From NCBI GenBank assembly GCA_903894295.1, contig CAITPI010000102.1, positions 1 through 41,745 of the forward strand: 41,745 nt of DNA, read 5' to 3'. The stretch's first letter is position 1; the number at the start of each line of letters is the position of its first letter. The DNA comes from an uncultured Acidimicrobiaceae bacterium (GTDB taxonomy: Bacteria; Actinomycetota; Acidimicrobiia; Acidimicrobiales; RAAP-2). The notes under the pieces were generated by a model. That model had not been told where the DNA came from. It worked only from the letters and a program-made list of their open reading frames with translations, and did no database searches. A program made the position numbers and the translations under genes. Shown piece by piece: positions 1 through 41,745 of the stretch.

Positions 1-1515
1 TCCGGCGGCCGGGCCGCGATGGGAGAGTTTCATGTGGCCGGTGAGGGGATCGGCCAGTCCCAGAATGTCGAAAATGTTCACTCCGGTCCCGAAGTGAAAT
101 GACACTTCCCCGATCCCACCTGCGACGATCGTCGGATCGGGAATCCGGGGGTTCAACTCTTCGTCGATCCGTTGGGTCTGGCTCGGAAAGAATCCAAGGT
201 TGACGTAGAGACCGTGTTGCTGGAACCAGCGGATTGACACCAGTGAATGAGGGTTTTCGCTGAAACCAGGTGTGATCTGACCATTGCCGGGAGTGAAAAC
301 GAATGTGTACTGGGTTGGAGGTCCGGTCAAGTGGCTGCTAAGAGTGTCACCTGACGGTGTCCTCATGGTGAAGCAGGCCACCGCAGACCATGGCAGCACG
401 ATCAGTGAAACCACGAACCTCCGCGACACTGGGACGGCCGCCACAGGAGCACACAGGGCAAAGAACGCCGGTGTGAGCAGTCGGGCATGGAAGTAGTCAC
501 CTCCCATGAGGGTGATGTAGGCGGCGTTCAGGACGCCGGCGACCGGCAAGGCAAAGAGCGCCACCTGCTTGTGGATGGACCCGTCAGCTCTTCTCAGAGC
601 CACCGACAGTGGGTAGTAGGCCCCGGCCCCGAGGGCAATGGCCGGAATCCACAGCCAGTAGGGGCGGACAAAATCTTCAAAATACGCCAGGCCTCGTCCG
701 GGATCCGGGAGTGTCGCTTCCTTGGCAATTGCCGTAGTGGCCACGAACTCGCCGTAGTAGCCCATGCGGAAGAACTGGTAGAGGACAGGCAGTAGCGCGG
801 CCCAGGCGATCAGGCGAACGTTCTGCCGCCATGACCACGCCGGCCGTTCCACCGCCATAATGGCGAGTACGAAGACGGCGGAGTCGATGAGCAGTTCGGG
901 TCGCACCAGAGGCCCGAGGCCCAGCACGATCATGACCATTCGGCCCATGCGGTGGTTGATGGACCATCGGACGATCAGGAAGAAACACAGTCCGAGCCAG
1001 AAATACGTCAGTCCGGTCTCGAGGCCCGTCGAAGCCAGGGTCCAAATCGGGTAGGTGGAGGCAAACACCAAGGCGCCGAGGGGAAGAAGAAACGCCTTGG
1101 GCAGTGCAACTCGGGAGAGCCAGACCGCACCCAGAATCGCCATCGTGACGCCGCCCAGCGTCATGAGGATTCCGAGCAGGACCGCGATCCATTCGAGGGA
1201 AAACGGTGTCAGGAACCCGACGGTGGCGACGATGAATGTCCACAGTGGTCCGGTGAAGACTTCGACCCGCTGGCCCTGGTTGAATACTGGCCCGTTGCCG
1301 GCAATGATGTTCTGGACGACGTGCAGGTAGATGTAACCGTCCTCAAACACGTTCCGGTAGTGCCACGCCAGAATGGCCAGCATCAGCACCGGTGTGGCCA
1401 GCACCACGACCTGGATCCAGTGGCCAAAAGCGCGGGGCCGGGACTGCTGAAGGTTCCGGTGGGACGGGTCGCCCACTTCGGCGGAATCAGCGACGGCGGG
1501 AGCCGAGGTGCTCAT
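1..1515 (-). CDS. AftB-like GT-C arabinosyltransferase, C-terminus cut by window edge
   Basis: A polytopic membrane protein of which 505 codons are present; the frame stays open to base 1. After a first membrane segment (about residues 36-52) comes an acidic pair (Glu58-Asp59) and then the stretch GNGPVFNQGQRVEVFTGPLW (73-92). This closely matches the first outer loop of Rv3805c/AftB, the terminal beta-1,2-arabinofuranosyltransferase of mycobacterial arabinogalactan, which uses decaprenyl-phospho-arabinose outside the membrane. Near the break, the stretch around VNIFDILGLADPLTGH matches the family's C-terminal soluble domain, so about 100-150 residues are missing. The ATG giving MSTSAPAV is preferred; an in-frame ATG at 1602 would add 29 unconvincing residues. 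A second AftB-like gene lies at 24744-26573. Family assignment is good; the actual sugar is not known. Confidence 0.85.
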   Translation of the reverse strand, partial: MSTSAPAVADSAEVGDPSHRNLQQSRPRAFGHWIQVVVLATPVLMLAILAWHYRNVFEDGYIYLHVVQNIIAGNGPVFNQGQRVEVFTGPLWTFIVATVGFLTPFSLEWIAVLLGILMTLGGVTMAILGAVWLSRVALPKAFLLPLGALVFASTYPIWTLASTGLETGLTYFWLGLCFFLIVRWSINHRMGRMVMIVLGLGPLVRPELLIDSAVFVLAIMAVERPAWSWRQNVRLIAWAALLPVLYQFFRMGYYGEFVATTAIAKEATLPDPGRGLAYFEDFVRPYWLWIPAIALGAGAYYPLSVALRRADGSIHKQVALFALPVAGVLNAAYITLMGGDYFHARLLTPAFFALCAPVAAVPVSRRFVVSLIVLPWSAVACFTMRTPSGDTLSSHLTGPPTQYTFVFTPGNGQITPGFSENPHSLVSIRWFQQHGLYVNLGFFPSQTQRIDEELNPRIPDPTIVAGGIGEVSFHFGTGVNIFDILGLADPLTGHMKLSHRGPAAG

Positions 1516-1726
1516 GGCTGCCCGACCGGTCCGGCAGGGCAGCCGTCGACCGGATGGGTCAGTGGCCGCCTTGACCTCACAGAACGATCTGCCATCATTC
1601 ATTCCTCAACGAGTCCGGCTACAGAGCTTCAACGTACTCGTCACCCAACATTGGGTTTTGTCTGTCATGGACCGCCCGAATCACGCCCGCCGGGCCCTCC
1701 ACATTTTCCCTGTTCCGGGACAGGTG

Positions 1727-2599
1727 TTAGTTGCCTTTGCGGAAGATCCGCTCCTTCATCTCGAGCAGTTTGTGGGCGGTGTCGTCCGAGAGGTCGAGTC
1801 GGCGCTTCAGCCAGTCATATCCCCGCAGCACCTGCTTGTCGAGATAGATGGGGACGCTGCGTAGGCCGTCACCCGGCCGTGCGCGGTACTCGGTGGAGCG
1901 CACGGATGGCGCCACTTCTTCGGTGAAGTAGTAGAGCGCCAGCGAGCGACGAAAGGTACCTTCCGGACAGGTCATCGGTTCCGGGTGGCCGTGGAAGGAG
2001 TCGTCGTTGGTCGAGAAGATGAGCACCCGGTTGGCGACCGGAGCGACCTTCTTCACGCACCGCTTCATGTCGGTGCTCCAGAGTTCGAGGTCGCCTCCGT
2101 ACTCCGGCCGCCAGTCCTCGTTGAGGTAGAGCAGGATGTTGGCCCGTCGCTGCCAGTGGCGCTTGTGGGGATGAACGGTGAAGTCGGCGTGCATGTTGAG
2201 AAAGCCACCCCGGGTGCTCTGGTGGAGGCCTCCCCCTTCCAGGGATGCATCGGCGATCAGGTAGTCAACCCCGATGAGCTGACTCACGAAACCGACGAAC
2301 TCCGGTGAGTTCAGGTCGCCGAGCACGGCCTGGAGGGTGGGACCCCAGGTGGACGGGTTCGTGTTCGAGAACTTGCGCTCGTTGGCGTGAAGATACGAGT
2401 TCCACTGTTGGGCGTCGAGCGCCGGGAACTCGCCGATGGCCGCCTCCACCACTTCAGGTCGGAGGAAGTTCTCGAGCACGATGTGGGGAAAGGGTTCGGC
2501 CTTGGCGTACTCGTCGCGCAGGGTGTCGACGCGGGCCATGAGGCCGGGAAAATCCAGTGTCTTCAGATGGGCGATGTCCTCGCTCGACTCTGTTGTCAT
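1727..2599 (-). CDS. 2-oxoglutarate/Fe(II)-dependent oxygenase (prolyl-4-hydroxylase-like fold)
   Basis: A soluble protein of 290 residues. The non-haem iron facial triad is visible: HxD in NMHADF (His137, Asp139) and the distal His203 in SFHGHP. These are followed by RRSLALYYF (Arg217/218), where the 2OG carboxylate-binding arginine is expected. The spacing and the ILLYLNEDW ... GGDLELW strands between the iron ligands are typical of the 2OG-FeII_Oxy_3 (PF13640) group. Such enzymes hydroxylate small molecules, sugars or protein side chains; the substrate cannot be told here. It lies 211 bp upstream of the AftB-like gene on the same strand and may be transcribed with it. The ATG at 2599 is the natural start because the reading upstream of it is not protein-like. 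Confidence 0.85.
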   Translation of the reverse strand: MTTESSEDIAHLKTLDFPGLMARVDTLRDEYAKAEPFPHIVLENFLRPEVVEAAIGEFPALDAQQWNSYLHANERKFSNTNPSTWGPTLQAVLGDLNSPEFVGFVSQLIGVDYLIADASLEGGGLHQSTRGGFLNMHADFTVHPHKRHWQRRANILLYLNEDWRPEYGGDLELWSTDMKRCVKKVAPVANRVLIFSTNDDSFHGHPEPMTCPEGTFRRSLALYYFTEEVAPSVRSTEYRARPGDGLRSVPIYLDKQVLRGYDWLKRRLDLSDDTAHKLLEMKERIFRKGN

Positions 2600-2720
2600 G
2601 ATGACCAGGGGTCCGGCTTCCGGGATCGGGTTTCCAACGGGAAACGTCTTTCCTCAAAGATATCGGTCGGAGTCAACCCCTTCTTGACGCCTTGTTGTCC
2701 CTTTTGTTGCATCCAGAGTC

Positions 2721-3221
2721 TCATCGGGCCGACGCTTCCGCCTTCGTCGACTCATGGAGTTCGGCGTCGGCGATCTGGGCAAACAGCCGGTTGAGAATCA
2801 GGAACTTGAGGAACCACAAGGTGCCGAACGCGGCCACGTTGGCCCCTTCCACCAGCAGGGTCCGCAGCAGGTGGTGCAGGTGGTGGTCGACAGCGAAGTT
2901 GTGGGCGAGAGACGAGGTGAAGAGGGCGAGGCCGATTCCGCTCAGGGACATGACCCAGAACGGCACGATCTCCCGCCAGATGTGACTTCGGCCCCCCTTG
3001 CCCCATACCCAGCGACGGTTGAGTATGTAGGCCGGAATGCCGGCCAGAACGTTGGCTCCAAACGTGCACCACACTTCGGTCCCGAGTTTCAACACGCCGA
3101 AACCGATGGCCAGGATGACGGCGGACGTCAGGGCGGAGATCACCGACACCGAGGTGTATTTGACGACCTTGATCCCCTCGGGAGACTGCAGCAAATCCCA
3201 CAGTTTTCTGAGGAACCCCAT
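2721..3221 (-). CDS. GtrA-like small membrane protein
   Basis: A 166-residue protein with four predicted membrane helices and the GtrA-family (PF04138) signature YILNRRWVWGK after helix 2. GtrA-type proteins are thought to help move polyprenyl-phosphate-linked sugars across the membrane for O-antigen or cell-wall glycosylation, which fits the many GT-C enzymes nearby. The start is set at the ATG giving MGFLRKLWDLL. The frame is open further upstream, but that extension (about 70 Arg/Pro-rich residues) overlaps the divergent gene and lies behind a good promoter: TTGACA, 19 nt, TAGCGT, then only 7 nt to this ATG. The mRNA is therefore probably leaderless. The C-terminal tail (HESTKAEASAR) is cytoplasmic-like. 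Confidence 0.85.
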   Translation of the reverse strand: MGFLRKLWDLLQSPEGIKVVKYTSVSVISALTSAVILAIGFGVLKLGTEVWCTFGANVLAGIPAYILNRRWVWGKGGRSHIWREIVPFWVMSLSGIGLALFTSSLAHNFAVDHHLHHLLRTLLVEGANVAAFGTLWFLKFLILNRLFAQIADAELHESTKAEASAR

Positions 3222-3228
3222 GCCCCAA

Positions 3229-3259
3229 ACGCTACTCGGGTGGTTACACTCTTTGTCAA
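3229..3259 (-). promoter_or_regulatory. Promoter of the GtrA-like gene (probably leaderless)
   Basis: On the minus strand a perfect -35 TTGACA (3259-3254) and a -10 TAGCGT (3234-3229) are separated by 19 nt, and the ATG at 3221 lies 7 nt after the -10. Transcription would begin at or next to the start codon. The -35 box overlaps the start codon of the divergent gene at 3259, so the two promoters occupy the same 37 bp. Confidence 0.6.
3245..3250 (+). promoter_or_regulatory. -10 box for the divergent GT-C-like gene
   Basis: TACACT (a TANNNT -10 hexamer) lies 8 nt before the ATG at 3259, the spacing expected for leaderless transcription in actinobacteria. No convincing -35 is seen. It lies inside the spacer of the oppositely directed gtrA-like promoter, so simultaneous polymerase binding seems impossible. 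Confidence 0.5.
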
Positions 3260-5325
3260 TGGGGGAACACGTCACAGGTTTGCCTCCCGTTGCACCCACC
3301 GAAGGTGCCACGCCTCCCGACCGGCGCCGTTTTGTCCGGGTCGCCCTCATCGCCAACGGCCTCGCCGCCCTTCCGTTCCTCTGGATTCTCTGGTTCCTCT
3401 GGGGTCCGTTCAACTTCTTCCGGAGCACCACCTACCAAGCGAACTTCTACGACATCCAGGCAAGCGCCATGCTGCACGGCCACCTCTGGATACCCAAGAG
3501 CTCCCTTGGGGTGGAGGGCTTTCTGGTTGGCGGACACGAGTACACCTATTTCGGACTGTTTTCCTCCTTGCTCCGGATGCCGGTCATCGAACTCTTCCCG
3601 GGTCTGGCCAACCGCCTCACGGCGCCCTTCATGTTGGTGGCCTGGCTCCTCACCTGTCTCTTCACCGCCATGCTGATCTGGCGGCTTCGCATGATGGTCC
3701 GTGGAGGAGTCGCCATGGGCCGGGGCGAACTGCTCACCCTGGGTCTTCTCATGGGCACCGTGGCCGGTGGATCCGTGCTCCTGTTTCTGGCCGCCGTTCC
3801 CTACACGTTCAGCGAAGACCTGATGTGGAGCGTCTGTCTCTCGGTGGGTTGCATCCTTGTCCTGCTCGGCATGGTCGAACGTCCCTCGTGGTCGAGATGG
3901 TTGGCTTGTGTGCCCTTCCTGATCTTCGTGAACCAGAACCGGCTCACCACCGGTTGGGGGTGCGCCTTGGCCGGACTTCTGGTGGCAGCCTGGATGTGGT
4001 TCAGCCCCAAGGTGGAAGACGGCCGCCGGTGGGCACTGCGGCTCGGCGCACTCTCGGTCATTGCCGTTGGTCTTGGTTGCCTGGTGAACGAGATCAAGTT
4101 CGGCTCGCTGTTCGGACTGCCCATCCAGGACCAGGTGTACACCCTGACCAACGCCTATCGCCGACACTTCCTTCGGGTCAGTGGCGGGGAAGAAGGGGTG
4201 GTCTTCCTTCCGAGCAATCTTCTGGCCTACCTGCGCCCGGATGCGTTGCGACTGACCTCGTCGTTCCCTTTCATCACCCTCCCGGCCGCTCCGGCCTCAT
4301 CGGTCGATGGCGTACTCTTCGACCGGCTCTACCGGACGGCATCGGTAACGGCGTCGATGCCGTTCCTCTTCCTGCTGGCCGCCTGGGGCGTGGTGGTGGC
4401 CCTCGGGCGTCGGGCCCGGGGCCAGCTGGCCGCCGTGCGATGGATCATCCTGTCGATCGGTGGAGCCGCCGCCGCCTTGATGGTTTGGGGCTACATCGCA
4501 CCGCGGTATCTGGCGGACTTCCTGCCCCTGTTCGTGCTCGCCGGATCACTTGGCGCCATCGACCTTTGGCGCCGGCTGGAAGGGTCGAGTCGGACGACCC
4601 GCCGGTGGTGGGTGGTTGGCCTGGTGACAGTGGCGGCGTTCACCATCTGGGCCAACATCGGCATCTCGGTGACTCCCAACGAGGAGTGGAGCACCGACCA
4701 GGTCACGAACTACCTCAAGGTCCAACAGTCGGTGGCCAACCTGACCGGGGTGTCCTTGAAGGACCGGGTGGCCACCGGAACCGCCTTGCCGCTCTGGGGA
4801 CCCGCCGACCGGCTCTTCATCGTGGGGGATTGCGACGGTCTCTACCTGTCCACCGGCGAGAAGTATGGAGCCGCTCCCACCGAGCAGTACCAGCGGGCCA
4901 CCTGGCTGACCGCCGAGTTGGGCCCCGGATTTCACCACACCTTCTCCGCCCGGTTCTCGCCGTTGCCGGCCGGCGCCCGGACGTCGGTGCGTCTGGTCAC
5001 GATCGGCGGTCAGTCACTCGATCTCACGGTCCTGTCCGGTCCGGCTTCCGAGGTGACGCTGGTCTTCAGCCTGCGTGGCCCCGAGGGGGTGGGTTATGGC
5101 TACCGTCTGGCCGTACCGACCAACGAGACCGAGAACCTTTCGGTCATCACCGACACGGCCAAGCATTCGGCCGCGGTGACGGTCAACTCCGAGTTGGTGC
5201 TGGCCCTGCCGCTCCGCACCGGTGCGCCGATTTCGGCGAGTGGATCGTTGGACTCGGGTGGGGTGTCGATCGTCAACACGACGTCGTTGCAGCCACGACC
5301 AACCTTGTGTGAAAGCTTGCGCTAG
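3259..5325 (+). CDS. GT-C-like polytopic membrane protein with C-terminal outer domain
   Basis: A 688-residue protein. After the first helix (about 30-50) an outer loop carries YDIQASAMLHGHLWIP (Asp65 as candidate catalytic acid) and SLGVEGFLVGGHEYTYFG, the layout of GT-C enzymes that use polyprenyl-phosphate sugars. About ten more hydrophobic segments reach to roughly residue 460. The last 220 residues are mostly soluble and beta-rich, with a DCDGLYLSTG motif, likely an extracytoplasmic sugar-binding domain. The start MGEHVTG is chosen over upstream in-frame ATGs because those lie within the GtrA-like gene and the -10 box sits 8 nt before this ATG. Its stop overlaps that of the convergent nucleotidyltransferase gene through a shared CTAG. 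Substrate unknown. Confidence 0.75.
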   Translation: MGEHVTGLPPVAPTEGATPPDRRRFVRVALIANGLAALPFLWILWFLWGPFNFFRSTTYQANFYDIQASAMLHGHLWIPKSSLGVEGFLVGGHEYTYFGLFSSLLRMPVIELFPGLANRLTAPFMLVAWLLTCLFTAMLIWRLRMMVRGGVAMGRGELLTLGLLMGTVAGGSVLLFLAAVPYTFSEDLMWSVCLSVGCILVLLGMVERPSWSRWLACVPFLIFVNQNRLTTGWGCALAGLLVAAWMWFSPKVEDGRRWALRLGALSVIAVGLGCLVNEIKFGSLFGLPIQDQVYTLTNAYRRHFLRVSGGEEGVVFLPSNLLAYLRPDALRLTSSFPFITLPAAPASSVDGVLFDRLYRTASVTASMPFLFLLAAWGVVVALGRRARGQLAAVRWIILSIGGAAAALMVWGYIAPRYLADFLPLFVLAGSLGAIDLWRRLEGSSRTTRRWWVVGLVTVAAFTIWANIGISVTPNEEWSTDQVTNYLKVQQSVANLTGVSLKDRVATGTALPLWGPADRLFIVGDCDGLYLSTGEKYGAAPTEQYQRATWLTAELGPGFHHTFSARFSPLPAGARTSVRLVTIGGQSLDLTVLSGPASEVTLVFSLRGPEGVGYGYRLAVPTNETENLSVITDTAKHSAAVTVNSELVLALPLRTGAPISASGSLDSGGVSIVNTTSLQPRPTLCESLR

Positions 5326-6227
5326 TTGCCCCACAGGCGGGCGGGACGTTCGCCCTGGCTGACCATCTGGGCCAGCTCGGCGCTGACCACCGGCAGGTCG
5401 GCGGCGTGGGTGACGCCCATGAGCACCGCATCGGTGGACTGCACCCGTACCGGCAGGCCGTCCCCGGCTTGGACCATGGTGGCGACGACCTCGGGCAGCA
5501 GCACCTCGGATTTCGGGATCTCCTGGCCGGCGGCCACCTGGGCCAGGAGGGCCTCTTCGTCGAGACCGGAGTGGTCCATGGCCGCCTGCAACACATCCCA
5601 GATGTCGGGTCTGAATCCCCACAGGTTGACCGAAGCCAGGGCGTCGGGTGGCAACTCGCCCGGCTCCAGGCCGTCGCCGGGCCGGAAACTGGCACCCCCG
5701 TCGTGCCGGGTCACCAGTCGGCGTTCGTCGAGGCCGGTCAGAAGTCCGTCGGGCCCGACCCGGCAGATGCCCCGGGTCACCGGATCGTCGGTCGAGATGG
5801 TGGAACCCAGGTGGAAGCCGATCAGGGTGTGTTCCATCCGGTCCGAGACCAGATGGTCGGCGAGTTGACGCATGGGGCCCATGCCGTAGACATCGTCGGC
5901 GTTCGACACGGCGAACGAGGCATCGGGCTCCAGCAGGTCCCGGGCGGCGAGTACGGCGTGCACGGTCCCGAGCGGAAGACGCTGGGTGCCAAAGACGACC
6001 TCGATCCGCTCGGGCCAGGTCTGTTCAACGTGGTAGCGGATCGACGGTCCGGTCTCCGGATGAAGCACGAGGACGATGCGGCCGAAACCGGCGGCCACGG
6101 CGTCGCTGACCAGCAGGTCCAGCACGGCTTCGCCATTGGGGCCGATCGGGGCCAACGGCTTGACGCCTCCGTAGCGCCGGGCCATGCCGGCGGCCAGGAC
6201 GACCAGCGCAGGGGCTTGGGTGTTCAC
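5322..6227 (-). CDS. Sugar-nucleotide-type nucleotidyltransferase (NTP_transferase family)
   Basis: A 301-residue cytoplasmic protein starting with the nucleotide-binding signature LAAGMARRYGGVKPLAPIG (11-29), a variant of the GxGxR...K loop of NDP-sugar pyrophosphorylases. A metal-binding acidic motif NADDVYG lies at 109-115. Members transfer a nucleotidyl group onto a sugar phosphate or similar phosphate ester. It is the last gene of a four-gene minus-strand operon: its ATG overlaps the FabH-like stop by 4 bp (ATGA). Given the surrounding glycosyltransferases a sugar substrate is likely, but the partners in its own operon are acyl-CoA/acyl-ACP enzymes, so its real role is open. Confidence 0.8.
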   Translation of the reverse strand: MNTQAPALVVLAAGMARRYGGVKPLAPIGPNGEAVLDLLVSDAVAAGFGRIVLVLHPETGPSIRYHVEQTWPERIEVVFGTQRLPLGTVHAVLAARDLLEPDASFAVSNADDVYGMGPMRQLADHLVSDRMEHTLIGFHLGSTISTDDPVTRGICRVGPDGLLTGLDERRLVTRHDGGASFRPGDGLEPGELPPDALASVNLWGFRPDIWDVLQAAMDHSGLDEEALLAQVAAGQEIPKSEVLLPEVVATMVQAGDGLPVRVQSTDAVLMGVTHAADLPVVSAELAQMVSQGERPARLWGN

Positions 6228-7159
6228 CCTCCCCAGTGTAGAACCGTGCTGGCCCAGGTCATGCCGCCACCGAAGCCCGTCATGAGCACGTTCATGCCGG
6301 GCGTCAGGCGACCGGTGTCGAGGGCATCAACGAGGGCCAGGGGGATGGACGCCGAGGACGTGTTGCCGTAGCGGTCGATGACCACCACGGCCTTCTCCAT
6401 CGGGAGCCCCAGTCGTTGGCAGGCGGCATCGATGATGCGAAGGTTGGCCTGGTGGGGGACGAGCAGGTCGACCTGGTCCATGGTGAGGCCGGCTTCGGCC
6501 ACCGCCTGGGAGGCCGAGTCCACCACGACCCGGACGGCCTTGCGGAAGATCTCCTTGCCGTCCATGTAGAGGAAGCCGCCGTGGTCGCACTTGAGCAGGT
6601 GTCGCAGCGAACCGTCGGCCCCGATGTTCCAACTCAGGAGTTGTCCGGGGCCGTCGACCGCCTCGATGACCACGGCGCCGGCGCCGTCGCCCACCAGGAT
6701 GGAGACGGAACGCTCGTTCCAGTCGGTGATGTTGGAGAGGGTGTCACATCCGATGACGAGCAGGCGCTCGGCTCCGATGGCCAGCAGGCCATGGGCCACG
6801 GTCAACGCATAGACGAAGCCGGTGCAGGCGGCGTTCACGTCGAAGGCACCACCGGTGATGCCGAGACCGTCCTGGATGGTGGCGGCGGTGCCGGGGACGA
6901 TCTGGTCCGGCGTCGTGGTGGCCAGGATGACGGCGTCGATCTCGTCGGGCCGCCGGCCAGCCTTGGCCAGGGCGGCCCGTCCCGCCTCGATGCCGAGACC
7001 CGATGTGGTTCCACCGATCCGTCGTTCCTTGATGCCGGTGCGCTCGGTGATCCAGGCATCGTTGGTGTCAAGGGTCTTGGAGAGGTCGTCGTTGGTGAGG
7101 ATCTTGTCGGGAACGGCGATGCCCCAGCCGGTGATGACGCCTCCGCGTTGGGTCTTCAT
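6224..7159 (-). CDS. fabH: 3-oxoacyl-ACP synthase III (KAS III)-like
   Basis: A 311-residue thiolase-fold condensing enzyme. The KAS III catalytic triad is complete: Cys112 in NAACTGFVYAL, His236 in PHQANLRIID and Asn266 in RYGNTSSASIPLAL. The N-terminal DAWITERTGIKERRI loop is also typical. KAS III enzymes condense an acyl-CoA starter with malonyl-ACP to begin fatty-acid synthesis; relatives act in secondary metabolism or as acyltransferases. The gene sits 3 bp after the thiolase gene and overlaps the nucleotidyltransferase by 4 bp. No other fab gene, ACP or malonyl transferase is nearby, so a specialised role is as likely as housekeeping initiation. The length matches the usual FabH length of about 310-330. 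Confidence 0.85.
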   Translation of the reverse strand: MKTQRGGVITGWGIAVPDKILTNDDLSKTLDTNDAWITERTGIKERRIGGTTSGLGIEAGRAALAKAGRRPDEIDAVILATTTPDQIVPGTAATIQDGLGITGGAFDVNAACTGFVYALTVAHGLLAIGAERLLVIGCDTLSNITDWNERSVSILVGDGAGAVVIEAVDGPGQLLSWNIGADGSLRHLLKCDHGGFLYMDGKEIFRKAVRVVVDSASQAVAEAGLTMDQVDLLVPHQANLRIIDAACQRLGLPMEKAVVVIDRYGNTSSASIPLALVDALDTGRLTPGMNVLMTGFGGGMTWASTVLHWGG

Positions 7160-7162
7160 CGT

Positions 7163-8344
7163 TCAGCTCGCTTCCAGCACGTGAATGCCGATAAAGGCCG
7201 CATCGGTGGTCCCGGCATGGCTGCCGACCATGCCACCGGTGTTGGCGGCAACGGCCAATCTTGCCCCGGGCACCTGACGGGCCCCGGCTTCGTCCCGCAG
7301 CTGGGCCACCAGCTCGGCCACCTGGGCGATCCCGGTCGCTCCCAGGGGATGGCCCCGGCTGACCAGGCCCCCACTGGTGTTCACCGTCACGCCCCGTCCG
7401 CCGAGGGTGGTGTCGCCGGCCAGGGTGGCCGGTCCGGCGTCACCCGGCTTGTAGAGGCCGAGCGATTCAAGGGCGCAGATCTCTTCGGGACTCGTGGCGT
7501 CGTGCAACTCCACAACGTCGATGTCGGCCGGATCCACGTCGGCCGCATCCCAGGCGGCCGACGCCGTCTCGGCCAGTCGGTCGTGGTAGTCGAGATCGCC
7601 GTTGCCGGACCGCACGGCGGCACCACGGATCTTCGGAGCACCGGTCCGGGCCCGGTCGGTGACGATCACCGCGGCGGCGCCGTCGGTGAACGACGAGCAC
7701 ATGAGCCGGGTCAGCGGCGAGACGATGGTGGGGGAGGAGAGCACTTCCTCCAGAGTGACCTCCGTGCGGAACTGGGCGTGGGGGTTGAGGGCTCCGTGGC
7801 GTCGGGCCTTGACGGCGGCGGCTGCCATCATCTCCGGGGTGGTGCCCCATCGCTCCATGTGCTCGGTGGTCCACCGGGCGTTCAGGGCCATGAGCACCGA
7901 TCCGGACTCGTTTTCCCACTCGGCGTGCATGAACTCCCGGTCGATCTTCGGCACCCCGTCCTCGATTCCGGCGAGGGTCTGCGCCCGGTCACCGGTCCAC
8001 ATCTTCTCGACGCCGAGCGCCAGGACGTTGCCGGCCCCGCCCCGGGCGGCCAGAACGGCGAGGTGGAGGGCCGAGACGCCACCGGCACACGAGTTGTCGA
8101 CGTTGATGATCCCGGCGTGGCGGAGTCCCGACCGGGCGAGGAAAACCTGACCCCGGATGCAGCCCTGGTCGAGCAGTCGCCCGGCGGTTGCGTTCCCCAC
8201 GACCACCAGGTTGATCTCGTCGGCCCGCAGTCCGGCGTCGGCGAGGGCACCGGCGACCGCTGAAGTGGCCATCTCCCCGGCTGAGAGATCGCGCCGGTGC
8301 ATCTCGGTGGTGGCCGATCCGATGATGTAGGTGGCAGGGTCCAT
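7163..8344 (-). CDS. SCP-x-type thiolase / lipid-transfer-protein-like
   Basis: A 393-residue thiolase-fold protein. The nucleophile is Cys86 in NVDNSCAGG; His332 in GGLVSRGHPLGATG is the usual thiolase histidine. The C-terminal loop reads ANTGG rather than the CxGG of classical thiolases, which fits the SCP-x/lipid-transfer class, where an HDCF loop can supply the second cysteine. Here that loop is HDATSPEE (His281), so no second catalytic cysteine is apparent. In archaea and actinobacteria such proteins often work with a DUF35 partner, or act as aldolases or acyltransferases; no DUF35 gene is present in this window. The gene lies 3 bp downstream of the LLM oxidoreductase in the same operon. 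Activity as a true thiolase is uncertain. Confidence 0.8.
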   Translation of the reverse strand: MDPATYIIGSATTEMHRRDLSAGEMATSAVAGALADAGLRADEINLVVVGNATAGRLLDQGCIRGQVFLARSGLRHAGIINVDNSCAGGVSALHLAVLAARGGAGNVLALGVEKMWTGDRAQTLAGIEDGVPKIDREFMHAEWENESGSVLMALNARWTTEHMERWGTTPEMMAAAAVKARRHGALNPHAQFRTEVTLEEVLSSPTIVSPLTRLMCSSFTDGAAAVIVTDRARTGAPKIRGAAVRSGNGDLDYHDRLAETASAAWDAADVDPADIDVVELHDATSPEEICALESLGLYKPGDAGPATLAGDTTLGGRGVTVNTSGGLVSRGHPLGATGIAQVAELVAQLRDEAGARQVPGARLAVAANTGGMVGSHAGTTDAAFIGIHVLEAS

Positions 8345-8347
8345 GGC

Positions 8348-9334
8348 TTAGGCGTTCCTTCCGGCGTTGGCGAGAGCGGCACTGATCTGTTCGAACTGGC
8401 CGAGGGGTTCATCGGCGGTGACGTAGAGCACGACGTGGTCGGCACCGGCGGCTCGGTAGTCGGCGATGGCGCCGGTGACATCCTCGGCGGTGCCCGCCAC
8501 CAGGTGTCGGTTGAAGGCCTTGGCCGGGATGCCATACAGGGAAGACATCCAGGCCGTGCCCTTGTGTTGGGCGACCGCTGGATCGTCATCGACGGAGACG
8601 AAGAGCACCATGGTCCGGGCCACTTCGTCGGGCTCCCGGCCGGCATGTCGTACCTCTTCGGAGAGACGCCCGGCGGCCGACCGATACTCGTCAACGCTGA
8701 GAAACAACGGCATCCAGCCGTCACCCAACCGGGCGGCCCGACGCAAGGCGGCCTCCGAGGAGCCACCAACGTAGACCGGGATCGCTTCGGGCGCAGGCAG
8801 TTGCCGGTAGCGGGCGGCTCCGGAGTCGTTGACGTCGCCGAGGCTCACGCCTTCCCCGCTGGCCCATGACCGGCGGAGTTCGTCAATGGCCCGGTCGAGG
8901 TCGGCACCCCGCTGGTGGTAGTCCACGCCGACCTGCTCGTACTCTCCGGGGTGGCTCCCTACCCCCACCCCAAGCACCATGCGGCCCCGGCTCAAGGTCT
9001 GCAGGGACGCCGCCTGCTTCGCCACCACCGAACTCTGGCGAAGCGGGAGCTGGATGACACAACTACCCAGCACCACCCGTTCGGTGGCCATGGCGGCCAC
9101 CGAAAGCACCACCGTGCACTCGAGGCAGGGGCGGTGCCAGAACAGGTGGTCACACGCCCACAAGGCATCGGCTCCGAGCGCTTCGGCGCCCCGGCACATG
9201 GCGGCCAGTTCGGCCAGGGGGTCGTCGTTTTCCGCCAGATCACTGGTGGGACGGGCCCACGTCGGCACCGACTCCTGGGCAAAAGTAGGCAGGATCAGGC
9301 CGATCGGGCCCATGGTTCGAAGTTCGGGCGCCAT
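8348..9334 (-). CDS. LLM-class (luciferase-like) F420/flavin-dependent oxidoreductase
   Basis: About 328 residues of the bacterial luciferase-like TIM-barrel family (PF00296). Visible family features include IGLILPTFAQ at the N-terminus, ADALWACDHLFW, LSRGRMVLGVGVGSHPGEYEQVGVDY, and PVYVGGSSEAALRRAARLGDGWMP. Actinobacterial members usually use the deazaflavin F420 to reduce or oxidise small substrates. It is the first gene of the operon with thiolase, KAS III and nucleotidyltransferase. The start is chosen at MAPELRT because a TACGAT -10 box ends 10 nt before it; an ATG at 9346 (MHTVMAPE) overlaps that box, and one at 9313 is also possible. Substrate unknown. Confidence 0.8.
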   Translation of the reverse strand: MAPELRTMGPIGLILPTFAQESVPTWARPTSDLAENDDPLAELAAMCRGAEALGADALWACDHLFWHRPCLECTVVLSVAAMATERVVLGSCVIQLPLRQSSVVAKQAASLQTLSRGRMVLGVGVGSHPGEYEQVGVDYHQRGADLDRAIDELRRSWASGEGVSLGDVNDSGAARYRQLPAPEAIPVYVGGSSEAALRRAARLGDGWMPLFLSVDEYRSAAGRLSEEVRHAGREPDEVARTMVLFVSVDDDPAVAQHKGTAWMSSLYGIPAKAFNRHLVAGTAEDVTGAIADYRAAGADHVVLYVTADEPLGQFEQISAALANAGRNA

Positions 9335-9344
9335 GACTGTATGC

Positions 9345-9350
9345 ATCGTA
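9345..9350 (-). promoter_or_regulatory. -10 box of the LLM-thiolase-KAS III-nucleotidyltransferase operon
   Basis: TACGAT on the minus strand, 10 nt before the ATG at 9334. The same hexamer with the same 10-nt spacing precedes the plus-strand gene at 10064, which supports both start choices. No well-spaced -35 was found. Confidence 0.4.
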
Positions 9351-9371
9351 CTCCGGTGGTTGCCCGGGAGG

Positions 9372-9385
9372 CGTTGATGTCAACG
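9372..9385. promoter_or_regulatory. 14-bp near-palindrome upstream of the LLM operon (candidate operator)
   Basis: CGTTGA-TG-TCAACG is a perfect 6+6 inverted repeat with a 2-bp centre, 22 bp upstream of the TACGAT box and within the divergent intergenic space between the LLM gene and the NifU-like gene. The size suits a dimeric repressor or activator, but no regulator gene is adjacent. Confidence 0.3.
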
Positions 9386-9450
9386 TCCGGGACAGCGACG
9401 TTGCCGCCCGTCAGCTTCTCTGCCAACCACCGGGCCAGCCGCCCCGTCAG

Positions 9451-9471
9451 GGGTCGATTTCCGGTCGACCC
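9451..9471. repeat. Inverted repeat in the LLM/NifU divergent region
   Basis: GGGTCGA, 7-nt spacer, TCGACCC: a perfect 7-bp stem between the divergent genes, 57 bp before the NifU-like start. It could be an operator or an mRNA hairpin in the NifU-like 5' leader. Function unknown. Confidence 0.4.
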
Positions 9472-9527
9472 GACCCGGCGGAACCCGTCGCGTACGGGCC
9501 AACCCGGTGATCCGGCAGAATGGAGGC

Positions 9528-9917
9528 ATGGAATCCAACGTTCACGAATCCTCGGCCCCGCCGGAAACTCCCGAAGTGGTGGCCGACGCACCGGATCCGG
9601 GCGTGTCGGAGGCCGAACAGGCCGAACGTCGGGCTGCCTTGGGTGCCATCATCGAGATGATGCGTCCGGCCGTACAGGCCGATGGCGGTGATCTGGCCCT
9701 CCTCTCGGCGGACGTGGTGACCGGGGTGGTGGAGGTCCAGTTGCAGGGCGCGTGCAGTTCGTGTGCCGTGAGTTCCTCCACCCTGCAGGGGGGAGTGGAA
9801 CGGATCCTCCGGGGTCGGCTGGACTGGATCACCGAGGTCATCGGCGGGGTGGACGAATCGGTCGACCCCCTCCTTGGCGCTTCGCTCGGACGCGGCGGTT
9901 ACGTCCCGAGTTTCTGA
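9528..9917 (+). CDS. NifU C-terminal-domain Fe-S scaffold protein
   Basis: A 129-residue soluble protein. After an acidic, disordered-looking N-terminus (1-30) it has the NifU-like domain (PF01106): MMRPAVQADGGDLALLS, then the cluster-binding CxxC in GACSSCAVSSSTL (Cys76, Cys79), and LQGGVERILR. Such proteins assemble or carry Fe-S clusters. The ATG follows GGAGG at very short spacing; a GTG at 9507 would add seven residues. It stands alone between a divergent operon and a membrane glycosyltransferase-like gene 146 bp downstream that has its own promoter. The acidic extension is longer than in the minimal NifU domain proteins (about 80-90 residues). Confidence 0.85.
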   Translation: MESNVHESSAPPETPEVVADAPDPGVSEAEQAERRAALGAIIEMMRPAVQADGGDLALLSADVVTGVVEVQLQGACSSCAVSSSTLQGGVERILRGRLDWITEVIGGVDESVDPLLGASLGRGGYVPSF

Positions 9918-10026
9918 GCGTTCGCCCGGGCGCACCCAGAACGACGACCCCGGGCCAGGGGCGCGATCCGGTCGCCCGGGACCTGCAGGATGTCGACCAG
10001 AAGGATGCGGGTCGGAGCAAACCCTG

Positions 10027-10053
10027 TTGAAAGTGGTGGCCAGCCTCTACGAT
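10027..10053 (+). promoter_or_regulatory. Promoter of the GT-C-like gene at 10064
   Basis: TTGAAA (10027-10032), 15 nt, TACGAT (10048-10053), then 10 nt to the ATG at 10064. The -10 overlaps an earlier in-frame ATG at 10052, which argues that the later ATG is used and that the leader is a few bases or absent. Confidence 0.45.
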
Positions 10054-10063
10054 GGGGCACGTA

Positions 10064-11980
10064 ATGGCTCAGAACGGCAAGCGGACGGCGGGTGCCAGGC
10101 GGGCTCCGGTGGTGTGGACACCTTGGCTCCTCCAGCCCACGTTTCTCAAGTGGCTGGCCTACGGACTGGTTTCCCTGCCCTTTTTGCTGGCCCTCGTCCA
10201 CCTTCGGCTCACCGGCGGGGGGCAGATCTACCTGGACGACGACCTGGCGCTCATCCAGCTCCACTCCCGTGAGGCCGTCGCCTTCCACCAACAGTTGGGC
10301 CCTTTTGACCACTTCGGGTGGAACCATCCCGGCCCGGCCTACTTCTACTTCCAGGCGCCCTTCACCTGGCTGCTCTCTTCGTCGGCCCGGGCCATCTTCG
10401 TGGGTGCCACGTTCATCAACTTCCTGACCGTCCTGTCCTGTGTGGCGGTCATCCGTCGCTTTGCCACTCCGGTCAAGGCCGTGTGGGCGGCCGGCGCCAT
10501 CTGTGCGCTGTGCGCGGTGCTGGCGGTGACCTCGTCGGGGGCGCTGACCTACTCCGAAGGACCGCTCGGGGCCCTGTTGAGCCCGTGGAATCCGATGGTC
10601 GTGATCCTGCCCATGTTGTTGTTGGCCCTGCTCTGTGCGGCGGCCGTGGACCGTTCATGGGTGGCCCTGCTGGCGGCGCTTGCCGTCTCCTCCTATGTGA
10701 TCCAGACCGACATCTCCACCCTCCCGCTGGCCGTCACCATGTTGCTGGTCCCCCTGGTGGCCTGGGCCATCGCCTTCTCCCGGGTCGTGAAGGCGTGGGC
10801 CGAGAAGCGTCGGGCCATGAAGGGACTGGAACGTGACCCCGAGACCGGCCTGCCGGTGAACTGGGAGCCGGAAGAGCCGTTGCCACCCATGGCGGCCCGG
10901 ACCAAGCGGGCCGCCTTCTTCTGTCTCCTGGTGCTCGTCCTCGAGTGGATCCCGCCCCTGATCCAACAGTTCACCAACTCCCCGGGGAACCTGACCGCCA
11001 TCTGGAACTTCTTCACCGCCGGCCACGCCGGCCAATCGCTGGGTGCCGCCATCTGGGGGACGATGTCGGCGTTTGCCATCGTGGTGGTGGGCCCGGGCGA
11101 AGTCATGAACACACTGCTCGGCGGCACTCCCGACCACGTGGTCATCGCCGTCCTGGTGACGGTGGTCACCCTGGCGGTCGGGGTGTGGACCCTGCTGCGG
11201 GGGCGTCGGGAACGCAACCGCTTCGCACTCGGACTGGGCTGGATCACGCTGGCGGGATTCGTCGCCACCGTTGTGGCCTTCACCCGGGTGGTGGGCTTCT
11301 TCTTCGGCTACCTGTCGGTGTGGGCCATGGTGCTGCCGATCATCGCCCTGATCGGCATCTCCATGACCTCCCTGCCCAAAGACGGCATTCCGGCGTTCCT
11401 CGTGGCCCGTGGGGCGCTCGGGTGGGGAGCCCGGCCGGCCCGGAGAGAAGTCGAAGAGGACGAAGACGGCCAACAGGTCGAGAAGGTCCGACCGGCGAAG
11501 AAGGCGTGGGCGGGTCGGCTCAACTGGGGCACCCGGATGTCGGTACTCGGTCTCTTTGTGGTTCTGGCGTCGCTGGCCAGTGTGGCCGCCGTGGCCGAAG
11601 TGGCCGGAACCCCCTCACTGAACGAGGCCAGCAACGCGGCCACCGAGAAGCTGGTGGCCCTGGCCGTTCCCCAGCTCATCCCGAACCAGAGTGTCTACGT
11701 CGGCGACCTCGGGGCCGGGACCGCCAGCACGAAGCTCATCGACGTCGAGGAGTTCATCGGCCTGGTGAACACCCTCGATGTCCAGGGTTTCTACCCCAAG
11801 GTCAACTCCTTCTGGATCGCCCAGTTCGGACCGCGCTACCTGGTCAACGGCCACCAGAAGCGGGCCATTCTCCTCGCCTCCTGGAACCCGTCCCTCGTCA
11901 ACAAGCCGGGCTATCTCGGCCGGGTGGGGGACATCGCCGAAGTGCTGGTCCTGACCGGAAACACGAACAAATACCCGTGA
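10064..11980 (+). CDS. GT-C-like polytopic membrane protein
   Basis: A 638-residue protein with about 11 hydrophobic segments. The first outer loop carries YLDDDLALIQLHSREA (Asp58-60) and then GPFDHFGWNHPGPAYFYFQAPF (79-100), an arrangement common in actinobacterial GT39/GT-C-like proteins, where the acidic cluster is the presumed catalytic base. A charged cytoplasmic insert (about 465-490, EEDEDGQQVEK) separates the later helices, and the last 130 residues form a soluble tail. No exact family or sugar is recognised. The ATG at 10064 is preferred for promoter reasons; the one at 10052 adds MGHV. Its stop is 12 bp from that of the convergent acyltransferase gene. Confidence 0.7.
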   Translation: MAQNGKRTAGARRAPVVWTPWLLQPTFLKWLAYGLVSLPFLLALVHLRLTGGGQIYLDDDLALIQLHSREAVAFHQQLGPFDHFGWNHPGPAYFYFQAPFTWLLSSSARAIFVGATFINFLTVLSCVAVIRRFATPVKAVWAAGAICALCAVLAVTSSGALTYSEGPLGALLSPWNPMVVILPMLLLALLCAAAVDRSWVALLAALAVSSYVIQTDISTLPLAVTMLLVPLVAWAIAFSRVVKAWAEKRRAMKGLERDPETGLPVNWEPEEPLPPMAARTKRAAFFCLLVLVLEWIPPLIQQFTNSPGNLTAIWNFFTAGHAGQSLGAAIWGTMSAFAIVVVGPGEVMNTLLGGTPDHVVIAVLVTVVTLAVGVWTLLRGRRERNRFALGLGWITLAGFVATVVAFTRVVGFFFGYLSVWAMVLPIIALIGISMTSLPKDGIPAFLVARGALGWGARPARREVEEDEDGQQVEKVRPAKKAWAGRLNWGTRMSVLGLFVVLASLASVAAVAEVAGTPSLNEASNAATEKLVALAVPQLIPNQSVYVGDLGAGTASTKLIDVEEFIGLVNTLDVQGFYPKVNSFWIAQFGPRYLVNGHQKRAILLASWNPSLVNKPGYLGRVGDIAEVLVLTGNTNKYP

Positions 11981-11992
11981 GGGACCCCACGG

Positions 11993-14176
11993 TCACCCCG
12001 GAGCGGTGATCGTGGTGGCCGACGCCGTCCGGCCCGCCCGGGCCGCCACGCCGAGGGCATGGGCCTGTTCCAGGATCGAGGGAGCTACCAACAAGGCGCC
12101 GCTGGTGGACACGTGGATGCCGTCGGCAAAGCGGACATGACGCCCGTCGACAACCTGGGCGTAGTGGCCCCCCGGATCGAGCAGGTGGTGCAGGGAGGTG
12201 TTCACCTCGACGAGGGGTCCTGACCGGGCTGCCACCCGCTGGATCAGCCGGTTGTACCCGTTCACCCGGGCGGGGCTGTCCTCCGGCCACGGTTGCCCGT
12301 TGGCCTGCTCGGGTTGTTGGTAGTAGGGAGCGGCCACCAGCAGGACGGCGCTGCCGTGGGCCAGGATCACGTTGACGGCCGACTGGATCGCCGCTTGCTC
12401 CACCTGGTCGAAGTGGACCTGGTTGAGATGCTCATCGCCACCGGGCAGCAGTTGGTTGCGCACCTCGTACTCGCCCTCGACAAGGACGACGACGTCCGGG
12501 TGGAACGCCTCGAGGTCGTTGCCCCACCGGGCCAACTGGGTAGGGCACGCAACGGCAACCTTGCCGCCGCGGTAGCCGACGGTCCCCGGCACCACGGTGC
12601 CGTGAAAGAGCGTGGTGTTGTGGGTGAATCCGCAGCCGAACGTGCCATCTCCGGCGAAGGCGATGTCGTAGCGCCCCGAGTCCGGCCCGAGGCCGAAACC
12701 GAGAAAGCTGGCTTCGGAGTCTCCGATCAGCAGGAGCCGGATCGGCCCGGCGGTCCCGGTCGCCACCGTGGGCGTGTTGGCCGCGTCGGACGACGGTGGC
12801 AGGGAAGCGGATGACCGGTTGGCCGGCGGAACCTCGGCGTCGACCGCCGCCGTGGCACCGGCCGTGGCCAGGACGATGGCGAGGCCGGTGGCCGCCACCG
12901 ACAAGGGGGCCACGACCCAGCCCCGTACTCCCCGCAGTGCGCCCCGGCGGATGGGAAGTTCCAGAAAGTGGAGGCTGAGGGCGGCCACGCCGACGGAAAG
13001 TCCCACCCGGAGCAGGAACAGGGGCCAGCCGACCAGGCCGGTCCGGGCGCTGTCAAGAAAGACGAAGATCGGCCAGTGCCAGAGGTAGAGGCCGTAGGAG
13101 ATGGAGCCGAGATAGCGGATCGGCCGGAGCGAGAGCAGGCGGGCCCAGGGTGTGGTTGGCACCAGGGTCACGCTGGCGATCAGGACGGCACTGGCGACGG
13201 CCAGCAGGGTGAATCCGCCGTCGTAGAGCCAGGGGGTGGCGCTGGAAGTGGCCACGGCGAGCCAGATGATCCCGGCGAGGGCCAGCGCACCCATGACCCC
13301 GATGAGGCGGAGGAACGCCCCGTTCTTCACTTTGGTCCCGATGAGTTCGATCCGGGGCTCCCCGCCGGCATCGGGGTCGGGTCCGATGTCCTGATGGCGA
13401 CCAGCTCCGCCGGTTCCCGGGGAATCCGGTGGACTCACCGTCGGGGATGGGGGACTGGTCCGCCCGAGGGGCCGGGCCAGGATGACGGCGAGCGCGGCCC
13501 CGATCAGGAGTGCCTGGGCCCGCGTGTCGGTGCCGTAGTAGACCCGCGACGCGCCCGACCCACCGTGGTAGAGCCATGCCATCTCGGTGGCACTGGTGAC
13601 GGCGAGAACGACGGTGACTCCGAGCAACAAGGTCCGGCTCCGTCGGAGGCGCAGCAGGCCGAGCACGACGAGTGGCCAGATGACGTAGAACTGTTCTTCG
13701 ATCGAGAGCGACCAGGTGTGGAGCAACGGTCGGGGAGTGTTCAGGGCGGCGAAATAGCCGGAGTCTCCTGCCACGAGGTGCCAGTTGTTTCCGTAGAAGA
13801 GTGTGGCGAAGGCGTCCGAACGCAGCTGGTCGAGTGTGTCCGGAGTGGCCAAGAAGGCGCCGTAGGCGCAGACGACGAGCAGCACGGCCAACAGGGCGGG
13901 CAGCAACCGGCGGACCCGGTGGCCCCAGAAGCGCAGAAGCCCGATGGTGTCGCGGCGGGAGAACTCGTTGACCAGCAGGCCCGTGATCAGGAAACCCGAA
14001 AGCACGAAGAAGACGTCGACGCCGAAGAACCCGCCCTGGGCCCAGCCGAATCCCCCGTGGAACAACAGCACGAGGACGATGGCGAGCGCCCGCACGCCGT
14101 CCAGGGCAGGCAGTCGGTGGGTCTCCCGGGCCGGAGCGTCCGTCCCGGAGGTCGGGAGAGGCGTGGTTTCGCTCAT
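11993..14176 (-). CDS. Acyltransferase-3 / SGNH fusion (OafA-like O-acyltransferase), minus-arm copy
   Basis: A 727-residue protein in two parts. Residues about 22-430 are an acyltransferase-3 (AT3) membrane domain with the conserved Arg29...His40 of helix 1, VFFVLSGFLITGLL, and LHTWSLSIEEQFYVIWPL. Residues about 470-727 form an outer SGNH hydrolase-like domain with GDSE (Ser487) and DGIH (Asp685, His688) as a likely triad. In OafA-type enzymes the AT3 part passes acyl groups across the membrane and the SGNH part places them on a glycan hydroxyl. The gene overlaps the plain AT3 gene upstream by 4 bp (ATGA). The frame is open far upstream of the ATG at 14176, but that part is the neighbouring gene read out of frame. 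A second fusion lies at 30493. Confidence 0.9.
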   Translation of the reverse strand: MSETTPLPTSGTDAPARETHRLPALDGVRALAIVLVLLFHGGFGWAQGGFFGVDVFFVLSGFLITGLLVNEFSRRDTIGLLRFWGHRVRRLLPALLAVLLVVCAYGAFLATPDTLDQLRSDAFATLFYGNNWHLVAGDSGYFAALNTPRPLLHTWSLSIEEQFYVIWPLVVLGLLRLRRSRTLLLGVTVVLAVTSATEMAWLYHGGSGASRVYYGTDTRAQALLIGAALAVILARPLGRTSPPSPTVSPPDSPGTGGAGRHQDIGPDPDAGGEPRIELIGTKVKNGAFLRLIGVMGALALAGIIWLAVATSSATPWLYDGGFTLLAVASAVLIASVTLVPTTPWARLLSLRPIRYLGSISYGLYLWHWPIFVFLDSARTGLVGWPLFLLRVGLSVGVAALSLHFLELPIRRGALRGVRGWVVAPLSVAATGLAIVLATAGATAAVDAEVPPANRSSASLPPSSDAANTPTVATGTAGPIRLLLIGDSEASFLGFGLGPDSGRYDIAFAGDGTFGCGFTHNTTLFHGTVVPGTVGYRGGKVAVACPTQLARWGNDLEAFHPDVVVLVEGEYEVRNQLLPGGDEHLNQVHFDQVEQAAIQSAVNVILAHGSAVLLVAAPYYQQPEQANGQPWPEDSPARVNGYNRLIQRVAARSGPLVEVNTSLHHLLDPGGHYAQVVDGRHVRFADGIHVSTSGALLVAPSILEQAHALGVAARAGRTASATTITAPG

Positions 14177-15351
14177 CGGGCCGCCGACCGGGCCCTCCAT
14201 CGCATCAGCGGCCGTTCCATGGCGTACCAACTGGCGACGGCGATGCCGAAGATGACGGCCAGCCGGAGCAGTTCGGTCGGCCAGTAGCCCCAGTGGGTGC
14301 CGTACTGACCCGGTTCCAGTGCGAGGTAGACCGGAAAGTGCACGAGGTAGATCGTGTAGGACAGGTCGCCGACGAAGACGAAGACGCCGAGGCCGACGAA
14401 GGCCGAGGCCCAACTTTTCGGGGCCACCACGAAGTGGACGATGATCAAGGCGCAGGCGACGGTCGTCAAGGGCAGCCACCAGGTGGCGACGTTCTCGGTG
14501 AAGAGGTGGGAGGTGAACAGGATCCATCCCATAAAGCCGGTGGCCAGAAGGGCTGCGGCCGATTCCAGGTTGACCAGCCACCGGGGCCAGTTGGACAGGA
14601 AGCCGTCCGAGGCCAGCAAGCCGAGCAGGCACCCGAGGAACATCGCGTCGGCCCGGGAGTCGAAGGCGTAGTAGATCCGGGTGAAGGTGACGTTGGTGAA
14701 GTGGCTCGGTTCGAGCGCCAGATAGAGGCGGTCGGCCAGGCTGGCGGCGACGCCCACGATGGCAAAGCCATAGGCCAGTTTCTTCCGGTGCAAGGCGACG
14801 GCCACCATGAGCAGGACCGACCAGATGATGTAGAACTGCTCTTCGACGGCCAGCGACCAGCTCTGGGCGAGGTAGCCGAAGAACGGAGCGTGGCCCAGCG
14901 CCTGGCGGTAGTCGGCGTAGTAGAAGAGGGTGGCCGCCGAGTCCCCCCAGAGTCTCTGCGAGGCATCGGCCACGTGCACGAGGGCGCCGTAGACGGCCAG
15001 CAGGCCAACGGTCAGGAGCAGTGGCGGCAGCAGCCGCACGGCCCTTCTGGCATAGAAGTTCCTGACCGAGATCGTTCCGTTGCGCTGCCACTCGCCGGAG
15101 AGCATGGCGGTGATCAGAAAGCCCGAGAGTACAAAGAAGACCTGGAGCATGGCCCAGGCGCCCGGCATGGTGTGGAAGTTGGAGTGGTAGACCAACACGG
15201 CAGTGACTCCGAGTGCCCGAACTCCGGTGAGCGGCGGTCGGTTGCCCAGGCGGAACCGGCGGGTTTCGCCGGTCTCCCCGGACGTTCCGGTATCGGCGCT
15301 GGCGGGCACCGGAGCGGGAACCGCGGCCGACGGCGTATCGCTCGTCTGCAT
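14173..15351 (-). CDS. Plain acyltransferase-3 membrane protein, minus-arm copy
   Basis: 392 residues with the AT3 domain only: RLGNRPPLTGVRALGVTAVL with Arg45 and His56, VFFVLSGFLITAML, AQSWSLAVEEQFYIIWSVLL, and about ten helices ending in the typical MERPLMRW. There is no SGNH domain. AT3 proteins move acetyl or other acyl groups onto sugars of envelope polymers. It is closely similar to the gene at 23482 (shared FRLGNRP, ALTG/PLTG, IWGDSAA or LWGDSAA, and FYYxDYR stretches), so the two are paralogues in opposite arms of the locus. Start: a TACCAT -10 box ends 7 nt before this ATG, and the longer open frame upstream is Arg-rich. Its stop overlaps the AT3/SGNH start. Confidence 0.88.
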   Translation of the reverse strand: MQTSDTPSAAVPAPVPASADTGTSGETGETRRFRLGNRPPLTGVRALGVTAVLVYHSNFHTMPGAWAMLQVFFVLSGFLITAMLSGEWQRNGTISVRNFYARRAVRLLPPLLLTVGLLAVYGALVHVADASQRLWGDSAATLFYYADYRQALGHAPFFGYLAQSWSLAVEEQFYIIWSVLLMVAVALHRKKLAYGFAIVGVAASLADRLYLALEPSHFTNVTFTRIYYAFDSRADAMFLGCLLGLLASDGFLSNWPRWLVNLESAAALLATGFMGWILFTSHLFTENVATWWLPLTTVACALIIVHFVVAPKSWASAFVGLGVFVFVGDLSYTIYLVHFPVYLALEPGQYGTHWGYWPTELLRLAVIFGIAVASWYAMERPLMRWRARSAAR

Positions 15352-15358
15352 CCGGGTG

Positions 15359-15364
15359 ATGGTA
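15359..15364 (-). promoter_or_regulatory. -10 box of the minus-arm AT3 pair (leaderless)
   Basis: TACCAT on the minus strand, 7 nt before the ATG at 15351. The following bases (CACC) are the same as those after the TACCAT box of the next gene at 17413, so the two operon-internal promoters look alike. No -35 is recognised. Confidence 0.45.
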
Positions 15365-15433
15365 TCCCAGCCGCCCGGCCGGGCCACGGCGTCACCCTGG
15401 CGCCTGGTCGCGGATCGGGTCCGTGCTCTCCGA

Positions 15434-17413
15434 TCAGCCGGAACTGCGGAGGTGCAGGACACAGGCGGGAATCGTGCCCCATTCCGCCTCCGGCCGGTTG
15501 TCACAGTTCGCCAGTTCGGCGGCGCTCAACGGCACCGGCGAGTGGCCCGGAGCCGTGGACCACACCCAGGCGTGCTGCTGATAGGTGGGCAAGGAGCCCA
15601 TGAGGGCGGTGGTGAAGGCCAGTCCGTAGGCGGTGCCCCGGCCGATCTGGTAGGCCTTCAGCTCCTGGCCGTCGGGCACCACGACGGTCGTCACGCCCCA
15701 GTCAGCCATGGCCTTCCGGGCGGCCGACAGGTTGGCGGCGTCAGGCTCGGGCGGTGGCACGAGGGTCAGGGCGGCGTTGCGCAGAACGACAAAGCCCGGT
15801 CGTTCGGCCCCGGCATGGGCGACGGTCCCCGAGGGCCCACCGCCACCGGCCATCTGGTAGTGCATGCCACTGATGGCTTGCCAGGGGATGGCGGCCTGGG
15901 AGTCGGCGGTGGCAAAGGGGTAGGTCAGGAGGACCGATCTGGCGTCCAGGGTGGGCCCGACCTGGCGAAACCAGAGCGGAACACTGGTGGACTGCACAAC
16001 CAAAGGGACGTTTGGGGCCAGCACCCACCACAGCGGAGCAAGGGCCACGGCAGCGATCGCAACGGGGGCGAGGTCACAGAGTCGTCGTCCGGCTCCAAAC
16101 CGGTCCCGCATGGCCTCGCGGGCATGCTCGAGGACGATGGCCAGCATGATGGCAAGGGCGAGGTCGATCTCGGCCGAGAATCGGGACTGGAGGGCATCCT
16201 GGAAGAGTGGGACGTGTAAGAAAACCGACCAGGGGCTCCACAGTCCGGGTGCCACCCGCAGGCTGAAGGCGGCCAGAATCACCGCCAGGGCACCGAAGAA
16301 CCACAGGCGCCGGTCCCGGCGCCAGACCACCACGCCGATGACCGGGACGGCGATCAGGCCGGGGCCGAGGTAGGAGGGGGCCGGCCCGGCCGGGCCGAGA
16401 TAGCCACCGAGCGTCCGGGCCTGGAGGGCGAGGAGGTTGGCGCCGACCGGGCCCCAGGAGCCGACGGCACTCCAGAAGTTGGAGACGGCATTTCCCAGGT
16501 TGCCGGGAATGTTGGTGCTCCACACGACGGTGCCGAGGTGGGCCGGACCGGCCAGGAAGAACCACATCGGATAGGCCAGAACGATGACCGACAGTCCGAA
16601 TGCCACCGAAAGGCCACGGCCGATGAAGGGCAGCCGTTGCCGGATCTCGGCCCGGTGGCCGACCAGTCCCCAGACCACAAGGAGGACGGTGGCGATGGCG
16701 GCGGAGAAGGCAAAGAGCAACAACATCTCGGTGGAGAGGAAGAACTGCACGACAACCATCGCCCCGAGGGCCAGCCCACTGCGCCAGGCCGGACGACGCT
16801 GGCGGATCAGGAGTTCCTCGAGGGTCGCCACGAGGAACGGGAGCAGAAAGATGCTGGTCAGGTTCAGCCAGCCGTAGGCAAGTTGGGGAATCACGAAGAC
16901 GCTGAAGCCGAAGGCCAGTCCGCCGACAAAGGCGGCCGGCGTCCAGCGCACGTATCGGTGGGCCACGATGAAGAGGGCCATGGCATCGGCCACCGGGATC
17001 AGCGTGTTGGCCACGTTCATGCTGACAACCGGGCCGAACAACCACGTCACAGGGGCCAGAACAACGCCGAGGGCGGGAACGCTGGTGTCCGAGAGCAGGT
17101 TGATTCCCCCGGGATGAAACAGGTAGGAGGAGTAGAGCGGGTTGTGCCCGTGGGCGAGGGCGGTCGCCACCCACTGGAGGAACCAGACCATCCGTCCGGC
17201 ATCGGTGCAGGCACAGGTCATCTCGCCACTCGGACTTCCGGTCCAGATGTGCCACCACAGGACGACCGACAGGACGAGATAGCAGACACCGGCGATGACA
17301 ACGGCCCGCATCGTCGGCCGAACGGCCGAACCCGAGTGTTTGGTGGTGCGGGGCGACGCGTCGTGCAGACCTTTCTGGCCGATGGCCACCGGGTCCGATG
17401 TCGTCACCGTCAT
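15434..17413 (-). CDS. TCxCxD-family GT-C-like membrane protein, paralogue A
   Basis: 659 residues. One helix (about 37-56), then an outer loop with TCACTD (66-71) followed by NPLYSSYLFHPGGINLLSDTS; helices continue to about residue 460, and a soluble C-terminal domain has ADSQAAIPWQAISG and a GGGGP loop near residue 520. Two cysteines close the protein (Cys637, Cys651 in ACVLH). The topology, with an Asp just outside helix 1, is that of GT-C glycosyltransferases; the two loop cysteines and the tail pair may form disulfides outside the membrane. Four paralogues lie in this window (17445, 19402, 26570, 28502); the next gene upstream is the closest, sharing TCACTD. Start MTVTTSDP fits a TACCAT box 7 nt upstream. 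Sugar unknown. Confidence 0.78.
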   Translation of the reverse strand: MTVTTSDPVAIGQKGLHDASPRTTKHSGSAVRPTMRAVVIAGVCYLVLSVVLWWHIWTGSPSGEMTCACTDAGRMVWFLQWVATALAHGHNPLYSSYLFHPGGINLLSDTSVPALGVVLAPVTWLFGPVVSMNVANTLIPVADAMALFIVAHRYVRWTPAAFVGGLAFGFSVFVIPQLAYGWLNLTSIFLLPFLVATLEELLIRQRRPAWRSGLALGAMVVVQFFLSTEMLLLFAFSAAIATVLLVVWGLVGHRAEIRQRLPFIGRGLSVAFGLSVIVLAYPMWFFLAGPAHLGTVVWSTNIPGNLGNAVSNFWSAVGSWGPVGANLLALQARTLGGYLGPAGPAPSYLGPGLIAVPVIGVVVWRRDRRLWFFGALAVILAAFSLRVAPGLWSPWSVFLHVPLFQDALQSRFSAEIDLALAIMLAIVLEHAREAMRDRFGAGRRLCDLAPVAIAAVALAPLWWVLAPNVPLVVQSTSVPLWFRQVGPTLDARSVLLTYPFATADSQAAIPWQAISGMHYQMAGGGGPSGTVAHAGAERPGFVVLRNAALTLVPPPEPDAANLSAARKAMADWGVTTVVVPDGQELKAYQIGRGTAYGLAFTTALMGSLPTYQQHAWVWSTAPGHSPVPLSAAELANCDNRPEAEWGTIPACVLHLRSSG

Positions 17414-17420
17414 GGAGGTG

Positions 17421-17426
17421 ATGGTA
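17421..17426 (-). promoter_or_regulatory. -10 box of paralogue A (leaderless)
   Basis: TACCAT on the minus strand with 7 nt (CACCTCC) to the ATG at 17413, lying in the 31-bp gap after paralogue B. The CACCTCC resembles anti-Shine-Dalgarno rather than a ribosome site, which fits leaderless initiation. Confidence 0.45.
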
Positions 17427-17444
17427 GCGGCGGTGTCCCGGATC

Positions 17445-19400
17445 TCACGAAGCCGCAGGGGGATGGGCGAGTACACAGGACGGCACCCGAGCCAGGTCAC
17501 GCACGGTGGATACTCCGGTCGTGCAGGCCTGAAGGGCTTCGGCGGTGGTCGGGTGGGGTGGTGCCGCAAGAGAAGTGTGGTTCCAGACCCAGGCGCCACC
17601 ACCCAATGGCGAGAACCGGGGAGCGGTGCCCATGGTGGCCGTGTAGAAACCGAGGCCATACGCGGTGGAGCGGCCGGTCAGGTAGGCGGGGAGGTCGCTT
17701 CCGACGGGAACAACGACTTCGGTGACCCCCCACTGGCGGAAGGCCCGGCGAACGGCAGTCAGATTTTCCGCGTTGGGGTCCGGTGGGGGAGACAGGGCAA
17801 GGGATGCCGCGTGCAGCACCGAGAAGCCCTGTTCTTCGGCACCGGCCCGGTCGACGGTGCCGGCCGGCCCACCACCGCCGGCCATCTTGTAACTGAGCCC
17901 GGTGATGGCCTGCCAGGGGATGGCAGCCTGGGAGTCGGCGGTGGGAAACGGATACGGGGCCAGCACGTCGGTCGGATCGAGCCGGGGCGCCTCGGCCGTG
18001 AACCAGCCTGGTACGTAAATGGACTGCACCGTGAAGGGCAACGTGGGTGCCATGACGATGATCAACGGACCGCAGGCGACCGTCGCCAGGGCAGCCGATG
18101 CGCTTTTCGCCCATGGCTCTCCCCGGGGTTGGAGCCACCGATGCATCTGGTCGACGGCGAGGGCGACGATGATGGCCAGGGAGAGGTCGACCACGGCCGA
18201 GAAGCGGCCCTGCACCACCTCGGTGAGCAACGGCCAGTGGTCGAGGAGCGCCCACGGCGCCCAGGTGAGCCCACCCGTTCCTCCGACCTGCAAACTCAAC
18301 AGAGCGGCCACGACCGCCAGGGCGCCGAAGAACCAGAGCCTGCGGTCTTTCGGTGCCAGGGCGAACGCAACGGCGGTGACCAAGAGGATGCCCGGTCCGA
18401 GGTAGGACGGGTGGGGCCCGGTCGGGCCCAGATAGCCGCCGAACGTCTCCCGGAGCGCGTGGCCGAGGAAGACGTTGGTGTCGAGGGTGTGCCAGAAGGT
18501 TCCCCAGGTGTTTCCGATGGCACCGGGCACGTTGGTGGTCCACACGACGGTCCCAAGGTGGGCCGGCCCGAAAAGGAAGAACCACAAGGGGTAGGCCAGC
18601 AATACCACTGCGACACCGGCGGCCACGCCCAGGGCGCACACGGCATGGTGGAGCCGCTTGGTCAGTTCCCTCCGGTGGCCGATGGCGGCGTGGCCAACGA
18701 GGAGGACGAGGGACACGGCCGAGGTGAGGGCCGCGACCACCAGCATCTCGGTCGACAAAAAGAACTGGACGACCACAACGAGGCCCAGGAGCACGCCGGT
18801 TCGTCCGGCCGGCCGTGACTGCCGGACGAGGAGGTCATCGAGAAGCCCAACGATCACCGGAAAGAGGAAGAGGGCGGTCATGTTGAGCCAGCCATATGTG
18901 AGCTGCGTGAGCAGATAGGCGGAGAAGCCGAAAAGCAGCCCACCGACCCAGGCGGCGGGCGACCAGTCCACCCAGCGGCGCAGCAGCCAGAAGCAGGCCA
19001 GGGCATCAAGGGCCGGCAGAAGGGTCTGTGCCACGTTCATGCTCACCACCGGCCCGAAGAGCCAGGTGACGGGAGCCAGCACCACCCCAAGCGCCGGCAC
19101 GCTCGTATCGTCGAGGAGGTTGATGCCACCGGGATGGAACAACCAGGTTGAATACAGGGGATTGAGGCCGTGGCGGAGGGCGTACGCCACCCAGTCGAGA
19201 TACCAGACCATGCGTCCGGCATCGGTGCACGCACAGGTCATCGTGCCGGACGGACTGCCGGTCCAGACGTTCCACCAGAGGATGATGGCCAGCACCAGAT
19301 AGAGCGCCGCGGCCAACAGCAGGCCCGCCCGACCTGGTTTCCCGCCGCCGGTCGGACTGACGACCGGACGGTCGTCAACGGTCGGGGGCGTGGCTGTCAT
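17445..19400 (-). CDS. TCxCxD-family GT-C-like membrane protein, paralogue B
   Basis: 651 residues, same architecture as paralogue A: helix 1 (about 26-43), TCACTD at 55-60, LFHPGGINLLDDTSVPALG, about ten helices, then an outer domain with ADSQAAIPWQAITG and GGGGP, and a tail cysteine pair (Cys626, Cys642). Long stretches match A nearly residue for residue (for example PALGVVLAPVTWLFGPVVSM), and the DNA around both TCACTD codons is almost identical, pointing to a tandem duplication. The ATG at 19400 lies one base after the TGA of paralogue C, so translation is probably coupled; an ATG 14 codons further upstream would overlap C and is less likely. Function inferred as polyprenyl-sugar-dependent transferase. 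Confidence 0.78.
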   Translation of the reverse strand: MTATPPTVDDRPVVSPTGGGKPGRAGLLLAAALYLVLAIILWWNVWTGSPSGTMTCACTDAGRMVWYLDWVAYALRHGLNPLYSTWLFHPGGINLLDDTSVPALGVVLAPVTWLFGPVVSMNVAQTLLPALDALACFWLLRRWVDWSPAAWVGGLLFGFSAYLLTQLTYGWLNMTALFLFPVIVGLLDDLLVRQSRPAGRTGVLLGLVVVVQFFLSTEMLVVAALTSAVSLVLLVGHAAIGHRRELTKRLHHAVCALGVAAGVAVVLLAYPLWFFLFGPAHLGTVVWTTNVPGAIGNTWGTFWHTLDTNVFLGHALRETFGGYLGPTGPHPSYLGPGILLVTAVAFALAPKDRRLWFFGALAVVAALLSLQVGGTGGLTWAPWALLDHWPLLTEVVQGRFSAVVDLSLAIIVALAVDQMHRWLQPRGEPWAKSASAALATVACGPLIIVMAPTLPFTVQSIYVPGWFTAEAPRLDPTDVLAPYPFPTADSQAAIPWQAITGLSYKMAGGGGPAGTVDRAGAEEQGFSVLHAASLALSPPPDPNAENLTAVRRAFRQWGVTEVVVPVGSDLPAYLTGRSTAYGLGFYTATMGTAPRFSPLGGGAWVWNHTSLAAPPHPTTAEALQACTTGVSTVRDLARVPSCVLAHPPAAS

Positions 19401-19401
19401 G

Positions 19402-21288
19402 TCAGGCGGCACGCAGAACGCACGCCGCCACGGCGTCGTCACCCGGGTTCAGCGTTTCGCCCTGCCAGCATCGGGCAAACTGCTCTGGTGTCATGACGAC
19501 GGGGGACGGGCCCGACCGGGTCACGGTCCAGATCCAGGCCTGATGGAGATAGGTCGGGGACTGCCCGAGTGAGGCGGTGAAGAAGGCCACTGCGTACGGA
19601 ACCGGTCGGCCCCGGTCGTAGACCGGGAGGCCGGGCTGGTCCGGGACCACGATCGTGGTCACGCCCCAGCCATCAAGTGCCTGGCGGACGTCCGTGAGGT
19701 TGGATTCGGTGGGTTGCGGTTCCGGATCCAACGGAAGTGAGGCGGCCGCCAGCACCAGAAACCCGGGTCGTTCCGGACCGGCCCGCGACACGGTGATCCC
19801 CGGGCCTCCGCCCCCGACCATGGAGAAGGTCAGGCCGGCCAGGGTCTGCCAGGTCATCGAGGACTGGATGCCGCCAAGAGCGGCGGGATAAGGCAGGACC
19901 ACATCGTTGGGTCCGAGTTGGCTTCCGGTCGAGGTGAACCAGGCGGGAGCCGCCACCGCTTCGGTGGTGAACGGAAGGTTCGGCGCAAGGATGGCCACCA
20001 CCGGAAGCAGGGCGAAGGTACAGGTCGCCCAGGTTGCGAGACGACGGCGTGCCGGCCGGGCCGCCCGCAACCGGTTCTCCAGGTGGTCAAGCACGATGGC
20101 CAGCGAGATGGCGAGCGACGAGGCCGATATCACCCCAATGTTGACCGGCACGACGTTGTTGAGTACCGGAACCGAGGTGAAGAGGCGCCACGGAGTCCAG
20201 ACGCCGTCGACCACACCGAAGGAGAGGACGACGGCGACGGCGCCGAGTCCGCTGAAAAGCCACAGACGACGATCGTGACGCCAGAGGACGGTGCCGACCC
20301 CGACGATGACGAGGACACCGAAGCCAAGCAGGCCGAGGCTGGGCAGCCGAGGCCCCTGGTAGCCACCGAAGAGGTGCATGATGTTGGTCAGACCCTCCGA
20401 CACCTTTCCGGCCACAAGGTCCCATGGAGTCGTGGCCACCGTGCCCGGTGGCGTGTCGGGCCAGGCCCGGCCGACCAGATGGGCCGGGCCGGCGAAGAAC
20501 GACCACAGCGGGTATCCCAGTAGGGCCACCGCCACCCCCATCGCCACCCAGAGTCCGGTGGCAGCCTGGCGACCACGGGCGACGAGGCGCATCCGGAGTT
20601 GCCGGTTGACCAACCCGGCGACCGCCAGAACGCCGAGGGTGAACACGGCGAAGAGCACCATCAACGTGAGGACCTCGACGCTCACGAGGAACTCGACGGT
20701 CACCGCCAGTCCGAGCCAGAGGCCGGTTCGCATCCGGGACCGGCGGTCGGACGCGTCCACCAGCAGATCACCGGCAAGTCCGATGATGACCGGGACCGGG
20801 GCCAGCAGAGAGAAGTTCGGATGGGCCAGGGCCAGGCTGGTGAGAACAAAGGGCGAGAATGCGAAAAAGAGGGCGCCGGTGGCGACCGCGGCCGGGCGGA
20901 GGCCCCACCGGCGAAGCAGCCACACCATGGCGAGGCCGGACAGGATCGGGGAGCAGATGTCGATGACGTTGAGGGTGGCGACCGGTCCCCAGATCCAGGT
21001 CACCGGGGCAAAGGCGAAGCCGAGACCAAGCGAGTTGGGCGCCATGTTGATGCCGTTGGGTACGAGGAGCTGCCGTGAATAGAAGGGATTGAGCCCGTGG
21101 CTGATGGCGTAGGCAGGCCACTTGAGGACCCAGAGGGTGAGGGATGCATCTCCGCAGCCACACGTGGTCACCGAGGCCAGATGGCCGAGCGTGTGCCACC
21201 AGAGTCCGAGGGACAACACCGAGAACAGTGCCGTGAAGCCAAGGTACGTGCGACCGGCACCGGCGTTTCGGGTCTCGGCGGATGTCAT
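19402..21288 (-). CDS. TCxCxD-family GT-C-like membrane protein, paralogue C
   Basis: About 628 residues. TCGCGD at 42-47, NPFYSRQLLVPNGINMAPNS (this copy has VPNG where the others have FHPxG), around ten helices, then an outer domain with SSMTWQTLAGLTF, GGGGP and RAGPERPGF, and a tail cysteine pair (Cys607, Cys623). It is the first gene of the minus arm. The start is uncertain: MTSAETRN at 21288 gives an N-terminus like the paralogues, while in-frame ATGs at 21360-21369 overlap a TATGAT promoter element and would add about 27 residues of little character. The TCGCGD motif groups it with D and E rather than with its neighbours A and B. Confidence 0.75.
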   Translation of the reverse strand: MTSAETRNAGAGRTYLGFTALFSVLSLGLWWHTLGHLASVTTCGCGDASLTLWVLKWPAYAISHGLNPFYSRQLLVPNGINMAPNSLGLGFAFAPVTWIWGPVATLNVIDICSPILSGLAMVWLLRRWGLRPAAVATGALFFAFSPFVLTSLALAHPNFSLLAPVPVIIGLAGDLLVDASDRRSRMRTGLWLGLAVTVEFLVSVEVLTLMVLFAVFTLGVLAVAGLVNRQLRMRLVARGRQAATGLWVAMGVAVALLGYPLWSFFAGPAHLVGRAWPDTPPGTVATTPWDLVAGKVSEGLTNIMHLFGGYQGPRLPSLGLLGFGVLVIVGVGTVLWRHDRRLWLFSGLGAVAVVLSFGVVDGVWTPWRLFTSVPVLNNVVPVNIGVISASSLAISLAIVLDHLENRLRAARPARRRLATWATCTFALLPVVAILAPNLPFTTEAVAAPAWFTSTGSQLGPNDVVLPYPAALGGIQSSMTWQTLAGLTFSMVGGGGPGITVSRAGPERPGFLVLAAASLPLDPEPQPTESNLTDVRQALDGWGVTTIVVPDQPGLPVYDRGRPVPYAVAFFTASLGQSPTYLHQAWIWTVTRSGPSPVVMTPEQFARCWQGETLNPGDDAVAACVLRAA

Positions 21289-21358
21289 GGGCGCAAGCGC
21301 ATCGTTCAAGGAGGCTCTGGACGTCGGGCGAAAGACGCCACAACGTGGGGCCAAAGCC

Positions 21359-21364
21359 ATCATA
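21359..21364 (-). promoter_or_regulatory. -10 box for the minus arm (paralogue C)
   Basis: TATGAT on the minus strand, 70 nt before the chosen ATG of paralogue C and 42 bp from the opposing -10 box at 21407. The two arms of the locus therefore appear to fire from one 60-bp divergent promoter region. Confidence 0.4.
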
Positions 21365-21406
21365 ACCATGGGGTCGCCGGAGCCGAGGATTGGTTGCTTC
21401 CCCTGA

Positions 21407-21412
21407 TATCGT
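21407..21412 (+). promoter_or_regulatory. -10 box for the plus arm (leaderless GTG)
   Basis: TATCGT, 8 nt before the GTG at 21421. The spacing matches the other leaderless starts in the window and decides the start of the small secreted protein. Confidence 0.5.
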
Positions 21413-21420
21413 GCCGTTCC

Positions 21421-21930
21421 GTGCCTCCGAACGGCCGGTCCAATCCCACCCGATCCGGACCGTTGCAACGGCGAACCCTCCTGGCGGCGGTGGCCATCGT
21501 GGCGGTGGCGGCAACCGGGCTCGGATGGGAGTCGGCCCACGCCGCCAAGGTGGTCAAACGCCAAGGTGATGCCCAGACCGGGCAGGCGGCGGCGGAAGAC
21601 AACGCCTTCTACCGGTGCCTGGCCGTTCAGGCCCACAGTCTGGTTGCCCCCGGGGAGCCGGTGCTTGACGCTTCACTGGCCGGTGCGCCGCTCAACCTGG
21701 CCGAGTACATCGCCCTGTTCAAGGCCACCGGTGGCTGGGTCACCGTGGCGTCGTCCCGGGCCGATGCGGTCGGCCTGTTGGATGTCAAACAGGTTGCACC
21801 CGGGCCGGGAACCTGTCGGGGCTTCGTCGTGATCCTTGAGACCCGGGACCATGACGGCCATGCCGTCATCAGGCGGGGTCGTGGTGCATCAGTGGGTGGA
21901 ACCGGCTTTCCGCCACCGACGCCACTATGA
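21421..21930 (+). CDS. Small secreted or anchored protein of unknown function
   Basis: 169 residues from a GTG start chosen by the -10 box 8 nt upstream; the open frame extends further upstream but would overlap the divergent promoter and read as low-quality sequence. A basic stretch (LQRR) is followed by a hydrophobic core (about 19-33) and a signal-peptidase-like ESAHA-AK site. The mature part of about 130 residues has two cysteines (FYRCLAVQAH and GTCRGFVV), a likely disulfide, and a Gly/Pro-rich end (GGTGFPPPTPL). No known domain is recognised. It is the first gene of the plus arm, facing the TCxCxD genes, and its stop overlaps a nine-codon ORF leading into the next gene. Confidence 0.65.
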   Translation: MPPNGRSNPTRSGPLQRRTLLAAVAIVAVAATGLGWESAHAAKVVKRQGDAQTGQAAAEDNAFYRCLAVQAHSLVAPGEPVLDASLAGAPLNLAEYIALFKATGGWVTVASSRADAVGLLDVKQVAPGPGTCRGFVVILETRDHDGHAVIRRGRGASVGGTGFPPPTPL

Positions 21931-21956
21931 GCGCGTTCGGATTCCGGGTCGCCTGA
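21927..21956 (+). other. Nine-codon ORF bridging two genes (possible coupling peptide)
   Basis: ATG overlaps the stop of the secreted-protein gene (ATGA), the ORF reads MSAFGFRVA, and its TGA ends exactly where the next ATG (21957) begins. It is in the same frame as the next gene. It could keep ribosomes moving from one gene to the next, or be chance. No separate ribosome site is seen for the 21957 start. Confidence 0.35.
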
Positions 21957-23513
21957 ATGGTTGCGTCGAGTCTGTTGGTCCTTCTTGTTCTCGCCGTGGC
22001 CGGCATGGCGCCGGCCCTGGCGATGGTCGGCCGATCCTGGGTGGTGGCTCCGTTCTCGGTGTTGGTCGGATCGATCATCGCTGCGTCATCGGCCACGGCC
22101 GTCGTGTTGCTGGGCGGAGGTCTCCTCGAGTGGTTTTGGTCGTTGGCCGCGGCGCTGGCCGCGGCGCTGGCCGTGGCCAGGTACGCCCGCTCCGGCGCCC
22201 GGCCAACCCGGCCTCCGGCTTCGGTTCCCGACCGTCGCCTGATCTGGATGGTTGGCATCATTGGCGCCTTGGCGATCATCTCGGCGACGGCGTGGGGCCT
22301 GATGGACCTGCGTTCGGCGACGACCGGTTTCGATGCGCGGGCCGTCTGGATTCTCCGGTCGGGTTGGCTGCTGGAACCTCACCACGAGCTGCTGGTGAAC
22401 CTGCGGTCCCGCTATGTCGGACTCGGACAAACGGCGTATCCGCCCCTGGTCAGTGCCGTCGGTGCCCTGGCCTGGGGTGTGACCGGGCAACACTCTGAAC
22501 GCCTCGCGACAGTGGCCATCGCCCTCGTGAACTCCTGTGCTCTCATCATGGCCACCAGCGTGTTCGTCGTGACGGCCCAACGTTGGGTAGCCGGAGCACC
22601 AGTGACCGAAGAAGTCGTCACGGTTCGCGGAACGCCGGCGGGGTGGCTGCAGCGAAACCGAGTGGCACCCAGCGGGCTGTTGGGGGTGGCCGCGGCGCTG
22701 GTGGCCGGACTGGTTGTCGTGACGGCGTTCGGCGTGACGGAGCCGTTCATGACCAACGGATACGCCGACCCGGCCTGGTCGCTGGCGGCGGTGGGAGCCC
22801 TCACCTGGGGCCTGCAGGCCGAATCACGTCCATCGTGGCGGATGGTGGCGCTTGCCTTGGCCGTGATGGCGGGGATGACCAAGGACGAAGGGGTCTTCAA
22901 CGCCATCGCCCTGGTGGTGCTGATTGTCGCCCGACCATTGGCTGGGATCTGGTGGAACGGGTCGGGCCAGGCCGGACCTGGGCGTCGGCTTCACGATGGC
23001 GTCCGACCACTGGTGGAAGGTGCGGTGGCGCTGGCGTTGATTGCCGCCTGGCCGGTTGCGATACGGATCGTTCACGCCCGTGGGCAGTCCGCTCCGCTGA
23101 CGTTTGTCGATTTGTGGAGCCGGACCATCCAGTCGGCGCAGGGACTGGAGCCCTACCTCCACGGCCTCGTCTGGGCGGCCGGTGCATCACTCATCGGATG
23201 GCTGGCCCTCCGTCCCGTTCGGCGACGACTCCGACTGGCCAACGACGCCTGGGGGTGGACCGGAACGGTTGCCGGTTGTGTCATCTTCACCCTCCTGTTT
23301 GCGACCGGTGGTGGGGCGGTCGGGCCCCATTTGCTGTCGGCGGGCCACCGGGTGAGCGAGTTCGTCGACCTGGCCCCGTGGTGGATTCTTGGCATGTGGG
23401 CGATTGCAGCGGTGGCGGCCCTGGTGGAAGGATCCCTCGAGCGCGGGTCAACCTCTACCTGTGGAGTGCCGGTGGGCCAGAATGGTCGGGATCACGATGG
23501 CCCTGACGACTGA
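21957..23513 (+). CDS. GT39-like polytopic membrane glycosyltransferase
   Basis: 518 residues with about 12 hydrophobic segments starting right at the N-terminus. The loop TGFDARAVWILRSGWLL (Asp126) followed by GQTAYPPLVSAVGALAW resembles the (W/F)DARAIW ... YPPL signature of GT39/ArnT-like GT-C enzymes, which take sugar from polyprenyl phosphate. A later MTKDEG motif also recurs in that group. It follows the secreted-protein gene by 26 bp, bridged by a nine-codon ORF, and overlaps the plain AT3 gene downstream. The ending (GVPVGQNGRDHDGPDD) is hydrophilic. Acceptor unknown. Confidence 0.72.
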   Translation: MVASSLLVLLVLAVAGMAPALAMVGRSWVVAPFSVLVGSIIAASSATAVVLLGGGLLEWFWSLAAALAAALAVARYARSGARPTRPPASVPDRRLIWMVGIIGALAIISATAWGLMDLRSATTGFDARAVWILRSGWLLEPHHELLVNLRSRYVGLGQTAYPPLVSAVGALAWGVTGQHSERLATVAIALVNSCALIMATSVFVVTAQRWVAGAPVTEEVVTVRGTPAGWLQRNRVAPSGLLGVAAALVAGLVVVTAFGVTEPFMTNGYADPAWSLAAVGALTWGLQAESRPSWRMVALALAVMAGMTKDEGVFNAIALVVLIVARPLAGIWWNGSGQAGPGRRLHDGVRPLVEGAVALALIAAWPVAIRIVHARGQSAPLTFVDLWSRTIQSAQGLEPYLHGLVWAAGASLIGWLALRPVRRRLRLANDAWGWTGTVAGCVIFTLLFATGGGAVGPHLLSAGHRVSEFVDLAPWWILGMWAIAAVAALVEGSLERGSTSTCGVPVGQNGRDHDGPDD

Positions 23514-24747
23514 CGAGCACGCCCAACCGCAGGCCCCAGAGGCCACGAAGCCTCCGTTCCGCCTTGGCAACCGACCGGCCTTGACCGGTCTGCGGGCTCC
23601 GACGATGGCGTTCGTGCTCATCTTCCACTCGAACTTCCAGACCCTTCCGGGGGCCTGGTTGTCGCTCGGGGTGTTCTTCGTGCTCTCGGGATTCCTGATC
23701 ACCACGATGCTGCTGAGTGAACATCAGCGCGACAGCCGGATCAGTGTGTCGAAATTCTATGGTCGCCGGGCCACGAGGCTGCTGCCCCCTCTGGTGGTTG
23801 CCGTGGTTCTGCTCGGCCTCTACGCCTGGATCGTTCCGGTTCAGAACGCCGCCCAACGGATCTGGGGTGACTCGGCTGCGGCGGTGTTCTACTACTCCGA
23901 CTACCGCTCGGCGTTCGGTCACGAACCCTTCGGCGGATTCATGGCCCAGTGCTGGTCCTTGGCGGTGGAGGAGCAGTTCTACATCGTCTGGTGCGTCCTG
24001 CTCGTCGTGGCCCTGAAGTTCGGACACCGGAAGGCGGCCTATGCCGTGGCCATCGGCGGCGTGGTCTTGTCGGGTCTCGACCGCATCGGGATCGTCCTTG
24101 CCGCCCCCCACTGGAACAGCGTGGTGGCCGGACGTGTCTATTACGCCTTTGACACCCGGGCCGATGCCATCTTCCTCGGGTGCATCCTCGGCCTGATCGC
24201 CACCGGTGGTCACCTTGACGACTGGCCACAATGGGCCCAGCGGCTCCTCACCGCCAGCGCCCTGGTGGCGACCGGCGTGATGGTCTGGGTGCTCGTGTCG
24301 GTGGGTCTGGCGTCGCGTTGGCTGCCCCTGGTGTGGATCCCGGTGATCGACGTTGCCGCGGTCGTACTGATCCTCTACTTCGTGATCCGGACCGACGGCT
24401 GGGGCACCCGTTTGATGGGACTGTCGGTCCTGGTGCTGCTGGGCAACATGTCCTATGCCGTCTACATCCTCCACTGGCCGGTCTATGTGGCCATCAGTCC
24501 CTTCACGGTGCACTGGCCCTTCGCCGTCGAGGAGTCGGTCCGCCTGGTGATCATCCTCTCACTCGCCGCCGCCAGCTGGTTCCTGCTCGAGCGGCCCCTG
24601 ATGAGGTGGAGGCGTCGCCATGAGGCAGCATTTGCCCCACCGATTCCCGGATCGGTGCTCATCGGCACATCCGGTCCCGGGGCGTCCGCCCATGGGGACC
24701 CGGGCGGGGTCGCGGCCTCGTCGTCGGCCGCGGTGTCGGGTTCTTGA
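23482..24747 (+). CDS. Plain acyltransferase-3 membrane protein, plus-arm copy
   Basis: About 421 residues: FRLGNRPALTGLRAPTMAFVLIFHSN with Arg38 and His49, VFFVLSGFLITTML, AQCWSLAVEEQFYIVWCVLL, and LLERPLMRWRRR at the end of the AT3 domain, then a Gly/Ser/Ala-rich tail of about 40 residues not present in the minus-arm paralogue (14173-15351). The start overlaps the previous gene by 32 bp at this ATG, which has GGTGG at reasonable spacing; an ATG at 23497 (MALTTDE) is an alternative. The gene ends in TTGA, shared with the start of the AftB-like gene. Role inferred as O-acylation of an envelope glycan. Confidence 0.87.
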   Translation: MVGITMALTTDEHAQPQAPEATKPPFRLGNRPALTGLRAPTMAFVLIFHSNFQTLPGAWLSLGVFFVLSGFLITTMLLSEHQRDSRISVSKFYGRRATRLLPPLVVAVVLLGLYAWIVPVQNAAQRIWGDSAAAVFYYSDYRSAFGHEPFGGFMAQCWSLAVEEQFYIVWCVLLVVALKFGHRKAAYAVAIGGVVLSGLDRIGIVLAAPHWNSVVAGRVYYAFDTRADAIFLGCILGLIATGGHLDDWPQWAQRLLTASALVATGVMVWVLVSVGLASRWLPLVWIPVIDVAAVVLILYFVIRTDGWGTRLMGLSVLVLLGNMSYAVYILHWPVYVAISPFTVHWPFAVEESVRLVIILSLAAASWFLLERPLMRWRRRHEAAFAPPIPGSVLIGTSGPGASAHGDPGGVAASSSAAVSGS

Positions 24748-26573
24748 CGACGACCGAGGTTCCACCGGAGGCGGCCACCCGGGTCACCCGGCGATCCGGG
24801 GTTCCCGACTGGGTGTTGCTGACCGCCCCGTTGGTCCTGGTTCTGGTGGGGGCGTGGATCTACCGCTGGGTGGACGAGGACGCCTTCATCAACTTCCGCA
24901 TCATCGACAACCTTCTGGGCGGTTCGGGACCGGTCTTCAACGTCGGTGAGAGGGTTGAGGTCGATTCGGATCCCCTGTGGATGTTCACCCTCGCCGCGCT
25001 CCATGGTCTGATTCCCTGGATCACCCTGGAGTGGTTGTCGGTGTGGCTCGGACTCGTTTGTACGGCCGGAGGATTCGTCGCCGGGGGTCGGGCCATCCAG
25101 CGCCTCGGCCGGTACCGGGGGGACGGACCGGTCTTTCCGTTGGGTCTGCTCATGGTGTCCTCGGTGGCCGGTACCTGGATGTTCGCCACATCGGGTCTCG
25201 AGATGTCGATGGTCTTTCTCTGGTTGGGCTGGAGCTTCCTTTGCCTTGTGCGGGTCGAGGCCCGCCGGTCGCGCGCCGGATGGACCGCCTTCTTGATGGG
25301 CCTTGGTTTTCTCCTGCGGCCGGAACTCGGACTGTGCTCCCTGGCCTTTCTGGCGGGATTGCTGCTGGTCATCTCGGCGCCCGGATGGGTAGGACGGGGC
25401 CGGAAGGGCACGGGGGCGAAGGGCATCGACGGTTCCGGCCGGGGTAGCCGATGGGGCCGTTACGGTGTTCCCTTGGTGGCCGCGCTGGCCCTGCCGATCC
25501 TGGTCGAACTCGCCCGGATGGCCTACTACGCCCAGCTCGTGCCCAACACCGGCCTGGCCAAGGCGGGAACCTCGTTGTGGGTGAACCAGGGATTCACCTA
25601 TCTCTGGAATCTGCTCGCTCCCTACACCTTGTGGCTGCCGCTCCTTCTGGTGGCCCCCCTGGTGGGGGCCCGGGTCGTCCGGTGGTGGCAAGGCGGTGAC
25701 CGTATGGGGGTCGTGGTGCTCCTGACCCCGCTGGTCGTGTCCCTCGTGGACGTGGCCTACGTGGTGGCCGTCGGCGGTGACTACATGCACGCCAGGCTGC
25801 TGCTGCCGGCCCTGTTCTCCCTCTCGTTGACGGTCTATGTCGGGGCCGGCCAGTGGAAGACGTTCTGGTTGGCTCCGGTGGGAGCCGTCCTGGTGTGGGT
25901 CATCGTCTGCGCAGGCTGGTTGCGTTACCAGCCACCGCCCGTCCACTCGCTCAACCCCCAGGCCGACATCATCAGCAACGAACGTGACGGCTGGGTCCGG
26001 GCTACGGGCAACGCCCATCCCGTGAATGCCTCCGACTATGACGGCGCCTTGTCCGGCCGTACCGGCCGGGCCCTGGCGAAGGCGGCAAACCGGGTTCCCG
26101 CCGGTCAACAACGGATGATCGTGGTGGCCAACGCCTTTGCCCCGGTTGACTACGTCGGTGTTCCGGCCCGGTCAACCTTGCCGTTCTCCCTTGTGGTGAA
26201 TGTTCCGGCCATCGGAGTCATCGGCTATCTGGCCGGCCCCAAGGTCTACCTGTTCGACACGTTCTCTCTCGCCAATCCGGTGGGAAGCCACACGATCGTG
26301 GTCATGCACACCCGACCCGGCCACGAGAAACTCATCGGACCGACCTGGATGGTGGCCCGCTTCGCCCGTGGGGTGCCACGAGGTCCATCGGTGACGGCGG
26401 CCCGCCGGGCACTTTCGTGTGAACCACTGAAGGGCTATCTGGCTGCGATCACGGCACCGTTCGGATGGGGTCAGGCGTGGTCGGACGTCATCCATTCGTG
26501 GTCGAACACGACCATGTCGTTCAGCGCCGATCCGGTCACGGCGGCCCGTCAGCTGTGCGACCCGCCGTCATGA
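24744..26573 (+). CDS. AftB-like GT-C arabinofuranosyltransferase
   Basis: 609 residues, close to the roughly 627 of Rv3805c/AftB. RWVDEDAFINFRIIDNLLGG (41-60) holds the catalytic-type acidic cluster (Asp44, Glu45, Asp46), followed by GPVFNVGERVEVDSDPLW, a near match to the AftB loop. Further AftB-like blocks are MFATSGLEMSMVF, MAYYAQLVPNTGLAKAG, GGDYMHARLLLPALFSL, ATGNAHPVNASDYD, and the C-terminal outer domain with FDTFSLANPVGSHT. AftB adds terminal beta-1,2-arabinofuranose from decaprenyl-phospho-arabinose. The start is a TTG overlapping the preceding TGA (TTGA); the end overlaps the next ATG (ATGA), so translation is coupled on both sides. The match is to the family; the exact linkage here is unproven. 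Confidence 0.87.
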   Translation: MTTTEVPPEAATRVTRRSGVPDWVLLTAPLVLVLVGAWIYRWVDEDAFINFRIIDNLLGGSGPVFNVGERVEVDSDPLWMFTLAALHGLIPWITLEWLSVWLGLVCTAGGFVAGGRAIQRLGRYRGDGPVFPLGLLMVSSVAGTWMFATSGLEMSMVFLWLGWSFLCLVRVEARRSRAGWTAFLMGLGFLLRPELGLCSLAFLAGLLLVISAPGWVGRGRKGTGAKGIDGSGRGSRWGRYGVPLVAALALPILVELARMAYYAQLVPNTGLAKAGTSLWVNQGFTYLWNLLAPYTLWLPLLLVAPLVGARVVRWWQGGDRMGVVVLLTPLVVSLVDVAYVVAVGGDYMHARLLLPALFSLSLTVYVGAGQWKTFWLAPVGAVLVWVIVCAGWLRYQPPPVHSLNPQADIISNERDGWVRATGNAHPVNASDYDGALSGRTGRALAKAANRVPAGQQRMIVVANAFAPVDYVGVPARSTLPFSLVVNVPAIGVIGYLAGPKVYLFDTFSLANPVGSHTIVVMHTRPGHEKLIGPTWMVARFARGVPRGPSVTAARRALSCEPLKGYLAAITAPFGWGQAWSDVIHSWSNTTMSFSADPVTAARQLCDPPS

Positions 26574-28426
26574 CCCGAACGGACAACCCGACGGCGACGG
26601 AGGTCTCCGGGCCGGATCACGCCAATGCATCCCGGAGCCGCCATCCGGGCCCGGTCACCACCGCAGCCGCCCTCTATCTCGCCGCCGCGGCGGTCCTCTG
26701 GTGGCAGGTCTGGTCGACGCATCCGACGTCGGTGACGACATGCGGATGCGGCGATGCCGCCCGTTTCACCTGGTTCTTCTCCTGGCCGGGCTACGCCCTG
26801 ACGCACGGCCAGTCGCTCTGGTTCACGACGTGGCTGTTCCACCCGGGAGGGCTCAACCTGCTGGACGACACGAGTGTGGTGGCCCTCGCTCTGCTGCTGG
26901 CCCCGGTGACGGCCCTCTTCGGTCCCGTGGCAGCGATGAATGTCGCACTGACCCTGGCTCCCGCCTTTTCGGCCTTCACCATGTTCCTCCTGCTGCGGCG
27001 GTGGGTGACGTGGAGTCCGGCGGCCTTTCTCGGCGGGGTTGTCTTCGGATTCTCACCTTTCGTCCTGACGTCGTTGGCCCTCAACCAGATCAACATTGCC
27101 TTTCTGGGGCTCTTGCCCCTGATGGTGCTGGTGGTGAACGACCTGGTGACCGGCCGCGGCTCACCGAGATGGCTCACCGCAAGCCTGGTCGGGCTGCTGG
27201 TGGTCCAGTTCTTTGTCAGTACCGAGGTGCTGCTCATTGCCGGACTGATGGCCACTGTGGCGCTCGTTGGGTACGCAGCGGTCCGGACTTCGGACCGCTT
27301 CCGCTCGCCCCCGACCCGAACCCGGAATGATCAGAGCCCGTCAACAACCTGGATCCCTCCGGTGGTTCTGGCGCTGGCGGTCGCCGGGGTGGTTCTCGCC
27401 TACCCCTTGGGATTCCTGCTGTGGGGGCCGGCCCATCTGGACGGACCCGTCTGGTCCAGTGGATCCCTGGCCCACTACGGGACCACGTGGTCGATGCTGT
27501 GGTGGCCCCAGCCGATGGTTTCCCTACGGGAGGCCATGCTGCAGTTCGGGGGCTACCAGGGGGCGGCCCTCCCGGCGCTGGGTGGATTGGGGGCGGGAGT
27601 GGTGATCGCCGGAGCGGCAGGGTCCATCTGGCTCCTGGTGACCCGCCGGAACCTCCGGGTGGGACTGCTGGTCCTGGTGGGACTGGTCGCCACCGTCCTG
27701 TCGCTGGCACCAGGGCAGGGCTACTGGGTGCCGTGGTCGACCATCGAGTCCTGGCCGGGCGTCGGCAACATCGTCGAAGTCCGCTTCGTCCTGGTTGTGA
27801 TGTTTGTGCTGGCGGCCGTGGGTGCCATCGCCCTGGACCAACTGCGGGTCACCCTCCTGCCCCGGCTCGGCCCGGCGGTCTTGCCCCTGTTGGTGGTGCT
27901 CGGCGTCCTGGTCCTCGTGCCCTCGGCGGCCTTGTTCGCCGGAAACCTGCCCCTGACCGCCGTCAAGGTGGTGACGCCGACCTGGTACGAGACGGCGGCC
28001 GGTCGGGTGGGAGCGCACCAGGTTGTCCTTGCCTATCCGGTGCCGTTCTCCGGTTTGCAGTCGTCGCAGGTGTGGCAGGCCGAAGCGGGGAACGTCTTTG
28101 CCCAGGCCGGCGGGGGAGGCCCGGCGGGTGAAGCCTCCCGGGCCGGTGTGGCGGCACCGGGATTCACCGTGCTGGCCGCAGCGTCGCTGCCCCTGGGTCC
28201 CGCTCCCGGGCCGACGGTCGCCCAACGGGCCAGCGTCCGCCGGGCGTTGGTGCACTGGGGAGTCACCCTGGTGGTGGTGTCGGCCCAGCGGGATCTGCCC
28301 GGCTATGACTTCGGCCGGGGCCCGCGCTACGCCCGGACGTTCTTCACCGCCGTCCTGGGATGGTCTCCCGCATTCCAGGACGGCGCCTGGGTCTGGTCGG
28401 ACGTATCGGCCCGACTGGGCTCATGA
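26570..28426 (+). CDS. TCxCxD-family GT-C-like membrane protein, paralogue D (short tail)
   Basis: 618 residues. TCGCGD at 57-62, TWLFHPGGLNLLDDTS, about ten helices, then the outer domain (SSQVWQAEAG, GGGGP, GDxxRAGVAAPGF-like region). Unlike the other four paralogues it stops at GAWVWSDVSARLGS, lacking the last 30-40 residues with the C...CVL cysteine pair. The start is fixed by the ATGA overlap with the AftB-like gene; the longer frame upstream reads the end of that gene out of phase. A 21-bp block including TCGCGD codons (26735-26755) is identical to one in paralogue E (28658-28678). The missing tail may mean altered folding or a different partner rather than loss of function, since the rest is intact. 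Confidence 0.76.
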   Translation: MTRTDNPTATEVSGPDHANASRSRHPGPVTTAAALYLAAAAVLWWQVWSTHPTSVTTCGCGDAARFTWFFSWPGYALTHGQSLWFTTWLFHPGGLNLLDDTSVVALALLLAPVTALFGPVAAMNVALTLAPAFSAFTMFLLLRRWVTWSPAAFLGGVVFGFSPFVLTSLALNQINIAFLGLLPLMVLVVNDLVTGRGSPRWLTASLVGLLVVQFFVSTEVLLIAGLMATVALVGYAAVRTSDRFRSPPTRTRNDQSPSTTWIPPVVLALAVAGVVLAYPLGFLLWGPAHLDGPVWSSGSLAHYGTTWSMLWWPQPMVSLREAMLQFGGYQGAALPALGGLGAGVVIAGAAGSIWLLVTRRNLRVGLLVLVGLVATVLSLAPGQGYWVPWSTIESWPGVGNIVEVRFVLVVMFVLAAVGAIALDQLRVTLLPRLGPAVLPLLVVLGVLVLVPSAALFAGNLPLTAVKVVTPTWYETAAGRVGAHQVVLAYPVPFSGLQSSQVWQAEAGNVFAQAGGGGPAGEASRAGVAAPGFTVLAAASLPLGPAPGPTVAQRASVRRALVHWGVTLVVVSAQRDLPGYDFGRGPRYARTFFTAVLGWSPAFQDGAWVWSDVSARLGS

Positions 28427-28427
28427 T

Positions 28428-28491
28428 CCACGACCTTCCCATCGCCTTGTCCCGACCGGTGGTCGTGGCGTGATGGGAACGGGGACGGGAC
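28428..28491 (+). repeat. Interlaced inverted repeats between paralogues D and E
   Basis: In the 75-bp gap: CCACGACC (28428-28435) pairs with GGTCGTGG (28461-28468), TTCCCATC (28436-28443) with GATGGGAA (28472-28479), and GTCCCG (28449-28454) with CGGGAC (28486-28491). The order is 1-2-3-1'-2'-3', so the stems cross instead of nesting. It may be a pseudoknot-like or switching mRNA element, a processing site, or an operator. There is no U-tract, so it is not an ordinary terminator. Confidence 0.45.
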
Positions 28492-28501
28492 CTCTCCTAG
28501 C

Positions 28502-30496
28502 ATGACCAACTTGACGATGGAAGACGCCACCGAAACCCGAGGGTTGCCCAAGAGGCGTCGTGGCCCGGCGGGTGCCACGCTCTGGGCGAGCGCGGCCTAC
28601 CTCATTGTCTCACTGGTGGTCTGGTGGAATGTCTGGAGTTCGCATCCGACGACCACCACGACATGCGGATGCGGCGATTCATCTGAGTTCACGTGGTACC
28701 TGGGCTGGCCCGCCCATGCCATCTCCCACGGACTGAACCCTCTCTACTCGGCGGACCTCTTCCATCCCGTCGGCATCAACCTGTTGTCCAACACGAGCGT
28801 TCTGGCCCTCGGTGTGCCGCTGGCCCCGGTGACGTGGGCATTCGGGCCGGTGGCGACCCTGAATGTGGCCCTCACTCTGGCTCCGGTCCTGTCGGCGTTG
28901 GCCATGTTCTGGCTGTTGCGGCGTTGGGTTTCGTGGGCGCCCGCGGCATGGATTGGTGGGCTCCTCTACGGCTTTTCACCTTTTGTTCTGGTGGAACTCA
29001 CCGACGCCCACCTCATGCTGGGCATGGCAGTGGTCCCGCCGCTGTTGGTTGGGACCCTCGACGAACTGTTGATCCGCCAGGAGCGAAAGCCGGTCCGGGT
29101 GGGCCTGACGCTGGCCGCCCTTCTGGTCCTGCAGTTTTTTCTGGGCACCGAACTGCTGGTGATCACCGTGATGATGACGGCGATCGGAGTCCTTGTGCTG
29201 TTGGTGGCCGGATTGTGGCGGCGGGACGTCCTGGCCGACCGGGCGCGCTATGTGGCCACGGGGCTCGGCGCGGGGGCGGGGGCGACGGTCGTGCTTCTGG
29301 CCTATCCGGCCTGGTTCGCCCTCGCCGGGCCGGCCCATCTCCAGGGTTCGGTCTGGACCCAGGGCTATCTCGGCCTCGGGGGAATCGACTTTCGCAGCTA
29401 CTTCCTGGGCGATGCGCCTTCGGCCGGTTACGCCCGCCTGGCCCGACGGGTGGGTGGCTACCAGGGCCCCACCCTGTCGGGCCAGTATCTGGGTGTCGGC
29501 CTGGTGGCGGTGGTGGCGGCGGGACTGCTTCTTTGGTGGCGGGACCGGAAGATGTGGCTGTTTGCCATTGTGGGTGCCGTTTCCGTCTGGTTCTCGATCG
29601 ACATCCTCCAGACCTACTGGGTCCCGTCGAAGGTTCTCGTCCGGGTACCCCTGGTCCAGAACATCATTCCAAGCCGGTTCCTGGCGGTGACCTACCTCTG
29701 CGTCGCAGTGCTGCTGGGCCTTGTCGTCGACCACGTGTATCGGGCCATTCTGGGTGGCCGATGGTCGCTGGGCCCGGGGGAGTCGGGACGTTCAGCATTG
29801 GGCCAGGTTGTTCCGGGATCACGGGAGCTCCTCTCGGCGCTGGTGGCCGGCGTGGTGGCACTTCTGGCGGTGACCCCGGTGATCTCCTATGAAGCCCAGA
29901 ACACGCCCATGACCGCCCAGGGCGTGGTGGTGCCGAAGTGGTTCACCGAAGTCGGCTCGCGGTTGGGACCCGGGCACGTCGTTGTGACGGTTCCGGTTCC
30001 CATCGGACTGATCCAGAGCGCCCTGACGTGGCAGGCCGTCACGGGATTCCCCTTTGCCATGGTTGGCGGGGGTGGGCCGGAAGGTTTGATCAGCCGGGCC
30101 GGCCGGGAAGCACCAGGGCAGGCGGCCCTCGTGGCGACCTCCTTCTCGTTCTCTCCGGTGACGACAACGCCGGCCACCATCGACCACCTGCGGTCCGCCC
30201 TCGATGAGTGGGGGGTCACCGACGTCGTGATCCCTGATCCGACCGGCACGCCCCTGTATCAGCACCCTGGATCGGTGCCCTTGGCCGTTGGGGTCTTGAC
30301 CGCTGCCCTGGGCCGTGGACCCCGCTGGCAGGCCGATGCGTGGGTGTGGAACAACGTCAAAGTGTCTCCGGCTCCGCTCGAGCTGCCCCCCGGCCAGGTC
30401 GCCGCCTGTGCCGGGACGACCGGGACAGAACTGCGGAGAGAAGTGTCGGCCACCGTGACGTGCGTCCTCAAGGCTGGTCGGGGCACTCGTTCGTGA
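28502..30496 (+). CDS. TCxCxD-family GT-C-like membrane protein, paralogue E
   Basis: 664 residues. TCGCGD at 54-59, NPLYSADLFHPVGINLLSNTS, about ten helices, then the outer domain with SALTWQAVTGFPFAMVGGGGP and a tail cysteine pair (Cys636, Cys654 in VTCVLKAG). Architecture and motifs match A-D. It starts 75 bp after D behind the interlaced repeats; no clear -10 box or ribosome site precedes the ATG. Its TGA overlaps the GTG start of the AT3/SGNH gene (GTGA), so the pair is co-translated, suggesting that the sugar it adds may be what the acyltransferase decorates. That link is inference. Confidence 0.77.
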   Translation: MTNLTMEDATETRGLPKRRRGPAGATLWASAAYLIVSLVVWWNVWSSHPTTTTTCGCGDSSEFTWYLGWPAHAISHGLNPLYSADLFHPVGINLLSNTSVLALGVPLAPVTWAFGPVATLNVALTLAPVLSALAMFWLLRRWVSWAPAAWIGGLLYGFSPFVLVELTDAHLMLGMAVVPPLLVGTLDELLIRQERKPVRVGLTLAALLVLQFFLGTELLVITVMMTAIGVLVLLVAGLWRRDVLADRARYVATGLGAGAGATVVLLAYPAWFALAGPAHLQGSVWTQGYLGLGGIDFRSYFLGDAPSAGYARLARRVGGYQGPTLSGQYLGVGLVAVVAAGLLLWWRDRKMWLFAIVGAVSVWFSIDILQTYWVPSKVLVRVPLVQNIIPSRFLAVTYLCVAVLLGLVVDHVYRAILGGRWSLGPGESGRSALGQVVPGSRELLSALVAGVVALLAVTPVISYEAQNTPMTAQGVVVPKWFTEVGSRLGPGHVVVTVPVPIGLIQSALTWQAVTGFPFAMVGGGGPEGLISRAGREAPGQAALVATSFSFSPVTTTPATIDHLRSALDEWGVTDVVIPDPTGTPLYQHPGSVPLAVGVLTAALGRGPRWQADAWVWNNVKVSPAPLELPPGQVAACAGTTGTELRREVSATVTCVLKAGRGTRS

Positions 30497-32616
30497 CGAC
30501 CTCGCCCGTTCTTCCTCCCGCCGAAACCATCCCGTCGGCGTCGGCCGCGGTGGATCAGCCGTGGCGTGAGCACCGACAGGCCGGACTGGACGGACTCCGG
30601 GCCTTTGCCGTCCTGGCGGTCATCGGCTTCCACGGTGGCGTGCCCGGGTTCAATGGAGGACTGCTCGGGGTCGACATCTTCTTTGTCCTTTCGGGCTTTT
30701 TGATCACGACCCTGCTCTGTCGTGAAGTGGTGTCCCGGCAAGGTGTGCGACTCGGGCGCTTCTGGGCCCAGCGGGTCCGGCGGCTGTTGCCGGGTCTGCT
30801 GCTTCTGTTGCTCGGTGTGGCGCTGTTCGCCTGGGTGTTCCGTGACTCGGCGGACCTCGGGTCGATACGCGCCGACACGCTGTCGTCGCTGGGTTACGTG
30901 GCCAACTGGAGGTTCATTTTCTCGTCGCAGGGATACTTCGCCCAGGGGGCAGCGCCATCCCCGGTGCTGCACACCTGGTCGCTGGCCGTCGAAGAGCAGT
31001 ACTACCTGATCTGGCCGCTGGTGGTGGTGGCGGTGGTGCGGATTTGGGGAGTGGCCCGGGTGACGTGGGTGGCCATGGCGGGTGCACTGGCCTCGGCCGG
31101 GTGGATGCTGTTTCTGGCCCTTGATGGCGTCGGTGTCGACCGCTTGTACTACGGCACCGATACCCGGGCCCAGGCCCTTCTCGTGGGCTCGGCGCTCGGC
31201 GCCTGGCGCTTCCGCCGAAGGTTCGAAGGATCGACTTCCGCCGGTTTCGTCATCGTTCCCCCGGAACAGGTGGCCACCCGACGCCAGCGCCGGCTGTGGA
31301 CACTGCCCGGGGTGGTCGGAGCCCTCGCGCTTTTGGTGGCGGTGCACGAACTGGCGGGAACCGACCCCCGGCTCTACCGGGGCGGCTTTCTGGTGGTGGC
31401 TCTGGCCACGGCCGGGGTCATCCTCACCATCGTCACGGTCCCGTCGTCAAGGATCGGACGGGTGTGTGCCTTCTGGCCACTGGTCGGGATCGGGCGCATC
31501 TCCTATGGCCTCTACCTCTACCACTGGCCCATCTTCCTGGCCCTCGACAACGCCCACACCGGGTGGTCCGGTTGGCCACTTCTGGCGTTGCGGCTGTCTG
31601 TCACCGGTGCCGTCGCCTACCTGTCCTTCCGGTTCGTGGAGGAACCGATCCGGACCCACGCCGCCGCCCGTGGCCACCGGGGCTTCGTGTTGGCGGTCGC
31701 CTCGGTCGTTCTGGGCCTGGTGGTGCTGCTGGTGGCCACCGTGCCTGTGGCCGCCACTTCCGTGTCGACCACGACCGATCGTGGGCAAAGTGCCTCCGAG
31801 CGGGCGGCGTTGACCGCCGTCGAGGGCTACTCGCGTCATCCGGTGAGTTTCGCCGTCGTCGGCGACTCCGTGGCCCTCACGCTCGGCGTGGGCCTCGGCG
31901 TCCACAGCGTTCCCCGCTATGGCGTCTACCTCTACAACGGCGGGGAACTGGGCTGTGATCTCGACAACGGCACGATCCAGGTGCAGGGCGTGGCGGAACC
32001 CAGCGATCCGATCTGTGCCGGGTGGCCCCGACTCTGGGAAAACTTTGTGGTTGCCGTGCACGCCGATGTGGTGGGGGTGCTGCTGGCCCGCTGGGTGCTG
32101 GCCGACCATCTGGTCGGCGGCCGATGGGTCCATGTGGGCCAGCCGGCCTGGGACGGCCACCTGCGGTCCGAACTCGAACGGGCCGTCAAGGTGCTTTCCG
32201 CCCACGGCGCCACCGTGGTGTTCTTCACCGCCCCGCTCTCGGATCCCTCGACGGAAACACCTTCCGGGGGCATCTTTCCCGAAAACGAGCCGGGTCGGGT
32301 CGCAGCGTTCAACGCCTTGCTCGAACAGGTGGCGTCCCGTCATCCCGGAACGGTGCGGGTCATCGATCTGGAGCACATCGTCGATCCCTCCGGCCACTAC
32401 CAACGCAACGTCGACGGGGTAACGGTCCGATGGGCCGATGGCATCCACTTTGCCCAGACCGGCGGAGAATGGCTGCAGCCCCAACTCCTCCCGGCGTTGA
32501 CCTCGTGGGGACTGGCCGCCCGGAACCGGAGTCCCTATCTGGAAAGCCACGAGTTGAGCTGCCTCTCCAAAGCGCAGTTGTCGCTCCACCTGCTCCGCCC
32601 GCGATGTATTAGTTAG
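30493..32616 (+). CDS. Acyltransferase-3 / SGNH fusion (OafA-like), plus-arm copy
   Basis: 707 residues from a GTG start overlapping the previous stop. The AT3 domain (about 30-400) has GLDGLRAFAVLAVIGFHGG with Arg36 and His47, DIFFVLSGFLITTLL, and LHTWSLAVEEQYYLIWPL. The outer SGNH domain has VVGDSV (Ser459) and ADGIHF (Asp649, His652), giving a complete likely triad. A cytoplasmic-type insert at about 240-260 carries RRQRR. Same architecture as 11993-14176, but the sequences are diverged, so the two may act on different acceptors or acyl groups. Its last codons overlap the palindrome controlling the MarR gene. The frame is open upstream to 30340, but that stretch is the end of paralogue E read out of phase. 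Confidence 0.9.
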   Translation: MTTSPVLPPAETIPSASAAVDQPWREHRQAGLDGLRAFAVLAVIGFHGGVPGFNGGLLGVDIFFVLSGFLITTLLCREVVSRQGVRLGRFWAQRVRRLLPGLLLLLLGVALFAWVFRDSADLGSIRADTLSSLGYVANWRFIFSSQGYFAQGAAPSPVLHTWSLAVEEQYYLIWPLVVVAVVRIWGVARVTWVAMAGALASAGWMLFLALDGVGVDRLYYGTDTRAQALLVGSALGAWRFRRRFEGSTSAGFVIVPPEQVATRRQRRLWTLPGVVGALALLVAVHELAGTDPRLYRGGFLVVALATAGVILTIVTVPSSRIGRVCAFWPLVGIGRISYGLYLYHWPIFLALDNAHTGWSGWPLLALRLSVTGAVAYLSFRFVEEPIRTHAAARGHRGFVLAVASVVLGLVVLLVATVPVAATSVSTTTDRGQSASERAALTAVEGYSRHPVSFAVVGDSVALTLGVGLGVHSVPRYGVYLYNGGELGCDLDNGTIQVQGVAEPSDPICAGWPRLWENFVVAVHADVVGVLLARWVLADHLVGGRWVHVGQPAWDGHLRSELERAVKVLSAHGATVVFFTAPLSDPSTETPSGGIFPENEPGRVAAFNALLEQVASRHPGTVRVIDLEHIVDPSGHYQRNVDGVTVRWADGIHFAQTGGEWLQPQLLPALTSWGLAARNRSPYLESHELSCLSKAQLSLHLLRPRCIS

Positions 32617-32625
32617 CCTAACTAA
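32609..32625. promoter_or_regulatory. 17-bp palindromic operator of the MarR regulator
   Basis: TTAGTTAG-C-CTAACTAA is a perfect 8+1+8 palindrome directly upstream of the TATACT -10 box, in the space between where the -35 and -10 lie. Size and AT-richness fit a MarR dimer site, and the position would block polymerase, so autorepression is expected. It overlaps the stop codon of the upstream acyltransferase gene. Confidence 0.75.
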
Positions 32626-32626
32626 C

Positions 32627-32632
32627 TATACT
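32627..32632 (+). promoter_or_regulatory. -10 box of the marR-MFS operon (leaderless)
   Basis: TATACT, 6 nt before the ATG at 32639, immediately after the palindromic operator. No good -35 hexamer is seen 17-19 nt upstream. There is no Shine-Dalgarno in the 6-nt gap. Confidence 0.6.
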
Positions 32633-32638
32633 CGGACC

Positions 32639-33112
32639 ATGAACGGAACCGGAGCGGTTGGAACAGTCGAGGAATCAGGGACCAACGGGGCCGATCTCGA
32701 GTTGGCGGCCCGCCTCCGTCTGGCGGTCACCCGCCTGCACCGCCATCTCCGCCAACAGGTGTCGGCCGGACTGACCCCGTCCCAGCAGTCGGCCTTGGCC
32801 AGCATCGAGACCCTGGACCATCCGACGTTGGGGGAGTTGGCCCTGCGCGAAGCCGTGCAGCCACCAACGATGACCCGGGTCGTGGTGGCCCTCGAAGAGT
32901 TCGGCTACGTCACCCGGACTCCAGACCCCGGAGACCGGCGGGTGTCACGGATGGGCATCACGCCTTCCGGCCGGGAAATACTCGCCGAGACCCGCTCGCA
33001 GCGCGACCTCCTGGTGGCCCGACGCATCGAGCGACTCGGGAAGGACGAGGCTGCCAGGCTTCCGGACCTGGTGAAGGTGTTGGAGCAACTGCTGGAAGTC
33101 GGGGAGGCATGA
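32639..33112 (+). CDS. MarR-family transcriptional regulator
   Basis: 157 residues with a winged-helix domain: LTPSQQSALASIETLDHPTLGELALREAVQ (helix-turn-helix, about 45-75), recognition-helix region PPTMTRVVVALEEFGYV, and the wing DPGDRRVSRMGITPSG with the family DRR motif. N- and C-terminal helices would form the dimer interface. It overlaps the MFS exporter gene by 4 bp, a common arrangement in which the regulator releases its own operon when a toxic ligand binds. The 17-bp palindrome at 32609 is the likely operator. The ligand is unknown. Confidence 0.9.
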   Translation: MNGTGAVGTVEESGTNGADLELAARLRLAVTRLHRHLRQQVSAGLTPSQQSALASIETLDHPTLGELALREAVQPPTMTRVVVALEEFGYVTRTPDPGDRRVSRMGITPSGREILAETRSQRDLLVARRIERLGKDEAARLPDLVKVLEQLLEVGEA

Positions 33113-34419
33113 GCACCGCCAGGCATGCCGCCCGGCAGACCTTCGCCTCGCTCCGGATCCGCAACTTCAGGGTCTACATCCTGGCCCAGCTGGTCTCCAT
33201 CTCGGGGACCTGGATGCAGTCCGTCGCCCAGGCATGGCTGGTGTTGCGCCTGTCCGACTCCGGGGTCGCCCTCGGTCTCGTGGTGGGCCTGCAGTTCCTG
33301 CCGACGCTGTGTTTCGGCCCCGTGGGGGGCCTGGTTGCCGACCGGTTCTCCAAGCGCCACGTGCTCTTTGCCACCCAGACGGCCGGAGGTCTGCTCGGAT
33401 TGGCCCTCGGGATTCTGGTGGTGACCGACACCGTCCGGTTGTGGCAGGTGTTCGTCCTGGCCGCCGGACTCGGATTCGTCAACCTGTTCGACAACCCGGC
33501 CCGTCAGTCGTTCGTTCTCGAGATGGTCGGACGGGAGTCGTTGCCGAACGCGGTGAGTCTGAACACGGTCATGGTGAACGCCTCGCGGGTGGTTGGTCCG
33601 GCCATCGGAGGCCTCGTCATCACGTTCTGGGGACTGGGCGCCTGCTTCTTCGTCAACGCCGCTTCGTATGTGGCGGTGATCATCGGCCTGGCCATGATGC
33701 GTCGGGCCGAACTGCTGCCGACCGAGCCGGTGGCCCGGGCCAGGGGCCAGATCCGTGACGGATTCCGATACGTCTGGGCCACCCCCCGACTCCGCACGGT
33801 GCTCGTGGCCGTTGCCGTGGTGGGCATCTTCGCCTACAACTTTTCGGTCACGCTGGCCCTGTTTGCCGAACGGACCTTCCATGGGGGAGCCGGCACGTAC
33901 TCGCTGTTGACGTCGTGCATGGGCTTCGGGGCGGTCATGGGAGGACTGCTCGTGGCGCATCGCTCCCGACCGACCGCCCGCCTGCTCCAGGTCACCGGTC
34001 TGATCTTCGGTGGTCTGTTGGTGGCGGTGGCCTTCGCCCCGGCCCTGGGCCTGGCCGCCGGACTCATTCTCCTGATGGGTGGGGCGTCGATGGCCTTCCT
34101 GGCCACGGCCAACGCCACGTTGCAACTCACGGCTGACCCGGCGATGCGAGGTCGGGTGATGTCGCTCTACGCCATGGCGTTCCTCGGAACGACGCCGATC
34201 GGTGCGCCACTGGTTGGCTGGATTGCCCACACCACCAATCCCCGCATGGCCCTGTTGGCCGGCGGTTTGGCCACTCTGGCCGCTGCCGTCTACCTGTTGG
34301 TGAGGCTGGCGCCCACGATCGGCCCCAAGCCGGCCTCGGAAGCCGAAACGGCCCGCGAAGTGGCGGCCGAGGCCGAGGCCGTGGGTGAGGTCGAGCGCCT
34401 GGGAACCCAGGCCAAATAG
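33109..34419 (+). CDS. MFS transporter, EntS-like (MFS_3)
   Basis: 436 residues, about 12 helices. NFRVYILAQLVSISGTWMQSVAQAWLVL near the start and GLVADRFSKRHVLF after helix 2 are typical of the EntS/enterobactin-exporter group (PF05977), as is DNPARQSFVLEMVGRESLPNAVSLN. Members export siderophores, macrolides or other small molecules by proton antiport. The tail (about 405-436) is Ala/Glu-rich and likely helical in the cytoplasm. Coupled to the MarR gene by ATGA. Its stop lies 4 bp from that of the convergent acyl-CoA dehydrogenase. Confidence 0.88.
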   Translation: MSTARHAARQTFASLRIRNFRVYILAQLVSISGTWMQSVAQAWLVLRLSDSGVALGLVVGLQFLPTLCFGPVGGLVADRFSKRHVLFATQTAGGLLGLALGILVVTDTVRLWQVFVLAAGLGFVNLFDNPARQSFVLEMVGRESLPNAVSLNTVMVNASRVVGPAIGGLVITFWGLGACFFVNAASYVAVIIGLAMMRRAELLPTEPVARARGQIRDGFRYVWATPRLRTVLVAVAVVGIFAYNFSVTLALFAERTFHGGAGTYSLLTSCMGFGAVMGGLLVAHRSRPTARLLQVTGLIFGGLLVAVAFAPALGLAAGLILLMGGASMAFLATANATLQLTADPAMRGRVMSLYAMAFLGTTPIGAPLVGWIAHTTNPRMALLAGGLATLAAAVYLLVRLAPTIGPKPASEAETAREVAAEAEAVGEVERLGTQAK

Positions 34420-34423
34420 CCGG

Positions 34424-35644
34424 TCAGGCCGGCTTGGGTTCCTTCGGGAGTCCGAGCACGCGCTCGCCGACGATGTTGCGCTGGATCTCGGCGGTGCCAC
34501 CCCAGATGGACTCGGACCGGGAGAAGAAGAAGGACGCCTGTAGGTCGCTGACCGGGTAGTCGTCCCGGCCCCGGCGGAGCCGGTCGTCGCTGTCGTCCGG
34601 GTTCCCGGTCAGGATCTGGCCGTCCATGCCGAGAATGTCCATGGCGAGTTCCATCACTTCCTTGTGGTACTCGGACCAGTTCATCTTGTTGGCCGCTCCC
34701 AGCGCCGCCATGTGGTGGGTGCCGTTCAGGGCGTCGGTGAGGGACCGGTAGCCGTTGATCTCCATGATCTTGACCCTGGTCCAGGCGGCGGCCAGCCGCT
34801 GACGGATGAGGGGATCCTGGGCCGCTCCGTTGGCCCGGGCCGCCTCGATGATGGAGTCGAGTTCCCGGAGAAAACGGCGATGACCGGTCGTGGCCGACGA
34901 GCCCCGCTCGAATCCGAGAGTGGTCATGGCAACTTTCCAGCCGTTGTTCACCCCACCCACCACGTTCTCCTTGGGGCACCGGGCGTTGGTGAAGAAGATC
35001 TCGTTGAAGTCGGCGCTGCCGTCAACCTGGGCGATGGGCCTCACTTCGATGCCGGGCTGGTCCATGGGCACCAGCAGGTACGAAATTCCGGCGTGCTTCG
35101 GGGCATCCGGGTCGGTTCGGGCCAGCAGGAAGATGTAGTCGGCGAACTGGGCCTGGGTCGTCCAGACCTTCTGCCCGTTGATGACCCACTCGTCGCCGTC
35201 GAGTTCGGCCCGGGTCTTCAGACCGGCCAGATCGCTGCCGGCGTCGGGTTCGCTGAAGCCCTGACACCAGGCGATGGTTCCGTTGAGAATGCCGGGAATG
35301 AACTGCTTCTTCTGCTCTTCACTCGCCCACTGCAGGATGGTCGGACCGACCAGCGTGTCGCCGAAGAAGTCGGCCCGAAGTGGTGCCTCGGCCCGGGCGA
35401 ACTCCTCGTTGAGGACGACGGATTCCATGAGACTGAGGCCCTTTCCTCCGTACTCCGTGGGCCACGACGCACAGATCCATCCGCCGGCGAAGAGTTTCTG
35501 GGTCCACTCCTTCAGGAACTCCTTGCGCTCTTCCTTCTCCATGGTGAAACCGGGAGTTCCCCACCCGGAAGGCAGATTGTCGGTGAGCCATTGGCGAATC
35601 TCGGCTCGGAACGGTTCGGTTTCAACGGGATAGTCCAGATCCAT
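34424..35644 (-). CDS. Acyl-CoA dehydrogenase (FadE-like)
   Basis: 406 residues with the full ACAD fold: N-terminal helices, FAD-region motifs GFSEPDAGSDLAGLKTRAE and INGQKVWTTQAQFADY, and the C-terminal SIWGGTAEIQRNIVGERVLGLP. The Glu that serves as base in MCAD-type enzymes (the E of YEGT) is Gly382 here; Glu246 in TTLGFERGSS is positioned like the alternative base of isovaleryl- and long-chain enzymes. Related actinobacterial FadEs act in fatty-acid or steroid side-chain oxidation, sometimes as heterodimers. It stands alone, with its own leaderless-type promoter (TTGTCC, 19 nt, TAGTCT, 6 nt, ATG). Confidence 0.9.
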   Translation of the reverse strand: MDLDYPVETEPFRAEIRQWLTDNLPSGWGTPGFTMEKEERKEFLKEWTQKLFAGGWICASWPTEYGGKGLSLMESVVLNEEFARAEAPLRADFFGDTLVGPTILQWASEEQKKQFIPGILNGTIAWCQGFSEPDAGSDLAGLKTRAELDGDEWVINGQKVWTTQAQFADYIFLLARTDPDAPKHAGISYLLVPMDQPGIEVRPIAQVDGSADFNEIFFTNARCPKENVVGGVNNGWKVAMTTLGFERGSSATTGHRRFLRELDSIIEAARANGAAQDPLIRQRLAAAWTRVKIMEINGYRSLTDALNGTHHMAALGAANKMNWSEYHKEVMELAMDILGMDGQILTGNPDDSDDRLRRGRDDYPVSDLQASFFFSRSESIWGGTAEIQRNIVGERVLGLPKEPKPA

Positions 35645-35650
35645 GGTGCG

Positions 35651-35681
35651 AGACTAGTCCGACAGGACGAAATGGGGACAA
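35651..35681 (-). promoter_or_regulatory. Promoter of the acyl-CoA dehydrogenase gene (leaderless)
   Basis: Minus strand: TTGTCC (35681-35676), 19 nt, TAGTCT (35656-35651), then 6 nt to the ATG at 35644. The 19-nt spacer equals that of the gtrA-like promoter at 3229-3259. Confidence 0.55.
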
Positions 35682-35700
35682 ACGGCGCCGGCCGGTCGGG

Positions 35701-35706
35701 TAGGCT
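35701..35706 (+). promoter_or_regulatory. Candidate -10 box ahead of the MgtE-N/Nramp leader
   Basis: TAGGCT in the 442-bp space between the dehydrogenase and the MgtE-like gene, about 90 nt before the short leader ORF. No matching -35 is evident, so this is only a candidate. Confidence 0.25.
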
Positions 35707-35798
35707 GGTGGTGCTTTCCGGCGGGAACATCGCTCTGGCCGGACTGGTGCCTCGAAGGGTTTCAGGGCAGAAAGATCGCAAAGGAAGGAGGAGTGGCT

Positions 35799-35882
35799 GT
35801 GACCCGTGGCGAACCCCCTAGTTCGATGGACCGGCACGACCAACATGCGCCGACCTTTCTTCCCGATCGGTCTGCTCGCTAG
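35799..35882 (+). CDS. 27-codon leader ORF upstream of the MgtE-N/Nramp operon
   Basis: An AAGGAAGGAGGA tract (35781-35792) contains AGGAGG 7 nt before this GTG, the strongest Shine-Dalgarno in the window; an in-frame GTG at 35793 is too close to it. The peptide (VTRGEPPSSMDRHDQHAPTF, then seven more residues) has EPP and FLPD motifs and several acidic residues. Leader peptides rich in prolines and acidic residues (such as MgtL of enterobacteria) stall or destabilise ribosomes at low Mg2+; the same idea is possible here because the operon downstream is Mg-related, but that is inference. The ORF could also be a remnant or a chance ORF. Two hairpins and a tandem repeat follow it before the next gene. 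Confidence 0.4.
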   Translation: MTRGEPPSSMDRHDQHAPTFLPDRSAR

Positions 35883-35890
35883 CCATCTCC

Positions 35891-35914
35891 ACGTCGGACA
35901 TCTCGGTCCGACGT
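35891..35914 (+). other. Hairpin in the MgtE-N/Nramp leader
   Basis: ACGTCGGAC and GTCCGACGT form a perfect 9-bp stem with a 6-nt loop, starting 9 nt after the stop of the leader ORF. No U-tract follows, so it is not a standard terminator; an attenuation or pausing role is possible. Confidence 0.55.
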
Positions 35915-35956
35915 CAGTTGGAACCGAGCAGTTGGAACCGAGCAGTTGGAAGCAGG
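35915..35956 (+). repeat. Three-copy 14-bp tandem repeat
   Basis: CAGTTGGAACCGAG occurs twice perfectly (35915-35928, 35929-35942) and once with changes at the end (35943-35956). It begins directly after the 9-bp hairpin. It may be repeated binding sites or a slippage product. Confidence 0.8.
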
Positions 35957-35962
35957 GTCGGA

Positions 35963-36000
35963 CGCTCCTTCGTGATGGGCGCCGAGCCCGGGAAGGAGCG
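35963..36000 (+). other. Second hairpin in the leader, with CUCCUU/AAGGAG stem
   Basis: CGCTCCTT (35963-35970) pairs with AAGGAGCG (35993-36000), and inside it GGGC (35977-35980) pairs with GCCC (35986-35989). The AAGGAG arm is Shine-Dalgarno-like but 80 nt from the MgtE-like ATG. The rest of the leader to 36086 shows a TATCCT hexamer (36068-36073) 13 nt before the ATG, a possible second promoter, and nothing else recognisable. Confidence 0.45.
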
Positions 36001-36086
36001 GAAACGATCAACCGCCCGCAACTCCCTGTTGTCGATTCGAGGTCCCGATGGCGTCTTCCTTCCGGAATATCCTTCCGCCCCAACGC

Positions 36087-37493
36087 ATGACCAACCCACC
36101 AAGTGGTGAACACCCCGAGCCCCTGGCCGCCGGCACCCAGGCGGCGGGCCATTCGGGCCGGTCCCGACCGCACATCGGCCGCAACCGCCGCCGTCAACGT
36201 GGCGCCCGCCTGCTGGCCAACCGGACCGTCCGGGATTCGATTGTCTCCCTGGCCGGACTCGTCGGTCGCCCGGTCCGCAACCAGTCCGGCCTCGAAATCG
36301 GTCGACTGGTCGATGTGGTCTGCAAGTGGGCCGGACAGGAGGCCTATCCGCCGGTCACCGGTCTGGTTGTCCGGGTCGGTCGACGACTGGCGTTCGTCGA
36401 TGCATCGAGGATCGATGCCATGGAGAACAGTGGAGTGCGGCTGAGCTCGGCCCGACTCGACCTTCGGGACTTCGAGGCACGTCCCGGTGAAGTGACCCTT
36501 GCCCGTGGGGTGCTCGACCACCAGCTGGTCGATGTCGACGGCGTGCAGGTCATCCGGGCCGCCGATCTCTATCTCGCCGCCGTGTTCGGTCGCTACTGCC
36601 TGGTGGGCGTGGACGTTTCCCTCCAGAGCCTGTTGCGGCGGTTGGGACCGGCTCGTTGGCGCCAGACGCCTACCCCCGACCGGGTCATCGACTGGGGAGC
36701 CATCCAGCCCTTTGGCGAGACCTCGGCCGGTGCGGCCTCCGAGGTTCGCCTGCGGACCTCCAACCAGGGTTTGCAGCGCCTGCGCCCGGGTGAGTTGGCC
36801 GACCTGCTGGAAGACCTGCTTCGTCCGGAGCGTCAGAAGCTCCTGGACTCCCTGACCCCGGAGGAGGCAGCCGACGCACTGGAGGAGATGGATCCCGAAG
36901 AGCTGGCCACCCTGTTGCGGGAAGCGCCACCGGCCCAGGCCTCGGTCTTTCTGGTCGCCATGGAACCCGACGAGGCCGTGGACGCCCTCCGGGACCTGAA
37001 CCGGGAGGAACGGTCCGAGATCTTCGCGGTGATGGATGCCGAAAAGGTTGCCGAGTTCCAGCGCCTGTTGGGCTATGCCGAGGACGTCGCCGGTGGTTTC
37101 ATGACCACGAGCTTCATTGTGGTTTCGGCGTCCGAGACCATCTCCAGCGTCACGGCCCGACTGGCGGCCAGTGACGGCCACCAGGAGGAACTCGATGCGG
37201 TGACGGTGGTGGACAACGACGGTGTGATGCTGTGGGACCTGCCGATCCTGCAGTTGCTGGTCAATCCGCCCAACACCCCGATCGCCAGGCTCATCGGCGA
37301 TGACGACCCGGTCACGGTCGGCATCCAGGCCGACGTGAGGGAAGTGGCGCAGAGGCTCATCGATGCCCGTCGCCTCTCCATCATGGTGATTGACGACGAA
37401 GGTCGACCGGTCGGGCGGATCCAGGCTGATGACGTCGTGGACGCCCTGATTCCCGAGCGTGGTCGCTACCACTTTCCCCGGTTGCTCACATGA
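36087..37493 (+). CDS. Soluble MgtE-N / CBS regulatory protein with PRC-barrel N-terminus
   Basis: 468 residues without membrane helices. Residues about 45-195 look like two PRC-barrel-type units (LVGRPVRNQSGLEIGRLVDVV; LVDVDGVQVIRAADLYLA). Residues about 230-335 are an MgtE N-domain (LADLLEDLLRPERQKLLDSL, AADALEEMDPEELATLL). Then YAEDVAGGFMTTSFIVV starts a CBS pair (about 335-460) exactly as in MgtE magnesium channels, where N and CBS domains bind Mg2+ and gate the pore. The MgtE pore domain is absent. The next gene, overlapping by 4 bp, encodes an Nramp-type transporter, so this protein is probably its cytoplasmic Mg2+/metal sensor. The start MTNPPSGE is chosen; an ATG at 36048 would add 13 residues. 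Confidence 0.85.
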   Translation: MTNPPSGEHPEPLAAGTQAAGHSGRSRPHIGRNRRRQRGARLLANRTVRDSIVSLAGLVGRPVRNQSGLEIGRLVDVVCKWAGQEAYPPVTGLVVRVGRRLAFVDASRIDAMENSGVRLSSARLDLRDFEARPGEVTLARGVLDHQLVDVDGVQVIRAADLYLAAVFGRYCLVGVDVSLQSLLRRLGPARWRQTPTPDRVIDWGAIQPFGETSAGAASEVRLRTSNQGLQRLRPGELADLLEDLLRPERQKLLDSLTPEEAADALEEMDPEELATLLREAPPAQASVFLVAMEPDEAVDALRDLNREERSEIFAVMDAEKVAEFQRLLGYAEDVAGGFMTTSFIVVSASETISSVTARLAASDGHQEELDAVTVVDNDGVMLWDLPILQLLVNPPNTPIARLIGDDDPVTVGIQADVREVAQRLIDARRLSIMVIDDEGRPVGRIQADDVVDALIPERGRYHFPRLLT

Positions 37494-38767
37494 GTCAGAT
37501 CACCGAACCGACCACGACCACGACCGCCCCGGCCCGCAGTCGCTACCGGTCGTTCTTCCTCTATCTGGCCGCCGCCGGCCCGGGCCTGATTGCGGCCAAC
37601 GCCGGAAACGACGCAGGCGGCGTGGCCACCTACGCCTCGGCAGGAGCCGAGTTCGGCTATCGGCCGCTGTTCTTCATCGTCATCATCACGATCGGGTACG
37701 TCTGCATCCAGGAGATGGTGGCCCGGCTGGCGGCCCATACCGGCAAGGGTCTGGCGGCCCTGATCCGTGAGCAGTTCTCCTTGCGCCTGTCGGCCTTTGC
37801 CGTCTTCGCCTTTGCCATCGCCAACGTGGGTCTCGTGGTGACCGAGTTTGCCGGAATCGGCAGTGCGTTCGAACTTTGGGGTGTCTCCCGGTATCTGTCG
37901 GTCCCCATCGCCGCCGTGGCGATCTGGCTCCTCGTCATCGTCGGGTCCTACCGGTATGCCGAACGGGTCTTCCTGCTCCTGTCCCTGGCGTTTGTGACGT
38001 ATCCGATCGCCATGTTCTTCGGCCATCCCAACTGGAGCCAGGTGGTCTCCAACACGTTCATTCCCCACTTCCTGGGGTCGAAGGCGTTCCTGCTGGTGGG
38101 CGTGGCCCTGATCGGGACGACCATCACCCCCTACATCCAGCTATATACGGCGGGTGCCGTCGTGGACCGGGGCATCGGTCCCGAGGAGTACAAGTACGAG
38201 CGGGTGGACGCCGTGAGCGGTGCCATCCTGTCCGACGTCATCTCGGTCTGCATCATTGTGGCCACGGCAGCCGTCATTGGTGGCACCGGGCCGCTGGCGT
38301 CGGCCGCCGATGCGGCCAAGGCACTGGAACCGCTGGCCGGTCAGTGGGCGGCCACCCTCTTTGGTATCGGTCTTCTCGGCGCATCGGCCCTGGCGGCTGC
38401 CGTCGTGCCCCTGTCGACCTCCTACGCCGTCGCCGAAGCCGTCGGCGTGGAGCGGTCGGTCTCCAAGAGCTTCCGGGAGGCTCCGCTGTTTCTCGGCCTC
38501 TTCACCGTGCAACTTCTGATCGGGGCTGCCGTGGTGCTGGTGCCGGGCAACCTGTTCACGCTCATCGTCAACACCCAGGTGTTCGAGGGAATCGTCACCC
38601 CGATCACCCTGGTGTTCGTGTTGGTGCTGGCCAATCGGCGCTCGCTCATGGGAGCGGCGGCCAACGGACGACTGGCCCGGCCGGTCGGATTCCTCACCGT
38701 GGTCTTCATCGGTGGCTTTGCGCTGGTGTTCGTGGCGATCACGGTGGCCGGCTGGTTCGGGGGATGA
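37490..38767 (+). CDS. Nramp-family divalent metal transporter, altered metal site (Mg2+-type candidate)
   Basis: 425 residues, about 11 helices. In helix 1 the canonical DPGN reads DAGG (Asp41-Gly44) within GPGLIAANAGNDAGGVATYASAG, and in helix 6 the canonical MPH reads TPY (Thr213-Tyr215) in LIGTTITPYIQLYT. The methionine that favours Mn/Fe over Mg/Ca is thus Thr, and the helix-1 Asn is Gly. Nramp-related Mg2+ transporters (NRMTs) also lack that methionine, so Mg2+ or hydrated-ion transport is plausible; Mn2+ cannot be excluded. The partner gene upstream is an MgtE-type Mg2+ sensor domain, coupled by ATGA. No histidine-rich or extra domain is seen. Confidence 0.85.
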   Translation: MSQITEPTTTTTAPARSRYRSFFLYLAAAGPGLIAANAGNDAGGVATYASAGAEFGYRPLFFIVIITIGYVCIQEMVARLAAHTGKGLAALIREQFSLRLSAFAVFAFAIANVGLVVTEFAGIGSAFELWGVSRYLSVPIAAVAIWLLVIVGSYRYAERVFLLLSLAFVTYPIAMFFGHPNWSQVVSNTFIPHFLGSKAFLLVGVALIGTTITPYIQLYTAGAVVDRGIGPEEYKYERVDAVSGAILSDVISVCIIVATAAVIGGTGPLASAADAAKALEPLAGQWAATLFGIGLLGASALAAAVVPLSTSYAVAEAVGVERSVSKSFREAPLFLGLFTVQLLIGAAVVLVPGNLFTLIVNTQVFEGIVTPITLVFVLVLANRRSLMGAAANGRLARPVGFLTVVFIGGFALVFVAITVAGWFGG

Positions 38768-38771
38768 GCCT

Positions 38772-38808
38772 GGCGCACCCGTCCGGTCTGCGTTTGCGCC
38801 CCGGGTGC
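38772..38808 (+). repeat. Inverted repeat after the Nramp gene
   Basis: GGCGCA (38772-38777) can pair with TGCGCC (38795-38800), or the overlapping GCACCC (38775-38780) with GGGTGC (38803-38808). The choices exclude one another. It may end the operon, but there is no U-tract. Confidence 0.3.
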
Positions 38809-38857
38809 TGCTCGCGAGAGTATCTACTTTCTATGTGCCCCTCCGACGTGGTCTTCC

Positions 38858-40219
38858 GTGGCTAGCCTCCTGTTCAAGCGTGGTCAGGAGAAGGGCCCGG
38901 CGATGCCGCCGCCCGTTCCCGAGCGCATCATCCCCCGACCGCCCGAGCCGGGCGGTCTGCGCATCGCATTCCTTGTGTACCGGGGCAATCCCCGCTGCGG
39001 CGGCCAGGGCGTCTACACCCGGCATCTGACCCGCGAACTGGTGGCCCTCGGGCATTCGGTGGAGGTGTTCGCCGGACAGCCGTGGCCCGAAGTCGACGAA
39101 GGGGTCGGCTTCACGCCGGTGCCCAGCCTCAACCTCTACCGGGATCCCGATCCGTTCCGTGTGCCCCACCTGCGGGAGTTCATCAACCTGCCTCCGGTGT
39201 CGGTCGCCGCCCTCGAGTTCGCCGTGATGTGCACGGCCGGGTTTCCGGAACCGTGGACGTTTTCCCTCCGGGCCCGGCGGATCCTGGCCGGCCGGAGGAA
39301 CGAGTTCGACCTGATCCATGACAACCAGTGCCTGGGCCACGGTATTGCCGGAATGATGGACGACGGCTGGCCGGTGCTCGAGACCCTGCACCACCCCATC
39401 ACGGTCGACCGTCAGTTGGCCCTGGACCACGCCACCAATCCCTGGCAGCGGTTCTCCCAGAAGCGGTGGTTCGGATTTCTGCGGATGCAGGTGGCCGTCG
39501 CCCGCTCCCTGCCCCGCATCATCACCGTGTCCGAGTCCTCGAAACGGGACATCACCGCCCAGATGGGCGTGCCCGGCGACCGGATGACGGTGGTGCCGGT
39601 CGGTGTCGACCACACCATCTTCCGTCCCCGGCCCGAAGTTCAACCGGTGCCCGGCCGGATCATGGTGACCTCCTCGTCGGACGTCCCCATGAAGGGACTG
39701 GTGCCCCTCCTCGAAGCGGTCGCCAAACTTCGGACCGAGCGCGAGATCGAACTGGTGGTGATCGGCAACCCACGGGCGGACGGTCGGGTGGCCAAGGCCA
39801 TCGAGCGCCTCGATCTCGCCCCCATCGTTCGGTGCGTCACGGGAATCAGCGACGACGAACTGGCCATCAACTACGCCCAGTCCCAGGTGGCGGTCGTCCC
39901 GTCCCTGTATGAAGGGTTCTCGCTGCCGGCCATCGAAGCCATGGCGTCGGGTGTTCCGCTGGTGGCCACCACCGGTGGCGCGCTGCCCGAAGTTGTCGGG
40001 ACCGATGGCGAGACCGGCCTGCTGGTGCCCCCGGATGATCCCGGGGCCCTGGCGGTGGCCATCGGCCGCCTGTTGGACGATGAGGCACTGCGGGTCCGCC
40101 TCGGGGCGGCCGGACGCGAGCGGGTCATGGGCCGGTTCACCTGGCAGGTGACCGCCCTTGGCACTGCCGAGCAGTATCGGGCCCTGCTGGCCGACCGCAC
40201 CGGTGGAAACCCGGCGTGA
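38858..40219 (+). CDS. Family 4 glycosyltransferase (GT-B)
   Basis: 453 residues. The N-terminal half opens with LRIAFLVYRGNPRCGGQGVYTRHLTRELVALGHSVEVFAG, the glycine-rich acceptor-side loop of GT4. The C-terminal half has the donor-site EX7E motif in YEGFSLPAIEAMASG (Glu352, Glu360) and TDGETGLLVPPDDP. Retaining transfer from a nucleotide sugar on the cytoplasmic side is expected. A GTG at 38858 is taken as start; an ATG at 38903 (MPPPVPER) with AAGGG 7 nt upstream is a real alternative and would still keep the whole domain. A methyltransferase follows after 79 bp and a toroid protein after that, suggesting one pathway. Confidence 0.88.
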   Translation: MASLLFKRGQEKGPAMPPPVPERIIPRPPEPGGLRIAFLVYRGNPRCGGQGVYTRHLTRELVALGHSVEVFAGQPWPEVDEGVGFTPVPSLNLYRDPDPFRVPHLREFINLPPVSVAALEFAVMCTAGFPEPWTFSLRARRILAGRRNEFDLIHDNQCLGHGIAGMMDDGWPVLETLHHPITVDRQLALDHATNPWQRFSQKRWFGFLRMQVAVARSLPRIITVSESSKRDITAQMGVPGDRMTVVPVGVDHTIFRPRPEVQPVPGRIMVTSSSDVPMKGLVPLLEAVAKLRTEREIELVVIGNPRADGRVAKAIERLDLAPIVRCVTGISDDELAINYAQSQVAVVPSLYEGFSLPAIEAMASGVPLVATTGGALPEVVGTDGETGLLVPPDDPGALAVAIGRLLDDEALRVRLGAAGRERVMGRFTWQVTALGTAEQYRALLADRTGGNPA

Positions 40220-40298
40220 TCGGCGTCCCGTTTGTCCCGCCACGTCCTGAAGACCTGCCCAGCTTCGCCGTCATCCAAATCCCGGGAGAGACCCCACC

Positions 40299-41075
40299 AT
40301 GCTGACTGTTGACTACGACCGACTCCAAGTGGCACCCGGCGACCGTCTTCTGGACCTGGGTTGTGGCTTCGGGCGTCACGCCTACCAGGCAGCCCGCCTT
40401 GGCGCCCAGGTGACGGCGTTCGATTTCGGCGGTGACGAAGTCAGGAACGTGCAGGCCACGTTTGCCGTGATGGCCGAACTCGGTGAGATCGACGTGGAGA
40501 CGGCGCGGGTCGGTTCGGTTCAGGGAGATGCCCTGGCCCTGCCGTTTGCCGACGGTTCTTTCGACCGGGTGATCGCTTCGGAGATCCTCGAGCACATTCC
40601 TGATGACGAAGGAGCCATGCACGAACTGGCCCGGGTCCTGCGGCCCGGTGGCACCATGGCGGTGACCGTGCCCCGCTGCGGTCCGGAGTTTGTGAACTGG
40701 GCCCTGTCCGAGGAGTACCACAACGTTCCTGGCGGACACGTGCGCATCTACCGGCAGAGCGAACTGGTCAATCGCCTTGAGCAGACCGGACTGATGGCCA
40801 TGGGTCATCATCACGCCCACGGGATCCACGCTCCCTACTGGTGGCTGAAGTGCCTGGTGGGAACCACCAACGAGACCAATCCGGCGGTGGCGGCCTATCA
40901 CCGACTGCTGGTCTGGGACATCGAAAAGGCGCCGAAGGTCACCCGCTGGGCCGACCGCCTGCTCAATCCCCTGGTCGGCAAGTCCCTCGTCGTGTATCTG
41001 GTCAAACCTGATCCGTCGATCGCCCCCACCCACCCCACGAAGGCCGTGGTCGGTCTGGCCGGAGCCCGGGCATGA
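40299..41075 (+). CDS. Class I SAM-dependent methyltransferase
   Basis: 258 residues. SAM-binding motif I LLDLGCGFGRHAY (17-29), the acidic end of strand 2 (AFDF), QGDALALPFADGSFDRVIASEILEHIPD (motifs II/III, about 74-100) and LRPGGTMAVTVP follow in the order of Methyltransf_11 proteins. The C-terminal 100 residues (HAPYWWLKCLVG ... AYHRLLVWDIEKAP) are family-specific and may bind the substrate. GGGAGAG lies 9 nt before the ATG. The stop overlaps the next ATG (ATGA). Substrate unknown; a glycolipid or isoprenoid product of the neighbours is possible. Confidence 0.87.
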   Translation: MLTVDYDRLQVAPGDRLLDLGCGFGRHAYQAARLGAQVTAFDFGGDEVRNVQATFAVMAELGEIDVETARVGSVQGDALALPFADGSFDRVIASEILEHIPDDEGAMHELARVLRPGGTMAVTVPRCGPEFVNWALSEEYHNVPGGHVRIYRQSELVNRLEQTGLMAMGHHHAHGIHAPYWWLKCLVGTTNETNPAVAAYHRLLVWDIEKAPKVTRWADRLLNPLVGKSLVVYLVKPDPSIAPTHPTKAVVGLAGARA

Positions 41076-41745
41076 GGTCGGTCCCCGAACTCCCCGGCAT
41101 TCTCACCGCCGCCCAACTACACGACACGGCGCGCTCGATCGTGGAACTCCAACGGCCGGACGGGATGATTCCCTGGTTCCCCGGTGGCCACTGTGATCCG
41201 TGGAACCACGTCGAAGCCGCCATGGCCCTCACGGTCATGGGCCTCGACGACGAGGCGGACCGGGCCTATCAGTGGCTGGTCGACACCCAACTGCCCGATG
41301 GCAGCTGGTTCAACTACTACCTGACTTCGGGCGTGAAGGATCCCCGTCTGGACACCAACGTCTGTGCCTACCTGGCCACCGGCGTGTGGCACCGCTACAT
41401 CTCGACAGACGACATGAGTGGTCTGGAGAAGCTCTGGCCCACCGTCGAAGCAGGCATCGACTTCGTGCTGCGCTACCAGCGGAGCGATGGCTCCATCCAC
41501 TGGTCGGTGGACTCTTCGGGGATCCTCGAGGACTACGCGTTGTTGACCGGCTCTTCGTCGATCTACCACAGCCTCCGCTGCGCCATCGCCATGGCCGACA
41601 CCCTGGGCCATCAACGGCCGGACTGGGATCTGGCCGCCGGCCGGCTGGCCCACGCCCTGGCGTATCTCCCCGAGGCCTTTGCGCCCAAGGTGGAGTTCGC
41701 CATGGACTGGTACTACCCGATGCTCTCCGGGGCGGTCATCGGCGA
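41072..41745 (+). CDS. Alpha/alpha-toroid protein (prenyltransferase / terpene-cyclase-like), 3' end cut
   Basis: The first 224 codons of a soluble protein with repeated helical-hairpin units: IVELQRPDGMIPWFPGG, QWLVDTQLPDGSWFNYY, DFVLRYQRSDGSIHW. The (Q)xxDGS/M(W/I) turns are those of the prenyltransferase/squalene-cyclase and related glycosidase toroid folds. DPWNHVEAAMAL and KDPRLDTNVCAYLATGVW lie between the units. No DxDD cyclase motif is visible in the part present. Coupled to the methyltransferase gene by 4 bp. It may be an enzyme on isoprenoid substrates or a (6/6) barrel glycan-processing enzyme; the sequence here cannot decide. Confidence 0.75.
   Translation, partial: MRSVPELPGILTAAQLHDTARSIVELQRPDGMIPWFPGGHCDPWNHVEAAMALTVMGLDDEADRAYQWLVDTQLPDGSWFNYYLTSGVKDPRLDTNVCAYLATGVWHRYISTDDMSGLEKLWPTVEAGIDFVLRYQRSDGSIHWSVDSSGILEDYALLTGSSSIYHSLRCAIAMADTLGHQRPDWDLAAGRLAHALAYLPEAFAPKVEFAMDWYYPMLSGAVIG

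Follow-up and report, generated by a model that had tools for sequence, protein, structure and literature searches.

The window, a stretch of DNA of 41,745 nucleotides, contains five genes of a single protein family, found where an earlier note on this sequence had placed them, together with genes for acyltransferases and AftB-like enzymes. The features discussed here are the following (C-terminal and loop positions refer to the protein encoded at 28502):

10-1602, minus strand: second AftB-like protein (NF041481, E 2e-57, under the cut-off)
10052-11980, plus strand: uncharacterised multi-TM protein at the cluster edge, adjoining the family in relatives too
11993-14185, minus strand: AT3 acyltransferase with SGNH domain (best NCBIfam match SucT, under the cut-off)
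14173-15504, minus strand: AT3 acyltransferase
15434-17659, minus strand: family member, subfamily B, lineage-specific twin of 17445
17445-19442, minus strand: family member, subfamily B
19402-21636, minus strand: family member, subfamily A
21957-23513, plus strand: uncharacterised multi-TM protein, adjoining the family in relatives too
23389-24747, plus strand: AT3 acyltransferase
24744-26573, plus strand: AftB-like protein (terminal beta-1,2-arabinofuranosyltransferase-like; best NCBIfam match NF041481, E 5e-46, far under the cut-off)
26465-28426, plus strand: family member, subfamily C (ATG at 26570 in the earlier note)
28502-30496, plus strand: family member, subfamily D, the structure-modelled protein
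28664-28678, plus strand: CGCGD of loop 1, with C55, C57 and the invariant D59 (28676-28678)
29150-29152, plus strand: invariant E217 in outer loop 3 (EL3), at the outer end of TM5/TM6
29675-29677, plus strand: R392, directly before TM10
29894-30493, plus strand: outer C-terminal domain, with GGGGP and the C...CVL pair
30340-32616, plus strand: AT3 acyltransferase with SGNH domain

The open reading frame of the 15434 gene begins at 17659, and a plausible start of the protein (MTVTTS) lies near 17416. Pairs of the five proteins are 37-55% identical over 570-660 residues, and because every pairwise BLASTP E value is below 1e-89, the genes are homologues and do not resemble each other by chance. 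The genome of this soil actinobacterium carries seven copies in all, five in the window and two elsewhere (C114 and C36); the C114 copy contains a single in-frame stop within the matched stretch. The cluster to which they belong, with acyltransferases and an AftB-like enzyme, is found again in many relatives.

The motifs by which these proteins had been recognised are shared to different degrees. TC(A/G)C(T/G)D and GGGGP are present in all five paralogues and the C-terminal C...CVL pair in four, being absent from 26570, as had been described. In contrast, NPxYS occurs in four of the five, with SLWFT at this place in 26570, while the exact LFHPxGINLL block is restricted to 15434, 17445 and 28502 and is varied to LLVPNGINM in 19402 and GLNLL in 26570.

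Genomes of the same genus contain 2-10 copies each, and the family is thus expanded, a point that the genome-wide count proposed earlier was meant to settle. The wider family reaches Streptomyces, Micromonospora and Frankia, and homologues without annotation are also present on plasmids in PLSDB. The initial impression that the family bears no recognised name was borne out, as every member scanned stays below the cut-offs of Pfam and NCBIfam. A search of solved structures by sequence, with A1 and A2 as queries, gave no relevant match, and literature searches yielded nothing specific about this family, about arabinogalactan in Acidimicrobiia, or about any additional gene located between aftA and embC. 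DUF6541 (PF20176) was considered as a parent family and rejected: its matches to 19402 (E 2.4e-5) and to one Mycobacteriales-type homologue (E 5.2e-5) score 23.2 and 22.1 against a gathering score of 29, and the same Pfam model finds just one genome among 21 relatives. Local profile-profile comparison of the family with the AftB-like protein, g3037, g10052 and g21957 revealed nothing notable. The family is best read as an undescribed GT-C_A family.

This reading agrees with the predicted fold. The AlphaFold2 model of the 28502 protein (pLDDT 92.7, pTM 0.93) consists of 11 TM helices followed by the C-terminal outer domain, and it has the GT-C membrane fold, in which TM1-7 are accompanied by a pair of juxtamembrane helices belonging to the first outer loop. 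Its top matches in the PDB are GT-C enzymes throughout (STT3, AftD, PglB, PMT, DPY19, AftA and ArnT; Foldseek E 1.7e-6 to 8.8e-4), which upholds the GT-C topology suggested earlier from the sequence. VIA Z scores are 22.0 for yeast STT3, 21.3 for AftD (482 residues at 4.5 A; model residues 20-640), 19.2 for PglB, 18.8 for PMT and 16.9 for AftA. For the enzymes with which a comparison had been proposed, namely ArnT, AftB and Emb, they are 15.8, 13.0 and 12.8. Taken in isolation, the outer domain finds AftD, STT3, DPY19 and AglB as its first structural matches, with Z from 7.0 to 4.6, AftD being the best at 7.0.

Conservation was scored across a set of 105 homologues whose identity goes as low as 25%. 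Just two charged residues are invariant, an Asp in loop 1 (D59) and a Glu in EL3 (E217), each found in 105/105. In the model, D59 lies at the beginning of helix 58-75, where the first juxtamembrane helix (JM1) has its tip; GT-C_A enzymes have their essential catalytic Asp in this place (PMC12041299). In a related family, EL3 holds a Glu and an Arg before TM10 contacts the phosphate (PMC7801869), and residues of both kinds are found here by position in the predicted topology, with Arg at the R392 position in 94/105 homologues. The earlier suggestion that the loop Asp is a candidate catalytic residue is therefore strengthened by both its invariance and its predicted position.

The cysteines have not fared as well. 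They had been described as flanking the Asp, but both lie on its N-terminal side, at -4 and -2. TCxCxD is not a mark of the family as a whole, since only the D is general and CxC is confined to an Acidimicrobiaceae-type subgroup. The proposed disulfide clamp finds no support as formulated: the aligned part of 26570 has the CxC cysteines only. A clamp between CxC and the C-terminal cysteines was likewise ruled out as a general arrangement, because either pair occurs without the other.

Taken together, we consider it likely that all five are catalytically active glycosyltransferases of GT-C class A, acting on an acylated arabinan- or arabinogalactan-like glycan. Each enzyme would transfer a sugar from a polyprenyl-phosphate carrier to a cell-envelope glycan at the outer face of the membrane. 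D59 would serve as the catalytic base, E217 and R392 may hold the donor phosphate or a metal, and the acceptor would be held by the outer C-terminal domain. The donor would most likely be decaprenyl-phosphoryl-arabinose, and the AT3 enzymes encoded nearby are presumed to acylate the glycan.

The genomic context points to arabinose. The genome encodes DprE1, DprE2 and DPPR synthase, all over NCBIfam cut-offs, as well as AftD, while no match to the Emb model PF04602 (Arabinose_trans) was obtained genome-wide at E <= 1e-3. Two AftB-like genes lie within the window. Nocardia farcinica shares with two further genomes the gene order dprE1-dprE2-aftA-family member-emb. Among Acidimicrobiia-type contigs, a family member adjoins DPPR synthase-dprE1-dprE2 on one (L074) and lies near aftD on three (L053, L055 and L075). 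Because relatives sit inside the cluster for an arabinose cell-wall polymer, the family probably helps to build or decorate a polymer of the type known from tuberculosis bacteria. A point against this reading is that arabinan-gene neighbours, found at 4/73 loci, are only modestly in excess of a rough expectation of 1.1 (P 0.025).

A different sugar is the alternative that survives best, though we regard it as rather unlikely: the proteins would be GT-C enzymes that use a polyprenyl-phosphate hexose (glucose, mannose or another) to decorate an arabinogalactan-like polymer, and not arabinose to build it. Such a reading would suit the presence of the family in Streptomyces, Micromonospora and Frankia; Streptomyces is not known to possess the decaprenyl-phosphoryl-arabinose pathway. 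It would also suit the finding that, over the whole phylum, occurrence of the wider family does not follow that of DprE1 (10/62 with, 34/234 without; Fisher p 0.84). A class-level association (17/21 vs 93/275) was gone outside the bacterium's own family (p 0.16). Genome-wide co-occurrence was therefore rejected as proof of the donor, being confounded by phylogeny and null at the phylum level. Nocardia arabinogalactan bears repeated terminal beta-glucose on O6 of its galactan (PMC12794489; no passage naming the enzyme was found in this paper), and location of the N. farcinica homologue in the arabinogalactan cluster is therefore no proof of arabinose transfer. However, a single-Asp inverting GT-C enzyme with a beta-linked polyprenyl-phosphate donor should yield alpha links and not beta-glucose, and family members of Acidimicrobiia adjoin dprE1 and aftD genes. 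A further point against a hexose is that, of the families tested, AftD alone resembles these proteins at the profile level over the full length: the two profiles align globally across 573 columns with a probability of 72% (P 4e-6), whereas reversed AftD and the eight control families reach 0.1% at most.

Returning to arabinose transfer, the paralogues represent old orthologous lines that are separately conserved, and these would probably differ in the linkage formed or the acceptor used. The idea of one enzyme per linkage, put forward earlier, fits these lines but not the 15434/17445 pair, a recent, lineage-specific duplication and not an old separate specificity. It is improbable, in our estimation, that some copies, such as the 19402 line, have lost catalysis and become partner or scaffold subunits. 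Throughout the clade of this line (6/6), Asn stands in place of the putative donor-phosphate Arg before TM10, yet all of these proteins retain D59 and E217. The clade is conserved and has a motif of its own, which changed specificity explains as well as lost activity. That the proteins are flippases or transporters of lipid-linked sugars or glycans, as multi-TM proteins within a glycan cluster might be, is hardly credible, since transporter folds appear only at Foldseek E > 0.3 (prob <= 0.13, TM <= 0.15), all matches at E<1e-3 are GT-C, and the invariant acidic residues occupy GT-C catalytic positions.

Only tentatively do we propose a more specific version: an arabinofuranosyltransferase family that replaces Emb in Emb-less Acidimicrobiia, with four old lines each making one linkage of an acylated arabinan, and with the Nocardia-type member as an unrecognised arabinogalactan-assembly enzyme between aftA and emb. 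If this were true, arabinan assembly would extend beyond the Emb/Aft set of mycobacteria in both distribution and variety, and in Acidimicrobiia an acylated envelope of arabinan type would be made by enzymes without a database name. The Nocardia-type member is a specific uncharacterised gene within the arabinogalactan operon, and could offer a handle on unexplained wall features. As for naming, AftE is already taken by another enzyme.

Among known systems, STT3/PglB/AglB give the highest structural Z (22.0-19.1) and have the JM1 Asp and the Arg before TM10 in common with the family, but identity in the structural alignments is just 8-12%, and a single window protein matches STT3 (PF02516), at 19.2 against a cut-off of 24.5 bits. 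ArnT, PMT, AftA and Emb share the GT-C fold, Emb more weakly than the others, with no sequence match at the family level. AftB resembles the family in its 11 TM helices, outer domain and JM1 Asp (PMC12041299), and AftB-like genes lie directly beside the family genes. In place of the loop-1 DD motif of AftB, however, the family has a single D, and hhalign of NF041481 (GT89-like) with the family gives a probability of 2.9% local and 0.1% global. PF11847 (AftD) has no match at E <= 1e-3 in 44 family members. The AftD GT-C module nevertheless comes close to the family in fold, in co-linear alignment with the loop-1 Asp aligned, and in its actinobacterial envelope glycan context. It differs in that E217 aligns to Asn, in the loop-1 CxC of the Acidimicrobiaceae-type subgroup, and in length: AftD has ~1300-1500 residues, whereas the family proteins stop at ~660, after the outer domain, and thus do without its long C-terminal extension, the AftD-type carbohydrate-binding module and extra TM helices being absent.

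The family comprises five open reading frames in the window, 653-744 codons each, which are named by window position and arranged as two blocks:

15434, 17445 and 19402, minus strand, family block 1
26570 and 28502, plus strand, family block 2

Genes for an uncharacterised membrane protein, for an AT3 acyltransferase and for an AftB-like protein lie between the two blocks. The five paralogues share 37-55% pairwise identity, and two further copies occur on other contigs of the window genome (2.7 Mb, 137 contigs), one of them interrupted by a stop within the matched stretch. The motifs named in the earlier note are real; NPxYS is absent from 26570 and LFHPxGINLL is changed in 19402 and 26570, while the other window copies carry them. 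Contrary to what had been proposed, the TCxC cysteines do not flank the Asp; both are N-terminal of it.

The GT-C topology suggested for these proteins is borne out by structure prediction. In an AlphaFold2 model based on 105 sequences (pLDDT 92.7, pTM 0.93), TM1 is followed by a loop whose D59 (28502 numbering) lies in the first turn of the helix formed by residues 58-75, then by further TM helices and an outer alpha/beta domain; by our own reading of the secondary structure, the TM helices total eleven. All Foldseek matches with E <1e-3 were GT-C enzymes or GT-C-containing complexes, and VIA Z values reached 22.0 for STT3, 21.3 for AftD, 19.2 for PglB, 18.8 for Pmt4, 16.9 for AftA, 15.8 for ArnT and 13.0 for AftB. 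The isolated outer domain, modelled separately (pLDDT 92.7), gave no strong Foldseek match; its seven best VIA rows were GT-C outer domains in all seven cases, headed by AftD (Z 7.0 to 4.6). Taken alone, these Z values are modest; what tells is that the whole set is GT-C.

None of the family members scanned reached curated Pfam or NCBIfam cut-offs, in line with the earlier note, which recognised no named family with this signature. Sub-threshold Pfam matches were mostly to GT-C families or their relatives (DUF6541, STT3, GT87, YfhO and DUF2079). Scanning the genomes of 84,980 species yielded 73 family loci. Most of these are in Acidimicrobiaceae-type MAGs, and distant members occur in Streptomyces, Micromonospora, Frankia, Amycolatopsis and Tomitella, among others; copy counts per genome from profile searches are lower bounds (four candidates scored per genome). 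Invariant in the 105-sequence alignment are D59, G91, G115, P180, E217, G331, P478 and P498, with D59 and E217 as the sole charged residues. CxC is found in 82 of the 105 rows and is missing from outer relatives. Judged from this alignment, the proposed TCxCxD signature holds for its Asp, which is the family mark, while CxC is the mark of a subgroup. Both CxC and the C-terminal Cys pair are present in 70 rows, CxC alone in 12 (some of these sequences end at contig ends), the C-terminal pair alone in one and neither in 22; cysteines in the aligned part of 26570 are limited to CxC. The simplest reading is that these are two independent pairs, any disulfides being putative.

In GT-C_A enzymes, the tip of JM helix 1 carries a shared, essential Asp (PMC12041299). 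Metal or donor phosphate is contacted by a Glu of outer loop 3 (EL3) and by an Arg that precedes TM10, the EL3 contact being derived from models and the Arg contact from solved structures too (PMC7801869). By the topology of the predicted model, D59, E217 and R392 are located at these active-site positions. D59 would be the catalytic-type Asp, and E217 and R392 would provide the metal/donor-phosphate contacts. Position 392 is Arg in 94 of the 105 rows; the six members of the 19402 clade all have Asn instead, a putative active-site change tracking one paralogue line.

A tree of 81 family members (quick search, LG+G4, SH-aLRT only) separates four clades, all of which include orthologues from other genomes: 19402 (support 100), 15434/17445 (100), 26570 (99) and 28502, the last within a 22-row clade (99). 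The lines are therefore older than these genomes and have been retained together, as suits enzymes for different linkages or acceptors. The idea of one enzyme per linkage fits these separately kept clades but not 15434 and 17445, which form their own pair.

Many relatives show a recurrent neighbourhood in which AT3-SGNH and AT3 genes accompany two to four family members and genes for an AftB-like and a 21957-type protein; the best NCBIfam match of the AT3 proteins is SucT, far under its cut-off. Three long multi-TM proteins of the window (3037-5325, 10052-11980 and 21957-23513, all plus strand) have no Pfam or NCBIfam match and may be further uncharted envelope enzymes. Consecutive KAS III-like, thiolase-like and luciferase-like monooxygenase genes with a nucleotidyltransferase (6224-9346, minus strand) are apparently unrelated to the glycan cluster.

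Arabinan genes are also present in the window genome. One contig end carries DPPR synthase and the start of dprE1, and another the remainder of dprE1 with dprE2 (all of them above cut-off), apparently a single operon divided over G000:C94:3792-5354 and G000:C112:75234-77351 (loci L137 and L138). AftD is encoded; no Emb match was found in this genome, estimated to be 95% complete. Two AftB-like proteins are encoded in the window (10-1602, minus strand; 24744-26573, plus strand) despite the lack of an Emb match genome-wide. The order dprE1, dprE2, aftA, family member, emb was found in Nocardia farcinica NCTC11134 and two other phylum members:

L120:5779-7668, N. farcinica, family member between aftA and emb
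L131:7351-9225, family member between aftA and emb
L132:6739-9372, family member between aftA and emb

The N. farcinica and L131 proteins retain D, E and R. A family member in this position was found in three Mycobacteriales-type genomes but is absent from most sampled members of the group (f92). Elsewhere, a family member is oriented divergently to DPPR synthase-dprE1-dprE2 (L074), is flanked by two AftD-like ORFs, 7995-9281 and 11962-16689 (L075), or has AftD within ~7 kb (L053, L055).

Arabinan-gene neighbours at 4 of the 73 loci are only a modest excess over the 1.1 roughly expected if there is one such locus per megabase. Across the phylum, the distribution of the wide family does not follow that of DprE1, and at class level the association is confounded by the window genome's own family. 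Nocardia arabinogalactan bears terminal beta-glucose on its galactan (PMC12794489), and the place of the family gene in that cluster is therefore compatible with another sugar.

Membership in AftD itself is ruled out, as the family proteins have no PF11847 (AftD) match and lack AftD's own C-terminal extension; AftD, in turn, has no acidic residue aligned to E217. Nevertheless, a profile-profile alignment in global mode against seven AftD sequences, the window genome's own among them, was co-linear over 573 columns (probability 72%, P 4e-6), whereas eight other window families (including AftB-like and the uncharacterised multi-TM g10052) and reversed AftD, used as controls in the same mode, gave <=0.1% probability. 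D59 aligned to an Asp in loop 1 of AftD. From this alignment, we read the family as distant kin of AftD's catalytic module.
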